Shown here: piece after piece, positions 1 to 64,000 of the stretch
Layout of the letters: every line of letters starts with the position of its first letter
Numbering within the stretch: the first letter of the stretch is position 1
Assembly: GCF_000585995.1 (NCBI RefSeq)
Contig: NZ_CP007410.1
Span: 3,127,430-3,191,429, forward strand
Reading direction: 5' to 3'
DNA length: 64,000 bases
Source: Pseudomonas brassicacearum
GTDB taxonomy: Bacteria; Pseudomonadota; Gammaproteobacteria; Pseudomonadales; Pseudomonadaceae
Notes under the pieces: model-generated
Seen by the model: the letters and a program-made list of their open reading frames with translations, nothing else
Database searches by the model: none
What the model was told of the DNA's origin: nothing
Program-made: the position numbers and the translations under genes

Positions 1-1
1 G

Positions 2-70
2 CAGGTCAGTTCCCATGCCGAGCTGGTGCATTTGGGGATTGATATGGGGGTGGTGCGGGTGGCGGGGTGA
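2..70 (+). CDS. C-terminal end of a LuxR/NarL-type response regulator (partial, cut by window edge)
   Basis: The frame starting at base 2 encodes 22 residues ending in a TGA. They include SSHAELVHLGI, which matches the last helix of LuxR-type HTH domains, where a GVSSRAELV-like segment follows the recognition helix. In P. putida KT2440 the response regulator PedR2 sits in this position, next to the pentapeptide-repeat gene and pedE, so this is probably its counterpart. Only the tail is visible, so the receiver domain and true family cannot be checked. The gene converges on the pentapeptide-repeat gene, with a REP pair between them. Confidence 0.65.
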   Translation, partial: QVSSHAELVHLGIDMGVVRVAG

Positions 71-88
71 AGGGAATGGCGATCCCCT

Positions 89-222
89 GTGGCGAGGGAG
101 CTTGCTCCCGCTGGGCGGCGAAGCAGCCCCTCCTTACCCGGCCAACTCAATCAAACTGTCCTACGGAGGTGCCTGGTTTTGGGGCTGCTGCGCAGCCCAG
201 CGGGAGCAAGCTCCCTCGCCAC
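89..222. repeat. REP pair (REPIN), GGGAGCTTGCTCCC family
   Basis: Two inverted copies of a TGTGGCGAGGGAGCTTGCTC-type palindrome flank about 80 bases. The outer ends are TGTGGCGAGG and CCTCGCCAC. It lies between the stop codons of two convergent genes, where it could act as a bidirectional transcription barrier or mRNA stabiliser. Confidence 0.9.
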
Positions 223-240
223 GGCGTTGTGTGGCAATCC

Positions 241-885
241 TTACTGATCCCAAGACATCGGGCACCCCGTGCAGCCTTCCATATTCGCATCCTGGAAGTT
301 CCCATAATGCTGACGTGAGCCGCTCAGGTTGGCCTGTTCCAGGTTGCTTTCGCCGAACTTGGCTTCTTGCAGGTTGGCGTCGCGCAGGTCGGCGCCCTTG
401 AGGTCGGCCTTGCTCAACCAGGCCATTTCCAGGTCGGCGGCCTGCAGGTTGGCATCGTGTAAGCGAGCCCCGGACAGGCGAGCGAACTGAAGGTACGCAG
501 CGCTCAGGTCGGCACGTTGGAACTGCGCACCCTGGGCGAACAGGCCCCAACCCTGGATCGCCTTGAGCGAGGCGCCCGTGAAGTCAGCCAGGCGCAGGTT
601 GCTTTGTTGCAGACTGGCACGGTTCAGGTTGGCGCCCTGCAACCGGGCTCGTTCCAGATTCGCCAGGTCCAGCCGCGCGTGCCGCAGGTCGGCATCGCGC
701 AGATCGGCACCGCTGAGGTTCATTTTGCGCAAATCCTGGTTGGCCAGCCGGGCCCCCCGCAGGTCGGCGCCGGGGCATTGGCTGGATTCGGCGATGATGC
801 AGCCGTTGATGGTCAGCGGTGTTTCGGTCTCGTCGGCGTTGGCATGGACGCCGATGAACAGAAGCAGCAGAGGCAGAAGTCTCAT
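241..885 (-). CDS. secreted pentapeptide-repeat protein of the ped locus
   Basis: The protein has 214 residues. Residues 1-17 form a short, very hydrophobic signal peptide ending in HANA. Residues about 38-200 are a nearly continuous run of A(D/N)LxxA pentapeptides, expected to fold as a right-handed quadrilateral beta-helix in the periplasm. A short non-repeat insert (QGWGLFAQG) interrupts the helix in the middle. There is a cysteine pair near the start and a CTGC motif close to the C terminus, which could form disulfides. I start at the ATG at 885, because upstream codons run into REP sequence. It lies downstream of pedE on the same strand, as in P. putida. Its function is unknown. Confidence 0.85.
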   Translation of the reverse strand: MRLLPLLLLFIGVHANADETETPLTINGCIIAESSQCPGADLRGARLANQDLRKMNLSGADLRDADLRHARLDLANLERARLQGANLNRASLQQSNLRLADFTGASLKAIQGWGLFAQGAQFQRADLSAAYLQFARLSGARLHDANLQAADLEMAWLSKADLKGADLRDANLQEAKFGESNLEQANLSGSRQHYGNFQDANMEGCTGCPMSWDQ

Positions 886-904
886 GACAGTAAACTCGGT
901 TGGC

Positions 905-990
905 TGTGGGAGCCTGCTCGCGATAGCGGTGGGACATTCAACATCACCGCTAACTGGTCCATCGCTTTCGCGAGCAAGCCCGCTCCCACA
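905..990. repeat. REP pair, GAGC(G/C)TGCTCGC family
   Basis: An inverted pair of TGTGGGAGC...GCTCGCGA palindromes separated by about 30 bases. It is the first of two tandem pairs between pedE and the pentapeptide-repeat gene. Confidence 0.85.
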
Positions 991-1034
991 TTTGATCTCG
1001 TTGGACACAGATGCTGTGCACGCCATACAACCCC

Positions 1035-1124
1035 TGTGGGAGCGGGCTTGCTCGCGAAGCCGTCGGCACATTCAACATCACTGCCAACTGAACCACCGCC
1101 ATCGCGAGCAGGCTCGTTCCCACA
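1035..1124. repeat. REP pair, GAGCGGGCTTGCTCGC family
   Basis: A second inverted REP pair directly after the first, ending five bases before the stop codon of pedE. Its position immediately 3' of pedE fits a role in transcript stabilisation. Confidence 0.85.
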
Positions 1125-1128
1125 AGGT

Positions 1129-3006
1129 TTATTGGCGGGCCACCTTGTTATCCCAACTCGGAATCTTGAACACCCAGAACGACCCGCCCTGGGCCACCGG
1201 CTTGGTCAGCTCAGCCATATCGCCGCCCCACAACGGCACGGCACCGCCATAGCCGACGGTCACGCCGATGTACTGCTCGCCGTCCTGCTCCCAAGTGATG
1301 GGCGGGGAGACGATGCCGCTGCCGGTCTGGAATTTCCACAGTTCCTGGCCGGTCTTGGCGTCGAAAGCCTTGAAGAAGCCGTCGCCGGTGCCGGTGAACA
1401 CCAGGTTGCCCTTGGTCGCCAGCACTCCGGCCCACAGCGGCAATGGCTCCTTGTGCTCCCAGACGACTTTGCCGGTGGTGGGGTTCATCGCCCGCAGGCT
1501 GCCGACGTGATCGTCGTACATGCGCTTGATGCGAAAGCCCATGCCCAGGTAGGCCGAGCCTTTCTTGTAGTTCACTTCCTCAGTCCAGTATTCCTCTTTC
1601 CACTGGTTGCCTGGGACGTAGAACAGCCCAGTGTCCTGGCTGTAGGCCATGGGGTTCCAGTTTTTGCCGCCGAGGAACGGCGGCGAGACTTCCACCGGTT
1701 TGCCCTTGGTTTCACCGGGCAGTGGCTTGGCCGGACGCTGGCCGGGGTTTTCAACCGGACGACCGGTCTTCAGGTCGATGTGGCTGGCCCAGGTGATGTT
1801 GTCGACGAAGGGAAAGGCGTTCTGCAGCTTGCCGTTGTTGCGGTCCACCACGTAGAAAAAACCATTGCGGTCAGCGTGGGCGGTGGCCTTGACCACTTTC
1901 CCGTCCTTGTCCTTGTAGTCGAACAGCACCAGCTCGTTGTTGCCGGAGAAATCCCAGGCGTCGTTGGGCGTGTGCTGGTAGAACCACTTCACTTCGCCCG
2001 TGCTCGGGTCGACGCCGACCTGGCCGGAGGTGTAGAGGCTGTCGTAGTCGTGGGGGTTGCCGTCCTTGGCCGTGCGGGCCCAGGTGTTCCACGGCCCGGG
2101 GTTGCCCGCGCCGACGATGATGGTGTTGGTCTCGGGATCGAAACTGGCGCTCTGCCAAGGCGCGCCGCCGCCGTGGCTCCAGGCCTCGACCTTGCCGGTT
2201 TCGGTGGTTTTGTCGTCGGGCCAGGACGGTGCCTTGACGTCGCCGGTCGGGGTGCTGTCCTTGCCGTTGAGGCGGCCCATGTGGCCTTCGACGAAGGGCC
2301 GCATCCAGACTTCTTCACCGGTGTCCGGGTCGCGGGCGAACAACTGCCCGACCACGCCGAACTCATCGCCGGAACTGCCGTGGATCAACAACACCTTGCC
2401 GCTGGTCTTGTCCTTGATCAGCACCGGAGCCCCAGTCATGGTGTAACCGCCGGCGTGGTCGCCGAACTTTTTGTTCCACACCACCTTGCCGGTGTTTTTA
2501 TCCAGGGCGACCACGCGCGCGTCCAGCGTGCCGAAGTAGATCTTGTCGCCATAAATGGCTGCGCCGCGATTGACCACGTCGCAGCACGGACGAATGTTGT
2601 CCGGCAGCCGGTGGTTGTAGGTCCACAGGCGCTTGCCGGTCTTGGCGTCAAGAGCGAACACCCGCGAATAGGAGCCGGTGACGTACACCACGCCGTCGCT
2701 GACGATGGCCTGGGATTCCTGGCCGCGCTGTTTTTCATCGCCGAACGAGTAGGACCAGGCCGGCGTGAGCTTGAACACGTTCTTGTCATTGACCTGGGCC
2801 AGCGGGCTCCAGCGCTGGGCATTGGTGCCCATGCCATATTGCAGCACGTCCTTGGTGCTCAGGTGGTCGTTGGCGATGTCTTCCCAGGTGACCCCTGGAG
2901 TTGTGGCGGCGTTGGCGAGTGGGCTCAACGACAGGCTGCCGGCCAATAGCAAAGCGTGCACGGCAACGGTCAAGGACGAGAGGGCAGGTTGCGTTTTTAT
3001 TGTCAT
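1129..3006 (-). CDS. pedE: PQQ-dependent alcohol dehydrogenase, calcium type (PedE/ExaA-like quinoprotein)
   Basis: The protein has 625 residues and an eight-bladed propeller quinoprotein fold. It would oxidise ethanol and other alcohols in the periplasm and pass electrons to cytochrome c550. The signal peptide covers residues 1-33 (ending ANA). The adjacent Cys141-Cys142 (RPCCDV) form the ring disulfide over PQQ. Glu215 and Asn302 are metal ligands and Asp352 (WDFSG) is the catalytic base. The residue two after the catalytic Asp is Ser354, not Asp, which marks the Ca2+ class. I chose the ATG at 3006 because the signal peptide starts there; the reading frame extends upstream without a plausible start. 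It is transcribed divergently from the cytochrome gene pedF. Confidence 0.95.
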
Positions 3007-3089
3007 GGTGCAGTTCCCAGTGAAGGTTTTGGCCTGACTAGGTTGGTTCGCGACGGTCCCGGCCGATACGGAAAAAGTCCCGCCCTTGC

Positions 3090-3104
3090 CGGGAAGACTT
3101 CCCG
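3090..3104. promoter_or_regulatory. palindrome CGGGAAGACTTCCCG upstream of pedE
   Basis: A perfect 7-bp inverted repeat around one central base in the pedE/pedF divergent region, centred 91 bp from the pedE start. The same CGGGAA-N3-TTCCCG core occurs upstream of pedH. It is a candidate binding site for the LuxR-type regulators of this locus; that assignment is inference. Confidence 0.5.
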
Positions 3105-3257
3105 AACCGCCTGTCTTTGCGACCCGCGTCGGATGACCCGCTACCAAGGGAGTAGAGCGCGGCCACCAAAGCAGCATTCGGCTGGGGCAGGGGGCTTCCT
3201 AAGATGACGGCACGGCTTCTTCACAGAGGTCTTGCGTGCAATCCAGAGGGCATAACA

Positions 3258-3719
3258 ATGACAACAAAACGCAACGCCATCATCGCTACCGCATTGCTGA
3301 TGGGGCTGACCGGCGCAGGCTCCGTATGGGCCCATGGCAACGTAGTGCCCCAGGCAGTGGAAACCAAGGGATTGACCCCGATCAAAGACACCGGAGTGGC
3401 CGTGGACGGCGACGGCTGGGCTACGGTAAACCCCTATCGCACTTCGTCCGAGCGTGATCGGGCCCTGGAAATCGGCTCATCGGCCTATAACCAGAACTGC
3501 GCCGCGTGCCATGGCCTGGAAGCCAAGTCCGGCGGCATTGCCCCAGACCTGCGGATGCTGGACGCCGCCGAAGCCGGGGACGAATGGTTCGTCGAACGCG
3601 TACGTCACGGTGCGGTGCGCGACGGCCGGGTCTACATGCCGAAAATGGCCGACTACCTGAGCCAGGAAGCCCTGTGGGCGGTGCGCACCTATCTCGACAG
3701 CGTGCACGTCGAGGAGTGA
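3258..3719 (+). CDS. pedF: periplasmic cytochrome c550, electron acceptor of the PQQ dehydrogenases (PedF/ExaB-like)
   Basis: The protein has 153 residues with a signal peptide over residues 1-25 (ending VWA). One haem-binding CAACH motif lies at Cys81-Cys84-His85, and a Met at 127 or 130 (MPKM) is the likely sixth haem ligand. Its size and layout match the dedicated cytochrome c that takes electrons from ethanol dehydrogenase. The ATG at 3258 is preceded by AGAGGG at 7 nt. It heads a run of four same-strand genes with tight spacing. The ribosome site GAGGAG of the next gene overlaps its stop codon, so co-translation is likely. Confidence 0.92.
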   Translation: MTTKRNAIIATALLMGLTGAGSVWAHGNVVPQAVETKGLTPIKDTGVAVDGDGWATVNPYRTSSERDRALEIGSSAYNQNCAACHGLEAKSGGIAPDLRMLDAAEAGDEWFVERVRHGAVRDGRVYMPKMADYLSQEALWAVRTYLDSVHVEE

Positions 3720-3724
3720 TCGCC

Positions 3725-4600
3725 ATGCGCCTGTTCGCATGGGTAATCTGCAGCCTGCTGCTGTTCAGTCAGGCGGTACAGGCGCAGGTGCGCAGCTACG
3801 ACGAGATGATCGCCGCCGGTGAGTTGAAGGTGGCGGTCTACAAGGATTTCGCACCTTACAGTTTTGAAGACAACGGCCAACCCAGAGGCGTGGACGTGGA
3901 GCTGGCCCAGGCGCTGGCCAAAGCGCTTGGCGTGCGCCTGCAATTGATCTGGGCGCCGCCGGGAGAAAAACTCGATGACGACCTGCGCGATTACATCTGG
4001 CGCAGCAGCCCGTTGCACGACCGGCAATTGGCCGACCTGATGATGCGCGTGCCCTATGACCACGACTACGTGCAAAGGCGCAACGACGTCGGCGAGTTGG
4101 CCAATGCCCAGGTGGTGATGTTCGGGCCTTATCAGCAGGAATGCTGGCAGGTGGCATACGACCGCCGTCGACTGGACTCGGTGGGCAGCGTCGCGGTGTT
4201 CCAACAGCACCCGATTGGCGTGGAAGTCGACAGCGTGCCGTCGTTCTACCTGACGTCGGTGTTCAACGGCATGCTCAGCGGCAAGACACGTCATTACCCC
4301 GGTGTCAGCCAGGCCTTCAGCGCCATGCAGGCCGGGGAGATTGATGCCGTCATGGCCATGCGCGGGGAAATCGACTGGCAGGTCCACGAGGCTGCCGATC
4401 CGCAACTGGCGCTGGCGGAAAATGCTTACCCGAACATGGGCAAGCAACGTTGGGAAATTGGCATGGCGGTGCATGAAAGCAACCGACAGCTGGCCTATGC
4501 GGTGGAAGAAGCGCTGGAAGGTTTGATCCGCGATGGCAGCGTCAAGAGCGTCTATGCCCATTACGGCCTGCGTTACGACGTGCCCGAGATGTATCAATAG
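3725..4600 (+). CDS. quinoprotein dehydrogenase-associated periplasmic substrate-binding-like protein
   Basis: The protein has 291 residues with a signal peptide over about 1-19 (ending AVQA). The rest is a type-2 periplasmic binding protein fold related to amino-acid ABC receptors (SYDEMIAAGELKVAVYKDFAPYSF is split here: it opens with KVAVYKDFAPYSF). Family knowledge: this type is found next to PQQ alcohol dehydrogenases (MoxJ/XoxJ-like) rather than ABC permeases, and a MxaJ/XoxJ-type role in maturing or activating the dehydrogenase is proposed. No permease or ATPase gene is near, which agrees with a non-transport role. It sits 5 nt after pedF. Confidence 0.85.
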   Translation: MRLFAWVICSLLLFSQAVQAQVRSYDEMIAAGELKVAVYKDFAPYSFEDNGQPRGVDVELAQALAKALGVRLQLIWAPPGEKLDDDLRDYIWRSSPLHDRQLADLMMRVPYDHDYVQRRNDVGELANAQVVMFGPYQQECWQVAYDRRRLDSVGSVAVFQQHPIGVEVDSVPSFYLTSVFNGMLSGKTRHYPGVSQAFSAMQAGEIDAVMAMRGEIDWQVHEAADPQLALAENAYPNMGKQRWEIGMAVHESNRQLAYAVEEALEGLIRDGSVKSVYAHYGLRYDVPEMYQ

Positions 4601-4610
4601 GAGCGCAGGG

Positions 4611-5369
4611 ATGAAATGGGTCGTGTGGTGCCTGCTGTGGTGCGGCCTGCCGTTGATCGCGTTGGCGGCGGCCGAACCGGGCAAGGATCCGGTGCCCTCG
4701 GTGATGTGGGCCTTCTATCACAAGCAACTGCTCGGCGACGCGCCGTTCGTGTTCGACGACCGGGTCCGATTGCTGGCGCCACCCTTTGCCGAAGATGCGC
4801 GCCAGGTGCCCCTGGAAATCGATGCCCGGGCTTTCACCGGTGACGTGGTCCGAGTGCTGGCCTGGGCCGAGTTGAACCCGTTGCCGAAAATCGTCGACTT
4901 CCAACCGGGAGAGCGGGTACTGCCCTGGTTGTCGATCCGGATTCGTATCGAACAAGCCACGCCACTGCGCGCCGCGGTACAGACCCGTGATGGTCTGTGG
5001 CACGTCGGCTCGACCCTGATCGACGCGGCCGGTGGCGGCTGCACTGCGCCCAGCGTGGTGCGCACCCAACCGGGGTGGGAAGAACACCTGGGCGAAGTGC
5101 TCGGAGCCCGTTATCCCCGCGGTGAAACCAGTCGCCTGCGCCTGCAGGTGACCCATCCGATGGATAACGGCCTGGTCAGCGGCATTCCTGAGTTCTTCCT
5201 CAACCAGGCCCAACTGCTGGACGCCGACGGCCAGGTGCTCGCGCGCCTTGAGCTGTTCCCGGCGGTCAGCGAAAACCCCAACCTGGGCTTCGACATCCAA
5301 GGCCCAGGAAAAACCCGCCTGGTGCTGCGCGACAACGGCGGCAACACGTTCGAGGCGGCGATCCCCTGA
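4611..5369 (+). CDS. quinoprotein dehydrogenase-associated SoxYZ-like carrier protein
   Basis: The protein has 252 residues with a signal peptide over about 1-20. A GGGCTAPS segment carries Cys144, equivalent to the carrier cysteine of SoxY but internal rather than C-terminal. The second half resembles SoxZ (THPMDNGL and a C-terminal Ig-like sandwich). The family is a fused SoxYZ-like protein found with PQQ dehydrogenases; its cargo is unknown. The start at 4611 follows AGGAGCGCAGGG, with 10 nt between it and the previous stop. It lies between the binding-protein gene and the zinc hydrolase gene, an order conserved in related ped loci. Confidence 0.85.
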   Translation: MKWVVWCLLWCGLPLIALAAAEPGKDPVPSVMWAFYHKQLLGDAPFVFDDRVRLLAPPFAEDARQVPLEIDARAFTGDVVRVLAWAELNPLPKIVDFQPGERVLPWLSIRIRIEQATPLRAAVQTRDGLWHVGSTLIDAAGGGCTAPSVVRTQPGWEEHLGEVLGARYPRGETSRLRLQVTHPMDNGLVSGIPEFFLNQAQLLDADGQVLARLELFPAVSENPNLGFDIQGPGKTRLVLRDNGGNTFEAAIP

Positions 5370-5386
5370 ACCACAAGGAGCGCGCC

Positions 5387-6322
5387 ATGCGCTGGTTGTT
5401 GCTGATTTTCTTGAGCCTGTGCGGGCCAGCCTGGGCCAATACCGACTATGCACTTAAGCCCCGGCAGATCGCCGAGGGCACCTGGCTGCTGGAAGGCAGC
5501 ACCGAGAACTTTGCCAAGGCCAACGGCGGCAATATCGTCAACACTGCTTTCATCGTCACCGATGCCGGTGTGGTGGTGATCGATACCGGCCCATCGAAGC
5601 GCTACGGCGAAGCCCTGCGCCAGGCCATCGCGGCGACCACGGATAAGCCGGTGGTCCAGGTGCTGCTGACCCATCATCATCCCGACCATGTGCTGGGCAA
5701 CCAGGCCTTCAGCGCCGTGCCCATCGGCGCGTTGGCCGGGACCACCGACCTGCTGCGTCAGCAAGGCGACGCTATGGCAGAGAACATGTACCGGCTGGTG
5801 GGCGATTGGATGCGCGGTACCGAGGTGGTGTTGCCAACCCAGGTACTGGAGCCCGGCGTGCTGAAGGTGGGCAATCACTCGTTGCGACTGCTGCAACTGG
5901 CCGGGCACACGGGGGCCGACCTGGCGATCCTCGACGAAACCACTGGCGTGCTGTTCGCCGGCGACCTGGTGTTCTACGAGCGCGCCTTGACCACCCCCAA
6001 CAGCCCGGGGCTGGATGTCTGGCTCAACGACCTCGATACCCTGCAAGCCTTGCCCTGGAAGCAGATCGTGCCCGGCCACGGCCCGGTGGCGACTGACGCC
6101 AAGCCCTTTGCGCAGATGCGCGATTACCTGGGCTGGCTCGACCAACTGATGCGCGACGGCGCGGTCCGCGGCGACGACATGGCCGAGATGATCCGCAGCC
6201 CTATCCCCGAACGCTTCGCCGGGATCAGCCTGAGCCGTTATGAACTGATTCGCAGTGTCAGCCATCTCTATCCGCGCTACGAGCGAGCGGGGATGAAGCG
6301 GGTGGATGCCCCAGCGCAATAG
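5387..6322 (+). CDS. quinoprotein relay-system zinc metallohydrolase (MBL fold)
   Basis: The protein has 311 residues with a signal peptide over about 1-18 (ending AWA). The metallo-beta-lactamase motif THHHPDH is present, followed by GHTGADL, LFAGDLVF and PGHGP, which supply the remaining zinc ligands. It is probably periplasmic. Such enzymes occur with SoxYZ-like carriers beside PQQ dehydrogenases, and by analogy with SoxH a thioester or conjugate hydrolase role is suggested; the substrate is unknown. It has a good ribosome site (AAGGAG, 7 nt before ATG). It ends the four-gene pedF run, and a REP pair follows. Confidence 0.88.
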   Translation: MRWLLLIFLSLCGPAWANTDYALKPRQIAEGTWLLEGSTENFAKANGGNIVNTAFIVTDAGVVVIDTGPSKRYGEALRQAIAATTDKPVVQVLLTHHHPDHVLGNQAFSAVPIGALAGTTDLLRQQGDAMAENMYRLVGDWMRGTEVVLPTQVLEPGVLKVGNHSLRLLQLAGHTGADLAILDETTGVLFAGDLVFYERALTTPNSPGLDVWLNDLDTLQALPWKQIVPGHGPVATDAKPFAQMRDYLGWLDQLMRDGAVRGDDMAEMIRSPIPERFAGISLSRYELIRSVSHLYPRYERAGMKRVDAPAQ

Positions 6323-6341
6323 TCCTGGCTGTATGAAGTCC

Positions 6342-6464
6342 TGTGGCGAGGGAGCTTGCTCCCGCTGGGGCGCGCAGCGGCCCTAAAAATCTGCAACAAC
6401 ACCGATAGTCAGGCGCGCGAAGGGGGCCGCTTCGCAGCCCAGCGGGAGCAAGCTCCCTCGCCAC
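6342..6464. repeat. REP pair (REPIN), GGGAGCTTGCTCCC family
   Basis: Inverted TGTGGCGAGGGAGCTTGCTC copies flank about 60 bases. It separates the pedF group from pedH, so pedH probably has its own promoter in 6465-6610. Confidence 0.9.
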
Positions 6465-6564
6465 GGGGCTGTGTGCAACGGCCTCACATGTACCAAGGAA
6501 CTAGAAAACTCAACACAGCGGGCAATTGTTGCCAGCGGCCCTGGGGCCAAGAATCTGCGACAGA

Positions 6565-6581
6565 CCGGGAAAATTTCCCGG
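6565..6581. promoter_or_regulatory. palindrome CCGGGAAAATTTCCCGG upstream of pedH
   Basis: A perfect 8-bp inverted repeat around one base, centred 38 bp before the pedH start. The inner CGGGAA-N3-TTCCCG core is the same as in the site upstream of pedE. It is a candidate operator for the lanthanide/alcohol-responsive regulators. The different distances to the two start codons would allow activation of one gene and repression of the other. Confidence 0.5.
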
Positions 6582-6610
6582 GTATAACAATAACCGCAGA
6601 GGTAGCCGTC

Positions 6611-8386
6611 ATGAGTCATCCCGCACGTCGCCAACCGTTCGCCGTGAGCCTGCTGCTCAGTGCCATGCTGCTGTCCGGTTCGGCCCTGGCCGCCGTGACC
6701 GATCAGGAAATTCTCCAGGACCCGAAGAACCCCGAGCAGATCGTGACCAATGGCCTGGGCGTCCAGGGCCAGCGCTATAGCCCGCTCGATACCCTCAACA
6801 CCGACAACGTCAAGGACCTGCGTCCGGTCTGGGCGTTTTCCTTCGGTGGCGAAAAGCAGCGCGGTCAGCAAGCCCAGCCGATGATCAAGGACGGGGTGAT
6901 GTACCTCACTGGCTCTTATTCGCGGGTGTTTGCCGTGGATGCGCGTACCGGCAAGAAACTGTGGCAGTACGATGCGCGCCTGCCCGATGACATCCGCCCT
7001 TGCTGCGACGTGATCAACCGTGGCGTAGCGTTGTACGGCGACCTGGTGTTCTTCGGCACCCTCGACGCCAAGTTGGTGGCCCTGAACAAGGACACCGGCA
7101 AAGTGGTGTGGAGCAAGAAGGTCGCCGACCACAAGGAAGGTTATTCCATCAGCGCCGCACCGCTGATCGTCAATGGCAAGCTGATCACGGGCGTGGCCGG
7201 TGGCGAATTCGGTGTGGTGGGGCAGATCAGCGCCTATGACCCGAAGAACGGCGAACTGCTGTGGACCCGCCCAACCGTGGAAGGCCATATGGGCTACGTC
7301 TACAAGGACGGCAAGGCCGTTGAAAATGGCATTTCCGGCGGCGAGGCTGGCAAGACCTGGCCGGGCGACCTCTGGAAAACCGGCGGTGCCGCCCCTTGGC
7401 TTGGCGGTTACTACGACCCGGAAACCAACCTGCTGCTGTTCGGCACCGGCAACCCGGCGCCGTGGAACTCCCACCTGCGCCCTGGCGACAACCTCTATTC
7501 CTCATCACGTCTGGCCTTGAACCCGGACGACGGCACCATCAAATGGCACTTCCAGAGCACGCCGCACGACGGCTGGGATTATGACGGCGTCAACGAGCTG
7601 ATCTCGTTCAACTACAAGGAAGGCGGCAAGGAGATCAAAGCGGCAGCGACCGCCGACCGTAACGGCTTCTTCTACGTGCTCGATCGCACCAACGGCAAGT
7701 TCATCCGTGGCTTCCCGTTTGTCGACAAAATCACCTGGGCCACAGGCCTGGACAAGGACGGCCGACCGATCTACAACGAGGCCAGCCGTCCGGGCGCGCC
7801 GGGCAGTGAAGCCAAGGGCAGCTCGGTGTTCGTCGCACCGGCGTTCCTCGGCGCGAAAAACTGGATGCCGATGGCCTACAACCAGGACACCGGGCTGTTC
7901 TACGTGCCGTCCAATGAATGGGGCATGGACATCTGGAACGAAGGCATCGCCTACAAGAAAGGCGCGGCGTTCCTCGGGGCCGGCTTCACCATCAAGCCGC
8001 TGAACGAGGATTACATCGGCGTGCTGCGGGCCATCGATCCGAAGACCGGCAAGGAAGTCTGGCGCCACAAGAACTACGCGCCACTGTGGGGTGGGGTGCT
8101 GACCACCAAGGGCAACCTGGTGTTCACCGGCACGCCTGAAGGTTTCCTGCAGGCCTTCAACGCCAAGACCGGGGAAAAAGTCTGGGAATTCCAGACCGGC
8201 TCCGGCGTGCTCGGTTCGCCTATCACCTGGGAAATGGACGGCGAGCAATACGTCTCCGTGGTCTCTGGCTGGGGCGGCGCCGTGCCGCTGTGGGGCGGCG
8301 AGGTGGCCAAGCGCGTGAAAGACTTCAACCAGGGCGGGATGCTCTGGACCTTCAAGTTGCCGAAAGCGCTGGTGGCCAAACGCTGA
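6611..8386 (+). CDS. pedH: PQQ-dependent alcohol dehydrogenase, lanthanide type (PedH-like quinoprotein)
   Basis: The protein has 591 residues with a signal peptide over 1-27 (ending ALA). Cys131-Cys132 (RPCCDV) form the PQQ ring disulfide. Glu199 and Asn281 are metal ligands and Asp323 is the catalytic base. The decisive feature is Asp325, two residues after the base (WDYDG): this extra carboxylate coordinates the rare-earth ion in XoxF and PedH enzymes and is absent from calcium enzymes. The expected reaction is periplasmic oxidation of alcohols and aldehydes when La, Ce, Pr or Nd is available. The ATG at 6611 is preceded by AGAGG. It is paralogous to the divergently placed pedE. Confidence 0.94.
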
Positions 8387-8400
8387 TATCTGCACTGAAG

Positions 8401-8527
8401 CGTGGCGAGGGAGCTTGCTCCCGCTCGGCTGCGAAGCAGTCGCCAACCCGGCGGGCCAGGTTTTTCGGCCATGAACCGAGGTAAGGGGAGCGCTTCGCAC
8501 TCCAGCGGGAGCAAGCTCCCTCGCCAC
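8401..8527. repeat. REP pair (REPIN), GGGAGCTTGCTCCC family
   Basis: Inverted GTGGCGAGGGAGCTTGCTCC copies 15 nt after the pedH stop codon. The first arm has CTCGG instead of CTGGG at its edge. Confidence 0.88.
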
Positions 8528-8589
8528 AAAGGTATCTGCGATGGGTTCAAGTTCGCGGATGCCTTGCTCTGAATCTACGACCAAATAAC

Positions 8590-8668
8590 GAGAGCCCCCC
8601 TGCCAACGACGCATTCGTCCGCCGCGCGGGGCTCTCTACCATCGGTCTATCGCCTGTCCCGCGACAGG
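8590..8668 (+). promoter_or_regulatory. structured leader upstream of pedI (two inverted repeats)
   Basis: GAGAGCCCC (8590-8598) pairs with GGGGCTCTC (8628-8636), and CCTGTC (8653-8658) pairs with GACAGG (8663-8668). Both precede the ribosome site of pedI (GCAGAGG, about 8680). Neither has a T-run, so they are not standard terminators. They could be regulator sites or an RNA leader. No known riboswitch is recognised. Confidence 0.35.
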
Positions 8669-8691
8669 CATCGACCAGGCAGAGGCCCATC

Positions 8692-10212
8692 ATGATCTAC
8701 GCACAACCCGGAACTCCAGGCGCCGTCGTTTCCTTCAAACCGCGCTATGGCAATTTCATTGGCGGCGAATTCGTCGCACCGGTCAATGGCGAGTACTTCA
8801 CCAACACGTCGCCGGTCAACGGTGAAGTCATCGCCGAATTCCCGCGCTCCGGCGCCGCTGACATCGATAAGGCCCTGGATGCCGCCCATGCCGCCGCCGA
8901 CGCCTGGGGCAAGACCTCGGTGCAGGACCGTTCCCTGGTGCTGTTGAAAATCGCCGACCGTATCGAGCAGTACCTGGAAGTCCTCGCCGTCGCTGAAACC
9001 TGGGACAACGGCAAGGCCGTGCGCGAAACCCTCAATGCCGACGTGCCGCTGTCGGCCGACCATTTCCGTTATTTCGCTGGCTGCATCCGCGCCCAAGAGG
9101 GTGGGGCTGCCGAGATCAACGAACTGACCGCGGCCTATCATTTCCACGAGCCGCTGGGCGTGGTCGGGCAGATCATCCCGTGGAACTTCCCGCTGCTGAT
9201 GGCCGCCTGGAAACTCGCCCCGGCCCTGGCCGCCGGTAACTGCATCGTGCTCAAGCCGGCGGAACAGACGCCGCTGTCGATTACTGTGTTCATCGAGCTG
9301 ATCGCTGATCTGCTGCCGGCCGGTGTGTTGAACATCGTCCATGGTTTCGGTCGCGAAGCCGGTGAAGCCCTGGCCACCAGCAAGCGCATCGCCAAGATCG
9401 CCTTCACCGGTTCCACCCCGATCGGCTCGCATATCATGAAATGCGCCGCCGAGAACATTATCCCGTCCACCGTGGAACTGGGCGGCAAGTCGCCGAACAT
9501 CTTCTTCGAAGACATCATGCAGGCTGAGCCGGCGTTCATCGAAAAAGCCGCTGAAGGCCTGGTGCTGGCGTTCTTCAACCAGGGCGAAGTCTGCACCTGT
9601 CCATCCCGCGCGCTGGTGCAGGAGTCGATCTACGTGCCGTTCATGGCCGAGGTCATGAAGAAAATCGCCAAGATCAAGCGCGGCAATCCACTGGACACCG
9701 ACACCATGGTCGGCGCCCAAGCTTCCCAGCAGCAGTACGACAAGATTCTTTCGTACCTGGAGATCGCTCGGGAAGAGGGTGCCGAACTGCTGACCGGCGG
9801 TGCGGCCGAGCACCTGGAAGGGGACTTGTCGAGCGGCTACTACATCCAGCCGACCCTGCTCAAGGGCCACAACAAGATGCGCGTGTTCCAGGAAGAAATC
9901 TTCGGCCCGGTGGTGGGCGTCACCACCTTCAAGGACGAAGCCGAAGCCTTGGCCATCGCTAACGACACCGAATTTGGCTTGGGTGCCGGCCTGTGGACCC
10001 GTGACATCAACCGCGCCTACCGCATGGGCCGGGCGATCAAGGCCGGTCGCGTGTGGACTAACTGCTACCACCTGTACCCGGCGCACGCCGCGTTCGGTGG
10101 CTACAAGAAGTCCGGTGTCGGCCGTGAAACCCACAAGATGATGCTCGATCATTACCAGCAGACCAAGAACCTGCTGGTGAGCTACGACATCAATCCGTTG
10201 GGGTTCTTCTAA
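8692..10212 (+). CDS. pedI: NAD-dependent aldehyde dehydrogenase (PedI/ExaC-like)
   Basis: The protein has 506 residues, the usual length for ExaC/AldB-type acetaldehyde dehydrogenases. It has no signal peptide, so it acts in the cytoplasm on aldehydes made by the quinoproteins. Visible motifs are [12 protein letters not shown] (cofactor binding), [17 protein letters not shown] with general base Glu262, and [11 protein letters not shown] with catalytic Cys301 followed by Cys303. The CTC pair is typical of this subfamily. GCAGAGG lies before the ATG. It stands alone between REP pairs, with an unusual hairpin-rich leader. Confidence 0.92.
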
Positions 10213-10239
10213 TCCTCGAAACATCGATTGAGTGAACAC

Positions 10240-10363
10240 TGTGGCGAGGGAGCTTGCTCCCGCTGGGCCGCGAAGCGGCCCCTCTTTGAACCCTCACATC
10301 TCTTGTGTCTGGATGATAGGGGGGCTGCTGCGCAGCCCAGCGGGAGCAAGCTCCCTCGCCACA
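10240..10363. repeat. REP pair (REPIN), GGGAGCTTGCTCCC family
   Basis: Inverted TGTGGCGAGGGAGCTTGCTC copies between pedI and pqqA. Short reading frames over it are palindrome artefacts. Confidence 0.9.
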
Positions 10364-10488
10364 GATGCTCGCTCTCCAGTAGTACCAACGCACCCCATCC
10401 ACCGCTTCGAAAGTAGCATTCGAGCCTTGGACGGGGCATGCATTAATGACCTTGCCGGAATCGCCCGGTACAAGAAGAGGAAAGACCC

Positions 10489-10560
10489 ATGTGGACTAAA
10501 CCCGCGTTTACCGACCTGCGTATTGGTTTTGAAGTGACGATGTACTTCGCCAACCGATGA
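10489..10560 (+). CDS. pqqA: PqqA, precursor peptide of pyrroloquinoline quinone (orphan copy)
   Basis: A 23-residue frame starting [11 protein letters not shown] and ending MYFANR, preceded by AAGAGGAAAG. It contains the invariant EVTMY core, in which Glu15 and Tyr19 are the residues cross-linked and turned into PQQ by the pqq enzymes. It is too short for routine gene finding. No pqqB, C, D or E gene is in the window, so it is a second or orphan precursor copy placed inside the PQQ-dehydrogenase locus. It would supply extra peptide when alcohol oxidation is induced. A strong hairpin follows directly. Confidence 0.93.
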
Positions 10561-10564
10561 GTGC

Positions 10565-10595
10565 TAGCCCGGCCTGAGGCGCTCAGGCCGGGCTA
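10565..10595 (+). terminator. hairpin after pqqA
   Basis: TAGCCCGGCCTGAG and its exact complement form a 14-bp stem around the loop GCG, starting 4 nt after the pqqA stop. There is no T-run, so it may work mainly as a 3' end stabiliser or leaky terminator for the tiny pqqA message. Confidence 0.65.
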
Positions 10596-10672
10596 CCCCA
10601 TTGGTCTGATTGCAATCACGGTAGGATGCTTTAGGCTCAGGGTATCCCAAGACAATAACAACAGGCTTACCG

Positions 10673-11851
10673 ATGAGCCACGCACCTGAAAAGATGAGCC
10701 TCAGTCCACTGCGCAAGTTCGTTTCCCCCGAAATCATGTTTGGTGCCGGCTGCCGGCACAATGTCGGCAATTACGCCAAGACGTTTGGCGCACGCAAGGT
10801 GCTGATCGTCACCGATCCCGGCGTGATCGCTGCCGGATGGGTGGCCGATGTCGAGGCCAGCCTCCAGGCCCAGGCCATCGATTACTGTCTCTACAGTGCC
10901 GTTTCGCCCAATCCCCGGGTCGAAGAAGTCATGCTCGGTGCCGAGGTGTACCGGGAGAACCATTGCGATGTCATCGTTGCGGTCGGCGGGGGCAGTCCCA
11001 TGGACTGCGGCAAGGCCATCGGCATCGTCGTCGCCCATGGTCGCAGCATCCTCGAGTTCGAGGGTGTCGACATGCTGTACATGCCCAGCCCACCGCTGAT
11101 CCTGATTCCCACCACCGCCGGCACCTCGGCCGATGTGTCGCAGTTCGTGATCATCTCCAACCAGCAAGAACGCATGAAGTTTTCCATCGTCAGCAAGGCG
11201 GCGGTACCGGACGTGTCGCTGATCGACCCGGAAACCACCCTGAGCATGGACCCGTTCCTGTCGGCCTGTACCGGCATCGACGCGCTGGTGCATGCCATCG
11301 AGGCGTTCGTGTCCACCGGTCACGGCCCGTTGACCGACCCCCATGCCCTGGAGGCGATGCGCCTGATCAACGGCAACCTGGTGCAAATGATTGCCAATCC
11401 GGCGGACGTCGCGCTGCGGGAGAAAATCATGCTCGGCAGCATGCAGGCCGGGCTGGCGTTCTCCAATGCAATCCTCGGCGCAGTGCACGCGATGTCCCAC
11501 AGCCTGGGTGGGTTCCTGGATTTGCCCCATGGTTTGTGCAACGCGGTGTTGGTGGAGCACGTGGTGGCCTTCAATTACAACTCGGCACCTGAGCGTTTCA
11601 AGGTGATTGCCGAGACGCTGGGTATCGATTGCCGAGGGCTCAATCATCGGCAGATTCGTACCCGCCTGGTGGAACACCTGATTGCCCTCAAGCACACCAT
11701 CGGTTTCCACGAAACCCTGGGCCTGCACGGGGTGAGCACCTCGGATATTCCCTTCCTGTCGCAACATGCGATGCATGACCCGTGCATCCTCACCAACCCT
11801 AGGGAGTCGAGTCAGCGGGATGTCGAGGTCGTTTATGGCGAAGCCCTCTGA
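10673..11851 (+). CDS. ercA: iron-containing alcohol dehydrogenase (ErcA-like)
   Basis: The protein has 392 residues of the group III Fe-dependent alcohol dehydrogenase family, cytoplasmic. The nucleotide-binding GGGSPMD motif is present. Metal ligands lie in TGIDALVHAIE and in GAVHAMSHSLGG...PHG. In P. aeruginosa the equivalent gene (ercA) lies next to a sensor kinase and affects ethanol-oxidation signalling rather than bulk catabolism. The same pairing is seen here, and the next gene overlaps it by 17 nt. A start seven codons downstream is possible because the ribosome site is weak for both. Confidence 0.88.
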   Translation: MSHAPEKMSLSPLRKFVSPEIMFGAGCRHNVGNYAKTFGARKVLIVTDPGVIAAGWVADVEASLQAQAIDYCLYSAVSPNPRVEEVMLGAEVYRENHCDVIVAVGGGSPMDCGKAIGIVVAHGRSILEFEGVDMLYMPSPPLILIPTTAGTSADVSQFVIISNQQERMKFSIVSKAAVPDVSLIDPETTLSMDPFLSACTGIDALVHAIEAFVSTGHGPLTDPHALEAMRLINGNLVQMIANPADVALREKIMLGSMQAGLAFSNAILGAVHAMSHSLGGFLDLPHGLCNAVLVEHVVAFNYNSAPERFKVIAETLGIDCRGLNHRQIRTRLVEHLIALKHTIGFHETLGLHGVSTSDIPFLSQHAMHDPCILTNPRESSQRDVEVVYGEAL

Positions 11852-13205
11852 CGAGCAGCAAAAAGCCTTGGAGGGGCTGCTGGGGCTGGGCAATCACTCG
11901 ACGCGCAAGAGTCACTATCCGGAGCTGGCGGCGCGCCTCGATGAGCTGGAGCAGGCTCGGCAACATCTGCAACAACTCAACGACCGGTTGGAGCAACGAG
12001 TGGCCGAGCGCACCGACGCGCTGCTGGAGGCCAATCACAATCTGCAGCAACAGATCGTCCAGCGCGAGTTGATCGAGCAGCAGTTGCGCGATGCCCGGGA
12101 CGCCGCACAGGCCGCCAATCGCAGCAAGGACAAATACCTGGCGGCCGCCAGCCATGACCTGTTGCAACCGCTCAACGCCGCACGCTTGCTGATCTCCACC
12201 TTGCGCGAGCGTTCGCTGCCGACCTCCGAGCAGGTGCTGGTGGAGCGCACTCACCAGGCCCTCGAAGGCGCGGAAGATTTGCTCACCGACCTGCTGGATA
12301 TCTCCCGGCTGGACCAGGCAGCGGTCAAGCCCGACCTGGCACCGTATCGGCTGGACGAGTTACTGGCGCCGCTGGTGTCGGAGTTTCAATCGGTGGCCGG
12401 CGCCGCGGGGCTGGAGCTGCGGGCGCACTTTGGCGACGAAGCGATCATGACGGACCTGCGGCTGATGACCCGCATCCTGCGCAACCTGCTCAGCAATGCC
12501 TGCCGCTACACCGCCCAGGGCGGCATTCTTCTGGCCGCCCGGCGGCGGGGAGGGCAGTTGAGCCTGGAAGTCTGGGACACCGGCCGGGGCATTGCCGCCG
12601 ACAGCCTGGAGTCGATATTCCTGGAGTTCAACCAACTGGATGTGGGGCGGGCGGCGGATCGCAAAGGCGTCGGCCTGGGCCTGGCGATCGTCGAGCGCAT
12701 CGCCCATATCCTTGGCTATCGGGTCCAGGTGCGTTCCCGACCAGGGCGCGGCTCGGTGTTCAGCATTCAGGTGCCGCTGTCAGCCGAAAGACCGCCACCC
12801 CTCTCTCAGATACCCGTACAAGCAGTTGCTGGCAACCCGCTACCGGGCCGCCGCCTGCTGGTGATCGACAACGAACTGAGCATTTTGCAAAGCATGGCCG
12901 CGTTGCTGGGGCAGTGGGGCTGCGACGTGCTGACTGCCACCGACGAGGCGGGCGCCCTTGATGTGCTGCAAGGTCGCGCGCCGGAACTGATCCTGGCGGA
13001 TTTTCACCTGGATCATGGGGTGGTGGGGTGTGAGGTGGTCAAGCACCTGCGCGAGCATTTTCACCAGGCGATCCCGGCGGTGATCATCACCGCCGACCGC
13101 AGTGACCAGTGCCGCCGCGCCCTGCGCAAATTGGGTGCGCCGCTGCTGAACAAACCGCTCAAGCCCGGCAAGTTGCGGGCGGTGTTGAGTCAGATGCTCG
13201 GGTAG
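11835..13205 (+). CDS. hybrid sensor histidine kinase/response regulator (ErcS'/NahK type)
   Basis: The protein has 456 residues with no membrane segment or recognisable PAS domain. A coiled coil spans residues about 33-95. The H-box is ASHDLLQPLNAAR with His107. The ATPase domain has an N-box (NLLSN, 217-221), DTGRG and GVGLGLAIV. A C-terminal receiver (about 340-456) has phospho-acceptor Asp389 in LILADFHLD and a conserved Lys near the end. The start at 11835 has GAGG at 6 nt and overlaps ercA, indicating translational coupling. By position it corresponds to the kinase beside ercA in other pseudomonads and would be a cytosolic input to PQQ-dehydrogenase regulation. Its signal is unknown. 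Confidence 0.88.
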   Translation: MAKPSDEQQKALEGLLGLGNHSTRKSHYPELAARLDELEQARQHLQQLNDRLEQRVAERTDALLEANHNLQQQIVQRELIEQQLRDARDAAQAANRSKDKYLAAASHDLLQPLNAARLLISTLRERSLPTSEQVLVERTHQALEGAEDLLTDLLDISRLDQAAVKPDLAPYRLDELLAPLVSEFQSVAGAAGLELRAHFGDEAIMTDLRLMTRILRNLLSNACRYTAQGGILLAARRRGGQLSLEVWDTGRGIAADSLESIFLEFNQLDVGRAADRKGVGLGLAIVERIAHILGYRVQVRSRPGRGSVFSIQVPLSAERPPPLSQIPVQAVAGNPLPGRRLLVIDNELSILQSMAALLGQWGCDVLTATDEAGALDVLQGRAPELILADFHLDHGVVGCEVVKHLREHFHQAIPAVIITADRSDQCRRALRKLGAPLLNKPLKPGKLRAVLSQMLG

Positions 13206-13608
13206 CGTGAAATTATGTGGAACAGCATGTTCCTGTGGCTCCGTTGCCGGTTAAACGTCAAGCGGAGCCAACAAAATGACCTTGTTTACCCAGTGTTTTT
13301 GTCAGGAATGTCAAAAAGGGGCTTCGGTCTGTTTATCTCCTTATGTAAACTCCCCCCGCTGCGACAATCGGGCACGGTCACGCCGGGCCCGATTACAACT
13401 GTTTTGCAGTGTCCCTCACCCAGCTGAAGCCAAGACCTACAAGAAGTCAGCGCCGGAGAGACATAAACGTGAGGCCGACGATTGCTCGGCCCTGTAGGTC
13501 CACCCTCAGTTCATCTCGATACGCCATGCGGGCTCTGCCGGCCATGGGCGTGGTCTATCATTGATCAGGACTGCTGGGCGGAATGGCGTTCTACCTAGGG
13601 ATACACAC
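13206..13608. other. 403-bp intergenic region upstream of mqo, no gene seen
   Basis: It is less GC-rich than the flanks. A short plus-strand reading frame (about 13215-13427) has no ribosome site and an unconvincing composition. The region probably contains the mqo promoter, for which no clear -35/-10 pair stands out, and no clear terminator for the kinase gene is visible. Confidence 0.5.
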
Positions 13609-15273
13609 ATGTTGAAGAAAACACACACGGCGCTACTGGGCCTGGCGATGGCGATGGGTCTTGCGACCACGCACGCCGCCGAGGCAAAAAAAGTGGATGT
13701 CTTGCTCATTGGTGGGGGCATCATGAGCTCGACACTCGGCGTCTGGCTCAATGAGCTGGAGCCGGGCTGGACCATGGAAATGGTCGAGCGCCTGGACGGT
13801 GTTGCCGAAGAGAGCTCCAACGGCTGGAACAACGCCGGTACCGGCCACTCCGCGCTGGCCGAGCTGAACTACACGCCGGAAGACAAGAACGGCAAGGTCG
13901 ATATCTCCAAGGCCATCGAAATCAACGAGGCCTTCCAGATCTCCCGCCAGTTCTGGTCCTGGCAGGTCAAGAACGGTGTGCTGAAGAACCCGCGCTCGTT
14001 CATCAACTCCACACCGCACATGAGTTTCCTGTGGGGCGACGAGAACATCGCGTTCCTGAAGAAGCGCTACGAAGCTCTGCAGGCCAGCCCGCTGTTCGCT
14101 GGCATGCAGTACTCCGAAGATCGCGAGCAGATCAGCAAGTGGGTACCGCTGATGATGCAAGGACGTGATCCGAGCCAGAAAGTCGCGGCCACCTGGAGTC
14201 CCCTGGGCACCGACGTGAACTTCGGCGAAATCACCCGCCAATTCGCGGCTTATCTGCAAACCAAGCCGAACTTCTCCCTCAAGCTGTCCAGCGAAGTAGA
14301 AGACATCACCCGCAACGAAGACGGCACCTGGCGCGTTTCGTACAAGAACCTGAAAGACGGTACTGAAACCGAGACCGACGCCAAGTTCGTGTTCATCGGT
14401 GCTGGCGGCGGTGCGCTGCACCTGCTGCAGAAGTCCGACATTCCAGAAGCCCGTGAGTACGCAGGTTTCCCGGTAGGCGGCTCGTTCCTGGTCACCGAAA
14501 ATCCGACTGTCGCTCAGTTGCACTTGGCCAAGGCCTACGGCAAGGCTTCGGTCGGCGCACCGCCGATGTCGGTTCCGCACCTGGACACCCGCGTGCTCGA
14601 CGGCAAGCGCGTGATTCTGTTTGGCCCGTTCGCAACGTTCTCCACCAAGTTTCTGAAGAACGGTTCGTACTTTGACCTGCTGACCAGCACCACCACCCAT
14701 AACGTGTGGCCAATGACCAAGGTCGGTATCGAACAGTACCCTCTGGTCGAGTACCTGGCCGGTCAACTGATGCTGTCGGACGAAGATCGCTTCAACGCCC
14801 TGAAGGAATACTTCCCGCAAGCCAAGCAGGAAGACTGGCGCCTGTGGCAGGCCGGTCAGCGCGTGCAGATCATCAAGCGTGACGAAGAGAAGGGCGGCGT
14901 CCTGAAACTCGGCACCGAAGTGGTCGCGTCCCAGGACGGCAGCATCGCCGGCCTGCTGGGTGCCTCGCCAGGCGCCTCGACCGCCGCGCCGATCATGCTG
15001 ACCGTGCTTGAGAAAGTCTTCAAGGACAAGGTTGCCAGCCCGGCCTGGCAGGAAAAGCTGCACCAGATCGTGCCGAGCTACGGCACCAAGCTCAATGATA
15101 GCCCTGAGCGCGTCGCTCAAGAGTGGGCGTACACCAGCGAAGTCCTGCAACTGGACCCGCCACCGGTGATCGGTAAGCTAGGCGCCACGCCCCGGCACCG
15201 GCCAAACCGGGCGCAGCACGCGAAGCTAACCCAGCGGCTGACATGGCGCTGTAAACCGGACGCTGTCTGGTGA
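13609..15273 (+). CDS. mqo: malate:quinone oxidoreductase with frame-shifted C-terminal tail
   Basis: An FAD-dependent, membrane-associated TCA-cycle enzyme oxidising L-malate and reducing quinone. The dinucleotide-binding [13 protein letters not shown] lies near residue 30 after a hydrophobic leader; [14 protein letters not shown] and later family motifs are intact. The start at 13609 has AGGG at 8 nt. After residue about 528 the frame encodes a basic, Arg/His-rich tail ending at 15273 (554 aa in all). Another frame over 15183-15254 encodes an Ala/Pro/Lys tail ending in ADMAL, the kind of ending usual in Pseudomonas Mqo. An indel near 15180-15195 (or a sequencing error) therefore probably replaced the normal tail. 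The catalytic core is unaffected. Confidence 0.92.
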
Positions 15274-15281
15274 TGGACAAG

Positions 15282-15308
15282 AACGCCGCTCAATGAGCGG
15301 CGTTTTTT
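15282..15308 (+). terminator. rho-independent terminator of mqo
   Basis: AACGCCGCTC-AAT-GAGCGGCGTT is a 10-bp perfect stem with a 3-base loop followed by TTTT. It lies 8 nt after the shifted mqo stop and 27 nt after the alternative-frame stop. Confidence 0.9.
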
Positions 15309-15333
15309 ATGGGGGACAGCCGCAGGCCTCTAA

Positions 15334-15365
15334 TGTGGGAGCGAGCTTGCTCGCGATGACGGCGG
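15334..15365. repeat. single REP, GAGCGAGCTTGCTCGC family
   Basis: One TGTGGGAGCGAGCTTGCTCG copy without an inverted partner, ending at the stop codon of the convergent Rrf2 gene. Confidence 0.8.
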
Positions 15366-15366
15366 A

Positions 15367-15831
15367 TCAGTCAACAGCCTGCCCCGCTTGCGAAGTGCCC
15401 TCGCAAACCTGCCGAAACCGCTGATCAAAGTCCTCCGCCAACCGGGCCAGGGTAATCCCTCCCAGACGCTTGAGCAGCAACGCCTGGGCCTCATCGAACG
15501 CATCCGTCAGCGCCGCATTCACCGCTTGCTCCACCAGGCACTGCGGATGATCGGTGGACAGGCCAAGGGCGAAGATCGACGTGCTGCCCAAGGCCTGGTG
15601 GATGTCGAGCAAGGTCATTTCCGACAGCGGTTTGGCCAGGGTCCAGCCGCCGCGATGACCTTTCTCCGAGGTGACGTAACCCTGTTCCTTGAGCAGGGCC
15701 ATGGTCCGGCGTACCACCACCGGGTTGGTGCCGAGCATCTGCGCGAGGGTGTCGGAGGTGGCGGATTGTTGGTGACGATCCATGTGGATCAGCACATGAA
15801 GCATGCGGGACAGGCGGGTGTCGGTTCTCAT
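15367..15831 (-). CDS. Rrf2-family transcriptional regulator
   Basis: The protein has 154 residues. A winged HTH lies at about 25-65 (SDTLAQMLGTNPVVVRRTMALLKEQGYV), followed by GHRGGWTLAKP, the wing typical of Rrf2 proteins. Only one cysteine sits in the region where NsrR/IscR proteins carry three Fe-S ligands, so it is likely a non-cluster, YwnA-like member. It starts at the ATG at 15831 and is divergent from the thioredoxin-reductase-like gene, which is its probable target. Confidence 0.85.
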   Translation of the reverse strand: MRTDTRLSRMLHVLIHMDRHQQSATSDTLAQMLGTNPVVVRRTMALLKEQGYVTSEKGHRGGWTLAKPLSEMTLLDIHQALGSTSIFALGLSTDHPQCLVEQAVNAALTDAFDEAQALLLKRLGGITLARLAEDFDQRFRQVCEGTSQAGQAVD

Positions 15832-15875
15832 AATCGTTGCGTGTTCTGTGGTTGAGGCTGGGACGAGTATCGCCT

Positions 15876-15892
15876 GTAATTGCAAAAGTTAC
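15876..15892. promoter_or_regulatory. possible Rrf2 operator
   Basis: GTAATTGCAAAAGTTAC has GTAA and TTAC half-sites in inverted orientation, about 45 bp before the Rrf2 start and 85 bp before the reductase start. The arms are short, so this is a weak call based mainly on position. Confidence 0.3.
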
Positions 15893-15976
15893 GAGATCGT
15901 TGACAAGGGCTTTTCAAGGAACTTACGATGTGTCGAGACTTTCCGGCTCCTTCGAAACCACCCTTGGAGAATGATC

Positions 15977-16870
15977 ATGCGCTACGACGTCATCATTGCA
16001 GGCGGCAGCTACGCCGGTATGTCCGCGGCTTTGCAACTGGCGCGGGCCCGGCGCAAGGTGTTGGTGGTCGATGCCGGCCAGCGTCGCAATCGGTTCGCTG
16101 CCAGCTCCCATGGATTTCTTGGGCAGGACGGCCGGGCTCCCGCAGATATCGCCGACGACGCCCGCGCCCAGCTCATGGCTTACCCGACGGTGGAGTGGGT
16201 GTCGGACACGCTGGTCAATGCCCGCAAGGAGGCGCAGGGCTTCACCTTGGAAACCGCCCGCGGCCTGCGTTACAGCGCTTCGCGCCTGCTGTTGGCGACG
16301 GGTGTGATCGATGATCTGCCGGAGGTGCAAGGGCTGGCGCAGCGCTGGGGCAAAAGCGTGTTCCATTGTCCTTACTGCCACGGCTATGAGCTGGAACAAG
16401 GCCCGATTGGCGTGCTGGCGACCTCAGAGATGTCGCTGCACCATGCCTTGATGCTTCCAGACTGGGGCCCGACCACATTTTTCACCAATGGTGTGTTCGA
16501 ACCGGACGCTGAGCAACGGGCGAGCCTTGCGCAGCGTGGGGTGACGCTGGTACCGGAGCCTGTCGAACGCATCGAAGGCGACCGGGCCAACGTTGTACTG
16601 ACGGATGGACGTGTGGTGGCTATCGACGGTTTGTTCGTCTTGCCCCGCACCCGAGCGGCCAGCCCGCTGGCCGCGTCCCTGGGGTGTGAGTTCGAAGACG
16701 GCCCGCTTGGGGCTTTTATCCAGACGGACATGACCCGCGAAACCAATGTTCCAGGGGTCTTTGCCTGTGGCGATGCGGCCATGCCTTTCGGGTCGGTCGC
16801 ATTGGCGGTCGGCGATGGGGTGAGGGCGGGGTCAGGCGTGCATCGATCGTTGATCTTCAGTACGCATTGA
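15977..16870 (+). CDS. thioredoxin-reductase-like FAD/NAD(P) oxidoreductase
   Basis: The protein has 297 residues. N-terminal FAD-binding GGSYAGMSAALQLARARR, redox-active CPYC (FHCPYCHGYE, about residue 135) and a C-terminal GDAA motif place it in the class II pyridine nucleotide-disulfide family. A dedicated thioredoxin gene is not nearby. GGAG precedes the ATG at 15977; an in-frame ATG two codons earlier is also possible. The Rrf2 regulator is divergent, an arrangement common for stress-induced reductases. The substrate is unknown. Confidence 0.85.
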   Translation: MRYDVIIAGGSYAGMSAALQLARARRKVLVVDAGQRRNRFAASSHGFLGQDGRAPADIADDARAQLMAYPTVEWVSDTLVNARKEAQGFTLETARGLRYSASRLLLATGVIDDLPEVQGLAQRWGKSVFHCPYCHGYELEQGPIGVLATSEMSLHHALMLPDWGPTTFFTNGVFEPDAEQRASLAQRGVTLVPEPVERIEGDRANVVLTDGRVVAIDGLFVLPRTRAASPLAASLGCEFEDGPLGAFIQTDMTRETNVPGVFACGDAAMPFGSVALAVGDGVRAGSGVHRSLIFSTH

Positions 16871-16895
16871 ACAGGTTCGCTCCGACATTAAACCC

Positions 16896-16927
16896 TGTGG
16901 GAGCGAGCTTGCTCGCGATAGCGGTGG
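16896..16927. repeat. single REP, GAGCGAGCTTGCTCGC family
   Basis: One TGTGGGAGCGAGCTTGCTCG copy followed by GATAGCGGTGG, between two convergent genes, without an inverted partner. Confidence 0.8.
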
Positions 16928-16962
16928 CCCTGCCACCGCAGATTGAGCCGCCCCGCGTAGAG

Positions 16963-17814
16963 CTATTGGGTACCAAACATCGCAGTCCAATAGATCCCCG
17001 CATCACTTTTCGGATCGGTCGCGTACCCGGCGCCCAACTCGCGGAACTGCGGGTTCATCAGGTTCGCGCAATGCCCGGGGCTGGCCAGCCAGCCGTCCAC
17101 CACCTTCAACGCCGTGTCCTGCCCGGCGGCTATGTTCTCGCCGACCAACTGGCCGAGATAGCCGGCCAATTCGGCCCGGTCACCCGGCATGCGGCCGTCG
17201 CGGTCCTTGTGGTCGAAGAAGTTGTTGTTGGCCATGGCCCGGGTGTGCGTCACCGCCGCCAGGGCCAGTGTGCCGTTCCAGGCCAGTGGCGTTGTGGCCG
17301 TGAACGTTTCGGTGCCGCAGCGGCGTGGCTGCGAGCGGGCGCTGTTGATCAGCTTCAGCAGCTTCTGGCCTTCGGCTTGCCAGTCCCCCAGGCGCGCCGA
17401 CAGCAGTGGACGCGCCAGCACGATGCGCCATTCGCGATCCAGGCGGCTGACGCCGATGTCGACGAACTGCGGATCCAGCACCACTTGGCAGAAACTTTCC
17501 TGCACGGCCTTCATCGCGGCTTGCGCATCTCGTGGCCCGGACAGGCTGATGGCCTGCACGTTGACCATCGGATAGGCCGTGCGCGCCAGCGCCTGCTGCA
17601 GGTCGCCGATGCCATTGGCCGACAAAATCAGCCGCGAATCCATCGCCAGCGGCGGCAACTCCAGAGAGGCCTGGCCTGCACAGCTTTGGGACTGGCTACG
17701 GTAAAGGTTGATGGACTCGACCAGTTGCGTCTCTTCGGTGGCCGCGGCGCCGACGGCGAATGCCAGGCCCAGTGACAGCACGGCAAGCCTTATGGCGGAT
17801 GAAATGGCACGCAT
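16963..17814 (-). CDS. secreted CAP (SCP/PR1)-domain protein
   Basis: The protein has 283 residues with a signal peptide over about 1-25 (ending GAAA). The C-terminal half (about residues 155-283) is a CAP domain: LLKLINSARSQPRRCG, HTRAMANNNFFDH, GENIAAG and SPGHCANLMNPQFRELGAGYA contain the usual His and Glu positions. The N-terminal half has two cysteines and no recognised domain. The protein is probably periplasmic or extracellular; CAP proteins of bacteria have no settled function. The start at 17814 is set by the signal peptide. Confidence 0.85.
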   Translation of the reverse strand: MRAISSAIRLAVLSLGLAFAVGAAATEETQLVESINLYRSQSQSCAGQASLELPPLAMDSRLILSANGIGDLQQALARTAYPMVNVQAISLSGPRDAQAAMKAVQESFCQVVLDPQFVDIGVSRLDREWRIVLARPLLSARLGDWQAEGQKLLKLINSARSQPRRCGTETFTATTPLAWNGTLALAAVTHTRAMANNNFFDHKDRDGRMPGDRAELAGYLGQLVGENIAAGQDTALKVVDGWLASPGHCANLMNPQFRELGAGYATDPKSDAGIYWTAMFGTQ

Positions 17815-17856
17815 GTAAATCTCCCTTGAGCGGACGGCGCCTATGATGCGCAATTT

Positions 17857-17926
17857 TTGCCCCGCTGGGGCAACGGTATTCACGCTCTCTTGAAATCCCT
17901 TGGAACGGCACCGCTGGGTACCGTTC
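17857..17926. other. two hairpins between the CAP gene and the SDR gene
   Basis: TTGCCCC-GCT-GGGGCAA (17857-17873) is a perfect 7-bp repeat 43 bp upstream of the CAP gene. GAACGGCACC and GGTACCGTTC (17903-17926) form a 10-bp stem with one mismatch, downstream of the SDR gene. The second could end SDR transcription, but there is no T-run. Confidence 0.35.
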
Positions 17927-18008
17927 GGGACAATCCTCAAGTAGTGGGATCAATTTTCAAGCAAATAAGTCCATTTCCGTCGTTTCAAGGCCCTAAAACC
18001 GCAAATTA

Positions 18009-18782
18009 TCAGCTCATCCAGTTCCCGCCATCGACGTTGTAGGTCTGCGCCACCACATATTCACTCTCTGCCGAGGCCAGGAAAATCGCCATGCCTGTCA
18101 GGTCGTCCGCGGTCCCCATTCGGCCATAAGGCACTTGCTGGCCGACTTGGCGCTTCTTTTCCCCCAGTGGCAGGTTTTCATGGTGGGCAAACAGCGCATC
18201 CACGCCGTCCCAATGCTCGCCATCCACCACACCGGGGGCGATGGCGTTGACGTTGATCCGATGTTTGATCAAATCCAGCCCGGCGGACTGGGTGAGGCTG
18301 ATCACCGCTGCCTTGGTGGCGCAATAGACGCCCACCAGCGCCTCGCCACGACGACCGGCCTGGCTTGCCATGTTGATGATTTTGCCGCCATGCCCCTGGC
18401 GGATCATCTGCCGGGCCGCGGCTTGCAGCGTGAACAGGGTGCCGGCGACGTTGATGGAAAACAGCCGCTCGTAGCTCTGGCGGCTGATCTCCACGATGGG
18501 CGCGAGGTCGAACAACGCCGCGTTATTGATCAGGATATCCAGCTTGCCGACCCGGGCCACAACCGCGTCGATGGCTTGGTCGATGGAGGCCTGGTCGGTC
18601 ACGTCCATTTTTACCGCGTAGGCGCTGGCGCCCAGCTCGGCGGCGGTGGCCTGGGCCCGTTCAAGGTCGATATCGGCAATCGCGACTGTCGCACCTTCGG
18701 TGATGTAGGCCTGGGCGAATGTCCTGCCGATACCTCGGGCGGCGCCGGTCACCAGCGCACTTTTCCCTTCCAGTCTTTTCAT
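18009..18782 (-). CDS. SDR-family sorbitol/L-iditol 2-dehydrogenase-like (SmoS/PolS type)
   Basis: The protein has 257 residues. It has TGAARGIGR for NAD binding, INNAA, the catalytic Ser and YCATK with Tyr and Lys. The stretches MASQAGRRGEALVGVY and GVVDGEHWDGVD closely resemble polyol dehydrogenases of the SmoS type, which oxidise D-glucitol to D-fructose. The start at 18782 is an ATG. No polyol ABC transporter is adjacent. It is divergent from an AraC regulator across a long inverted repeat, which suggests a regulator-target pair. Confidence 0.82.
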   Translation of the reverse strand: MKRLEGKSALVTGAARGIGRTFAQAYITEGATVAIADIDLERAQATAAELGASAYAVKMDVTDQASIDQAIDAVVARVGKLDILINNAALFDLAPIVEISRQSYERLFSINVAGTLFTLQAAARQMIRQGHGGKIINMASQAGRRGEALVGVYCATKAAVISLTQSAGLDLIKHRINVNAIAPGVVDGEHWDGVDALFAHHENLPLGEKKRQVGQQVPYGRMGTADDLTGMAIFLASAESEYVVAQTYNVDGGNWMS

Positions 18783-18946
18783 GGGGTTGTCCTGTCTCCA
18801 GCTGCATCAATAAATAGGGGCCCTGTGCCGAGGCCAGCGCCTGTTCCACCGTGACCTGTCCGGTGAGGTGGTGGGCGCCTTAAATGGCCAACCGATTACA
18901 GCAGTGCACCTGAGCGCGGACAAACGCAGGGAGGAAGATCCGGTGG

Positions 18947-18993
18947 TACTTTTTTAACCCCGGTAAACTTCGTTCGATTGGGTTAAAAAAGTA
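18947..18993. promoter_or_regulatory. 14-bp inverted repeat between SDR and AraC genes
   Basis: TACTTTTTTAACCC (18947-18960) and GGGTTAAAAAAGTA (18980-18993) are exact complements 19 bp apart. Arm centres are 33 bp apart, close to three helical turns, as expected for a dimeric regulator bridging two half-sites. It lies in the divergent region. It is a likely AraC-family operator. Confidence 0.6.
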
Positions 18994-19074
18994 TCAGTGG
19001 ATGCTCAGGTCAAAACTGGCGAGTGCTGGGCCCCCGGCGTAAGGTGCTGCCTATAACGCTAAGAGAGGCGCGAC

Positions 19075-19977
19075 ATGCCTGACCACAGAACGCCTTTGTT
19101 CGAGCAGCGACCGGCCGAACTGGAAGTCATCCTGCCCGAGCCCGAGCACAGTTTTCGCTGGTACGAGCACGACTATCCCTATCCGATGGCGCGTTGGAAT
19201 CATCACCCTGAGTTTGAAATCCACCTGATCCGCCAGGGCAGCGGAAAACTGTTGGCAGGCGACTACATCGGCCCGTTCGGCCCTGGCCATGTGGCGATGA
19301 TCGGCCCAGACCTGCCCCATGACTGGATGGGCGACCTGGCGCAGGGCGAGCACTTGGTCGGGCGCGATGTGGTGCTGCAATTCGACGGTGCCACCTTGCT
19401 GACCCTGCGCCGGACCCTGCCCGAGCTGGGGGATTTGCAGACGCTGTTCGAACGGGCGCGGCGCGGCTTGGCCTTCAGCGGCGACACCGCCGTCAACGCC
19501 GCGAGCCTGCTCGAGGCCATCGGCCCGGCGCAAGGCCTGGGGCGGCTGGCGCTGTTCCTGCAACTGCTGGAGACCCTCAGTAAGGCCCCGCAAGAGGATG
19601 CCTTGTGCCTGGCGAGCCCGTGCTACGCGCCCACCCTGGATGCCCGCAGTTCAGAACGCATTCACAAAGCGTTCGAGTACCTGCAGGCTGAGCTCACCGG
19701 CGACCTGCGTCTGTCGGTGATTGCCCGGCAACTGGACATGAGCGAACCGGGCTTCTCGCGCTTTTTCAAACGCATCACCGGGCACGGCTTCATCGACCTG
19801 ATGCGCAAGCTGCGGGTCCAGCGCGCCTGCCGCTTGCTGCTGCAAAGTGAAATGCCGGTGACCGATATCTGTTTTGAGGTGGGGTACAACAACCTCTCCA
19901 ACTTCAACCGGCACTTTCGCATCGAGATGAACCAGACGCCCAGTGAGTATCGTCGGGGCGCCTTGTCGTTGACTTGA
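19075..19977 (+). CDS. AraC-family transcriptional regulator (cupin sensor domain)
   Basis: The protein has 300 residues. The N-terminal cupin-like sensor contains WNHHPEFEIHLIRQGSG and PHDWM. The C-terminal double HTH (about 195-295) includes LSVIARQLDMSEPGFSRFFK and VTDICFEVGYNNLSNFNRHF. The overall form fits sugar- or polyol-responsive activators; together with the divergent polyol dehydrogenase gene this suggests control of polyol use (inference). It ends 12 nt from the convergent MFS gene. Confidence 0.88.
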   Translation: MPDHRTPLFEQRPAELEVILPEPEHSFRWYEHDYPYPMARWNHHPEFEIHLIRQGSGKLLAGDYIGPFGPGHVAMIGPDLPHDWMGDLAQGEHLVGRDVVLQFDGATLLTLRRTLPELGDLQTLFERARRGLAFSGDTAVNAASLLEAIGPAQGLGRLALFLQLLETLSKAPQEDALCLASPCYAPTLDARSSERIHKAFEYLQAELTGDLRLSVIARQLDMSEPGFSRFFKRITGHGFIDLMRKLRVQRACRLLLQSEMPVTDICFEVGYNNLSNFNRHFRIEMNQTPSEYRRGALSLT

Positions 19978-19989
19978 AACGGCGATGTT

Positions 19990-21201
19990 TCAACGCGCAG
20001 CCTGCGCCTCACCCACCGTCACCGCACGAGCCATCACGCTGATCGCCGCCACGGCTGCAATCAGCAGCCCTGGCGATGTCGCCAACAGCACGCCGGTGGT
20101 TCCCGCACCGGCCGCCAGGATCTGCCCTGCGGCCAGAGGCCCGGCGACCGAACCCAGGCGCCCGATGGCAACCGCTGCACCCACACCCGTCGCCCGCACA
20201 GCCGTGGGATAGGCGGGCGGCGCCAATGCGTACAGCACCAGTTGAGCCGCCATGACGAACAACCCGGCGGCAAACCCGGCGATGGCCATCGGCACAATGC
20301 CGACCGACAACCCGACCCCGGCCAGGGCGCTGAGCAGTCCGGCATAGACGAACAGCACCACCTTGAGGCCATTGCAACGGTCCAGCAACAGGCCACCGAG
20401 CAACGAACCCAGGGTTCCGCCAATGTTGAACAGCATCTGCACCAGACCGGCCTGGGGCTTGCTGAAGCCTTGTTCCACCAGCAACGACGGTAGCCAGTTG
20501 AGCAACATGTACATGACCGTCAGGGTGAAAAAGTAGCTCAGCCAAAGTGCCAGGGTGGTGCGGCCCCGACCTTCGCCGAACAGCGCCTGGCCGGTTGAGC
20601 CGCGAGCCTCGCCGCCGACATCCCGGGCCTGGCGAAAGGCGCTGGACTCAGGAAGCCACAACACCATCAGTGGCACGACCAGCAACGGCGCCAACCCGCC
20701 GATGAAAAACGTCATTTGCCAGTGCTCGCCAAACAGCATGGTGACCACGGCCGCCAACGCACCCCCCAACGGAACCCCCGCATACATCACGCTGATGGCC
20801 GTGCCACGACGTTGCTCCCCCACGGCTTCGGCACACAGGGCGATGAGGTTGGGCAGGGCGGCGCCCAGGCCCAGGCCGGTCATGAAACGCACCAGCAGCA
20901 GGCTGGAAAAATGCTCGACATAAGCGGTGCTGAGGGAGAACACACCGAACAACAAGACGGCAGCGATGAGGATTTTCTTGCGGCCGATGCGATCAGCGAT
21001 CCAGCCCCCGAAGAACGCCCCCGGCAGCAGCCCGATGATTCCGGCACTGAAGACCCAGCCCATCATTTTCGGATCCAGGGTAAACGTCTGTCGCAAGCCT
21101 GCGGCGGCGGTGCCGGCCGACTGCAGGTCAAACCCCTCGATCAGCGCAACGATAAAACACAGGGCGATGGTCAGCGTCGCACGACGCGCCGGACGGTTCA
21201 T
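19990..21201 (-). CDS. MFS transporter, aromatic acid:H+ symporter type
   Basis: The protein has 403 residues and 12 predicted membrane segments in the inner membrane. GGWIADRIGRKK is the loop 2-3 signature of the aromatic acid/H+ symporter branch, and FIVALIEGFDLQSAGTA in the first helix includes the conserved Asp of that branch (PcaK/MhpT). The gene is divergent from an OprD porin at the head of the ferulate-vanillate region, so hydroxycinnamate or vanillate uptake is the likely role. The ATG at 21201 fits the first helix; the frame extends upstream without a good start. Confidence 0.85.
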   Translation of the reverse strand: MNRPARRATLTIALCFIVALIEGFDLQSAGTAAAGLRQTFTLDPKMMGWVFSAGIIGLLPGAFFGGWIADRIGRKKILIAAVLLFGVFSLSTAYVEHFSSLLLVRFMTGLGLGAALPNLIALCAEAVGEQRRGTAISVMYAGVPLGGALAAVVTMLFGEHWQMTFFIGGLAPLLVVPLMVLWLPESSAFRQARDVGGEARGSTGQALFGEGRGRTTLALWLSYFFTLTVMYMLLNWLPSLLVEQGFSKPQAGLVQMLFNIGGTLGSLLGGLLLDRCNGLKVVLFVYAGLLSALAGVGLSVGIVPMAIAGFAAGLFVMAAQLVLYALAPPAYPTAVRATGVGAAVAIGRLGSVAGPLAAGQILAAGAGTTGVLLATSPGLLIAAVAAISVMARAVTVGEAQAAR

Positions 21202-21264
21202 GGCAAATCCTCTTATTGTTTTTGTCTTGGAACACCGGCTGGGTAGAAACCGGCACGCTTGGAT

Positions 21265-21284
21265 TAGATTAACAAAGCTAACTA
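21265..21284. promoter_or_regulatory. candidate MarR operator between MFS and porin genes
   Basis: TAGATTA-ACAAAGC-TAACTA resembles the TAGTTA-N7-TAACTA palindrome upstream of ech, with one arm degenerate. It lies 64-83 bp upstream of the MFS start. The remaining 21202-21514 region is AT-rich promoter DNA with no gene. Confidence 0.4.
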
Positions 21285-21514
21285 AAAAATGAATCGGGGC
21301 GAGTGATCGGCATAATTTTCTTAAATTCCAAACAAAATCATAGAGTTGCTTTCTATCGGAGAGGGAGTTCACAAATTAGATAATGATATTAATGTTCGAT
21401 TATCGGTCATTCAGGTTGACGAAACATCCGCCGCATTTCCATTCTCTCTCCCAAGAGCCCATCCCTCAGTCGTTGCGGCCGATCAAAAACAACAACAATA
21501 AGTGGATATCGAAC

Positions 21515-22822
21515 ATGCCAAACCTTGCGCGGGCCACCCTTGTGGCGACCCCTGTTGCACCGCTCGTTCAACTGCTGGCCTGCCTTGGATTGAGCCTGGG
21601 TTCCAGCGCGATATGGGCAGAAGGATTCATCGATGACAGCCACGGCACCCTGACCCTGCGCAATTACTACATGGACCGCGACTACAAGGACGACGGTGCC
21701 AAGACCGCGGCACGGGAATGGGCCCAGGGTGTGTTCATGAACATGGAATCGGGATTTACGCCGGGCACCGTCGGGTTCGGCCTGGACGCCCGTGGATTGC
21801 TGGGAATCAAGCTTGATTCGTCGCCGGATCGCAGTGGCACTGAGTTGCTGCCGGTGTCCAGCAGCGACAAGCGTGCCGCCGATGAGTATTCGCGCCTGGC
21901 GTTGACCGGCAAGTTGCGCTTCGGCCAGACCACCGTGAAGACCGGCGATGTTTCGATTTTCCTGCCGTTTGCCTTCGCCAGTCCGTCACGCCTGCTGCCG
22001 CAGACCTTTCGCGGGACGACGCTCAGCTCCAAGGACATCGACGGATTGACGTTGAACACCGGCTACATCGACCGCATCAACCGCCGCGATTCCACCGACT
22101 ACCAGCCGATGAGCATTGCCTCGCCCAATCGGCGTTTCAATGGCGCGGCGACTTCGTCTCACATGGCCTATGTGGGGGGCGACTATCAGGTCAACAAAGA
22201 CCTCAGCCTGCGGGCCTACCACGCCGAAGTGGCAGACCTGTACCAGCAAAATACCCTGGCGTTGCTGCATAACCTGCCCTTGGGCGACGGCGTGTTGACC
22301 ACCGACCTGCGTAGCTTTTTCAGTGACGAAGATGGCGCCGCCAAGGCCGGTAAGGTGGATAACCGCAATGTCTCGGCGCTGGTCGGCTATCGCTTGGGTG
22401 GGCACCGCGTGAGCCTGGGTTATATGCATGCCAGTGGCGATACGGCCACGCCTTATGTGTCCGGCACCGAATTGATGGGCTTGAGCGAAATGACCATGAG
22501 CTCGGATTTTCTCAATGCCAAGGAACGCACCTGGCAGGCGATCCATGACTATGACTTTGCCGCCGTGGGCGTACCGGGACTGAGGACCCGATTGCGCTAC
22601 GTGCGTGGCGATCACATCGAACTGGCGGCCCTCAATGCCGAGGATCGCAAGGAGCGGGAGTTCCAGATGGAGCTGGGGTACGTGATCCAGAGCGGCCCGC
22701 TGAAAAACGTCGGGCTGCTGGCGCGCAAGTCGATCTATCGCAACAACTTCCCGGGAACGGCGGCGTTTCGCGACGAGAACCAGACCCGGTTTCTGGTGAC
22801 CTATAGCGTGCCGATCTGGTAG
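21515..22822 (+). CDS. OprD-family outer-membrane porin
   Basis: The protein has 435 residues with a signal peptide over about 1-34 (ending IWA). FIDDSHGTLTLRNYYMDRDY is the standard OprD opening, seen right after the leader. Alternating amphipathic beta-strands continue to the C-terminal YSVPIW, ending in an aromatic residue as outer-membrane barrels do. OprD/OpdK-type porins carry carboxylates, often aromatic acids. Its place beside the MFS gene and ferulate genes suggests a ferulate or vanillate channel. The ribosome site before 21515 is weak; the start is set by the signal peptide. Confidence 0.9.
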   Translation: MPNLARATLVATPVAPLVQLLACLGLSLGSSAIWAEGFIDDSHGTLTLRNYYMDRDYKDDGAKTAAREWAQGVFMNMESGFTPGTVGFGLDARGLLGIKLDSSPDRSGTELLPVSSSDKRAADEYSRLALTGKLRFGQTTVKTGDVSIFLPFAFASPSRLLPQTFRGTTLSSKDIDGLTLNTGYIDRINRRDSTDYQPMSIASPNRRFNGAATSSHMAYVGGDYQVNKDLSLRAYHAEVADLYQQNTLALLHNLPLGDGVLTTDLRSFFSDEDGAAKAGKVDNRNVSALVGYRLGGHRVSLGYMHASGDTATPYVSGTELMGLSEMTMSSDFLNAKERTWQAIHDYDFAAVGVPGLRTRLRYVRGDHIELAALNAEDRKEREFQMELGYVIQSGPLKNVGLLARKSIYRNNFPGTAAFRDENQTRFLVTYSVPIW

Positions 22823-22841
22823 GGAATGTGAGCAGTGCTTT

Positions 22842-22972
22842 TGTGGCGAGGGAGCTTGCTCCCGCTGGGCGGCGCAGCAGCCCCAGACCGGTGAATGCGG
22901 TCTGGCAGGCTGATTGAGTCGACTGTTTTGGGGCTGCTTCGCAGCCCAGCGGGAGCAAGCTCCCTCGCCACG
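22842..22972. repeat. REP pair (REPIN), GGGAGCTTGCTCCC family
   Basis: Inverted TGTGGCGAGGGAGCTTGCTC copies between the convergent porin and MarR genes. Confidence 0.9.
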
Positions 22973-22984
22973 GGGGGCCAGTCG

Positions 22985-23473
22985 TTACTGCTGGTAAACC
23001 TTCTTCAACAACCGCAGCAATTCTTCCCGCTCACCATCCGAAAGCGCCGCCGTGGAATCCAGGTCGCTCTGGACGGCGATCTGTTGGAGTTCCTTGAGCA
23101 GGGTTTCCCCGGTCTTGCTCAGGAAAATTCCATAGGAACGCTTGTCCGGCTTGCACCGCACCCGTACGGCCAGCGCCCGGCTTTCCAGTTTGTTCAACAG
23201 CGGCACCACTTGCGGCGGTTCGATCGCCAGGGCCTTGGCCAGGTCGGCCTGCATCAGGCCGGGGTTCTGGTCGATGATCGCCAGGGCCGAGAACTGGGCG
23301 GGCCGCAGATCGTGGACGGCGAGCCGGCCGATCAGGTTCTGGAACAGTTTCAACTGGGCACGGCGCAGGGCGTAACCGATCAGGTCATCCAGCGCAGCGT
23401 CCAGCGGTACCTGCGCGTCGGCACCGTCGGCCACGGCCTCGGCGGGTTCGGCAAGCTTGGAAGACTTGGCCAT
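22985..23473 (-). CDS. ferR: MarR-family regulator of hydroxycinnamate genes (FerR-like)
   Basis: The protein has 162 residues. The winged HTH (about 55-120) includes QADLAKALAIEPPQVVPLLNKLESRALAVR and the wing CKPDKRSYGIFLS. It is divergent from ech-vdh-fcs. In P. fluorescens and other ferulate degraders a MarR repressor in this position is released by feruloyl-CoA or a related CoA thioester. The operator call upstream of ech supports direct control. Other in-frame starts a few codons upstream (ATG 23485, TTG 23491) have no better ribosome site. Confidence 0.82.
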   Translation of the reverse strand: MAKSSKLAEPAEAVADGADAQVPLDAALDDLIGYALRRAQLKLFQNLIGRLAVHDLRPAQFSALAIIDQNPGLMQADLAKALAIEPPQVVPLLNKLESRALAVRVRCKPDKRSYGIFLSKTGETLLKELQQIAVQSDLDSTAALSDGEREELLRLLKKVYQQ

Positions 23474-23615
23474 CGAAGAGAGCATCCTCAAGGTGAGTGA
23501 TTAACAAGGCTATCCAGTTTGCCCGAGGTTGTGACGCGATGGCTACGGTGGATCGCATATTCGTTGTTCGGCTGCGTGACTCCAGTGGTTGAAAAAATAC
23601 AGATAAATCGATTAA

Positions 23616-23634
23616 TAGTTAATTGACATAACTA
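23616..23634. promoter_or_regulatory. MarR operator TAGTTA-N7-TAACTA overlapping the ech promoter
   Basis: A perfect 6-bp inverted repeat with a 7-bp spacer that contains the TTGACA -35 box of ech. Binding would directly block RNA polymerase. Similar half-sites occur upstream of the MFS gene and in the vanA promoter. Confidence 0.6.
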
Positions 23635-23651
23635 ATATTCAGGTTTAATTT
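23623..23651 (+). promoter_or_regulatory. sigma-70 promoter of ech-vdh-fcs
   Basis: TTGACA (23623-23628), 17-bp spacer, TAATTT (23646-23651), a strong match to the -35/-10 consensus. The predicted start site is near 23658, about 30 nt before the ech start codon. Confidence 0.65.
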
Positions 23652-23688
23652 TTGATCATCTTCAGCCAAGAACAAGAGTGCACGCATC

Positions 23689-24519
23689 ATGAGCAATTAC
23701 GAAGGTCGCTGGAAAACGGTCAAAGTCGATATCGAGGAAGGCATTGCCTGGGTGACCCTTAATCGCCCGGAAAAGCGCAACGCCATGAGCCCGACCCTCA
23801 ACCGCGAGATGATCGACGTGTTGGAGACCCTGGAGCAGGATCCCGCCGCCGGCGTACTGGTGCTGACCGGGGCCGGAGATGCGTGGACCGCTGGCATGGA
23901 CCTCAAGGAGTATTTCCGCGAGGTGGATGCCGGCCCGGAAATCCTCCAGGAAAAAATCCGTCGCGAAGCCTCGCAATGGCAGTGGAAACTGTTGCGCATG
24001 TACGCCAAGCCGACCATTGCCATGGTCAACGGCTGGTGCTTCGGTGGCGGTTTCAGCCCGCTGGTGGCGTGTGACCTGGCGATCTGCGCCGACGAAGCGA
24101 CCTTCGGCCTCTCGGAAATCAACTGGGGCATCCCGCCCGGCAATCTCGTCAGCAAGGCCATGGCCGACACCGTGGGGCATCGTCAGTCGCTGTACTACAT
24201 CATGACCGGCAAGACCTTCGGCGGACAGAAAGCCGCCGAGATGGGCCTGGTCAACGAAAGCGTGCCCCTGGCGCAACTGCGGGAAGTCACCGTAGAGCTG
24301 GCGCGCAACCTGCTGGAGAAGAATCCGGTGGTGCTGCGCGCAGCCAAGCACGGTTTCAAACGCTGCCGCGAACTGACCTGGGAGCAGAACGAGGATTACC
24401 TGTACGCCAAGCTCGACCAGTCGCGCCTGCTCGACACCGAAGGTGGTCGCGAGCAGGGCATGAAGCAGTTCCTGGACGACAAGAGCATCAAGCCTGGCTT
24501 GCAAACCTATAAGCGCTGA
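23689..24519 (+). CDS. ech: p-hydroxycinnamoyl-CoA hydratase/lyase (feruloyl-CoA to vanillin + acetyl-CoA)
   Basis: The protein has 276 residues, the length of the characterised P. fluorescens enzyme (HCHL). Crotonase fold. Residues known to matter in HCHL are at the same numbers: Met70, Ser123, Glu143, Trp146 and Tyr239. The enzyme hydrates feruloyl-CoA (also coumaroyl- and caffeoyl-CoA) and cleaves it retro-aldol to the aromatic aldehyde and acetyl-CoA in the cytoplasm. It is first in the ech-vdh-fcs operon, with promoter and operator immediately upstream, and is followed by an intercistronic hairpin. Confidence 0.96.
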   Translation: MSNYEGRWKTVKVDIEEGIAWVTLNRPEKRNAMSPTLNREMIDVLETLEQDPAAGVLVLTGAGDAWTAGMDLKEYFREVDAGPEILQEKIRREASQWQWKLLRMYAKPTIAMVNGWCFGGGFSPLVACDLAICADEATFGLSEINWGIPPGNLVSKAMADTVGHRQSLYYIMTGKTFGGQKAAEMGLVNESVPLAQLREVTVELARNLLEKNPVVLRAAKHGFKRCRELTWEQNEDYLYAKLDQSRLLDTEGGREQGMKQFLDDKSIKPGLQTYKR

Positions 24520-24527
24520 GTCGACAG

Positions 24528-24557
24528 GCGAATAGCGGGCCGCATCCCGCTGTTCGC
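24528..24557 (+). other. intercistronic hairpin between ech and vdh
   Basis: GCGAATAGCGGG and CCCGCTGTTCGC form a 12-bp stem (one G-U) with a 6-base loop, 9 nt after the ech stop. There is no T-run. It is probably a 3' stabiliser or processing site that favours ech expression over downstream genes. Confidence 0.5.
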
Positions 24558-24627
24558 TGCGTCGCCCTGGCGCTACTGTTACACCGCTGCGATGCATTCC
24601 CGATAAAGACAATAAAGAGGAATCACC

Positions 24628-26076
24628 ATGCTGGACGTGCCCCTGTTGATCGGCGGCCAGTCGTGCGCCGCCCGTGACGGCCGGACTTTCGAGCGCTGCA
24701 ATCCGGTGACGGGTGAAGTGGTCTCGCGGGTGGCCGCCGCCACACTGGAAGATGCCGACGCCGCCGTGGCCGCTGCGCAAGCTGCGTTTCCCGCCTGGGC
24801 TGCGCTAGCGCCCAACGAACGGCGCAGCCGCCTGTTGCGTGCGGCCGAGCAGTTGCAGGCCCGCAGCGGCGAATTCATCGCTGCCGCCGGCGAGACCGGT
24901 GCCATGGCCAATTGGTACGGTTTCAACGTGCACCTGGCGGCGAACATGCTGCGTGAAGCGGCGTGCATGACCACCCAGATCAATGGCGAAATCATTCCTT
25001 CGGACGTGCCCGGCAGTTTTGCCATGGCCTTGCGTCAACCTTGCGGCGTGGTGCTGGGTATCGCGCCGTGGAACGCGCCAGTGATTCTCGCCACCCGCGC
25101 CATCGCCATGCCCCTGGCCTGCGGCAACACCGTGGTACTCAAGGCTTCTGAAATAAGCCCGGCCGTGCACCGGCTGATCGGCCAAGTGCTGCAGGACGCC
25201 GGCCTGGGCGACGGCGTGGTCAATGTGATTTGCAATGCGCCAGCGGATGCGCCGGCCATTGTCGAGCGGTTGATCGCCAACCCGGCGGTGCGCCGTGTCA
25301 ATTTCACCGGTTCGACCCACGTTGGGCGCATCGTCGGCGAACTGTCGGCGCGCCACCTCAAACCGGCGCTGTTGGAACTCGGTGGCAAGGCGCCGCTGCT
25401 GGTGCTGGACGACGCCGACCTGGATGCCGCCGTGCAAGCAGCGGCTTTCGGGGCGTATTTCAACCAGGGCCAGATCTGCATGTCCACCGAGCGACTGATC
25501 GTCGACGCCCGTGTGGCCGATGCCTTCGTCAGCCGGCTGATCGCCAAGATCGCCACCTTGCGCGCCGGCGATCCTGCTGCCGGTGATTCAGTGCTCGGCT
25601 CGCTGGTGGATGTCAGCGCCGGCCAGCGCATCAAGGGGTTGATCGACGACGCCTTGGCCAAAGGCGCGACACTGCTGGCGGGTGGGCAGTTGGAGGGCAG
25701 TATCCTGCAGCCGACCTTGCTCGATGGTGTGACCCCGGACATGCGTCTGTATCGCGAAGAGTCCTTCGGCCCGGTGGCCGTAGTCCTGCGCGGGGAGGGT
25801 GACGAGACGCTGCTGCGCCTGGCCAACGACTCCGAGTTCGGCCTGTCGGCCGCGATCTTCAGCCGCGACACCACGCGAGCGCTGGCCTTGGCCCAGCGGG
25901 TCGAGTCGGGCATCTGCCACATCAACGGCCCGACCGTACACGACGAAGCGCAAATGCCGTTCGGTGGGGTCAAGTCCAGCGGTTACGGCAGCTTTGGCGG
26001 CAAGGCGTCCATCGAGCATTTCACCCAGCTGCGTTGGGTGACGATGCAGAATGGACCCCGGCATTACCCGATCTGA
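24628..26076 (+). CDS. vdh: vanillin dehydrogenase
   Basis: The protein has 482 residues, an NAD-dependent aldehyde dehydrogenase without a signal peptide. Motifs: PWNAPVILATRAIA (cofactor), FTGSTHVGR, ELGGKAP (general base Glu) and NQGQICMSTER with catalytic Cys284. Length and context match vanillin dehydrogenases, which oxidise vanillin to vanillate and 4-hydroxybenzaldehyde to 4-hydroxybenzoate. AAAGAGGAATCACC precedes the ATG. It is second gene of the ferulate operon. Confidence 0.93.
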   Translation: MLDVPLLIGGQSCAARDGRTFERCNPVTGEVVSRVAAATLEDADAAVAAAQAAFPAWAALAPNERRSRLLRAAEQLQARSGEFIAAAGETGAMANWYGFNVHLAANMLREAACMTTQINGEIIPSDVPGSFAMALRQPCGVVLGIAPWNAPVILATRAIAMPLACGNTVVLKASEISPAVHRLIGQVLQDAGLGDGVVNVICNAPADAPAIVERLIANPAVRRVNFTGSTHVGRIVGELSARHLKPALLELGGKAPLLVLDDADLDAAVQAAAFGAYFNQGQICMSTERLIVDARVADAFVSRLIAKIATLRAGDPAAGDSVLGSLVDVSAGQRIKGLIDDALAKGATLLAGGQLEGSILQPTLLDGVTPDMRLYREESFGPVAVVLRGEGDETLLRLANDSEFGLSAAIFSRDTTRALALAQRVESGICHINGPTVHDEAQMPFGGVKSSGYGSFGGKASIEHFTQLRWVTMQNGPRHYPI

Positions 26077-26084
26077 AATCCGTC

Positions 26085-26125
26085 GCACCGCGGCGGCCAG
26101 GCCTTGACGGCCACCGCCCCGGTGC
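26085..26125 (+). other. intercistronic hairpin between vdh and fcs
   Basis: GCACCGCGGCGGCC pairs imperfectly with GGCCACCGCCCCGGTGC around AGGCCTTGAC. It lies 8 nt after the vdh stop, has no T-run, and resembles the ech-vdh hairpin in placement. Confidence 0.4.
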
Positions 26126-26218
26126 AGGCCAGAATAACAATGACAAGGCCACAGCCAGAGGCTGTCATGCTCCGCTCGCTTCGCGCGACCCGAGCGTGCC
26201 TTGGTGGAGGAAATGTAC

Positions 26219-28096
26219 GTGAGTTCCGAGTTCAGATCGTCCTCCCGACCCGGCCCTGGGCAGTATCGCCAGGTCTCGATTGGTCATCCTGCTGTTGAAG
26301 TCAGGGAAGAGCGGGGCATCCTGCACATGCGCTCCCTGGAGCCCCTGGCGCCGTTGCCGGCGCGGTTGCTCGATCGCCTGGTGCACTGGGCCGAGGTGCG
26401 CCCGCAGCACACCTTTATCGCGGCTCGCGAGGCGGGCGGTGACTGGCGTCGCGTCAGCTATGCGCAGATGCTCGACAGTGTCCGGGCCATCGCCCAAAGC
26501 CTGCTGGGCTACGGCTTGTCGGCCGAAAAACCGCTGGCGCTGCTCTCAGGCAACGACATCGAGCACCTGCAAATGGCCCTCGGTGCAATGTATGCGGGGA
26601 TTCCGTATTGCCCGGTGTCGCCCGCCTATTCGTTGCTGTCCCAGGATTTCGCCAAACTGCGGCACGTCTGTGATCTGCTGCGGCCGGGGCTGGTATTCGT
26701 CAGCAATGCCGCGCCGTTTGAACGGGCGATCAATGCCGTATTGCCGGCGGATATTCCCTTGATCACGGTCCAGGGTGAGCTGGCGGGAAGGGCGAGGACA
26801 AGCTTCGCCAGCCTGCTGGCACAACCCGGCGGCGTCGAGGCCGAGCAGGCTTTTGCCGCCACCGGTCCGGACAGCATCGCCAAGTTTCTCTTTACGTCCG
26901 GTTCGACCAAACTGCCGAAGGCGGTGGTCACCACCCAGCGCATGCTCTGCGCCAACCAACAAATGCTCCTGCAGACCTTTCCGGTGTTCGGTGAAGAGCC
27001 GCCGGTGCTGGTGGATTGGCTGCCGTGGAACCACACGTTCGGTGGCAGCCACAACGTCGGCATCGTGCTGTACAACGGCGGCACGTTCTACCTGGACGAC
27101 GGCAAGCCCACGGCCCAGGGCTTTGCCGAAACCTTGCGCAACCTCAAGGAGATTTCGCCCACCGCTTATCTGACCGTGCCCAAGGGCTGGGAAGAACTGG
27201 TCAACGCCCTGGAGCAGGACGGCGATTTGCGTGAGCGTTTTTTCAAGCGCATCAGCCTGTTCTTCTTCGCGGCGGCGGGTTTGTCCCAAAGCACTTGGGA
27301 TCGCCTCGACAAAGTGGCCGAGCAGCATTGTGGTGAACGGATCCGGATGATGGCCGGGCTGGGAATGACCGAGGCGGCGCCGTCCTGCACGTTTACCACC
27401 GGGCCGTTGTCCATGGCCGGGTACATCGGCCTGCCGGCGCCGGGTTGCGAAGTGCGGCTGGTGCCGGTGGATGGCAAGTTCGAAGGGCGCTTTCGCGGGC
27501 CGCACATCATGCCCGGTTACTGGCGCTCGCCGCAGCAGACCGCCGAGGTGTTCGACGAGGACGGTTTCTACTGCTCGGGTGATGCGATCAAACTGGCCGA
27601 TCCGGGCAACCCGCAACTGGGGTTGATGTTCGATGGGCGGATTGCCGAAGATTTCAAATTGTCTTCCGGGGTGTTCGTCAGTGTCGGGCCGTTGCGCAAT
27701 CGGGCCGTGCTGGAAGGCACGCCATATGTGCAGGACCTGGTAATCACCGCGCCGGATCGCGCGTGCCTGGGCGCGCTGGTGTTTCCACGGCTCGCTGAAT
27801 GCCGACGCCTGTCGGGCCTGGCCTCGGACGCCAGCGATGCCCAAGTGCTCGCCAGCCCGGCGGTACGCCGCTGGTTCGCCGACTGGCTGCAACGCTTGAA
27901 CCGCGAAGCCAGCGGCAACGCCAGTCGCGTGGAGTGGATTGCCTTGCTCGATGAACCGGCGTCCATCGATCGCGGCGAAATCACCGACAAGGGCTCGATC
28001 AACCAACGGGCGGTGTTGCAGTGGCGGGCGGCGAAAGTCGAGGCGCTGTATCGCGGTGAAGACCCATCGATCCTGCGGGCGGGATCGGCGAGTTAA
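26219..28096 (+). CDS. fcs: feruloyl-CoA synthetase
   Basis: The protein has 625 residues, an ANL-superfamily acyl-CoA ligase that activates ferulate with ATP and CoA. The P-loop-like FLFTSGSTKLPKAV, the GLGMTEAAP adenylate motif and YCSGDAIKL are visible. The start is decided by the ribosome site: GGAGG at 26206-26210 is only 2 nt from the ATG at 26213 but 8 nt from the in-frame GTG at 26219, so GTG is preferred. It is last gene of ech-vdh-fcs, after a 142-nt gap. Feruloyl-CoA made here is the substrate of Ech and probably the inducer for the MarR regulator. Confidence 0.93.
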   Translation: MSSEFRSSSRPGPGQYRQVSIGHPAVEVREERGILHMRSLEPLAPLPARLLDRLVHWAEVRPQHTFIAAREAGGDWRRVSYAQMLDSVRAIAQSLLGYGLSAEKPLALLSGNDIEHLQMALGAMYAGIPYCPVSPAYSLLSQDFAKLRHVCDLLRPGLVFVSNAAPFERAINAVLPADIPLITVQGELAGRARTSFASLLAQPGGVEAEQAFAATGPDSIAKFLFTSGSTKLPKAVVTTQRMLCANQQMLLQTFPVFGEEPPVLVDWLPWNHTFGGSHNVGIVLYNGGTFYLDDGKPTAQGFAETLRNLKEISPTAYLTVPKGWEELVNALEQDGDLRERFFKRISLFFFAAAGLSQSTWDRLDKVAEQHCGERIRMMAGLGMTEAAPSCTFTTGPLSMAGYIGLPAPGCEVRLVPVDGKFEGRFRGPHIMPGYWRSPQQTAEVFDEDGFYCSGDAIKLADPGNPQLGLMFDGRIAEDFKLSSGVFVSVGPLRNRAVLEGTPYVQDLVITAPDRACLGALVFPRLAECRRLSGLASDASDAQVLASPAVRRWFADWLQRLNREASGNASRVEWIALLDEPASIDRGEITDKGSINQRAVLQWRAAKVEALYRGEDPSILRAGSAS

Positions 28097-28107
28097 CCCC
28101 CAATCCT

Positions 28108-28196
28108 TGTGGGAGCGAGCTTGCTCGCGATAGCGGTGGTTCAGCAGCATTGATGTTGACTGACACGCCGTCATCGCGAGCAAGCTCGCTCCCACA
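28108..28196. repeat. REP pair, GAGCGAGCTTGCTCGC family
   Basis: Inverted TGTGGGAGCGAGCTTGCTCG copies directly after fcs, with about 30 bases between arms. Confidence 0.88.
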
Positions 28197-28302
28197 GGAT
28201 TTTTCATCTTCGATTCGTTCTGCCCTCAGCCCAGCCCCCGCCGTGACACGCCGCTCCAAGCCTTTTACTATGCCGGTTCTCTTTTCTCTGGAATCCACCT
28301 GG

Positions 28303-29016
28303 ATGAGTAAGCCTGGCCAAACGGTGCTGGTGGCGCTGCGCAGAATGATCGCCTCGGGCGAGTTGGCGGCCGGTGAGCGCTTGATGGAAATTCCCACCGC
28401 AGAATTGTTCGGCGTTTCGCGGATGCCGGTGCGCATGGCGTTCCGCACGCTGGAGCAGGAAGGGCTGCTGGTGCGCTTCGGTGGGCGGGGATTCCAGGTG
28501 CGTTCGGTGAGTGCCGAGGAGATCGCCGGGGCGGTAGAGGTGCGGGGTGTGCTGGAAGGCCTGGCCGCTCGGCAGACGGCCGAACGTGGCTTGTCCGAAG
28601 AGGGCCGGGCGATCCTCGAACAATGCTTGGTGCAGGGTGACGAACTGTTCGCCAAAGGCTATGTGACCGAGGATGACCTGGAGGTCTATCACGACCTCAA
28701 CATGCGCTTTCATCAGGTGATCGTCGAAGGCAGCCACAACCCGGCGATTGCCGATGCACTGGCCCGTAACGATCATCTGCCTTTCGCCTCAGTCACCGCC
28801 CTGGCGGTGGATCGCCAGAACATGGCCGGCGAGTTTCGCCGCTTCAACTACGCCCACATGCAGCACCATTCGGTGTTCGACGCCTTGATCCATCGCCAGG
28901 GTGCCCGTGCCGAGGCGATCATGCGCGAGCATGCCAATGCGACCTTGCGTTATGCCGAGGTGTTTGGTTCGACGCTGGCGGATGAGCGGATGACGGTGAT
29001 CCTGCGTTCAGAATGA
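28303..29016 (+). CDS. vanR: GntR/FCD-family regulator of vanillate genes (VanR-like)
   Basis: The protein has 237 residues. An N-terminal winged HTH (LMEIPTAELFGVSRMPVRMAF...) is followed by an FCD ligand-binding domain (about 90-225) with conserved Asp/His positions (DLNMRFHQVI, HMQHHSVFDALI). It lies next to vanBA and converges with them. VanR repressors of this family are released by vanillate, and GGATCC-centred palindromes matching their operators are present upstream of vanA. The start at 28303 is preferred over the ATG at 28270, which lacks a ribosome site and would add a non-conserved extension. Confidence 0.85.
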   Translation: MSKPGQTVLVALRRMIASGELAAGERLMEIPTAELFGVSRMPVRMAFRTLEQEGLLVRFGGRGFQVRSVSAEEIAGAVEVRGVLEGLAARQTAERGLSEEGRAILEQCLVQGDELFAKGYVTEDDLEVYHDLNMRFHQVIVEGSHNPAIADALARNDHLPFASVTALAVDRQNMAGEFRRFNYAHMQHHSVFDALIHRQGARAEAIMREHANATLRYAEVFGSTLADERMTVILRSE

Positions 29017-29027
29017 AAGCCCTCACG

Positions 29028-29116
29028 GTGGGCGCGGGCTTGCTCGCGAAGGGGCCATCACATTCAGCATCAGTGCAAGCTGACTCTCCGCCTTCGCGAG
29101 CAAGCCCGCTCCCACA
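29028..29116. repeat. REP pair, GCGGGCTTGCTCGC family
   Basis: Inverted GTGGGCGCGGGCTTGCTCGC copies between the convergent vanR and vanB genes. Confidence 0.85.
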
Positions 29117-29137
29117 GATTCCGTGTTGATCTGGAGG

Positions 29138-30088
29138 TTAGAGATCCAACACCAGCAACGGCGTCTTCGACCGGGAGCAACAGGGCGTGAACTGGTCGTT
29201 GCACGCCTGTTCAGCCTCGGTCAGGAACATGTCCCGGTGCTCCGGCACGCCCTCCAACACGCGGGTCAGGCAGGTGCCGCACACGCCTTGTTCGCAGGAA
29301 ATCGGAATCTCGATGCCATGGCTTTCCAGCACCTGCACCACGCTGCGGTCCGCCGGCACTTCGAAGACCTGGCCGCTGCTGGCCAGTTTCACTGAGAAGC
29401 GGCCATCGGCGCTGGTGTCGGTAGGCGCGGCGGCGAAGTATTCTCGGTGCAGGTGGGGTTCCTGCCAGCCCTGGACTTTGGCGGTGTCGAGTACGTGCTG
29501 CATGAAACCGCCGGGACCGCACACATAAAGATGCAGGTCGTCACTGGGCGTAGCCAGCACCCGAGCGGCGTCCAGCAGCGTTTCGGGTTCTTCATCGAAA
29601 TGCAGGAAAACCCGATCGGCATAAGGTGATTGGCGCAAACGTTCGACAAAGGCTGCTCGCTCCCGGGACCGGGCGCAGTAGTGCAGTTCGAACGCCGCAC
29701 CGCTCTGGGCCAAGTGTTCGGCCATGCACAGGATTGGCGTAATGCCGATGCCGCCGGCAAACAGCAGGCTGCGCCGGGCCTCAGGCGCGAGGGGAAACAG
29801 GTTGCGGGGCTCGCTGATGCGCAGGCGCATGCCGGGCTGGATCAACTCATGCAAACTGCGTGACCCGCCGCGCGAGGTGGAGTCCTTGAGTACGCCAATC
29901 AGGTAGCGGTGCCGCTCCTCTGGGTGGTTGCACAGCGAATACTGGCGTATCAGGCCGTCGGGCAAGTGCACGTCGATATGGGCACCGGCCGTGAACGCCG
30001 GCAGCGCAAGACCATCGACGCGGATCAGCTCGTAGCTGCAGATATCGACGGCTTCGTTGTGCCGCGCCGCCACCTGGACTTCGATCAT
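29138..30088 (-). CDS. vanB: vanillate O-demethylase reductase component
   Basis: The protein has 316 residues. Order: FAD/FMN-binding domain (RQYSLCN at 48-54), NAD-binding domain (FAGGIGITPIL at 110-120; YVCGPGGFM) and a C-terminal plant-type [2Fe-2S] ferredoxin domain with Cys265, Cys270, Cys273 and Cys303. It transfers electrons from NADH to VanA. Its start overlaps the vanA stop by 4 nt, so the two are translationally coupled. Confidence 0.95.
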   Translation of the reverse strand: MIEVQVAARHNEAVDICSYELIRVDGLALPAFTAGAHIDVHLPDGLIRQYSLCNHPEERHRYLIGVLKDSTSRGGSRSLHELIQPGMRLRISEPRNLFPLAPEARRSLLFAGGIGITPILCMAEHLAQSGAAFELHYCARSRERAAFVERLRQSPYADRVFLHFDEEPETLLDAARVLATPSDDLHLYVCGPGGFMQHVLDTAKVQGWQEPHLHREYFAAAPTDTSADGRFSVKLASSGQVFEVPADRSVVQVLESHGIEIPISCEQGVCGTCLTRVLEGVPEHRDMFLTEAEQACNDQFTPCCSRSKTPLLVLDL

Positions 30089-31170
30089 GGCCGTTGCTCC
30101 GCCAGTTGTGGCTGATGGCTGCTGGCAATCAATCCGGGCTGGGCTTCACGCTCCCGGGCAATCCAGCGCTCCAGCACACGACGCGACTGCACGCCGCCGG
30201 CATCGATGTTGAGCTTGAGCAGGTTGCGTTGCGGGTGATCCAGCAGGTTGCGCTGCTGGCGCTCAAGCATTTCCAGGTCTTCGCTGAAGATCTTTCCCTG
30301 GCCTTCGCGAATGCTCGCGGTCAAAGCCTCATCCTGCGGCTGGAAGTGCCGGGCCATGCCCCAGAAGTACCAAATGGAGGTTTCGGTTTCCGGGGTGATG
30401 AAATCCACCACGATGCTCGACGCCTTGAATTGCGGCGCGGCGTGATAGCCGCCGTTGCCGGCATGGGCCACGCCCACCTCGATCAGCACATGGCTGGGCG
30501 GGGTGAAGCGGCAGATCTGCCAGCGATCCACCGGCACATCGTCGGCCAGGTTGTTACCGCGCAGCGCCATGCGCCAGAAGGGCGGAGCCATGATGTTTTC
30601 CATGTGCCGGGCGGTGACCACTTCGTCGCCCTCGACCGTGGTCACGGGCGGCGCTTCGTCGATTTCCTTCTGGCCGATGCTGGAGGCGTGCACGTAGGTT
30701 TCGTGGGTCAGGTCCATCAGGTTGTCGATCATCAGGCGGTAGTCGCACTGGATATGGAACAGGCCGCCACCGTAGGCCCACTCGTCACTTTCGGCCCATT
30801 CCAGATGATGGATCAGCGCCGGATCGGCCAGCGCCTGGTCACCCGGCCAGACCCAGATGAAGCCATGGCGTTCCTCCACCGCAAAGGTCTTGTTGCAAGG
30901 AAAACCCCGTACCCGTTGTCCTGGCATTTCCACGGTCCTGCCGTCGCCACCCATCACCAGGCCGTGATAACCGCACACCAGGTTGCCGTTTTCGACGTAG
31001 CCCAAGGAGAGCGGGGCGCCACGATGGGGGCAGAAGTCTTCCACGGCCGCGACCTTGCCTTCATGCCCACGGTAAAAAGCCATCTTCTCGCCACAGATCT
31101 GGCGGCCCAGAGGCTTGTCGGCAATTTCATCGGGGGTGCAGGCAACGTACCAGGCGTTTTTGGGGTACAT
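30085..31170 (-). CDS. vanA: vanillate O-demethylase oxygenase component
   Basis: The protein has 361 residues, a Rieske non-haem iron oxygenase. The Rieske cluster ligands are Cys47, His49, Cys66 and His69. The mononuclear iron site is in DNLMDLTHETYVH, with His156 and His161. It converts vanillate to protocatechuate and formaldehyde, and accepts syringate-like analogues in some strains. It is first gene of vanAB, with promoter and VanR operators directly upstream. No protocatechuate ring-cleavage genes are in the window. Confidence 0.95.
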   Translation of the reverse strand: MYPKNAWYVACTPDEIADKPLGRQICGEKMAFYRGHEGKVAAVEDFCPHRGAPLSLGYVENGNLVCGYHGLVMGGDGRTVEMPGQRVRGFPCNKTFAVEERHGFIWVWPGDQALADPALIHHLEWAESDEWAYGGGLFHIQCDYRLMIDNLMDLTHETYVHASSIGQKEIDEAPPVTTVEGDEVVTARHMENIMAPPFWRMALRGNNLADDVPVDRWQICRFTPPSHVLIEVGVAHAGNGGYHAAPQFKASSIVVDFITPETETSIWYFWGMARHFQPQDEALTASIREGQGKIFSEDLEMLERQQRNLLDHPQRNLLKLNIDAGGVQSRRVLERWIAREREAQPGLIASSHQPQLAEQRP

Positions 31171-31202
31171 GTCGGATCTCCAGGCGGGTGTTGTTTTTGT
31201 TT

Positions 31203-31212
31203 ATGGATCCAT
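31203..31212. promoter_or_regulatory. VanR operator, promoter-proximal (ATGGATCCAT)
   Basis: A perfect 10-bp palindrome at the predicted vanA start site, just downstream of the -10 box. The GGATCC-centred form matches the known VanR operator type of Caulobacter (ATTGGATCCAAT). Confidence 0.6.
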
Positions 31213-31240
31213 TAAGTCTCTTAACTAATATCATTGTCAA
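31211..31240 (-). promoter_or_regulatory. sigma-70 promoter of vanAB
   Basis: On the minus strand TTGACA (31240-31235), 18-bp spacer, CTTAAT (31216-31211). The -10 box abuts the proximal VanR site. The spacer contains TAGTTA, similar to the ech operator half-site. Confidence 0.6.
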
Positions 31241-31274
31241 CGGTATCTGCATTAAATTGGACTATTGGTTTATT

Positions 31275-31286
31275 AATGGATCCATT
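31275..31286. promoter_or_regulatory. VanR operator, distal (AATGGATCCATT)
   Basis: A perfect 12-bp palindrome 73 bp from the proximal site (centre to centre), close to seven helical turns, which would permit DNA looping or cooperative repression. It also lies upstream of the divergent haem-binding-like gene. Confidence 0.6.
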
Positions 31287-31394
31287 GATCTTGATCCAAA
31301 CATGATCAGACCCAGTGCTTTGAATTTGTTGGCTCAAACCCCATCGAAGCTCGATACTCGGCAAGACTTTCTGCCGTACAGCACGGAGTGATCC

Positions 31395-31808
31395 ATGAAA
31401 ACCAAAGCGGTACTCACTGAACAAGACGTTGCCATGTTGCTGGTAGCGGCCAAGGATCTGGCGCACCAGCGGGAATGGGCGGTGTCGATCTGTGTGGTAG
31501 ACGATGGAGGCCATCCCCTGGGACTGTTGCGCCTGGATGACGCCTCGCCGCTATCGGCCTACATCGCCACGGAAAAAGCCCGCACCGCCGCCATGGGCCG
31601 GCGCGACAGCAAGGTCTTCGAGGACATGATCAACGGCGGCCGCTACGCCTTCCTCAGCGCCCCGCACCTGCAAGGCATGCTTGAAGGCGGCGTGACGATC
31701 CGTCATGACGGCCAATGCATCGGCGCCATCGGCGTGTCCGGGGTCAAGGCCGAGCAGGATGCGGAATTGGCGCGTCTGGCGGTGGAGGCGGCGCTGCCGC
31801 AAGCCTGA
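31395..31808 (+). CDS. GlcG/HbpS-family small protein linked to vanAB
   Basis: The protein has 137 residues covering one GlcG/HbpS (DUF336) domain: an N-terminal helix (DVAMLLVAAKDLA), the VVDDGGHPLGLLRLDDASPLSA strand-loop region and GGVTIRHDGQCIGAIGVSG. It is cytoplasmic with no signal peptide. HbpS binds haem and degrades iron-porphyrin, but many family members sit beside aromatic oxygenases with no known role. It is divergent from vanAB across the operator region, so it is probably vanillate-regulated. GGAG precedes the ATG. Confidence 0.82.
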   Translation: MKTKAVLTEQDVAMLLVAAKDLAHQREWAVSICVVDDGGHPLGLLRLDDASPLSAYIATEKARTAAMGRRDSKVFEDMINGGRYAFLSAPHLQGMLEGGVTIRHDGQCIGAIGVSGVKAEQDAELARLAVEAALPQA

Positions 31809-31830
31809 GGCTGGGGGCAGGCTGATCCCC

Positions 31831-31918
31831 TGGGAGCGAGCTTGCTCGCGATAGCGGTGGGTCATTCAACAGCTGCATCGACTGATCAGCCGCCATCGCG
31901 AGCAAGCTCGCTCCCACC
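31831..31918. repeat. REP pair, GAGCGAGCTTGCTCGC family
   Basis: Inverted TGGGAGCGAGCTTGCTCGCG copies between the GlcG-like and AraC genes. Confidence 0.87.
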
Positions 31919-31998
31919 GGGAATTGCACAAATCTTCCAGACGTCATCCCCTCGAGCGGTTAATCTGCCCCAAGCGGATACACAAAACGAGGCGGCTC

Positions 31999-32835
31999 AT
32001 GACGGCATGCAACTGGATCGATCTCAAGCAGGACGCCACGTCCGGTATCGAGACCGTGCATGCGCATTTCGAGGGGCATGCCTACGATCCCCATTGGCAC
32101 GACACGTACCTGGTGGGCGTGACCGAGCAGGGCGTGCAGCAGTTTCATTGCCGCCGCCAGCAGCACAACAGCACGCCAGGCAAGGTGTTTCTGCTCGAGC
32201 CGGGTGAGTTGCATGACGGCAATGCGCCCCAGGCCAACGGTTTTACCTACCGCACCTTGTACCTGGAACCCCAGTGGCTGGAGCGCGAACTGCGCTCCTT
32301 GTTCGACGAGGCGCCGGACAACGCCCAGTTGGGGTTCGCCGCCACTCTGACGGACGATGCGCGGCTGGCCAGTGCCACCGCCCTGGCGTTCCAGAGCCTG
32401 CATGAACAGGAGATTCGCATCGTGCGCCAGACCGCCCTGGACACCTTGCTGGCCAACCTGACCCAACACTTGCACTGGCGGGCGCGGATCAATCCTGACC
32501 CACGCTTGCCATTGGTCGCGCAACAGGCTCGTGATTATCTGCACAGTCACCTGCACGAAGACATCGGGTTGGATGACCTGGCGCGGGTCACTGGTGTCGA
32601 TCGTTTCCGCCTGACCCGTGCGTTCAAGGCCGCTTTCGGCCTGGCACCCCATGCCTATCTGATCCAGTTGCGCCTGGCCCGCGCCCGGCGTTTGCTGGCC
32701 CAGGGTGAGAGTGCCGTGGCGGTGGCAGCCATGCTTGGCTTTGCCGACCAAAGCCACCTGGGCCGCTGGTTCCAGCGCGCCTATCGACTGAGTCCGGCGG
32801 ACTACCGCAAGCGCTGCTCAATTGTTCCAGACTGA
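31999..32835 (+). CDS. AraC-family regulator, probably of the adjacent LysE exporter
   Basis: The protein has 278 residues. The N-terminal AraC-type cupin includes HWHDTYLVGVTEQGVQQF and LLEPGELHDG. The C-terminal double HTH includes IGLDDLARVTGVDRFRLTRAF and VAVAAMLGFADQSHLGRWF. GAGG precedes the ATG at 31999. It is followed 53 nt later by a LysE exporter gene on the same strand, a pairing common in pseudomonads where the regulator senses an amino acid. Confidence 0.87.
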   Translation: MTACNWIDLKQDATSGIETVHAHFEGHAYDPHWHDTYLVGVTEQGVQQFHCRRQQHNSTPGKVFLLEPGELHDGNAPQANGFTYRTLYLEPQWLERELRSLFDEAPDNAQLGFAATLTDDARLASATALAFQSLHEQEIRIVRQTALDTLLANLTQHLHWRARINPDPRLPLVAQQARDYLHSHLHEDIGLDDLARVTGVDRFRLTRAFKAAFGLAPHAYLIQLRLARARRLLAQGESAVAVAAMLGFADQSHLGRWFQRAYRLSPADYRKRCSIVPD

Positions 32836-32888
32836 ATCCGGCTTGTTGGTGATGATCAAGCGACGATCATTCACCGAGAAGTTGCTTC

Positions 32889-33491
32889 ATGGACCAGTTA
32901 CTGCCGTTTGCCTTGTTCGCCTTTGTCGCCTCCATCACCCCGGGTCCGACCAATATCCTGGTGTTGAGCCATAGCTCGCGCTTCGGCCTGGCCACCACCT
33001 TGCCGATCATCCTCGGCGCGTGCGCGGCGGCAGCCTTGTTGGTGCTCCTGGTCGGCACGGGGTTGGGGGATGTGCTCGCGCGCCATGCCACGATTCAAAC
33101 ATTGCTCTCATGGGCTGGCATCGCCTGGTTGAGTTGGATGGCCTGGCAGATCTTCAGCGCGCCGGCCCAGGCCATTGACCCGGACCGGCCCGCCGAAGGC
33201 CCGCGACTGGGCCTGGCGGGTGCGGCCGGGTTGCAGTTGGTGAACCCGAAAACCTGGATGATGGCGCTGGCGGTGGTCAGCGTGTTTGCTGGCGCCGAGG
33301 CTGACCGTACCGTGCGGGTGCTCTGGCTATCCCTGGCGTTTTTTGCGATTTCCATTCCGTGCATGACCCTGTGGGCCTATCTGGGCCTCGGCGCTGCCCG
33401 GTTCTGCCGTTCCGCCGTGGCCATGGGCCGGTTCAATCGGACCATGGCGGTGTTGTTGCTGGTGTCGGCATGGGCGACGTTGGTGGTCTGA
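32889..33491 (+). CDS. LysE/RhtB-family amino-acid exporter
   Basis: The protein has 200 residues with six predicted membrane helices. The first-helix SITPGPTNILV is the LysE family signature, and GLQLVNPKTW is the second conserved element. It probably exports an amino acid or related metabolite across the inner membrane. The ligand is unknown. Confidence 0.88.
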   Translation: MDQLLPFALFAFVASITPGPTNILVLSHSSRFGLATTLPIILGACAAAALLVLLVGTGLGDVLARHATIQTLLSWAGIAWLSWMAWQIFSAPAQAIDPDRPAEGPRLGLAGAAGLQLVNPKTWMMALAVVSVFAGAEADRTVRVLWLSLAFFAISIPCMTLWAYLGLGAARFCRSAVAMGRFNRTMAVLLLVSAWATLVV

Positions 33492-33509
33492 GGGATCGGA
33501 AAGAACCAT

Positions 33510-33636
33510 TGTGGCGAGGGAGCTTGCTCCCGCTGGGCTGCGAAGCAGCCCCCGCTCAATCAACCTGATAGATACACCGCGTCGCCAGGTTCTAGGGCCG
33601 CTGCGCGTCCCAGCGGGAGCAAGCTCCCTCGCCACA
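33510..33636. repeat. REP pair (REPIN), GGGAGCTTGCTCCC family
   Basis: Inverted TGTGGCGAGGGAGCTTGCTC copies between the convergent LysE and aldA genes. Confidence 0.9.
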
Positions 33637-33670
33637 ATGGGTATCCCAGCCCATCTGGCTCTATCGCCGG

Positions 33671-35104
33671 TCAGCTTTGCAAGTACACCGCATGGGTATG
33701 GGTGTACTCATACAAACCATGCTTGCCATCGGCCCCACCCACCCCGGATTTACGCACGCCGGCATGGAAGCCCTGCATGGCTTCGAAGTTTTCGCGGTTG
33801 ACGTAGGTCTCGCCAAAGTCCAGGCCACGAATGGCGTGCATGGCCCGGCTCAGGTCCCGGGTGTAGACCGAAGAAGTCAGGCCGTAGTCGCAGTCGTTGG
33901 CCAGGGCGATGGCCTCGTCCAGGTCGTCAATGATCTGGATCGGCAGCACCGGACCGAAGATTTCGTCACGCATGATGTCCATTGATGCGTTGCAACCGGC
34001 CAGTACCGTGGGTTGGAAGTGGAAACCACTGGGGCGGTCCGCCACGCTGCCGCCGCTGACCAGGCTGGCGCCTTGGCTGAGGGCGGTTCGAACCTTGCGT
34101 TCCACGCTGTCCAGGCCCTGGCGGTTGATCAGCGGGCCCATCTCCACGTCGGCTTCGGCGATCGGGTCGCCGTAGCGGGTGGCAGACATTGCCGCGCTGA
34201 TTTGCTCGATGAATTGATCAGCGACCTTGCGTTCCACGTAGACGCGTTCGGCACAGTTGCAGACTTGCCCGGTGTTGATGATCCGTGAATCGCGAATGGC
34301 TTTCACCGCCAGCGCCAGATCGGCGTCCGCCAGCACGATGGCCGGGGCCTTGCCGCCCAGTTCCAGGTTGAGCTTGGTAATGTTCGGCGCCGCCGCCGTC
34401 ATGATCCGTGAGCCGGTGTCGACGCTGCCGGTGAAGCTGATCATGTCCACGCCTTTGTGACCGCTCAGCGCAGCGCCCACCTGGCCGTCGCCGCATACGA
34501 CATTGAACACGCCGGGTGGCAGGTCGGTCTCGGCCACCAACCGGGCGAATTCGAAGCAGTTGTTCGGGGTTTCTTCGCTGGGCTTGATGACGATGGTGTT
34601 GCCGGTCAACAGCGCCGGTGCCATCTTGCGAGCGATCAGGAAAAACGGAAAGTTCCACGGCAGGATCCCGGCCACCACGCCCAGCGGCTTGCGGAACAGG
34701 AAGATGTTTTCACCGGGGCGGTCGCTGGTGATGATCTCGCCTTCGATGCGCCGGGCCCATTCGGCCATGTAGTCGAGATAGTCGGCGGTGAAATTGACCT
34801 CCACCTCGGCCAGGGCACTGATCTTGCCTTGTTCCAGGGTGATGGTGCGCGCCAGGTGGGCGACGTTTTCCCGCAGTTTGGCGGCGATGCGGCGCAGGTG
34901 TCCGGCGCGTTCGATGGCCGGTTTGGCCGACCAGTCTTTCTGCGCGGCGCGGGCGGCAGCCAGGGCCTGATCGACGTCGGCGGCGTTGGAAGCCGGGACT
35001 TGGGACAGCAATGCCCCAGTAGCCGGGTTGAACACGTCCAGGTGCGCCTCGCTGTGGGTGAACTGGCCGTTGATGAAGTTCTGGAACACAGGAACGGATG
35101 ACAT
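33671..35104 (-). CDS. aldA: lactaldehyde dehydrogenase (AldA-like)
   Basis: The protein has 477 residues, close to E. coli AldA (479). Motifs: PWNFPFFLIARKMAPAL, FTGSVDTGS, ELGGKAP and NTGQVCNCAERVYV with catalytic Cys. It oxidises L-lactaldehyde (and glycolaldehyde) to the acid with NAD. It is last gene of the rhmT-rhmD-rhmA-aldA operon, 11 nt after the aldolase, so it would remove the aldehyde that the aldolase makes. GAAGGA precedes the ATG at 35104; the longer frame upstream is the aldolase gene read in another frame. Confidence 0.92.
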   Translation of the reverse strand: MSSVPVFQNFINGQFTHSEAHLDVFNPATGALLSQVPASNAADVDQALAAARAAQKDWSAKPAIERAGHLRRIAAKLRENVAHLARTITLEQGKISALAEVEVNFTADYLDYMAEWARRIEGEIITSDRPGENIFLFRKPLGVVAGILPWNFPFFLIARKMAPALLTGNTIVIKPSEETPNNCFEFARLVAETDLPPGVFNVVCGDGQVGAALSGHKGVDMISFTGSVDTGSRIMTAAAPNITKLNLELGGKAPAIVLADADLALAVKAIRDSRIINTGQVCNCAERVYVERKVADQFIEQISAAMSATRYGDPIAEADVEMGPLINRQGLDSVERKVRTALSQGASLVSGGSVADRPSGFHFQPTVLAGCNASMDIMRDEIFGPVLPIQIIDDLDEAIALANDCDYGLTSSVYTRDLSRAMHAIRGLDFGETYVNRENFEAMQGFHAGVRKSGVGGADGKHGLYEYTHTHAVYLQS

Positions 35105-35115
35105 GGCAGTGTCCT

Positions 35116-35916
35116 TCAGTAAGTGCGCGACGGCGCTTGAACGGTGGCGGGTTCGCGGTAGCGGGCGAGGGTGGCAAGGGCACTCTGGCGCAGCAGGCTG
35201 ATGTCGATGGCCACGGCAATGAACTGGCAACCCCAGCCCTGATAACGGCGGGCGTCTTCTTCGTTGGGCGCGAGGATGCCGCAGGCCTTGCCGGCCGCGA
35301 GGGTGGCATTGACCGCGAACTGAATACGCTCCTGGACTTCGGGGTGGCCAGGATTGCCCGCATGGCCAAGTCCGATGGACAGGTCGGCGGGGCCGATGAA
35401 CACCGCATCCACCCCTTCGACGGCGGCGATGGCCTCGACGTTTTCCACCCCGGTGCGCGACTCCACCTGGACGATCAGGCACAGCTCTTCATGGGCCGTG
35501 GTGAGGTAGTTGGCGACGCCGTCCCAGCGGGTGGCGCGGGTCAGGCCACCGCCCACCCCGCGAATGCCGTGGGGCGGATAACGCATGGCGCGCACCAGGG
35601 CCTGGGCTTGTTCAGCGGTCTCGACCATGGGAATCATCAGGGTCTGGGCGCCGACGTCCAACAGTTGCTTGATCAGGTTGGCATCGCCGGTCACCGCTCG
35701 CACCACCGGCGCGGTGGCATAGGGCGCTACGGCCTGGAGCTGGCTGAGCACGCTGGGCACGGTGTTGGGTGCGTGTTCGCCGTCGATCAGCATCCAGTCG
35801 TAACCGGTGCCGGCGACGATTTCGGCGGCGTAACCGCTGGCGAAGCCGGCCCAGATGCCGTACTGCGTATGCTTGGAGGTCAGCGCGGCCTTGAAGGCAT
35901 TGTGGGGCATGGTCAT
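35116..35916 (-). CDS. rhmA: HpcH/HpaI-family aldolase, 2-keto-3-deoxy-L-rhamnonate type (RhmA/YfaU)
   Basis: The protein has 266 residues. Class II metal aldolase motifs: YDWMLIDGEHAPN, MIPMVETAEQA, VQVESRTGVENV (metal Glu) and GPADLSIGLG (metal Asp). It splits 2-keto-3-deoxy-sugar acids to pyruvate and an aldehyde, here probably L-lactaldehyde. It is placed between the dehydratase and aldehyde dehydrogenase genes with 11-nt gaps. AGGAG precedes the ATG. Confidence 0.9.
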   Translation of the reverse strand: MTMPHNAFKAALTSKHTQYGIWAGFASGYAAEIVAGTGYDWMLIDGEHAPNTVPSVLSQLQAVAPYATAPVVRAVTGDANLIKQLLDVGAQTLMIPMVETAEQAQALVRAMRYPPHGIRGVGGGLTRATRWDGVANYLTTAHEELCLIVQVESRTGVENVEAIAAVEGVDAVFIGPADLSIGLGHAGNPGHPEVQERIQFAVNATLAAGKACGILAPNEEDARRYQGWGCQFIAVAIDISLLRQSALATLARYREPATVQAPSRTY

Positions 35917-35927
35917 GGTGGGCTCCT

Positions 35928-37112
35928 CTAGCGGTTATAAGGCCGGTGCAGTTGGCACTCAGGGTTTAGCGTCACGCCGAAGCCGGGTTGGTCGAGGACC
36001 GACAGGCGCATGCGGCCTTGCACCGGTACCGGCTCGCCCAGCAATTGCGGGTGGAACATCGGCACCACTTCGTCCGCCTTGGGCGCCATCATCAGGAACT
36101 CGGCGAACGGGCTGTTATGCCGGGTGGCGACGAAGTGGTAGCTGTAGACCGAAGAACCGTGGGGGATCACCAGCGCGTTGTGGGCGTCGGCCAGGGCCGA
36201 GATTTTCACCAGTTCGGTGAGCCCGCCACACCAGCCGACGTCGGGCTGGATAATGTCGCAGCAGCCCATTTCCAGGAGCATACGGAAGCCCCAGCGGGTG
36301 GCCTCGTGCTCGCCGGTGGTCACCAGCATGCCCTTGGGGACGTTTTTGCGCAGCGCCGCATAGCCCCAGTAATCGTCGGGAGGCAGGGCCTCTTCGATCC
36401 ATTTCAAGCCGTGCTCATGGGCGCCGACCGCAAGTTTGGTGGCGTAGTTGAGGTCCAGGCTCATCCAGCAATCGAGCATTAGCCAAAAGTCCGGACCGAC
36501 CCGTTCGCGCATCGTCGCCAGTGCCTCGAGGTTCTTGCGCAGGCCTTCCTCGCCTTCGGCCGGACCGTGATGCAAAGGCATCTTGCCGCCGATGAAGCCC
36601 ATGTTCTGCGCCAGGTCCGGCCGTGCACCGGTGGCGTAGAACTGCAACTCATCGCGCACCGCGCCGCCGAGCAATTGATGCACCGGTTCCTGGCGAATCT
36701 TGCCCAGCAAGTCCCAGAGCGCCAGGTCCACGCCGGAAATCGTGTTGATTACCAGGCCCTTTCGGCCGTAGTAGAGCGTCGATTGGTACATCTGGTCCCA
36801 GATCTTTTCGATGTCGGTGACCCGGGCACCCTCGACGAATCGCGCCAGGTGCTTCTCAACGATGTAGGCCGCCGGTTCGCCGCCGGTGGTCACGGCAAAC
36901 CCGACCGCGCCGTCGCTGGCCTCGATCTCTACCACCAGGGTGCCGAGTACGTTGATGCCGAAGCTGCGGCGACTCTGGCGGTAGTCCGGGTATTTGCTCA
37001 TCGGTGTGGCGATGTGATCGTCGATCCAGTGGCCGTCCGCCTGGTCGTGATAATCCGCGCCGCCACCTCGCAGGACGATGGCGCGGACGTGTTTGATAGT
37101 GGGGATACCCAT
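35928..37112 (-). CDS. rhmD: L-rhamnonate dehydratase (RhmD-like, enolase superfamily)
   Basis: The protein has 394 residues. Metal ligands Asp214, Glu240 and Glu268 (GEH) and catalytic His318 (PHGSS) occupy the positions known from E. coli Rhm[21 protein letters not shown] near the N terminus is a family signature. It removes water from L-rhamnonate, giving 2-keto-3-deoxy-L-rhamnonate; L-lyxonate and L-mannonate are related substrates. It is second gene of the operon after the transporter. Confidence 0.92.
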
Positions 37113-37128
37113 TGTGCAGCTCCTTGAG

Positions 37129-38424
37129 TTAAACCGTGGCCGGTGTGTTCGAAGCGCGTTGGCCGGGGGAGTGGATGCCCAGTACCAGCAACGCGGCGAT
37201 GACGGTGGTGGCGGCGAGCACGTAAAGGCCCGCCGCAGGGGAGTGGAAGGCGCCTTCGGCCCAGTTCTTCAGCACCGGGGCAATGAAACCGCCGAGGGCG
37301 CCGAAGGAGTTGATCAGCGCGATACCTGCCGCAGCGGCACTGCCAGCCAGGTAACTGGAGGGAAAGGTCCAGAACACCGGTTGCACGGCGATGAAGCCGG
37401 AAGCGGCGAAGCACAGGGCGATGATGCCCAGCAGTGGGCTGGAAACGCTCACCGAGCAGGCGATCCCGGCGGCGGCCATCAACAGGGTCAACGCAGCCGT
37501 GCGGCGGCGTTGGCCAGTGCGGTCGCTGTAACCGGGAATCAGGTAGGCCGCGCACAGTGCACAAACCCACGGAATGGCCGTGACCAGGCCCACCATCAGG
37601 CCAACCTTGCTGCCCAGCAACCCGGCCACCTGGGTCGGCAGGTAAAACACCACGCCGTAGACGCTGGCCTGGATCAGCAGGTAGATCAGGCACAGGTACA
37701 GCACCGAAGGCTGGCACAACACGCTGAGCAGGCTGCGGCCATGGGATTGTTTGTGCTGGTCTTCGGCATCAAGCAGTTCCTGGACCTGGCGGCGCTCCTC
37801 AACAGTCAGCCACTTCGCATCGGCGGGGCGGTTGTCCAGGTACCAGTAGGCCCACACACCCACCGCCGAAGCCATCAGGCCTTCTACGGCGAACAGCCAT
37901 TGCCAGCCGTGGACACCGCCGAAACCGTCCAGCTCCAACAACAGCCCCGACAGCGGACTGCCGAAAATGAACGCCAGCGGTGCGCCGAAGTAGAAGAAGC
38001 CCATGGCCTTGCCCCGGGCCGCCGAGGGGAACCAATAAGTGAGGTAGAGAATCACGCCAGGGAAGAATCCGGCTTCGGCCACGCCCAGCAGGAAGCGCAG
38101 CACGTAGAAACTGGTTTCGTTGTGGGCAAAGACCATGGCGGCCGACACGAGGCCCCAGGTGACCATGATCCGGCACATCCACAACCGCGCACCGACGCGG
38201 TGCAGGATAAGGTTGCTGGGCACTTCCAGCAGTGCGTAGCCGGCGAAGAACACGCCCGCACCAAACGCGAATGCGGCGTCGCCGATACCGGTGTCGGCCT
38301 GGAAGGCCTGTTTGGCGAAGCCAACGTTGGCCCGGTCGAGAAAAGCCATGATGTACATCAGCAGCAGGAAGGGCAGCAGGCGCCAGGAAATCTTGGCCAG
38401 CACAGACACAGGAAGAGTCTTCAT
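37129..38424 (-). CDS. rhmT: MFS sugar-acid transporter (ACS family, RhmT-like)
   Basis: The protein has 431 residues with 12 predicted inner-membrane helices. [19 protein letters not shown] in helix 1 is the signature of the anion:cation symporter family. Its position 16 nt before rhmD indicates import of the operon's sugar acid. It is first gene of the operon and divergent from a LysR regulator. Confidence 0.9.
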
Positions 38425-38511
38425 CGCGGGAGTCCTTTAGCAGGTATTTGTTCTTATGGGCTGGACTGTACGGCGGGCGATTGATGCGTTACAAATCGAA
38501 TCTCGCTAACA

Positions 38512-38534
38512 ATCGATACCTTTAGGGTATCGAT
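38512..38534. promoter_or_regulatory. LysR operator palindrome ATCGATACC-N5-GGTATCGAT
   Basis: A perfect 9-bp inverted repeat with a 5-bp spacer (TTTAG), 17 bp before the LysR start codon and 88 bp before rhmT. It contains the T-N11-A element of LysR sites. Its closeness to the LysR start fits negative autoregulation. Confidence 0.65.
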
Positions 38535-38550
38535 AATCAGGGGCCTATTC

Positions 38551-39495
38551 ATGACTCATCCAGTATTGTCGCGCAGTCTGTTCAACCGCCTGCGCTACAA
38601 GCACTTGCACATGCTGGTGGCCTTGAGCGCCAGCCAGAACCTGCACCGGGCTTCCCAGAGCCTGAACATGTCGCAACCGGCGGCGACCCGGATGCTGCAC
38701 GAGATCGAGGACATGTTCGGTTGCGACCTGTTCGAGCGACTGCCCCGGGGCATGCGCCCGACCGCCCTGGGCCAGGAGCTGATTCGCTTTGCCGAATTGG
38801 CCCTCAGCGGCCTGGACCGCTGCGCCGAAGACCTGCTGGCCCGGCAGCAGGGCGGTTATGGTTACCTGTCCATCGGCACCATCATGGGGGCGGCTCCGGA
38901 CCTGGTCATGGACTCCATCGCCCGGATCAAGGCGCTCAATCCGCAGCTGCGGATCCGCATCATGGGGGACACCAGCGACCAGGTGATCCAGTTGCTGGAG
39001 CAAGGCCGCATCGACCTGGCCATCGCCCGGCGCAACGCCGCCACCGACAGCGAGCACTACGACTTCGAACAACTGGGCAATGAACGGCTGCTGGTGGTGG
39101 TCCACGCCGGCCATCCCCTGGCCCGGCGCAAAAAACTGGACCTGGCCGAACTGGTCAGCGACTGGCCGTGGATCCTGCAACCGGAAACCAGCCCGGCACG
39201 CATCGGCCTCGATCAAGCGCTGCAGCGTCTTGCGCTGCCGACGCCCGCAGACATCATCGAATGCAGCTCGGTGTATTCCATGCAACAACTGATTCAACTG
39301 ACCGACGCGATCATGGTGCTCTCGGAAACCGCCTTGCGCGATTACCTGAAGATGGGCCTGGTGGTGGCGCTGCCGGTGGCGCTGGACGTGCAATTGGCGC
39401 CGTTTGGCTTGTTGCGGCGCAAGGGGGAGCCGGTGAACCGGGAGCTGGGGTTGTTCATTGACCTGCTGCGCACGCAGGCCGGGGCGGGAAGGTAG
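38551..39495 (+). CDS. LysR-family regulator of the rhm operon
   Basis: The protein has 314 residues. The N-terminal HTH includes LHMLVALSASQNLHRASQSL and MSQPAATRMLHEIEDMFGCDLFER, and the effector domain runs from about 100 to 305. It resembles GbpR/PcaQ-type LysR proteins that respond to sugar acids or aromatics. It is divergent from rhmT, with an operator-like palindrome in between. Confidence 0.88.
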   Translation: MTHPVLSRSLFNRLRYKHLHMLVALSASQNLHRASQSLNMSQPAATRMLHEIEDMFGCDLFERLPRGMRPTALGQELIRFAELALSGLDRCAEDLLARQQGGYGYLSIGTIMGAAPDLVMDSIARIKALNPQLRIRIMGDTSDQVIQLLEQGRIDLAIARRNAATDSEHYDFEQLGNERLLVVVHAGHPLARRKKLDLAELVSDWPWILQPETSPARIGLDQALQRLALPTPADIIECSSVYSMQQLIQLTDAIMVLSETALRDYLKMGLVVALPVALDVQLAPFGLLRRKGEPVNRELGLFIDLLRTQAGAGR

Positions 39496-39624
39496 CACCG
39501 GAGCGCTTACTGCGCTGACGCCCGCAACCCCTTGCAACGGTTGCGCGGTTTCAAAAACCGATCGGTTTGGAGAGCATCGGCCAGCGTCAACGCATTCAAT
39601 CGCCCCCAAGGAAGGAGGCCCAAC

Positions 39625-42600
39625 ATGTCCACACTCGAGACCCATGTCGAGTTCATCCACGCCAGGCTGCCCATCTGGTTGAAACACGCTTCGCGGGCCC
39701 ATCAGAAACGTTTCAAGGTCCTCACCCAGCAGTTGCAGCGCGACAGTGACACCCTCAATGCGCTGATGATCGACTTGCCGGCCCCCGATACCTTTGCGCG
39801 CGACCTGTTGCAGGCTCAGCCGCAGGTACAAGCCTGGGGGCCGGTGAATGGCACTGGCGGTGTCGCGGCTGCGGTACGTCGGGCGCGGGTCAAGCGCGAT
39901 CCCTTCGGCGCCTCGCTGTCGGTGGTCGAAGCGGCCATGCGCAATTACCCTCCCGCTGATGCGAGCGCCGGCAGTGAGTTTGATAAACACGGCGAGCTTT
40001 TCATCAAGGGCAAGCCTGGAGAGTTCAGCCGTTGGGGAGCACCGTCAGCCACGGCGGCGCTGCCCACGACCCCGGCCAGCTTCGCGCGGCTCTGTCGACA
40101 GGTGGATGTGGGCGGGGCTTATCAGCATTTGCTCGAGCAGCGGCTGCCGCGTATCGGCAGGGAGGTGCCCTCCGTCGCCAAGGCCTACAGGGCCTACGCA
40201 CGTAGCCAGCTCGCCTATGACGCCTACGAGGCGAAGCTGGATGGACGCCTGGACGAAACGGGTGAGCGATTGCTGGCTTATGTCGGGGTACAGCTTGAAG
40301 ATCGACTCGTGGCGCCTCTGGCTTGTGAAGTCAAGGCGCTGGAGGTGCTGTCGGCGCCGCTGTTCGGCGCTCGGGTGTATTGGGGCCTGGCAGCAGATGC
40401 CAAAGGCGTGCGCCCGGTGGTCTTGCACCTGCCTCATGACGTGGTGGCGCCCATCAAGCAATTTCCCAGCTTGCAGGCCATGGCCGCTCAGTTGACCGAG
40501 CGGGTGCGCAAACGCAGTTACCGCCAGAGCCTGATGCGTTACCTCCCGATGCGCCTGCAGGCCCAACTAGGTGATGCCCTGCATGATCAGGTGGAGTGGG
40601 AAGTAAAGGACAACCTCAATCTCTTTCAGGAAATCCACGCTCGCATTACCGGCTGGCGAGAGGGCGAGCTGGGTGAGGATGGCAACCCCCGACGCATTCG
40701 GGTGCCAGCGCCCCACGTGCCCTGGAATCTCAGCGATGTGCGCGAAAATCACTGGGACGATCGCTATCACGAATGGCGCACTCACACCCTGGCCAATGCC
40801 TCGGCGCTGATGGTCCCCACCAGGAATCAGGACTGGCAGGCACTGCTGGCTCGCCTCGAGTATTGGGAAAGCCTCGTCGAGCGCTCGTTGATGCTGGCCG
40901 TCAGCTTCATCCCGTTTTGCGCGCCGATTGGCATGGCCGCAGCGGCGGTGGGCGGGGTGCGCCTGGTGTATGAATTCTTCGAAGGTATCCAGGCGTTCAA
41001 CGAAGACCACGCCCAGGAAGGCATCGACCATATCTTCAACGTCTTGTTTGGCATCGCTCAAGGCGCCTATCTCGGTTTCATCGGCGGGGCCGTTGAACCC
41101 ATGCCGGTGCGTGACGGTACGACGCGTCTGTGGAACGGCGATGTCACGCCGTTCCAGGCCCGGCGCCGGCCCCCCATGGAGGCCGAGCAGGACGCCTGGG
41201 GCGTCTGGCGCACGGCGGACCAGGCATGGGTGCAGGTTGACGGCCGTTACTTCGAGGTGCAAGGGACCGTCGATGCCTTGGGCTTGCGCCTGCCCGCCGA
41301 CCATCGAGGCGTGACGCCTCTGCTGGAATGGAGCCGTGCCCGCGGCTGGCGATGGGCGCACCGTAACCCGTTGCAGCGCAGCAACCTGGAACTGCTGCGC
41401 GACTTTGCTGAAACGCCAGGCGAACTGGACGACAAGATGCTCCTTGCCTTGCAGCGACAGGTCGGCATCAGCGAGGCGCACCTGCGTTACCTGCAAGTGG
41501 AAGGACAGCCGCTGCCGGCGCTATTTGCCGACGCCCTGAGCGAAGCGCGCAATTGGCAAAAGGTGCAGCAGACCATCGGGCGTCTGCGCCGCGATGATGC
41601 GCCAGGGCATGTGCCTGTTCAAATCGCGCAAACCCTCGTGGACCTGCCGGGTTGGCCAAAGGACCTGAGGCTGCGTTACCACGACGGCGAGCAGACTCAC
41701 TCCGCAGGCGACACAGCCGCCACGCGCGCGCTCGACGTGCACGACACAGACCTGGCGCAAGACGCCTGGGCGGATCGCATCCTGGCTGGGCTGAGCATGG
41801 ATGAACAGCGTACTTTGCTGGGGCAGAGCCCCCTTGGCCTGCGCCCGGTGGAGCGCAGTCGGTTATTGGCCAGGCGCTGGTCCGATTATCTGGACCACCA
41901 TGGGACGCAAGCGAGCGCTGCCATGGTCAGACCCACAGGGCTCGATCCGCTGGCCGTTCCCGTGGCGCGTGCCTTCCCAGGTTTGCCGGAGTCCATGGCC
42001 AACGAGCTGGCCAACCAGGCTCAGGGCCAGGACCGGTTGCGCCTGCTTAAGGGGCGTGTTACCGGGCGTCTGGGCAAGCAATGTGTAGAAGCCCTGAGCG
42101 AGCTGCGCCTGACCCGTGCCTTGCGCGCCCTGGAACGCGGCGAAAGCAGCGCCGACCGGGACGCCATTGTCATGGGGTTGCTTGGCAACACTGCGCGATT
42201 GCGCGGTCGGCTGCACCTGCGTCTGTCATCGCCCGAGCAGCGAGGCCCGCTCACGGTGGGAGAGGTCGGGCCGTTGAAACTCATTCGCCAGGAGGACGGC
42301 CAATACCTTCCCTTTGACGAAGCGGATAACGAACTGGCCGGGCCTTCGAGCCTGGAGGAAGCGTTGCTCAGAGCGATGCCGGACGAAGCACGCAATGCGT
42401 TGGGCTTGAATATCTGGGACGCAACCAAGCTGCGCGAGGCCCTTCTTGAACAAGCCCTTGGCGATCGGCAGGGCTTGCGTGCGTACCTGCGACTCAAGCG
42501 CTTCGACAACATGAATGGGGGGCCGCAATGGCTGAACGGATACTTGGGTTATCCCATGAGCGGACGTGGACGACTCCCGTTGCAGCGCTGGCTTGGCAGC

Positions 42601-44721
42601 CTGCAAGGGCGCCTTGAACGGCTGTATCCCCACTATGCCGGGGACGCCTTCGAGGGGCTGCAACGTAGCTTGACCGAGCAGGCCGGACTAGAAGGCATCA
42701 GCCTCGACGACTTGGTCACCCGCTTGACCAATGAATGGGCAACCCTGGATGAAGGGCTGCGCCAATGGGAGGTTGAGGAGGACCTTCATCACCCTAACGA
42801 GAGCCGTTACAGCCGTGATGAAGTGATTTCGGTGCGCAGGGCGGTGACGAGGGAAATCCGCCGGGCCTGGCGACGTGAACCCGATCCGGACCGGGAAGAT
42901 AGTGAGCTGATATTGCGTCTGTCGGGGTGGGACATCGGCCGGCTTCCTCCCCTCAGCGCGCGTTTCGACCATATCGAAGAGCTGATGTTGTCGCACATGG
43001 GCTTGAGTGAAGACCCCTCGGATTTCCTGCGGCTGTTTCCCAATATCGAGACGCTGCGCCTGCACGGCAATAATCTCACCACCGTGCCAGCGGCGGCCGG
43101 CGAGTTTCGCAATCTGGTGGAGCTGTCATTGGGCAGGAATCCGCTCAACCTGGACGCGGAAGTGTTCGCCCCCTTGCTGGGCGCCGACCGCGCTCCCCGT
43201 CTACAGGAGCTGAACCTGTCCGAGGTGAGTGGCGAAGCCGTCGCCAGTGCCGACAGAGTCGTGGCCATCGGTCGCTTGGCGGAGCTGCCCTCGCTAGGGG
43301 AACTGGTATGGACTGACAACTTGCATTTCACCGCCGAGCAATTGCAAGCCATCACCGCTTTACCGGGATTGCGCACCCTGGACCTGGCTCGCTGCGGCCT
43401 GCGCCTGGATGAGGAGGGCAGTGCGTTCCTGCGGACCGCCACGACCTTGAGGGAATTGCGCCTGAGTGGTAACAACTGCCGCGATTTACCCGATCTGCCC
43501 GAGCTTGTGGCCCTGGAGGCACTGGAACTGGCCAACGCAGGGCTTGACCGCGTACCAGCGCTGGCACTGCGGCTGTTATCCAAGTCTTCATCCGAGGCGC
43601 TCTTCCTCGACCTCAAGGGCAACCGCATCACTGACATTCAGGGTGATCTGATTCCGGCACTGGACAACATGCCAACGGGGAATACCCTTGGGCTTTGGCT
43701 CGAAGATAATCCGCTACCCAGCGCCCAGATCCGAATCCTGCGTGCCGTGGACCCCCAGGCTTTTCGCTACACCGTCGACGACTGGCTGGAAAACTCCGAT
43801 GGGCTCCAGCGGGCGTTGGAAGTGGCCCGCGACGATGCCGGCGGGCGACGCTTCATCGATTGGTACTCCGGCCTCATCCGCGACGCCGATGCCGATGCGC
43901 CAGGTGGGCTGGCCTCCGGAGATCGCCAACGGGCGACCAGCATCCTGCAGTACTACACCGGTTTCCCGGATGTCTACGCCGACCTCTCGGCCAGGATCAC
44001 GGATTTCGACCAGCAACTGGCTCAACTGCGCACACGCTTGCAAGCACGCGTGCTGGACAGGCAGACGCCAGACGTCGGCGAACTGGAGGTGCATTTCCTG
44101 ATGTTCCAAGCGGTTCAACGCGCCCGTCTCGAACCCCAAGGGGTGCCTTTTTCGAGTTTCCTGGGTCGCCATCATGACTATTGGGACCGAGTGCTGGCCA
44201 ATCAATATCCCGAGGCCTCCCAACGCCAGGCAGCCATGACGCGCGAAGGGTTCATCAACTGGCTCAGCGACGCCCAGGACTCCTTCAACGGCAATGATCA
44301 AATACCCCGTGTCGGCGAACTGACCTGGCGACCCTACCTGGGGTTGATGTCCCGCGAGTGGTCCGACGGCCTGGCAATCTGGGACTCGGTGGAGGACAAC
44401 CTGGTGGATGCCTTCAGCGAGCCGGTGGACCCTTCCCATTGGCCCCAGGTATTGCTGGATAACCTGGCCCGGCCGGACGCCGACCTGCCCAGTGCCCTGG
44501 AATCAGTCACCCTACCTGGAGGAATCGTCTGGCACCGTGTGAGGCTCGAGGCGGTGGCAGATGTGGATTGGGCCGCCGGCCAGCCTGTGATGCTCAGCGA
44601 AGACCAGTTGCGACGCACCATGGCCATCTACCGTTCGGTCAAGAGTCGGGAGATTGAAGCTTTGGTGAGGCGGATCACGACTGACCTGGTCAGCCCTTGG
44701 TGGGCGCTGCGTGCTTACTGA
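39625..44721 (+). CDS. giant dermonecrotic-toxin-like/LRR effector protein (DUF6543 type)
   Basis: The protein has 1698 residues and a strong ribosome site (GGAGG 7 nt before ATG 39625). The first half resembles the N-terminal domain of Pseudomonas dermonecrotic-toxin-like proteins. It includes a hydrophobic stretch at about 420-460 (AVSFIPFCAPIGMAAAAVGG), a possible translocation segment. Residues about 1095-1365 are leucine-rich repeats of bacterial effector type (LETLRLHGNNLTTVP-like units). The C-terminal 330 residues occupy the place of the NEL ubiquitin-ligase domain in IpaH/SspH effectors, but I see no cysteine there, so that activity is doubtful. It has no signal peptide and no adjacent secretion or immunity gene. 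Host or competitor targeting is inference. Confidence 0.75.
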   Translation: MSTLETHVEFIHARLPIWLKHASRAHQKRFKVLTQQLQRDSDTLNALMIDLPAPDTFARDLLQAQPQVQAWGPVNGTGGVAAAVRRARVKRDPFGASLSVVEAAMRNYPPADASAGSEFDKHGELFIKGKPGEFSRWGAPSATAALPTTPASFARLCRQVDVGGAYQHLLEQRLPRIGREVPSVAKAYRAYARSQLAYDAYEAKLDGRLDETGERLLAYVGVQLEDRLVAPLACEVKALEVLSAPLFGARVYWGLAADAKGVRPVVLHLPHDVVAPIKQFPSLQAMAAQLTERVRKRSYRQSLMRYLPMRLQAQLGDALHDQVEWEVKDNLNLFQEIHARITGWREGELGEDGNPRRIRVPAPHVPWNLSDVRENHWDDRYHEWRTHTLANASALMVPTRNQDWQALLARLEYWESLVERSLMLAVSFIPFCAPIGMAAAAVGGVRLVYEFFEGIQAFNEDHAQEGIDHIFNVLFGIAQGAYLGFIGGAVEPMPVRDGTTRLWNGDVTPFQARRRPPMEAEQDAWGVWRTADQAWVQVDGRYFEVQGTVDALGLRLPADHRGVTPLLEWSRARGWRWAHRNPLQRSNLELLRDFAETPGELDDKMLLALQRQVGISEAHLRYLQVEGQPLPALFADALSEARNWQKVQQTIGRLRRDDAPGHVPVQIAQTLVDLPGWPKDLRLRYHDGEQTHSAGDTAATRALDVHDTDLAQDAWADRILAGLSMDEQRTLLGQSPLGLRPVERSRLLARRWSDYLDHHGTQASAAMVRPTGLDPLAVPVARAFPGLPESMANELANQAQGQDRLRLLKGRVTGRLGKQCVEALSELRLTRALRALERGESSADRDAIVMGLLGNTARLRGRLHLRLSSPEQRGPLTVGEVGPLKLIRQEDGQYLPFDEADNELAGPSSLEEALLRAMPDEARNALGLNIWDATKLREALLEQALGDRQGLRAYLRLKRFDNMNGGPQWLNGYLGYPMSGRGRLPLQRWLGSLQGRLERLYPHYAGDAFEGLQRSLTEQAGLEGISLDDLVTRLTNEWATLDEGLRQWEVEEDLHHPNESRYSRDEVISVRRAVTREIRRAWRREPDPDREDSELILRLSGWDIGRLPPLSARFDHIEELMLSHMGLSEDPSDFLRLFPNIETLRLHGNNLTTVPAAAGEFRNLVELSLGRNPLNLDAEVFAPLLGADRAPRLQELNLSEVSGEAVASADRVVAIGRLAELPSLGELVWTDNLHFTAEQLQAITALPGLRTLDLARCGLRLDEEGSAFLRTATTLRELRLSGNNCRDLPDLPELVALEALELANAGLDRVPALALRLLSKSSSEALFLDLKGNRITDIQGDLIPALDNMPTGNTLGLWLEDNPLPSAQIRILRAVDPQAFRYTVDDWLENSDGLQRALEVARDDAGGRRFIDWYSGLIRDADADAPGGLASGDRQRATSILQYYTGFPDVYADLSARITDFDQQLAQLRTRLQARVLDRQTPDVGELEVHFLMFQAVQRARLEPQGVPFSSFLGRHHDYWDRVLANQYPEASQRQAAMTREGFINWLSDAQDSFNGNDQIPRVGELTWRPYLGLMSREWSDGLAIWDSVEDNLVDAFSEPVDPSHWPQVLLDNLARPDADLPSALESVTLPGGIVWHRVRLEAVADVDWAAGQPVMLSEDQLRRTMAIYRSVKSREIEALVRRITTDLVSPWWALRAY

Positions 44722-45677
44722 TCAGAACCATCGCCAGGCGCCCTCATTTTGAACACCAGCGCCTTCAGGCCACACGCCATGTCGGCATCTGGAAACTCCG
44801 GCGGATTTGCCAGCCGCTGTTCGAACGTCAGGCCCGGTGCTTCGCGGGTGACGCCGTCGATGAGGAAGTCCGGGCCGGTGGCCGGGTCGTTGCTGCAGGC
44901 CAGGACCGTGCCGTCGACGGTCAGCAGTTCCGGCAGGCGGCGCAGGACGCGCTGGTAATCCTTGGTCAGTAGGAAACTGCCTTTCTGGAACGTAGGCGGA
45001 TCGATGATCACCAGGTCGTACGGCCCGCTGTTGATCACCTTGCCCCAGGATTTGAACAAATCGTGGCCGAGGAAACTCACCTGACCCAGGTCATGGCCGT
45101 TCAGGCGATGGTTGTCGCGACCACGACTGAGGGCGGCGCGGGACATGTCCAGGTTCACCACATGCCGCGCCCCGCCAGCGATGGCCGCCACCGAGAAGCC
45201 GCAGGTGTAGGCGAACAGGTTCAACACGCGCTTGGCGCTGGCGTTGGCCCGTACCCAGTCGCGGCCGTAGCGCATGTCGAGGAACAGGCCGTTATTCTGC
45301 TTCTTGCCCAGGTCGATGCGGTAACGCAGGCCGCCTTCGGTCAGGGTCCATTCGTCGATCGGCTCGCCCACCAGCCATTGAGTGAGGCTCTGCGGCAGGT
45401 AGCGATGCTGCACGGCCAGGGTATGGGCGGCGCTGTGTTGCCAGGCAGGCGAGGTGGTCAGGGCCAGCAACGTCGAGGTCAAGCCATCCAGTTGTGTCGG
45501 CTCCGGCTCCTTGAACAACGAGACCAGCACCACCCCTTGCAGCCAGTCGACGGTGATCTGCTCCAGCCCCGGCCAGCAGCGCCCACGGCCATGGAACAGG
45601 CGCCGGGTTTCTTCGGGCGCAGACGCCAGCGCCGTCAGTAAATGAGTCTGCAGGGTTTGAAGGGCTTCAGGGTTCAT
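44715..45677 (-). CDS. class I SAM-dependent methyltransferase (RlmI/RlmK-like, COG1092)
   Basis: The protein has 320 residues. An N-terminal PUA-like/EEHEE region is followed by a Rossmann methyltransferase domain: VLNLFAYTCGFSVAAIAGGA (SAM), NLDMSRAAL, and IIDPPTFQKG (DPP catalytic motif of 23S rRNA m5C/m2G enzymes). The target is probably rRNA but cannot be fixed from sequence. The end overlaps the toxin gene end by 7 nt, tail to tail. The ATG at 45677 is used; a TTG five codons upstream is possible. Confidence 0.82.
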   Translation of the reverse strand: MNPEALQTLQTHLLTALASAPEETRRLFHGRGRCWPGLEQITVDWLQGVVLVSLFKEPEPTQLDGLTSTLLALTTSPAWQHSAAHTLAVQHRYLPQSLTQWLVGEPIDEWTLTEGGLRYRIDLGKKQNNGLFLDMRYGRDWVRANASAKRVLNLFAYTCGFSVAAIAGGARHVVNLDMSRAALSRGRDNHRLNGHDLGQVSFLGHDLFKSWGKVINSGPYDLVIIDPPTFQKGSFLLTKDYQRVLRRLPELLTVDGTVLACSNDPATGPDFLIDGVTREAPGLTFEQRLANPPEFPDADMACGLKALVFKMRAPGDGSDQ

Positions 45678-45729
45678 CGCAAAGGCCAGCAATTCGAAGG
45701 GCCGGCATTCTAACCACCCCGTGACCCTG

Positions 45730-45823
45730 GTGGCGAGGGCGCTTGCTCCCGCTTGAGTGCGAAGTGCTCATCGCTTTTTTGGGGCCGCTGCGCGACCCAG
45801 CGGGAGCAAGCTCCCTCGCCACA
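45730..45823. repeat. REP pair (REPIN), GGGAGCTTGCTCCC family, one arm diverged
   Basis: The first arm reads GGCGAGGGCGCTTGCTCCCG, the second is the standard GCGGGAGCAAGCTCCCTCGC in inverse orientation. Confidence 0.82.
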
Positions 45824-45833
45824 GGCCCGTTGC

Positions 45834-46610
45834 CTAGCCACCACTGGTCGCAAGAATACTGGCGACCTGTTGCGGCTGACAGTTGAGGTACGCCGAACGC
45901 TTGAGCCAATTCGGCTCCGGGTACCAGGAAAACATGAATTGCCCGCCCTTGAGCTTGTCGATCACCTGGCGTGCCACCTGCGGACGAACGGCAGGGCAAC
46001 CCTGGCTGCGGCCGATGCGGCCCTGGCGCACGCTCCAGAGCGGGTTCACGTAGTCGGCGGCGTGGATCACGATGGCGCGATCTCGGGCCTGGTCATTGAA
46101 GCCCGGCTCCAGACCGTCCATGCGCAGCGAATAGCCGTGGGTACCCTGGTAGCTTTCCTGGGTGCGAAACAGCCCCAGGCTGGATTGGTAGCTGCCCAGG
46201 CGATTGGAAAACTGCGTGGCGAAGTTTTCCCCGGATTTCTGCCCATGGGCCACCAAGTCGCGCAATACCAATTTCTTTTGGCGCAAGTCGAAGATCCACA
46301 GGCGACGGGCCGTGGACGGCTGCGAGTAATCGATCACCGCCAGGTGACGGGCCTGGGTGGCGCCATTGGCGACCGCGCATTGCATGGCGCTCAAGGCACT
46401 TTTGAGTGCTTGGGGATTGAGTTCCGGCGCTGCGTGGGCGAGGCTGTTGTAAAGAAGTTGAGAATTGGCCTTTTCGGCCAGCGCTGGGCTGCACATCACG
46501 CCAAGGCCCGTCATGATCAGGCAAAATTGGCGCAATACGCTGAGCACGGATGAAAAAAGCCCACGGTGGTGTTGAGTTGCGGCATCCCGTCCGTTTTTGT
46601 TCGTTTGCAT
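45834..46610 (-). CDS. murein L,D-transpeptidase catalytic-domain family protein (YkuD_2)
   Basis: The protein has 258 residues. A hydrophobic leader around residues 20-45 ends ALA. The catalytic-type region has KSGENFATQFSNRLGSYQSSLG, DRAIVIHAADYV with His, and GRSQGCPAVRP with Cys, the L,D-transpeptidase Cys/His arrangement. It is probably periplasmic, acting on peptidoglycan. It is divergent from a YcbB-type L,D-transpeptidase gene. The start is uncertain because no clear ribosome site precedes 46610; a start nearer residue 33 would shorten the leader. Confidence 0.82.
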   Translation of the reverse strand: MQTNKNGRDAATQHHRGLFSSVLSVLRQFCLIMTGLGVMCSPALAEKANSQLLYNSLAHAAPELNPQALKSALSAMQCAVANGATQARHLAVIDYSQPSTARRLWIFDLRQKKLVLRDLVAHGQKSGENFATQFSNRLGSYQSSLGLFRTQESYQGTHGYSLRMDGLEPGFNDQARDRAIVIHAADYVNPLWSVRQGRIGRSQGCPAVRPQVARQVIDKLKGGQFMFSWYPEPNWLKRSAYLNCQPQQVASILATSGG

Positions 46611-46676
46611 GATGGCGGGTCGTACCTGTCGCAAAGTTAACCGTCAACGAGACGGCCATGGAGTGGAGTAAAGCAG

Positions 46677-48239
46677 TTGTTCAAAAAGTCCGCATGTTAC
46701 CTGAGCCTTTTGTTGCTCACGGCGCCATTGGTCGCGACAGCCGAGGACGGTGAGCCGACACGCGTGCAAACCACATTGGCACAATTGTCGGTCGCCTGCC
46801 CGGAAGTGGCGGCGGGCGTCGACTTTCCGACGATGCTCAACTTGCAGGCGTTTTATCAGCAAAACGCAGGCCAGGCGGTCTGGGCGGACGATGAGCGGTT
46901 GAGAAGCTTGCAGGTCCAGTTGCAGCAGTTAGCCGATGACGGACTGGATCCGACGCGCTACAGCCTGCCGCTCGAAGGCACAGCCCAGAACGCCCAATGC
47001 GTCGACATCGCCATCAGCCAACGCTACTTGCAAGCCTTGCATGACCTGCGTTTCGGCTATTTGCCCCAGGACCGTCTGGAGCCGGTGTGGAAGGCCAACC
47101 CGCAGCCCCAAGACCGTCAGGCCGCGGTGCTGGCCATCGCCGGACCGGGCCCGGACAACCTCGCCGGGGCTTTTGAACAGGCGCGGCCGAGCCTGGCGCT
47201 TTATCGCAACCTGCGCGACCTCTACGCCCGGCTACGGCAACAGCCGTTATCCGACTGGCAGGCAGTGCCCGGCGGTCCGCTGTTGCAACCGGACAAACGG
47301 GATGCCCGGGTGCCCGCCCTGGCCCAGCGGCTGTTCAACGAAGGTTACCTGAGCGCGCCGCCGCTCAGCGGCGACGAGCATTACAGCTCGACGCTGGTGG
47401 ACGCGATGAAGAACTTCCAGCTCCAGCATTCACTCCAGGCCGATGGTGTGGTGGGGCAGTGGACCGTCACCGAGCTGAACATCAGCCCGGCGATGCGCCG
47501 CGAGCAGTTGCGCATCAACCTGGAGCGCATGCGTTGGCTGGCCCAGGATCTGGAGCCCGACAGCGTGTTGGTCAACGTGGCGGCGGCCCAACTGACGGTT
47601 TACCAGGGCGGCGCGCCGGTCTGGCAGACCCGCACCCAGGTCGGCCGCGCGCAGCGGCAAACGCCGTTGATCAAGTCCCGGGTCACCCGCCTGACGCTCA
47701 ATCCGACCTGGACCATTCCGCCGACCATCATGCGCGAGGACAAACTGCCCGAGATTCGCCGCGATCCGGAGTTTCTCAGCCGACACAACCTGAGGATTCT
47801 CGACCGTGATGGCTTGCCGCTGATGGCGGCGGATATCGACTGGGAGCACCCCGGCGATCTCATGCTGCGCCAGGACCCAGGTCCGAAGAACCCGCTGGGC
47901 AAGATGGCGATCCGTTTCCCCAATCCGTTCTCCGTGTACCTGCATGACACGCCCAGCCAGGCACTGTTCAGCAAAGGCCCGCGGGCGTTCAGTTCAGGCT
48001 GCGTGCGGATCGAGCAAGTGATGCACTTGCGAGACCTGCTGGTGAGCCCGGCCGAACGGACCCGCACCGACACGCTGCTGGCCACCGAGTTGACCCATGA
48101 GTTCAGGCTGGCCAAGCCCATGCCGATCCTGCTGGGCTACTGGACCGTCCAGGCGGATAACCAGGGCCAGCCGGTGTACATCCCGGATATCTATGGGCGC
48201 GATCCGATGCTATCTGCCGCCCGAGGCCGTGCCCTCTGA
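46677..48239 (+). CDS. L,D-transpeptidase YcbB/LdtD-like with peptidoglycan-binding domain
   Basis: The protein has 520 residues. The signal peptide is about 1-22 (ending ATA). It has a helical N-terminal scaffold, a PG_binding_1 domain (about 225-275: LVDAMKNFQLQHSLQADGVVG) and a YkuD catalytic domain (about 300-460) with YLHDT and SSGCVRI carrying the nucleophilic Cys. It forms 3-3 crosslinks in peptidoglycan. The start is a TTG at 46677 with GGAG 8 nt upstream; the nearby ATG at 46658 is out of frame. Confidence 0.88.
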   Translation: MFKKSACYLSLLLLTAPLVATAEDGEPTRVQTTLAQLSVACPEVAAGVDFPTMLNLQAFYQQNAGQAVWADDERLRSLQVQLQQLADDGLDPTRYSLPLEGTAQNAQCVDIAISQRYLQALHDLRFGYLPQDRLEPVWKANPQPQDRQAAVLAIAGPGPDNLAGAFEQARPSLALYRNLRDLYARLRQQPLSDWQAVPGGPLLQPDKRDARVPALAQRLFNEGYLSAPPLSGDEHYSSTLVDAMKNFQLQHSLQADGVVGQWTVTELNISPAMRREQLRINLERMRWLAQDLEPDSVLVNVAAAQLTVYQGGAPVWQTRTQVGRAQRQTPLIKSRVTRLTLNPTWTIPPTIMREDKLPEIRRDPEFLSRHNLRILDRDGLPLMAADIDWEHPGDLMLRQDPGPKNPLGKMAIRFPNPFSVYLHDTPSQALFSKGPRAFSSGCVRIEQVMHLRDLLVSPAERTRTDTLLATELTHEFRLAKPMPILLGYWTVQADNQGQPVYIPDIYGRDPMLSAARGRAL

Positions 48240-48241
48240 GG

Positions 48242-48874
48242 TCAAACCCAGGCGGCAGTGCGGTGCACCTGAGTCGCTTCGTCGGCTGACGCGAACAGGC
48301 GCTGGCCGATTACGCCAGCAGCCTCCAAGTGCTGCCTGGGATCGAGGGTTTCCGAGTCGAGCAAACGTTGGGAACTCACCACCCGGGCGCCGCAGTAATC
48401 GAAAATGCCATGGTCGATCTGCGTGGTCATCGCCTCGCCATAGCCGTGACGGAGGAATGAGTCGGCATCGGCACCACCGACTGCCACCAGATGCACCTGC
48501 AAATGCTGCAGTTTCTGGATAAACGGCTTATCGGGACTGAAGTCGAACGCCCAGCCGTTGGAAAATACCCGGTCGATCCAACCCTTGAGCAATCCAGGCA
48601 TCGACCACCAATAAATGGGATAGACCAGCACCAGCGCGTCGGCGCGGTCGATTCGGGCCTGCTCTGCCAACACATCTGCAGGCGGCAGTGCCTCGCGATG
48701 ATGGACCGCGTGGTCGGCGAAACCGAAACGCGGATCGAAGCCTTCAGCGGTCAGGTCAGCGATCTCGAACGTATCGGCGGAATTGGCGCGAGTGATGCCC
48801 TCGGCAATTTTCCCGGCCAGGCTATGGGTGAGGGAGTGAGGGTCGTGATGGGCCACAACAATAAGTGCATGCAT
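48242..48874 (-). CDS. NAD(P)H:quinone oxidoreductase-like flavoprotein (flavodoxin fold)
   Basis: The protein has 210 residues. HALIVVAHHDPHSLTHSLAG at the N terminus and VLVYPIYWWSMPGLLKGWIDRVF are FMN-binding elements of the NQO1/MdaB/YwrO group. It probably reduces quinones or similar electrophiles with NAD(P)H in the cytoplasm. It is divergent from a TetR gene, which probably represses it. It ends 2 nt from the convergent YcbB-type gene. Confidence 0.87.
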   Translation of the reverse strand: MHALIVVAHHDPHSLTHSLAGKIAEGITRANSADTFEIADLTAEGFDPRFGFADHAVHHREALPPADVLAEQARIDRADALVLVYPIYWWSMPGLLKGWIDRVFSNGWAFDFSPDKPFIQKLQHLQVHLVAVGGADADSFLRHGYGEAMTTQIDHGIFDYCGARVVSSQRLLDSETLDPRQHLEAAGVIGQRLFASADEATQVHRTAAWV

Positions 48875-48922
48875 GGCGAAACTCCTTCTGGTCATGAGGT
48901 CTTGAAGACACTATGCTGGGTT

Positions 48923-48950
48923 AAGTTACGGTTAGTAAGTTACGGTTGGT
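48923..48950. promoter_or_regulatory. tandem 14-bp repeats in TetR/flavoprotein divergent promoter
   Basis: AAGTTACGGTTAGT (48923-48936) is followed directly by AAGTTACGGTTGGT (48937-48950), differing at one base, then AAAGTTAG. The repeats end 9 bp before the TetR start codon and occupy the place where a ribosome site would be. They are probable TetR operators. Confidence 0.55.
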
Positions 48951-48959
48951 AAAGTTAGC

Positions 48960-49580
48960 ATGTCAAGTCCCGAAGAAAATTCGCAGTCACCTCGTCGCCG
49001 TCTGTCCCGGCATGACCGGCAACGGCAATTGCTGGATGTCGCCTGGCGGTTGGTGCGAGAGGAGGGCAGTGAAGCGCTGACCCTGGCCCGGCTGGCGGAA
49101 CAGGCCGGGGTGACCAAGCCCATTGTCTATAACCACTTCGTCACCCGGCCCGGCCTGTTGGCGGCGCTTTATCAGGATTTCGATGCTCGCCAGACCGCGC
49201 TCATGGATGCAGCCCTGGAAGCGAGTGAACCGACATTGCTCAGTCGGGCTACGGTGATTGCTTCTTCCTACGTGGAGTGCGTCCTGCTGCAAGGCCGCGA
49301 GATTCCAGGGGTGATCGCGGCGTTGACCAGTTCACCGGAACTGGAACTGATCAAGCGGGAGTACGAGGGGATTTTTCTGGAGAAATGCCGGGCTGTCCTG
49401 GAACCGTTCGCCGGCATGAGGGGCATCAGCCAAGCCGGCTTGCGGGGGATGCTGGGGGCAGCGGAAGCATTGTCCAATGCGGCAGCCTCCGGCGAAATCA
49501 GCGCTGCCGAGGCCAAGGAAGAACTTCTTGTGAGCATCGTTGCGATGGTCGATAGAACCGTCGACATCCCTTCAAACTGA
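48960..49580 (+). CDS. TetR-family repressor
   Basis: The protein has 206 residues. The N-terminal HTH (about 18-65) includes LTLARLAEQAGVTKPIVYNHF, a textbook TetR motif; the C-terminal ligand domain is unassigned. No ribosome site precedes the ATG at 48960; instead tandem repeats run up to it, so translation may be leaderless or weak. The divergent flavoprotein gene is its probable target. Confidence 0.87.
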   Translation: MSSPEENSQSPRRRLSRHDRQRQLLDVAWRLVREEGSEALTLARLAEQAGVTKPIVYNHFVTRPGLLAALYQDFDARQTALMDAALEASEPTLLSRATVIASSYVECVLLQGREIPGVIAALTSSPELELIKREYEGIFLEKCRAVLEPFAGMRGISQAGLRGMLGAAEALSNAAASGEISAAEAKEELLVSIVAMVDRTVDIPSN

Positions 49581-49584
49581 ACAG

Positions 49585-49755
49585 CCGCTATCGCGAGCAA
49601 GCTCGCTCCCCCATGAGATGACGCGTGGACGCAGATCTTGCGCCCAGCCGAGGAACCCTGTGGGAGCGAGCTTGCTCGCGAAGACGGCGGCACATTCAAC
49701 ATCTCCTCAACTGATCCACCGCTTTCACGAGCGAGCCCGCACACAGGGGCTTGGT
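49585..49755. repeat. cluster of three REP copies, GAGCGAGCTTGCTCGC family
   Basis: A single inverse copy (49585-49612) and an inverted pair (49660-49755) whose last arm is diverged (TTTCACGAGCGAGCCCGCAC). A further decayed copy is near 49874-49899. Confidence 0.8.
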
Positions 49756-49955
49756 GGCAGGCTGCACTTTTATGAAGCCCCAGGCAGGGAGGTCGCACCA
49801 TGGGAAGGCAATTGTCAGCGCATGCGAAACGCCAGGTCAGCGCTTGTTTGCAACGGGTGACTGAACGGATATTTTCGCGCGCAAGCCCACTCCCACGGGG
49901 CTTAGCGGAGAAGACCGGTGTCGAGAGGGCGGTAAAACTTCGATGTTGATAAGGC
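49756..49955. other. 200-bp region upstream of the nirB promoter, no gene seen
   Basis: It contains a decayed REP at about 49874-49899. It is the place where NtrC-type enhancer sites would be expected, but no clean GCACC-N5-GGTGC repeat is visible. Confidence 0.45.
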
Positions 49956-49973
49956 TTGGCACGCTCGCTGCAA
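49956..49973 (+). promoter_or_regulatory. sigma-54 promoter of nirBD
   Basis: TTGGCACGCTCGCTGCA has GG at 49958-49959 and GC at 49970-49971 with exactly 10 bases between, the sigma-54 -24/-12 arrangement (consensus TGGCAC-N5-TTGC). The predicted start is near 49983, giving a leader of about 200 nt. It implies NtrC-type activation under nitrogen limitation. Confidence 0.75.
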
Positions 49974-50070
49974 GAGGGTATCCAGGCCCACCCTGAACAC
50001 AATCGAGTGGGCAGCCCCGTCGGTCAACGAAGATCGAGAGCCAGCAGGCCGGGAGATAACGGTAGATCAA

Positions 50071-50148
50071 GGCGCAGTCGCCGGATCGATACCGCACAGA
50101 ACAGGCAAAGACGCCTGGAACCGCAAGGTTTCAGGCGTCTTTTTTTTG
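50071..50148 (+). promoter_or_regulatory. ANTAR-type antiterminator leader of nirB
   Basis: CAGGC-AAAGAC-GCCTG (50102-50117) is a 5-bp hairpin with a six-base loop having A at position 1 and G at position 4, the signature bound by ANTAR proteins such as NasT/NasR. Its 3' arm is also the 5' arm of the following terminator, so the two are mutually exclusive. A first hairpin, required by the two-hairpin model, may be GGCG-CAGT-CGCC (50071-50082) or the ATCGAT loop around 50085-50090; neither is clear. Confidence 0.65.
50108..50148 (+). terminator. attenuator terminator in the nirB leader
   Basis: AAGACGCCTGGAACC pairs with GGTTTCAGGCGTCTT in a 15-bp stem (one G-U) closed by a GCAA tetraloop and followed by a run of T. 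It ends 39 nt before the nirB start and would stop transcription unless the ANTAR hairpin forms. Confidence 0.88.
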
Positions 50149-50186
50149 CTTTCAAAATCGTGATGGGCTTTTGTCGGGTGCTTTTT

Positions 50187-52748
50187 ATGAATTCCAACGT
50201 TGCTTCTCTGAACAAGCTGCAAACGCTGATCGTGATCGGCAATGGCATGGTCGGCCATCACTGCGTCGAGCAATTGATCGAGCGCGGTGCCCTCAAGCAT
50301 TACCACCTGCATGTGTTCAGCGAAGAACCGATGCGCGCCTACGACCGCGTGCATTTGTCCGAGTACTTCTCTGGCCGCGATGCCGAATCCCTGGCCCTCG
50401 GTGAAGCGTCGCTGTACCAGACGCCAGGTGTCACGCTGCACCTGGGCGTGCCGGTGTTGGAGATCGATCGCCAGGCCCGTCAGGTCGTCACCGCCCGGGA
50501 CCGCATCAGCTACGACAAACTGGTGCTCGCCACCGGCTCCTATCCGTTCGTGCCACCGATCGAAGGCGCCGAAGGGGATTCCTGCCTGGTCTATCGCACC
50601 CTTGAAGACCTGGACGCGATCCGTGCCGTCGCCAACAACGCCCGCCGTGGTGTGGTGGTCGGTGGTGGCCTGTTGGGCCTGGAAGCGGCCAACGCCCTCA
50701 AGACCCTCGGCCTGGAAGCCCACGTGGTCGAGTTCGCCCCACGGCTGATGCCGGTGCAGCTGGACGAGCAGGGCGGCCTGGCCCTCAAGGCTCGCATCGA
50801 GAAGCTGGGTGTCGGCGTGCACCTGTCCAAGGGCACCCAGTCCATCAGTGCCGGCGAGCAGTACCGCTATCGGATGAACTTCGGCAACGACGATTTCCTG
50901 GAAACTGACCTCATCGTGTTTTCCGCCGGTATCCGCGCCCAGGATGCCTTGGCGCGCCAGAGTGACCTGCAGATCGGCCCACGTGGCGGCGTGGTGATCG
51001 ATGACCATTGCCTGAGCAGCGACCCGGACATCTACGCCATCGGCGAATGCGCGGCCTGGAACGGCAGCATCTTCGGCCTGGTCGCCCCGGGTTACCAGAT
51101 GGCCCGCAACGTGGCAGCCCGCTTGTGCGGAGAAAGCGGCGAAGCCTTCACCGGCGCCGACATGTCCACCAAACTCAAGTTGCTCGGTGTCGACGTCGGC
51201 TCCATCGGCGACGCCCACGGCAACACACCGGGTTCGCGCAGCTTTCAGTTCATCGATGGCACCAGCGCCAGCTACCGGCGACTGGTGGTGGACGCCGACG
51301 GCAAGCGCGTAATCGGCGCGGTGTTGGTGGGCGACAACAGCTACTACGATACCTTGCTGCAATACATGCAGAACGGCATCGCACTGCCCAAGGACGCGGC
51401 CAGCCTGATTCTGCCATCGTCTGAAGGCGCCCCGACCCTGGGTCCGGCAGCGCTGCCGGAAGCGGCCACCATTTGCTCGTGCCACAACGTCAGCAAGGGC
51501 TCGATCTGCTCGGCTATCGACGGCGGTTGCACCGACCTGGGCCAACTCAAGTGCGACACCAAGGCTGGCACCGGTTGCGGTGGTTGCGCGGCCCTGGTCA
51601 AGCAAGTGTTCGAGCATGAATTGATTGCCCGCGGCGTCAGTGTCGACAAGAGCCTGTGCGAACACTTCGCCTACACCCGCCAGGAGTTGTACGCCCTGGT
51701 GCGGGTGGAAGGCATCATCAGCTTCGAAGAACTGTTGGCCAAGCACGGTCGCGGGCATACCGGCTGCGACCTATGCAAACCAGCGGTGGGCTCGATCCTC
51801 GCGTCGTGCTGGAACCAGCCGATCATGGACCCGTCCCTGGTGTCGCTGCAGGACACCAACGACACGTTCATGGCGAACATGCAGAAAAACGGCACTTATT
51901 CAGTGGTGCCGCGTATTGCCGGTGGTGAAATCACTGCCGACAAGCTGATCGCCATCGGCGTGGTCGCGAAGAAATACGACCTCTACACCAAGATCACTGG
52001 CGGCCAGCGCATCGACCTGTTCGGCGCCCAGTTGCACCAGTTGCCGGACATCTGGTCCGAGCTGATCGAAGCCGGTTTCGAAACCGGCCACGCCTACGGC
52101 AAATCCACTCGCACGGTGAAATCCTGCGTGGGCAGCACCTGGTGCCGCTACGGCGTGCAGGACAGCGTGCAAATGGCCCTGACCATCGAGGATCGCTACA
52201 AAGGCCTGCGCTCGCCCCACAAGCTCAAGTTCGCCGTGTCCGGTTGCACCCGCGAGTGCGCCGAGGCCCAGAGCAAGGACGTCGGCGTGATCGCCACCGA
52301 GAAGGGCTGGAACCTCTACGTGGCTGGCAACGGCGGCATGCGCCCGCGTCACGCCGAGCTGTTCGCCACCGACCTGGATGACGCCACGCTGATCCGCTAC
52401 ATCGACCGCTTCCTGATGTTCTACATCCGCACTGCCGACAAATTGCAACGCACATCGGTCTGGCGCGAAAGCCTGGAAGGCGGCCTGGACTACCTCAAGG
52501 ACGTCATCATCAATGACAGCCTCGGCCTGGGCGCCGAGCTCGAAGCACAGATGCAACTGGTGGTCGACCGCTATGAATGCGAGTGGGCCAACGCCCTCAA
52601 GGATCCGGACAAACTCAAGCGTTTCCGCACGTTCGTCAACGACAAGCGCGGCGATCCGGACGTTCATTTTGTCCGCGAACGCGGCCAGCGTCGGCCGGTT
52701 CACGCCGGCGAACTTCACCTGATTCCCGTCACCGAGGAGGTGCTCTGA
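50187..52748 (+). CDS. nirB: assimilatory nitrite reductase [NAD(P)H], large subunit
   Basis: The protein has 853 residues. Order: FAD/NAD(P)-binding domains (VIGNGMVGHHC near residue 16; VVVGGGLLGLEAA near 155), BFD-like [2Fe-2S] domain (ICSCHNVSKG...CGGC, about 430-480), sulfite-reductase ferredoxin-like half-domain, and the sirohaem/[4Fe-4S] domain with SCVGSTWCRYG and SGCTRECAEAQ supplying four cysteines. It reduces nitrite to ammonium in the cytoplasm. Expression is set by a sigma-54 promoter and an antiterminated leader. No nitrate reductase or transporter gene follows. Confidence 0.96.
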   Translation: MNSNVASLNKLQTLIVIGNGMVGHHCVEQLIERGALKHYHLHVFSEEPMRAYDRVHLSEYFSGRDAESLALGEASLYQTPGVTLHLGVPVLEIDRQARQVVTARDRISYDKLVLATGSYPFVPPIEGAEGDSCLVYRTLEDLDAIRAVANNARRGVVVGGGLLGLEAANALKTLGLEAHVVEFAPRLMPVQLDEQGGLALKARIEKLGVGVHLSKGTQSISAGEQYRYRMNFGNDDFLETDLIVFSAGIRAQDALARQSDLQIGPRGGVVIDDHCLSSDPDIYAIGECAAWNGSIFGLVAPGYQMARNVAARLCGESGEAFTGADMSTKLKLLGVDVGSIGDAHGNTPGSRSFQFIDGTSASYRRLVVDADGKRVIGAVLVGDNSYYDTLLQYMQNGIALPKDAASLILPSSEGAPTLGPAALPEAATICSCHNVSKGSICSAIDGGCTDLGQLKCDTKAGTGCGGCAALVKQVFEHELIARGVSVDKSLCEHFAYTRQELYALVRVEGIISFEELLAKHGRGHTGCDLCKPAVGSILASCWNQPIMDPSLVSLQDTNDTFMANMQKNGTYSVVPRIAGGEITADKLIAIGVVAKKYDLYTKITGGQRIDLFGAQLHQLPDIWSELIEAGFETGHAYGKSTRTVKSCVGSTWCRYGVQDSVQMALTIEDRYKGLRSPHKLKFAVSGCTRECAEAQSKDVGVIATEKGWNLYVAGNGGMRPRHAELFATDLDDATLIRYIDRFLMFYIRTADKLQRTSVWRESLEGGLDYLKDVIINDSLGLGAELEAQMQLVVDRYECEWANALKDPDKLKRFRTFVNDKRGDPDVHFVRERGQRRPVHAGELHLIPVTEEVL

Positions 52749-53134
52749 TGAGCCAGTCAAACGTCGTTCGTATTCCCGTCCGTGATGTCGCCCAGGAGCC
52801 CTTGCAGTGGCGTGCCCTGTGCAGCCGCGACGACCTGGTACCCAACTCCGGCGTGGTCGCCTGGCACGACGGCAGCCAAGTGGCGTTGCTCTATCTGCCG
52901 GAGCATGAGGACAAGCCGCTGTACGCCATCGACAACCGTGACCCCAAATCCGGCGCGAACGTAATCGGTCGCGGGTTGCTGGGCAATATCAAGGGTGATC
53001 TGGTGATTGCCTCACCGATGTACAAACAGCATTTCCGCCTGGAAGACGGTCATTGCCTGGAATACCCGGAACAGCGCCTGCGGGTGTGGCCGGTGCGTTT
53101 GAATGGCGATGTGGTAGAGATCGGCGAAGACTGA
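52748..53134 (+). CDS. nirD: nitrite reductase small subunit
   Basis: The protein has 128 residues with a Rieske-like fold, but without the CxH...CxxH ligands, as is normal for NirD. NRDPKSGANVIGRGLLG is conserved. The start shares a base with the nirB stop (TGATG), so the genes are translationally coupled. It pairs with NirB in nitrite assimilation. Confidence 0.94.
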   Translation: MSQSNVVRIPVRDVAQEPLQWRALCSRDDLVPNSGVVAWHDGSQVALLYLPEHEDKPLYAIDNRDPKSGANVIGRGLLGNIKGDLVIASPMYKQHFRLEDGHCLEYPEQRLRVWPVRLNGDVVEIGED

Positions 53135-53162
53135 TCCGTGAGTTGAACGCTGCATGAAAACC

Positions 53163-53250
53163 TGTGGGAGCGAGCTTGCTCGCGATAGCGGTGTATCAGT
53201 CAATACCAATGCTGCTGATCCAACGCGATCGCGAGCAGCTCGCTCCCACA
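53163..53250. repeat. REP pair, GAGCGAGCTTGCTCGC family
   Basis: Inverted TGTGGGAGCGAGCTTGCTCG copies after nirD; the second arm lacks one base pair of the core (GAGCAGCTCGC). Confidence 0.85.
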
Positions 53251-53314
53251 CGGGATGTTTTACCTGGCAGACATGGTGTTCAAGCATGTCTTTGGCTGAA
53301 TGTGGGGATAAGCA

Positions 53315-53755
53315 ATGAAAACCGCCGCTCAACTGGTAAGGCTCAAGAGTGTGCAAAACCAGCAGGTCCACAGCATTGCACCGGAACAGACGGTGCTCGA
53401 AGCCCTGCAAATCATGGCCGATAGAAACGTCGGTGCGCTGCCGGTAATCGAGAACGGCCAGGTAATTGGTGTGTTCAGCGAACGGGACTATGCGCGCAAG
53501 ATGGTGCTCAAGGGTCGCTCGTCAGTGGGCACGCCGGTACGCACCATCATGAGCGCTCCGGTCATCACCGCCGACAGCCAGCAGAGCATCGACCGCTGCA
53601 TGGAAGTCATGACCGACAGCCACTTGCGGCACTTGCCGGTGCTGGATAACGGGCAGTTGATCGGCCTGTTGTCGATTGGCGACCTGGTGAAAGAGGCCAT
53701 CGTCGAACAGGCAGACCTTATCCGTCAGTTGGAACACTACATTCGCGGGCACTGA
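53315..53755 (+). CDS. CBS-domain-pair protein
   Basis: The protein has 146 residues, almost entirely two CBS domains (about 10-70 and 75-140), with ADRNVGALPVIENGQVIGVFSERDYARK and DSHLRHLPVLDNGQLIGLLSIGDLVK. Such stand-alone pairs bind adenine nucleotides and sense energy state, or modulate partner proteins. There is no effector domain and no obvious partner gene. Confidence 0.88.
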   Translation: MKTAAQLVRLKSVQNQQVHSIAPEQTVLEALQIMADRNVGALPVIENGQVIGVFSERDYARKMVLKGRSSVGTPVRTIMSAPVITADSQQSIDRCMEVMTDSHLRHLPVLDNGQLIGLLSIGDLVKEAIVEQADLIRQLEHYIRGH

Positions 53756-53784
53756 GCCCGCGCTGTTCAAGTCACAACGGCTCT

Positions 53785-53878
53785 TGTGGCGAGGGAGCTT
53801 GCTCCCGCTGGGCTGCGCAGCGGCCCCACGATTTCACAGTCGCTGCCCAGCCAAGCGGGAGCAAGCTTCTTCTCCACA
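53785..53878. repeat. REP pair (REPIN), GGGAGCTTGCTCCC family, second arm decayed
   Basis: The first arm is standard. The second reads AAGCGGGAGCAAGCTTCTTC, with several substitutions that break the core palindrome. Confidence 0.8.
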
Positions 53879-53916
53879 ACAGCTGTTTGCCATAAGGCAT
53901 TTCCACTCCAACAGCC

Positions 53917-54954
53917 TCACCCCAGCATCAGCAACTGCCGAATCAGGTTCGGCGTGCTACCGGTCCAGCGCTTGAACGAGCGCCGGAAGTTAGCCGTGTC
54001 GTTGAAGCTCAAATACTGCGCCACTTCTTCGTTGCTGAACCCCTTGACCTGATACAGGTACAACGCCACATGGGTGTGTACGCGGTCGACCTGTTGCTGG
54101 AAACCGGTGTGGTGCTTATGCAGTTTGCGCTTGAGGGTCGCCGGGCTCATGGCGAAGGTCTGGGCGGTTTGTTCCAGGCTTGGCGTTTGCTGGACATGGG
54201 CGCGCAGGTGATCGTAGACACAATCGACAAAGCTTGAGGCAAAGCCCAGTTGGTCGAGCTGGTTTCGCGCCTCGCTTCGCGCCACCTGAGCGGCGGTGGC
54301 AGACACGTTGGGCCAGGGCTTGGTCAGGAAGTGGCGGGGCAGGCGCATCAGGTCCAGCGGTCGGTTGAACTGCGTCTGTTCGCTCAGGTGCACCCAATAC
54401 TGCTCGACGTAACGCGGCTCACTGTGGCGAAAAGTGCACTGCCAGGGCAGGCGCTCACCGCTGAGCCAAGCACTCATCGCGACCATCGACGTCATGCTTG
54501 CCTCCAACACGAAGCGCCAATGTTCGTCGGCGCCGCAGCTGTCCAGCCAATGCACATAGGCATATTGCTCGTCCAACAATAGGCGCGGTGCAGCCAACGG
54601 GCTGAGCAAGGCCTGTTGGTCAATCAGGGTGTCCAGGGCCTGATGAAGGTTCTGCGCGTGGCGTAAGGCATGGCTGGCCGGTCCGTAGTGCCCCGGCAAC
54701 AGCCGTTGGCCGAACAGGAAACTGCTGTCGTTGGCGTCCAGCAGGCGCCGGCTGTTGTCGATCAGGCCTATGAACTGCTGCGGGCTGATGCGGCTCTGGC
54801 CGGCCAGGATATCGTCGTGGAACAACCCGGTACCGCGCAGCAGGCGATGGCTGTCGATGTCCCGCGATAACGCCAGGTCGATCAGCGCGGCAGGCTGATA
54901 GTGCCCGGGGATGAAACGACTGTCGGCTTCGTACCAGCACGTCTTGAGCGTCAT
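53917..54954 (-). CDS. AraC-family regulator (OruR/ArgR-type with arabinose-binding-like N domain)
   Basis: The protein has 345 residues. The long N-terminal domain (about 15-210) is of the AraC_binding_2/Arabinose_bd type seen in OruR and VqsM-like regulators. The C-terminal HTH pair (about 245-340) includes LEQTAQTFAMSPATLKRKL and NEEVAQYLSFNDTANFRRSFKRW. The start at 54954 lies 9 nt after the upstream GGDEF gene, so they form an operon. Confidence 0.87.
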   Translation of the reverse strand: MTLKTCWYEADSRFIPGHYQPAALIDLALSRDIDSHRLLRGTGLFHDDILAGQSRISPQQFIGLIDNSRRLLDANDSSFLFGQRLLPGHYGPASHALRHAQNLHQALDTLIDQQALLSPLAAPRLLLDEQYAYVHWLDSCGADEHWRFVLEASMTSMVAMSAWLSGERLPWQCTFRHSEPRYVEQYWVHLSEQTQFNRPLDLMRLPRHFLTKPWPNVSATAAQVARSEARNQLDQLGFASSFVDCVYDHLRAHVQQTPSLEQTAQTFAMSPATLKRKLHKHHTGFQQQVDRVHTHVALYLYQVKGFSNEEVAQYLSFNDTANFRRSFKRWTGSTPNLIRQLLMLG

Positions 54955-54963
54955 GGAACGGCC

Positions 54964-55878
54964 TCAGGCACTTTTTGCCAGCGTGGTTCGGGACTGGGCC
55001 AGCGTCAGGTTGAGGCGTTTGAGCAAGATTTCGGCGGATTCGTCGAACGCCATCACCACCGACGTACTGGCGGCCAGTCGCAACCGCTCACCGTGTTGCC
55101 GGGTTTTGTGGGCCAGGCTGCGAACCGCCACTTCCAGTTCCAGCGCCAGGCGCTGGGCCTGACTCTCGCCGGTGTCGGGCAGCAGCACCACAAAGCGATC
55201 ACCGGCCAGTCGACAGAGCAGATCCTGACGACGCAGGTTCAGCACCAACAACTGGCTGACGGCTTGGAGCACGGCGTCGCCCTCGCCATGGCCGAAACGC
55301 TGGTTGATGGCGGTGAAGTTATCCAGGTCCAATGCCAGCAATGACAAGGGCTGCTCACGCCGTTTGCTGTCTTCCAGGCTGGCGGACAGTTCCTGCTTGA
55401 AAAAGTCGGCCCCACCCAGGGGCGTGAGCTTGTCGAATAAACGGTGTTCGCGGAACAGCCGCTCGCGCTTCTCCATCTGTCCGTTGATTGCCAACTGTTC
55501 CCGGTGCCAGTGATAAATGCCAAGGGTTAGCAGAATCATGCCCACCGGCATCGGCGCGGATTCCAGCCAGTGATCCCAGGTGATGCTGTCGGGCAGGCGG
55601 ATGAATTCGTCGAGGGCGTCGATCCACCAGGAAAAGAAGATACAGCCCAATCCCAGGATCAAGTAACTGGTCACACGCCCGGCCGGGCGGCTTTTGAGCA
55701 CCAGGCCCAGCCAGACCAGCGCCAGCAGCGCCGAGCCACCTTCGCCGAGAATATCCAGCCAGACCCACTGCGTGACGGGTTTGAGCTCGCCGCAGGCCAA
55801 GTGCAGGATCAACCCGAGATTGGCCGCCAGCAGAAGCAGGGCGAGTTTTAAACGGTGCGGGCGGAGCACGGAGAACAT
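54964..55878 (-). CDS. membrane protein with degenerate GGDEF domain
   Basis: The protein has 304 residues. Three or four N-terminal membrane helices (about 9-125) form a small sensor region. The C-terminal GGDEF domain (about 145-300) keeps LALDLDNFTAINQRFGHGEGD, but the signature is AGDRF (225-229) in place of GG(D/E)EF. Loss of the first Gly and the key Glu makes diguanylate cyclase activity unlikely. It may bind GTP or c-di-GMP or act by protein contact. It is followed by an AraC gene 9 nt later, suggesting a signal-input/transcription-output pair. Confidence 0.85.
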   Translation of the reverse strand: MFSVLRPHRLKLALLLLAANLGLILHLACGELKPVTQWVWLDILGEGGSALLALVWLGLVLKSRPAGRVTSYLILGLGCIFFSWWIDALDEFIRLPDSITWDHWLESAPMPVGMILLTLGIYHWHREQLAINGQMEKRERLFREHRLFDKLTPLGGADFFKQELSASLEDSKRREQPLSLLALDLDNFTAINQRFGHGEGDAVLQAVSQLLVLNLRRQDLLCRLAGDRFVVLLPDTGESQAQRLALELEVAVRSLAHKTRQHGERLRLAASTSVVMAFDESAEILLKRLNLTLAQSRTTLAKSA

Positions 55879-56040
55879 GGCCGGAATCCTTTGCCAGAAG
55901 CGGAATGCGGCCCAGCACAGCAGATGAATGTGACAGTGCGGTGACGAGGGGCGAATGGCTGGGACAGGTCGAATCAGCTCATCGGTTGTCGGTTTTTTTT
56001 GTAGCGACCGCGCATCTATCCGACTTCATGGCATACCCAT
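55879..56040. other. intergenic region upstream of REP and TonB-receptor promoter, no gene seen
   Basis: It lies between the divergent GGDEF and TonB-receptor genes. A run of eight T around 55990 is not preceded by a stem. It probably contains the GGDEF-AraC promoter, which I could not pinpoint. Confidence 0.4.
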
Positions 56041-56161
56041 TGTGGCGAGGGGATTTATCCCCGCGGGGTTGCGAAGCGACCCTGAAATCAGGCATCGCGG
56101 TGTGGCAGGCAACATGAAGGGGGGCGCTTCGCGCCCAGCGGGGATAAATCCCCTCGCCACA
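56041..56161. repeat. REP pair, variant GGGGATTTATCCCC family
   Basis: Inverted TGTGGCGAGGGGATTTATCC copies. The frame is the same as the GGGAGCTTGCTCCC family, but the palindromic core is GGGGATTTATCCCC. It lies upstream of the TonB-receptor gene. Confidence 0.88.
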
Positions 56162-56267
56162 AGTTGACCGACTTCAGATTCTTTGGACCGCGGGAAAAGG
56201 TCATTTCAGCTCACTCTGGCCAATCAACCCGCTCTAAACAGCCTTTATAGGCCCAGTAGTCGCCCTC

Positions 56268-56301
56268 CTGTCACAGAACCGTCATCCCCCACCCCTAGCG
56301 T
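56268..56301 (+). promoter_or_regulatory. Pho box and -10 of the TonB-receptor/phytase module
   Basis: CTGTCAC-AGAA-CCGTCAT matches the PhoB box (CTGTCAT-N4-CTGTCAT) at 12 of 14 positions. Ten bases further is TAGCGT (56296-56301), a plausible -10. This is the spacing of PhoB-activated promoters, in which the box replaces the -35. It predicts induction by phosphate starvation. Confidence 0.65.
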
Positions 56302-56361
56302 GCCCTCCCAGTTGCCGGGCCATTGCCTGGCGGATGTTCGGATTCCTGGGGGAGGACCACC

Positions 56362-58884
56362 ATGCACCACCGCACAAGCACCGTCGGGCTCGTCGGTTTC
56401 ACGTTTACCGCGTTGGCGATGGCCGTTGCCAGCGAGCGACTGAGCGCCGCCGAGCAGGCGGCCACTGAGCACGTCGAGGTGGTCGGTCAGGCCGCCAGCA
56501 TCGACCAGGCCCTCAAGGAACAACGCAGCGCCGACAGCATCAAGAGCGTGGTGCATGCCGACGGCGTGGCGCAGCTGCCGGACGAAAACGTCGCCGAAGC
56601 GGTGCAACGCCTGCCGGGTGTCAGCGTCGAGCGCGACCAGGGTGAAGGCCGTTTTGTCAGTGTGCGGGGCCTGGGGCCGGACCTTAACAGCGTGACCATC
56701 AACGGCACCCTGGTGCCGGCTCCAGAAAGCGAACGTCGGGCCGTTGCCCTGGACGTGCTGCCCTCGGAGCTGGTGCAGTCGTTGTCGGTGATCAAGACCC
56801 TGACGCCAGATATGGACGCCAACTCCCTGGGCGGCACGGTGGACGTCAAAAGCCTCTCGGCCTTCGACCACATGGGACTGTTCTACACCGGCAGCAGCGA
56901 AGCCAGTTACGACAAGAACACCGGCCAGACCAGCCCCAAATTCTCGGGCGCCATCAGCGACCGCTTCAGCCTTGGCGACGGTATCGACAACTTCGGCGTG
57001 GCCGCCGCGTTGAGCTGGCAGAAGCGCGACTTCGGTTCGGATAACGTCGAAACCGGCGGTGCCTGGGATTTCGAGCAAGGCTCACGCCTCGAAGAGTTCG
57101 AACAGCGCGATTACGACATCCGTCGCGAGCGGGCCGGGGGCGGGTTGAACTTCGACTACAAGCCTGACGATTTCAGCAGCTATTACCTGCGCACGCTGTA
57201 CAGCCGCTACAAAGACAGCGAAACCCGCAACGCCGCCAGTATCGCTTTTGAAGACCCGCAAGCCGCGGGTGAGCTGGGAGACGCCGAGGGCAAACGCAAA
57301 CTCAAGCAACGTGAAGAAACCCAGGAAATCCAATCCTACGTGCTCGGCGGCGAACGCATGTTCGGGCTCTGGACACTCAGTGGCCAGGGCGGCTACAGCC
57401 AATCGAGCGAAGACAGCCCCGGCCACATCGCCGGTGCCACCTTCGAAGGCATCGACGGTTTCAACGGCGGCTTCTACGACAACGACAAACCACGGCCGAT
57501 CATCAGCCCGGGGTTCTACGACCCTGCCAACTTCAGCCTCGACAAGGTGGATTGGGAACAGCAGAAAACCACAGACACCGAGAAAAACTTGCGCCTGGAC
57601 CTGGCCCGGGACTACGACTTCAGAGGGTATGCGTCCCAAGTCAAATTCGGTGGCAAAGTCAGCCGACGCGACAAGGATAACGACCTTGACGCTTGGGTCT
57701 ACGAGGACTTTGACAGTCTGGGTTTCAGCGATGATCAGCTTAACCTCGGGCAATTCCAGAAGGGCACTATCGATTATCGACTTGGGCGATTCGGTCCTGG
57801 CATCAGCACCGATGCTATCAAGCAGTTGCTGGGCGGCCTCAATCGCGATGATTTTTTTGACGAGCAGGAGTCGCGGGTCAACGACTTCAAGATGAGCGAG
57901 GACATCAACGCCGCTTACCTGATGAACACCGTCGACATCGACGACTGGCGTTTCATTGCCGGCATGCGCTATGAGGGTACCGAGTTCGATGCCAAGGGCA
58001 CGGGCGTCACCGATGGTGTATTTACCGACACCGAGACCCGTCGCAAGTATCACCATTGGCTGCCGGGCCTGCATGCGCGCTACCAACTGGACAAGAACAC
58101 CCAGGTGCGCGCGGCGTGGACCAAGGCCGTGGTGCGCCCGACTTTCGGGCAGCTGGCGCCGGGCTTTGTCATCGACGATGACGAAGCGACCTTTGGCAAC
58201 CCGCAGCTCAAGCCGCTGGAGTCGAGCAACCTGGACCTGGGGATCGAGCATTTCATGGGGCGCGCCGGTACCGTCTCGGCTTTCGTGTTCTACAAGGACA
58301 TCAAGAACTTCGTCTACAACACTGACCTGGCGGGCACGGGCGCCTGGACCGATTTCGCCGAAGCCCACAGCTACGCCAATGGCGACAGCGCCAAGCTCTA
58401 TGGCCTGGAATTGGCCTACTCACAAAAATTCGATTGGCTGCCGGCGCCCTGGAATGGATTGCTGCTGGGCGCCAATACCACCTTCAGTCGCTCGGACGCC
58501 GAGATCGAAGGCTTTGACCAGGCCAGCGGCACCCAGCGCAAACGCAGCATTGACCTGCCGAACCAGTCGGACACGGTGGGCAACCTGATGCTGGGTTGGG
58601 AAGGCGACAAGCTGAGCCTGCGTCTGTCAGCCAACTACAAGTCGGCCTACCTCTATGAACTGGCGTCCATCAGCGACCGTGACCATGACCTGCACGTCGA
58701 CGCCCAGACCTTCGTCGACTTCAGTGCCCGCTATTCGTTGACCAAAAACCTGCAAGTCAGCCTGGAGGCGCAGAACCTCACCGACGAGCCGTATTTCGTC
58801 TACACCGGCCATCGCTCCTACAACGGCCAGTACGAAGAGTACGGCCCGACCTACAAGCTGGGCCTGACCTTCACCCATTTCTAG
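56362..58884 (+). CDS. TonB-dependent outer-membrane receptor (phytate-locus)
   Basis: The protein has 840 residues with a signal peptide over about 1-30. The plug domain has VQRLPGVSVERDQGEG, and the stretch LDVLPSELVQSL...TPDMDANSLGG is the signature of the large receptor subfamily common in Xanthomonas and Caulobacter for sugars and other nutrients. The beta-barrel ends in LGLTFTHF with terminal Phe. GGGGGAGG precedes the ATG. A Pho box lies upstream and a phytase gene downstream, so the ligand may be phytate, an inositol phosphate or a metal complex of it (inference). Confidence 0.9.
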   Translation: MHHRTSTVGLVGFTFTALAMAVASERLSAAEQAATEHVEVVGQAASIDQALKEQRSADSIKSVVHADGVAQLPDENVAEAVQRLPGVSVERDQGEGRFVSVRGLGPDLNSVTINGTLVPAPESERRAVALDVLPSELVQSLSVIKTLTPDMDANSLGGTVDVKSLSAFDHMGLFYTGSSEASYDKNTGQTSPKFSGAISDRFSLGDGIDNFGVAAALSWQKRDFGSDNVETGGAWDFEQGSRLEEFEQRDYDIRRERAGGGLNFDYKPDDFSSYYLRTLYSRYKDSETRNAASIAFEDPQAAGELGDAEGKRKLKQREETQEIQSYVLGGERMFGLWTLSGQGGYSQSSEDSPGHIAGATFEGIDGFNGGFYDNDKPRPIISPGFYDPANFSLDKVDWEQQKTTDTEKNLRLDLARDYDFRGYASQVKFGGKVSRRDKDNDLDAWVYEDFDSLGFSDDQLNLGQFQKGTIDYRLGRFGPGISTDAIKQLLGGLNRDDFFDEQESRVNDFKMSEDINAAYLMNTVDIDDWRFIAGMRYEGTEFDAKGTGVTDGVFTDTETRRKYHHWLPGLHARYQLDKNTQVRAAWTKAVVRPTFGQLAPGFVIDDDEATFGNPQLKPLESSNLDLGIEHFMGRAGTVSAFVFYKDIKNFVYNTDLAGTGAWTDFAEAHSYANGDSAKLYGLELAYSQKFDWLPAPWNGLLLGANTTFSRSDAEIEGFDQASGTQRKRSIDLPNQSDTVGNLMLGWEGDKLSLRLSANYKSAYLYELASISDRDHDLHVDAQTFVDFSARYSLTKNLQVSLEAQNLTDEPYFVYTGHRSYNGQYEEYGPTYKLGLTFTHF

Positions 58885-58902
58885 GTTCCGATGCTGATCA
58901 CC

Positions 58903-59024
58903 TGTGGCGAGGGGATTTATCCCCGCTGGGCTGCGTAGCAGCCCCAAAGACCTGACTGTGCGGTGTGTCAGACATCTTGGATGGGGCCGCTTCGCGCCCC
59001 AGCGGGGATAAATCCCCTCGCCAC
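58903..59024. repeat. REP pair, variant GGGGATTTATCCCC family
   Basis: Inverted TGTGGCGAGGGGATTTATCC copies between the TonB-receptor and phytase genes. It is the second and last copy of this variant in the window. Confidence 0.88.
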
Positions 59025-59058
59025 TAAGTGCCCGACACACTTGTTTGAACCCGGCTCA

Positions 59059-61002
59059 ATGACAAGGATTTTCCGATTGAACACGATGTTGTTTTTACCC
59101 AAGCGTTACCTGCTGGCGATGCTCGTCAGCTTGGCCACGGTCCCAGCCTTGGCGGCTGCCGCCGGCCTCAACCTGAAGTTGCAACCCTGGCCTGCGCCCC
59201 AGGACCTGTCGCTTAACGCCTTGGCCTTTGTGCCCGGCCATTCGACGACCGAGCGCCTGGCCAGTGCCCGTGAGGGTTTGTTGCTGCTCGATGCCCAAGG
59301 CCGTGAACTGGCGCGCCTGAAGGGCAGCTTCGAGGACCTCGACAGCCGGTCCCTGGGGACGAACGTTCTGGTCGCCAGCCTCGACACTACGCGTCAGCAA
59401 GCGTTGCTGGTCAGCCTGGATCCGCAGAAGCGCCAATGGGGAACGCCGCTGTATCTGCCGACACGGGACTTCCCGGTCAACGGCCTGTGCCTGTACCGCG
59501 ATGAAGCGAGCAACCTGTTTGTGTTCCTGATCGGTGAAGAGGGCAAAGGCGAGCAATGGCTGGTCGGCAATGGCGAGCGCCTGAACGACACCGCGCAACG
59601 GGTGCGCGGCCTGCCGTTGCCACCGGACGCCAAGGTCTGCCAGGTGCAGGACAGCGCCCATCAGTTGTTCGTCAACGAGCAACGGGTGGGCTGGTGGGTC
59701 TATCCGGCGTCTGCCGAAGCCGAAGCCGTTCGTGTCCCCGTGGCGATGCGCGCGCCGTTTGGCGACATCCAGCAAGCCGCTGGCGCCATGGCGGTACTGC
59801 CGGGAGGCATGCTGGGCCTGGACCCGGCCGCGGCCCAACTGCATCTGTATCAGCAAAAGGGCGAGGGTTGGAGCGCCAAGGTCAGTTTGCCGTTGCCGGG
59901 CCTGAAAGAGCCAGAGAACCTGGCGGTACGCCCGACGAAAACCGGTATCGAAGTGCTGCTGCGAGACGATGACAATGGGCGCCTGTACCAAGGCGAAATC
60001 AACTGGCAACCCACGCCAATGCCTTTGTCGCCGGCACTGCCCACGGTGTCCGCCATTGTTCAGAGTGAACCGGTGGCCCGTCAGGGTGATGCGGCCGATG
60101 ACCCGGCGATATGGGTGCATCCGACCACGCCTGGGTCGAGCCGGGTCCTGGGTACCAACAAGAAGCAAGGCCTGCTGGCCTATGACCTGCACGGCAAGTT
60201 GCTGCAGGAACTCCCGGTCGGGCGCCTGAATAACGTCGATGTGCGGGCGAACTTCAAGCTGGGCACGCAGACCGTCGATCTGGCGGTGGCCAGTAACCGT
60301 GATCGCAACAGCCTCAGCCTGTTCAGCATTGACCGAACCCACGGCGAATTGCGCGAGGCCGGCGAGATTCCTACGTCGCTCGAGGAAATCTATGGCGTCT
60401 GTCTGTTCCAGCCCAACGAAGGTGAACTGTATGCCTTCGCCAACGGTAAGGACGGTCGCTATTTGCAGTACCGCCTCAGTGCAGCGGACGGTGTGGCGAA
60501 AGGTGAACTGGTGCGTCAGTTCAGCGTCGACAGCCAACCCGAAGGTTGCGTCGTCGATGACCTGCGCCAACGCTTGTTTCTCGGTGAAGAAGATGTGGGT
60601 GTCTGGGCAGTGGACGCCCGGGCCGACCAGCCGACGACATTGAACAGCGTGATCAAGGTTGGCTCGCAGTTGCACGCCGACGTCGAGGGGATCGCCCTGT
60701 ACCGCAGCGCGGACCGTGACTACCTGGTGGTGTCCAGCCAGGGCAACGACAGTTACCTGGTGCTCGATGCCGAACCACCCTATGCCATACGTGGGGCTTT
60801 TCGAGTGGGCTTGAACGCCGCCGCAGGCATTGACGGCGCCTCGGAAACCGATGGCCTGGAAGTCACCTCGGTGAATCTGGGCGGGCCTTGGAACCAAGGG
60901 ATGCTGGTGGTCCAGGACGGGCGCAAGCGCATGCCCGAGCAAACCCAGAATTTCAAGTTCGTGCCCTGGGCCGAGGTGGCAAAAGCGCTACGCCTGCCTT
61001 GA
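59059..61002 (+). CDS. two-domain beta-propeller phytase
   Basis: The protein has 647 residues with a signal peptide ending near ALAAA. The C-terminal half (about 345-640) has the active beta-propeller phytase motifs: DDPAIWVHP, NKKQGLLAYDL, NNVDVR, ASNRDRN, SQPEGCVVDD and DVEGIALY, which supply calcium- and phosphate-binding residues. The N-terminal half (about 45-335) is a diverged propeller lacking most of these, as in known dual-domain phytases, where it aids the active half. It releases phosphate from Ca-phytate in the periplasm or outside. A TTG at 59077 has AAGGA at 8 nt and may be the true start; the ATG at 59059 has a poor ribosome site. Confidence 0.9.
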   Translation: MTRIFRLNTMLFLPKRYLLAMLVSLATVPALAAAAGLNLKLQPWPAPQDLSLNALAFVPGHSTTERLASAREGLLLLDAQGRELARLKGSFEDLDSRSLGTNVLVASLDTTRQQALLVSLDPQKRQWGTPLYLPTRDFPVNGLCLYRDEASNLFVFLIGEEGKGEQWLVGNGERLNDTAQRVRGLPLPPDAKVCQVQDSAHQLFVNEQRVGWWVYPASAEAEAVRVPVAMRAPFGDIQQAAGAMAVLPGGMLGLDPAAAQLHLYQQKGEGWSAKVSLPLPGLKEPENLAVRPTKTGIEVLLRDDDNGRLYQGEINWQPTPMPLSPALPTVSAIVQSEPVARQGDAADDPAIWVHPTTPGSSRVLGTNKKQGLLAYDLHGKLLQELPVGRLNNVDVRANFKLGTQTVDLAVASNRDRNSLSLFSIDRTHGELREAGEIPTSLEEIYGVCLFQPNEGELYAFANGKDGRYLQYRLSAADGVAKGELVRQFSVDSQPEGCVVDDLRQRLFLGEEDVGVWAVDARADQPTTLNSVIKVGSQLHADVEGIALYRSADRDYLVVSSQGNDSYLVLDAEPPYAIRGAFRVGLNAAAGIDGASETDGLEVTSVNLGGPWNQGMLVVQDGRKRMPEQTQNFKFVPWAEVAKALRLP

Positions 61003-61066
61003 GCAACGTTGTCATCAACCGGTCACGAACATCTCATCGAATAGCAGCCAGACAGGAATTTCAACC

Positions 61067-61774
61067 ATGCACGCTACTTTGGAACACATGACAATTTGGG
61101 GCCTGATCAGCGACGCGAGTCTGTTGGTCAAGGCGGTCATGCTCACGCTGTTGCTGGCCTCGCTGCTGAGCTGGTACCTGATCATCCAGCGCAGCGCCGT
61201 GTTGCAACGCGACGAGCGCCAGCTCAAGGGCTTCATGCAACGCTTGCGCAGCACCCAGGACTTGCTGCCCCTGTATCGGGAGACCGCACAGGGGCGGGAG
61301 GAAGGCGGCGGCATAACGCCGATTTTCCAGGCGGGTTTGTTGGCCTTCACTCAACTGAACCAACCTTCGAGCGCTCCGCAAATTGTGCTTGAAGGCGTCG
61401 AGCGCTCGCTGCAGGTGGCGATCAGTGAACAGGAAGTGCAGTTGGAAAAAGGCTTGCAGTTTCTTGCCACTGTCGGTTCGGTCAGCCCTTACATCGGCCT
61501 GTTCGGTACCGTCTGGGGAATCATGAACGCTTTTATCGGCCTATCCCAAGTACAACAGGCCAGCCTTTCCACCGTTGCGCCGGGCATCGCCGAAGCGTTG
61601 ATCGCCACGGCCATCGGCCTGTTCGCGGCGATCCCAGCGGTGATTGCCTATAACCGCTTGGCCGCCCGCGGCCAGACCTTGTTGACCCGCTACTACGCCT
61701 TCGGCAACGAATTGCAGGCACGTCTGCACCACAAGCTGCACGGTGCCTCGGTGAACCTGGCCGCGGCCGCTTGA
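61067..61774 (+). CDS. TolQ/ExbB-family proton-channel protein of the phytase module
   Basis: The protein has 235 residues with three predicted inner-membrane helices: near 20-40, and a pair at about 130-190 (SVSPYIGLFGTVWGIMNAFIGL and GIAEALIATAIGLFAAIPAVIAYN). The N-terminal HMTIWGLISDASLLVKAVML resembles TolQ more than ExbB. It would form a proton channel with the next gene product to energise the adjacent TonB-like protein. It is 64 nt after the phytase gene. Confidence 0.88.
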   Translation: MHATLEHMTIWGLISDASLLVKAVMLTLLLASLLSWYLIIQRSAVLQRDERQLKGFMQRLRSTQDLLPLYRETAQGREEGGGITPIFQAGLLAFTQLNQPSSAPQIVLEGVERSLQVAISEQEVQLEKGLQFLATVGSVSPYIGLFGTVWGIMNAFIGLSQVQQASLSTVAPGIAEALIATAIGLFAAIPAVIAYNRLAARGQTLLTRYYAFGNELQARLHHKLHGASVNLAAAA

Positions 61775-61787
61775 GAGGAGAGGGCAG

Positions 61788-62234
61788 ATGTTAGTCAAGC
61801 CGCAACGCAAGCACGGGCCCAAGGCCGAAATGAACGTAGTGCCCTACATCGACGTGATGTTGGTGTTGTTGGTGATATTCATGGTCACCGCACCGATGCT
61901 GACCCAGGGCGTGAAGGTCGAACTGCCCAAGGTCGCCAGTGAGGCACTGCCCAATGACAAACGTCAGCAGATCCTGACCCTGTCGGTGAAGGCCGAGGGT
62001 GGTTATTACTGGAACCTTGGCGGCGAATTGGATACCCGCAACCAGACCGACAGCGCCGTGGACCTGGACCAGATGAGCACCAAGGTGGCGCAAGTCGTTG
62101 CCGAGCGCAGCGACACCCAGGTGTATATCCGTGCCGACGATCACGCCGACTACGGCCGAGTCGTCGCGGCCATGGCTGCTTTGCAGCGGGGCGGGGTGAG
62201 CAACTTGGGCTTGGTGACCGAGGCACCGCAATGA
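61788..62234 (+). CDS. TolR/ExbD-family protein of the phytase module
   Basis: The protein has 148 residues with one membrane helix (about 19-38) containing Asp22 (VPYIDVMLVLLV), the proton-carrying residue. The periplasmic part begins MLTQGVKVELPKVASEALP, closely like TolR. AGGAGAGGG precedes the ATG 13 nt after the TolQ-like stop. Its end overlaps the TonB start by 4 nt. Confidence 0.9.
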   Translation: MLVKPQRKHGPKAEMNVVPYIDVMLVLLVIFMVTAPMLTQGVKVELPKVASEALPNDKRQQILTLSVKAEGGYYWNLGGELDTRNQTDSAVDLDQMSTKVAQVVAERSDTQVYIRADDHADYGRVVAAMAALQRGGVSNLGLVTEAPQ

Positions 62235-63043
62235 CGGCGATGATCATGCATACCCCCTCTCTGCACTTTCCCGCGTTGACACGCCATGGCGTTTGGAGAA
62301 ACAGCCTCGCGGCAGGGCTCGCCGTGGCGTTGCACGTGGGGGCGGTAGGGTTGCTGGTGTTGGGCTGGACCGCGGAGAAACCCGCTGCCCAGGCGCCTCG
62401 GGTGCTGCATACGCAACTGGTGATGTTGCCTGCGTCACCGGTGCCCGTAACTCCTGCACCTGCACCAGCCCCTGTTGCAGCGCCACCGGTGGAGTCCGCC
62501 CCGGTGCCGGTTGAAATGCCACGCCCTGCAGCAGCCAAACCCGTCGTGGACCCGCGTGTCCAGGCGCAAAGACTGGAACAGGCGACCCTGGCCCGCAAAC
62601 GGGTCGAGGATCAGAAACGCGAGCAACAAGCCCAGCAGCAACGTGAACGCCAGGAGAGCGAGCGACGCCAGCACGAAGCTGAGCAAAAGGCCGCCGAACG
62701 ACAACGTCAGGCACAACAGGTGCAAGCGCTCGCACAACAGCGCGCCGAGCAGGCCCGCCTGGCCGCCGCTGACAGCCGCAGCTATCAACCGCTGAGCAAA
62801 CAAGCCCCCGACTATCCGCAACGGGCGCTGGACAAGGGACTGGAAGGCGACTGCACCGTCGAATACAGCGTGACGCCGGACGGACGGATCGACAGCCCCA
62901 AAGTGCTCGACGGTTGCCACCCGCTGTTCATCCGACCATCCCTGGCCGCCGCCCAGACCTTCCGCTACCAACCGCGGATTATCGAAGGCAAAGCCGTGAC
63001 AGTGCCGGCGGTGCGTAACACCTTTCATTACCGGATCAAATAA
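62231..63043 (+). CDS. TonB-like energy transducer with TolA-like coiled coil
   Basis: The protein has 270 residues. A membrane anchor (about 22-44) is followed by a Pro/Ala/Val-rich segment (about 60-100) and a long charged Gln/Arg/Glu-rich coiled coil (about 113-175), reminiscent of TolA. The C-terminal TonB domain is about 185-270 (APDYPQRALDKGLEGDCTVEYSV...). Two cysteines in that domain (GDC and DGC) may form a disulfide. It is coupled to the TolR-like gene by a 4-nt overlap. It probably serves the TonB receptor of the same locus. Confidence 0.88.
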   Translation: MTAMIMHTPSLHFPALTRHGVWRNSLAAGLAVALHVGAVGLLVLGWTAEKPAAQAPRVLHTQLVMLPASPVPVTPAPAPAPVAAPPVESAPVPVEMPRPAAAKPVVDPRVQAQRLEQATLARKRVEDQKREQQAQQQRERQESERRQHEAEQKAAERQRQAQQVQALAQQRAEQARLAAADSRSYQPLSKQAPDYPQRALDKGLEGDCTVEYSVTPDGRIDSPKVLDGCHPLFIRPSLAAAQTFRYQPRIIEGKAVTVPAVRNTFHYRIK

Positions 63044-63147
63044 AACGCAAAATCCCGACAACTCAAGCAAGTCCCCCAAAGAACGCGCGTGCGTGATCGA
63101 CGACAGTGGAGGCGTCGAAAACAAACCCGTTTTTTTGGAGAACTGAC

Positions 63148-63912
63148 ATGACTGACTTCACCCCCACCCCCAACGAAATCGCCGGCAAGGTGGTACTGGT
63201 CACCGGTGCGGCCAGCGGTATCGGCCGGGCAATCGCAGAGTTGTTCCATGCCCGCGGCGCCAAGGTCATTGCCGAGGACATCAACCCAAAAGTGAGCGCG
63301 CTGGAGCAACCTGGCCTGGTGCCGTTCGTGGCGGACATCACTGCGGACGGCAGCGCTGAAGCCGCCGTTGCGCTGGCGCAAGAGCGCTTTGGCCGGCTTG
63401 ATGTGCTGGTGAACAATGCCGGGCGAATCCTCTACAAGCCCTTCGTGGAAATGACCCGCGAAGATTGGAACTGGCAGATGGAAACCAACGTGACCGGCGC
63501 CTTCCTGCATTCACGCGAAGCCATGAAAGCGATGCTGAAACAGCAGTCGGGCGCGATCGTGAACATCGCCTCCTATGCGTCCTATTTTGCTTTCCCAGGC
63601 ATCGCGGCCTACACCGCCTCCAAGGGGGCCCTGGCCCAGTTGACCCGGACCCAGGCCCTGGAGGCTATCGAGCACGGGATCCGGGTCAATGCCATCGGCG
63701 TCGGTGATGTGGTCACTCATCTGCTTGATCACTTCATGGAAGATGGCCAGGGGTTTCTGGCCGAGCACGGCAAGTCCGCGCCCATTGGCCGGGCGGCGTC
63801 CCCCACGGAAATTGCCGAAATCGTCGCGTTCCTGGCCTCGGAACGCGCCAGTTTCATGGTGGGCTCGGTGGTCATGGCTGATGGAGGGATGAGTGTTGCG
63901 GTAGGCGGTTGA
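63148..63912 (+). CDS. SDR-family oxidoreductase
   Basis: The protein has 254 residues. NAD(P)-binding TGAASGIGRAIAE, the DINP after strand 2 (Asp suggests NAD), VNNAG, and catalytic Ser with YTASK. GGAG precedes the ATG at 63148. It follows the TonB-like gene by 104 nt on the same strand, but nothing ties it functionally to phytate use. The substrate is unknown. Confidence 0.85.
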   Translation: MTDFTPTPNEIAGKVVLVTGAASGIGRAIAELFHARGAKVIAEDINPKVSALEQPGLVPFVADITADGSAEAAVALAQERFGRLDVLVNNAGRILYKPFVEMTREDWNWQMETNVTGAFLHSREAMKAMLKQQSGAIVNIASYASYFAFPGIAAYTASKGALAQLTRTQALEAIEHGIRVNAIGVGDVVTHLLDHFMEDGQGFLAEHGKSAPIGRAASPTEIAEIVAFLASERASFMVGSVVMADGGMSVAVGG

Positions 63913-63926
63913 CCAGCATTAGCTTT

Positions 63927-64000
63927 TGTGGCGAGGGAGCTTGCTCCCGCTCGACTGCGCAGCAGGCGCTCTATATTGGGTCTGCTTCGCAGCCCAGCGG
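63927..64000. repeat. REP pair (REPIN), GGGAGCTTGCTCCC family, cut by window end
   Basis: The first arm TGTGGCGAGGGAGCTTGCTC is complete; the second begins (CAGCCCAGCGG) at the window edge. Confidence 0.85.

Follow-up and report, generated by a model that had tools for sequence, protein, structure and literature searches.

We describe a divergent locus of Pseudomonas brassicacearum whose conserved gene set probably takes up and digests phytate, and we consider it reasonably likely that the locus is under coincidence control, requiring PhoB together with a helically phased AraC-type activator. Phytate is the main phosphorus store of plants. In some soils it is reported to form a large part of the organic phosphorus (PMC5082522). 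The published view puts Pseudomonas phytases outside the PHO regulon, and the locus bears on how phytate use is switched on; its receptor, regulator and dedicated energizer are candidates for a part in inositol-phosphate import.

The window, the whole stretch of 64,000 nucleotides that was analysed, carries on its + strand a Pho box, a -10 element and genes for a TonB-dependent receptor, a beta-propeller phytase and a TolQ/TolR/TonB-type trio, in that order. Genes for an AraC-family regulator and a GGDEF protein lie upstream on the - strand, making the full arrangement divergent. The features are, by coordinates and strand:

53917..54954, -, AraC-family regulator (Arabinose_bd PF12625 and HTH_18, by domain matches)
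54964..55878, -, GGDEF protein (by a domain match) whose A-site is degenerate (AGDRF) and whose I-site, RxxD, is intact
55914..55919, -, -10-like TGTGCT of the GGDEF-araC promoter (conserved block, putative position)
55930..55947, -, Pho box 2, TCGTCACCGCACTGTCAC, ahead of GGDEF-araC (2 mismatches; conservation)
55967..55981, +, operator copy 1, GGTCGAATCAGCTCA (motif match)
56040..56160, no strand, REP-like inverted repeat between both operators (by eye; unconserved stretch)
56199..56213, +, operator copy 2, GGTCATTTCAGCTCA, its start 69 bp ahead of the start of Pho box 1
56268..56285, +, Pho box 1, CTGTCACAGAACCGTCAT (motif match and conservation)
56296..56301, +, -10-like TAGCGT (mostly TAGCKT in relatives), 10 nt downstream of Pho box 1
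56362..58884, +, TonB-dependent receptor, 840 aa (plug and barrel, TIGR01782)
58903..59030, no strand, REP-like inverted repeat in the receptor/phytase gap (by eye)
59059..61002, +, beta-propeller phytase (PF02333, catalytic domain at residues 330-644)
61009..61026, +, Pho box 3, TTGTCATCAACCGGTCAC, ahead of the energizer genes (motif match and conservation)
61037..61042, +, -10-like TCGAAT, 10 nt downstream of Pho box 3
61067..61774, +, TolQ-type proton channel subunit (family matches)
61788..62234, +, TolR-type subunit (family matches)
62231..63043, +, TonB-type transducer with TonB_C domain (family matches)

An earlier note on this DNA had described a Pho box with a correctly spaced -10 before the receptor, followed on one strand by the phytase and TolQ-, TolR- and TonB-like genes. 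Both observations hold: the box occupies 56268-56285 (+) with TAGCGT 10 nt on, and the genes share a strand and keep their order in relatives. The divergent GGDEF-araC half, two of the Pho boxes and the two copies of the second operator had been overlooked. A short-chain dehydrogenase gene at 63106-63912 was not found at this position in the 80 relatives and was left out of the locus. A sigma-70 promoter scan returned no promoters, and a terminator scan returned 10 terminators against 8.0 in shuffles. The genes for the GGDEF and AraC proteins are predicted to be co-transcribed, and a single receptor-phytase transcript is not assured because of the REP-like repeat between those two genes.

The receptor belongs to the TonB-dependent transporters (PF07715 plug and PF00593 barrel; TIGR01782 at 631 bits against a cut-off of 310), and the search for an N-terminal signalling domain found plug and barrel only. 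An AlphaFold2 model built with 25 aligned orthologs has a mean pLDDT of 31.6, and the barrel is assigned from the domain matches; the ligand is one that we infer from the neighbouring genes. The phytase matches PF02333 at 273 bits (cut-off 21), aligns with the solved phytases 3amr and 1poo, and contains DAADDPAIW at 344 and NNVDVR at 391, in keeping with DAxDDPAxW and NNxDxR, which we take to be the active-site motifs of beta-propeller phytases. It had been called a dual-domain enzyme, which suits its length but not the family match, confined to the C-terminal half. A signal peptide is apparent by eye and permits onward secretion, and beta-propeller phytases leave lower inositol phosphates. 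There is thus some chance, though we judge it a minority one, that the phytase is extracellular and that the receptor imports its products (the lower inositol phosphates) or another organophosphate; however, the conserved genes of the locus include no secretion gene, and the same data fit periplasmic hydrolysis equally.

The energizer genes together encode MotA_ExbB, ExbD and TonB_C proteins, which pass the cut-offs of TIGR02796 (tolQ), TIGR02801 (tolR) and TIGR01352 (TonB) and fall below the stricter cut-offs of PRK10801, PRK11024 and PRK10819 and below those for exbB/ExbD. The next best matches of the TolQ-like protein in the genome are 58% and 39% identical. That the energizer is dedicated to this system, as previously suggested, gains support from the conserved gene order and from the further Pho box ahead of it. 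The window TolQ, TolR and TonB have no match at E 1e-5 in nine loci with a receptor-like gene near the phytase (L125, L126 and L134-L140, from gammaproteobacteria outside Pseudomonas and Acinetobacter), and for this reason the energizer has the look of a lineage-specific addition.

All 80 Pseudomonas relatives have the same gene order up to the ends of their contigs. The AraC and GGDEF genes were found in 73 of these, and in the remaining seven the contigs end too early. Among 298 genomes of the genus, 89 contain the phytase and 89 an AraC ortholog (E<=1e-80), 87 of the latter being phytase-positive; each gene occurs without the other in two genomes and neither occurs in 207. Three of the four exceptions, when checked, proved to be contig ends. 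The idea that the genes act as one unit is supported with respect to joint action, the order being kept in the 80 relatives up to their contig ends, but not with respect to a single Pho box, as there are three boxes, a divergent half and a second operator.

The genome, 6.65 Mb in size, has four zero-mismatch matches to CTGTCAYNNNNCYGTCAY, one of them Pho box 1. Pho box 1 had been seen before Y was chosen for position 13 of this motif, and against the strict CTGTCAYNNNNCTGTCAY the box scores 13/14. Upstream DNA sufficed for scoring in 78 of the 80 relatives. Within 250 bp upstream of the receptor, their best site scores 13/14 in 63, 12/14 in 12 and 11/14 in three, and none of the 78 falls below 11/14, a conservation that supports the Pho control proposed earlier; single-base shuffles reach a score of 12 in 0.4% and 11 in 3% of cases. 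The receptor promoter has the PHO-regulon layout, with the Pho box in the place of the -35 and a -10 about 10 nt on, and a PstC-like gene of this genome is preceded in the same way, by a box, 10 nt and TAGGGT; this gene scores 192.9 bits with TIGR02138, slightly below the cut-off of 196.45. The genome also contains a PhoB gene. With a crude choice of ORF, no known Pho gene was found downstream of two other exact matches, at 883113 and 4358933, and among 12 retrieved matches, with family searches for the neighbours of six, a clear neighbour was seen only before the PstC-like gene and PcrP.

Support for Pho boxes 2 and 3 comes from conservation, because within a single genome matches with up to two mismatches are at chance level (205 versus 215 in the control). 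Pho box 2 scores at least 12/14 in 55 of 74 aligned regions and is weak (10-11 of 14) in L072-L080; Pho box 3, ahead of the energizer, scores at least 12/14 in 60 of 81, with weak sites at some loci (9/14 in L069, 10/14 in L061 and L065). The layout of Pho box 2 is not kept outside Pseudomonas: the best - strand site lies beyond operator 1 in L126 and L136, and its counterpart in L135 is at 29 bp.

The second operator, GGTCNNNTCAGCTCA, has two exact copies in the whole genome, both at this locus, and allowing one mismatch adds none near tolQ. When the motif is relaxed slightly, two copies are present in 73 of 74 intergenic regions; fewer than two exact copies occur in 27 of the 89 phytase genomes, and at least two in 12 of the other 209. 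Distances between operator and Pho box fall into two classes 11 bp apart (68/69 or 58 bp, and 36/37 or 25/26 bp). From operator 2 to Pho box 1 the distance is 69 bp in 64 regions, 68 in four and 58 in six, and from operator 1 to Pho box 2 it is 26 bp in 36, 25 in nine, 36 in 14 and 37 in 14, with none in one. On the tree the class has switched at least five times for the former distance and at least 7-8 times for the latter, and one 54-bp spacer between operator and Pho box is constant in length at a mean identity of 47%. Distant loci with the AraC-GGDEF pair contain the operator within one mismatch in six of six cases, and those without the pair have it upstream of receptor or phytase in none of seven. 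The 68/69 bp spacing recurs in four of the six, at sites that are partly weak; Catenovulum has operators and no Pho box, and L140 has no operator-box pair. Judged from these alignments, the second operator is helically phased to the Pho box and co-occurs with the neighbouring AraC-family gene, whose product is most likely the binder of both copies.

This regulator is of the AraC/XylS type, with a C-terminal HTH_18 (PF12833) and an N-terminal ligand domain (PF12625). Its GGDEF partner departs from the GG(D/E)EF of an active diguanylate cyclase, having AGDRF in 73 of 73 Pseudomonas orthologs and AGDRF, AGDRY, SGQRF or ASDCF, by eye, in six distant loci. A hydrophobic N-terminal half suggests that it is probably membrane-bound, and its model (pLDDT 62.4, N-terminal helices) was used for the helix pattern only.

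In the mechanism that we propose, phosphate hunger would lead to phosphorylated PhoB, which would bind the three conserved Pho boxes. Both divergent promoters would also call on a second activator, as a requirement or as an aid to PhoB, and the AraC-family protein is the most likely candidate. This protein would bind the GGTCNNNTCAGCTCA sites, one of which precedes each of the two Pho boxes there, on the same helix face or exactly one turn nearer; the phasing is observed, as is the co-occurrence of the sites with the AraC-family gene. For the second signal we would guess at inositol, at one of its phosphates, or at some state that the degenerate GGDEF protein passes on. Inositol phosphate, perhaps complexed with a metal, would cross the outer membrane through the receptor and be dephosphorylated by the phytase, probably in the periplasm. 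The energizer would have its own Pho promoter without a second operator, and the motor supply would therefore track phosphate hunger alone. As a doubtful extension, pseudo-cyclase and AraC protein may constitute a new kind of sensor pair in which c-di-GMP through the I-site, or inositol phosphate through the membrane part, gates AraC; PhoB and AraC at whole helical turns would then form a gate for phosphate hunger plus phytate, with the DNA looped from one operator to the other, and several gammaproteobacterial families would have preserved the geometry of this gate.

The two direct operator copies flank the shared region, and PhoB might instead activate alone, with GGTCNNNTCAGCTCA serving as AraC-type repressor operators whose looping keeps both promoters off until a ligand appears. 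Operator-operator distances up to 160 bp do suggest a helical ladder (for a period of 10.5 bp, Rayleigh R is 0.66 and p ~0.001, from 16 distinct values uncorrected for kinship, with nine periods and three distance limits tried), and the values of 88 and 98 bp from two distant loci fit it. However, the ladder was spotted after the fact, the 111 bp of Catenovulum is slightly off, the distances reach 646 bp, and clustering weakens to R 0.38 up to 260 bp. Phasing is tightest between each operator and its own Pho box, the arrangement expected of an activator that binds ahead of its promoter, and we regard looping repression as unlikely. Activation by PhoB and an AraC-type protein together remains our preferred reading. 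Import of iron or another metal as a phytate complex, with phosphate release secondary, is more improbable still: phytate chelates iron, and the solved structures that best match the receptor are those of colicin, heme and ferric-enterobactin receptors, but the locus has Pho boxes in place of a Fur-like site, the best candidate for which scores 9/19 and is equalled in all 300 shuffles. Chance proximity of receptor, phytase and energizer as ordinary neighbours without joint function would agree with the unmatched energizer in the nine other gammaproteobacterial loci, yet it is hardly credible given identical order in all 80 relatives up to their contig ends, Pho boxes ahead of both receptor and energizer, and near-perfect co-occurrence with araC.

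Parts of this arrangement have parallels in known systems. AraC/XylS activators bind helically phased upstream of the promoter, and AraC loops at araBAD; the locus similarly has a regulator site phased to the core promoter and paired operators across a divergent region, whereas its core element is a Pho box, and the PhoB-AraC partnership and its ligand are putative. Degenerate GGDEF proteins such as PelD bind c-di-GMP, and the GGDEF protein resembles PelD in its broken A-site and retained RxxD I-site; it differs in that its N-terminal half is hydrophobic, with several helices modelled there at low confidence, and in its predicted operon with araC. The AraC/GGDEF/operator arrangement is not described in the titles or abstract openings of the literature searched, subscription papers being mostly outside its scope.

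In Flavobacterium, the phytase/TonB-dependent transporter neighbours Fjoh_1367/1368 both respond to phosphate depletion (PMC8115612), and in Citromicrobium a beta-propeller phytase adjoins a TonB-dependent transporter (PMC3400609); phytate has been proposed as the substrate of such pairs (PMC8115612, PMC3400609). There, as here, the receptor adjoins a PF02333 phytase, but no AraC/GGDEF half, phased second operator or dedicated TolQ/TolR/TonB trio is described for those systems (PMC8115612, PMC3400609). PUMA3 of Pseudomonas aeruginosa (vreAIR, exbB2-exbD2-tonB4) shares with this locus a TonB-type energizer under PhoB and promoters needing PhoB and a second regulator, its partner being the ECF sigma factor VreI with the anti-sigma VreR and a barrel-less receptor, and no phytase is mentioned in its description (PMC4971064, PMC7035377). 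Here, by contrast, there is an AraC-family gene and a full receptor of plug and barrel without a signalling domain, and the conserved genes include no sigma factor, which sets the locus apart from PUMA3-type cell-surface signalling.

Soil Pseudomonas with phytases are reported to grow on phytate, yet the phytases of SBW25, DSM4166 and BIRD-1, strains that may not carry this locus, gave no evidence of PhoBR regulation, and Pseudomonas phytases were concluded to lie, unexpectedly, outside the PHO regulon (PMC5082522). The Pho boxes described here predict, in contrast to that conclusion as reported, a PHO-regulon phytase at this locus, given the second signal. A need for two signals could explain phytases reported as unresponsive to phosphate hunger alone and, if true, would reconcile growth on phytate with the missing induction.

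The window occupies G000:C1:3127430-3191429 in a 6.65 Mb genome that forms a single contig and that its proteins place in Pseudomonas, close to P. brassicacearum. An earlier note on this DNA proposed a Pho-box-controlled module of TonB receptor, phytase and TolQ/TolR/TonB-type energizer, and all of the genes it listed, together with the Pho box, are found in the window as described. The locus is real and well conserved, and the surprise is its control region, not the genes of that note. The relevant features are:

53917-54954, - strand, AraC-family regulator, divergent from the receptor, phytase and energizer genes
54964-55878, - strand, GGDEF protein, likewise divergent from them
55930-55947, - strand, Pho box 2
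55967-55981, + strand, operator 1
56199-56213, + strand, operator 2
56268-56285, + strand, Pho box 1
56362-58884, + strand, receptor
59059-61002, + strand, phytase
61009-61026, + strand, Pho box 3
61067-61774, + strand, tolQ-like gene
61788-62234, + strand, tolR-like gene
62231-63043, + strand, tonB-like gene

The receptor, which has named matches at 96-97% identity from P. brassicacearum and from other or unclassified Pseudomonas, contains plug and barrel domains, and a domain search of the protein found no signalling domain. The phytase retains both active-site motifs, and the third energizer protein has a TonB_C domain. The TolQ-type protein has two matches elsewhere in the genome, one of 58% identity at C1:5265072, next to a TonB_C-like place at 5263562, and one of 39% at 6447538, which precedes a TonB_C place at 6449160; we infer that the first pair is probably tolQ and tolA, and the second probably exbB and tonB. 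The GGDEF protein has the motif AGDRF in all 73 of its 73 orthologs, the motif is degenerate in six of six distant loci too, and the I-site RxxD is retained in all 19 aligned sequences. Judged by these residues the protein is probably not a working cyclase, and with AGDRF fixed and the I-site intact it is possibly a c-di-GMP receptor.

The relatives compared are the best 80 loci from one genome scan with the phytase as query; all are from Pseudomonas and, being top scorers to a single query, they under-represent distant members. The order of the phytase, TolQ, TolR and TonB matches is unchanged in all 80, and a receptor match is present in 79 (L057 begins inside the locus and L081 is cut). The receptor match in another Pseudomonas relative (L022, 6428-8936) falls into three overlapping pieces, the gene being broken or mis-sequenced. 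Divergent AraC and GGDEF genes are present in 73 loci, and the remaining seven contigs stop too early. Across 298 genomes of the genus (window's genome counted), the phytase and the AraC ortholog (E ≤ 1e-80) are each found in 89; both occur in 87 and neither in 207, with AraC alone in G038 and G076 and phytase alone in G240 and G272. The partner gene is lost to a contig end in G038, G076 and G272, and the G240 genome is 77% complete.

Pho box 1 scores 13/14 in 63, 12/14 in 12 and 11/14 in three of 78 scored relatives, and in an alignment of 74 intergenic regions (the window and 73 relatives) it carries 1.82 bits per column, versus 0.61 across 55900-56250. Box 2, before the GGDEF-araC pair, scores at least 12 in 55 of the 74 regions, 11 in 17 and 10 in two. 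In the gap from phytase to tolQ, box 3 reaches at least 12 in 60/81 loci (the window and 80 relatives), a level reached by 0.1% of shuffles, and TCGAATAG lies downstream of it within one mismatch in 59/81. Judged in the window's genome alone, boxes 2 and 3 are not distinguishable from background. PhoB is encoded in this genome. As controls, the exact or one-mismatch box matches include those preceding a PstC-like gene and PcrP, a putative Pho gene; a clear downstream Pho gene is missing for most of the 12 fetched box matches.

Two more conserved blocks in the 74-region alignment are direct copies of GGTCNNNTCAGCTCA. With up to two mismatches, at least one copy of this operator is present in every region and two in 71, oriented alike; a slightly relaxed motif gives two copies in 73. 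The window's genome has two exact copies, both at this locus, and 24 copies at one mismatch or fewer, level with the control (26). At least two exact copies, counted anywhere in the genome and thus including some outside the locus, are present in 62/89 phytase genomes of the genus versus 12/209 others, one of the 12 being G038, whose locus is cut by a contig end. Co-inheritance and position point to the AraC protein as the putative binder.

The start-to-start distance from operator 2 to box 1 is 69 bp in 64 loci, 68 in four and 58 in six, and that from box 2 to operator 1 is 26 bp in 36, 25 in nine, 36 in 14 and 37 in 14, with one locus unscored. The spacing classes are 11 bp apart, one helical turn, with no intermediate values. 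On a tree of 74 rows (four proteins, a quick search and SH-aLRT support only) the class switches at least five times for operator 2-box 1 and at least eight for box 2-operator 1 (seven without L078, where the value depends on a weak box), and the operator-to-operator distance changes at least 53 times, in many sizes. As a rough yardstick, two of 12 sister-pair differences of at least 3 bp in the length separating the operators measure 10-12 bp. The 54-bp spacer before box 1 does not vary in length across 64 loci, and its sequences average 47% pairwise identity (minimum 22%). The corresponding figures for the operator (91%) and the box (95%) are partly high by construction, as both were motif-picked. 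Phasing of this kind would result if a regulator had to contact PhoB or RNA polymerase from one fixed side of the helix.

Among the 74 loci, operator-to-operator distances below 160 bp fall close to a ladder with steps of about 10.5-11 bp, and two distant loci, at 88 and 98 bp, agree with it. Of two REP-like inverted repeats with similar sequences, one lies between the operators (56040-56160) and the other between receptor and phytase (58903-59030); such inserts may explain the variable operator-to-operator spacing. Within the otherwise unconserved spacer (56214-56267), a short AAACCC...GGTTT-like stretch is kept in several relatives and is perhaps a second half-site.

The phytase family is present in 11/369 genomes of the class (window's genome counted). 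Divergent AraC-GGDEF genes adjoin receptor and phytase in Acinetobacter pittii (L124), Catenovulum (L125) and Pseudoalteromonas (L126), and likewise in three further gammaproteobacterial genomes (L135, L136 and L140, the last with a fragmented phytase match containing a stop). All six have an operator copy in this region; it fits the relaxed motif without mismatch in L125, L126 and L136 and with one mismatch in L124, L135 and L140. Seven of eight other fetched phytase loci (L127, L132-L134, L137-L139) have no AraC-GGDEF match, and none of the seven has an operator upstream of receptor or phytase, single one-mismatch matches occurring elsewhere in four; the eighth, L141, starts at the phytase and was left out of this comparison. 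The operator-to-Pho-box distance is 69 in L124, L126 and L135 and 68 in L136, with weak boxes in L124 (11/14) and L135 (10/14, one of two equal) and a weak pair in L126, where the operator used ties with another second-rank match (10/12). No operator-box pair at such spacing was found in L140, and no Pho box in the Catenovulum locus. Outside the genus, box 2 changes position: L126 and L136 have it across operator 1, on the opposite side, and in L135 the distance is 29 bp. In this set, the TolQ/TolR/TonB trio found matches only in Pseudomonas and Acinetobacter, with weak ones in L141. The weak sites and lost box 2 layout reduce the reach beyond Pseudomonas and leave the core within Pseudomonas intact.

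The Acinetobacter pittii copy is on a plasmid, and its receptor (6047-8680) and phytase (8761-10741) each lie in two frames, by which both appear broken or mis-sequenced. Catenovulum (7850-8833) and Pseudoalteromonas (7782-8777) have a phosphatase gene between receptor and phytase, with the annotations tartrate-resistant acid phosphatase type 5 family and metallophosphoesterase; the window has none.

The best reading of the observed genes, sites, conservation, phasing and co-occurrence is that the two divergent promoters would be bound by PhoB and an AraC-type activator and would require both signals, and that the energizer promoter would use PhoB alone. The presumed ligands, inositol phosphates, would be imported and then hydrolysed. 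A study of phytases of three Pseudomonas strains reports, in the portion available, no evidence of PhoBR control and suggests that they answer solely to phytate (PMC5082522); a two-signal promoter would reconcile this with the Pho boxes here, provided those strains carry the locus. Pairing of transporter and phytase is already known, because the available portions of two reports describe a Flavobacterium pair induced at low phosphate (PMC8115612) and a Citromicrobium transporter adjoining a phytase gene (PMC3400609). For an energizer under PhoB and a second regulator, the nearest known case that we met, in the portions of the literature available, is PUMA3.
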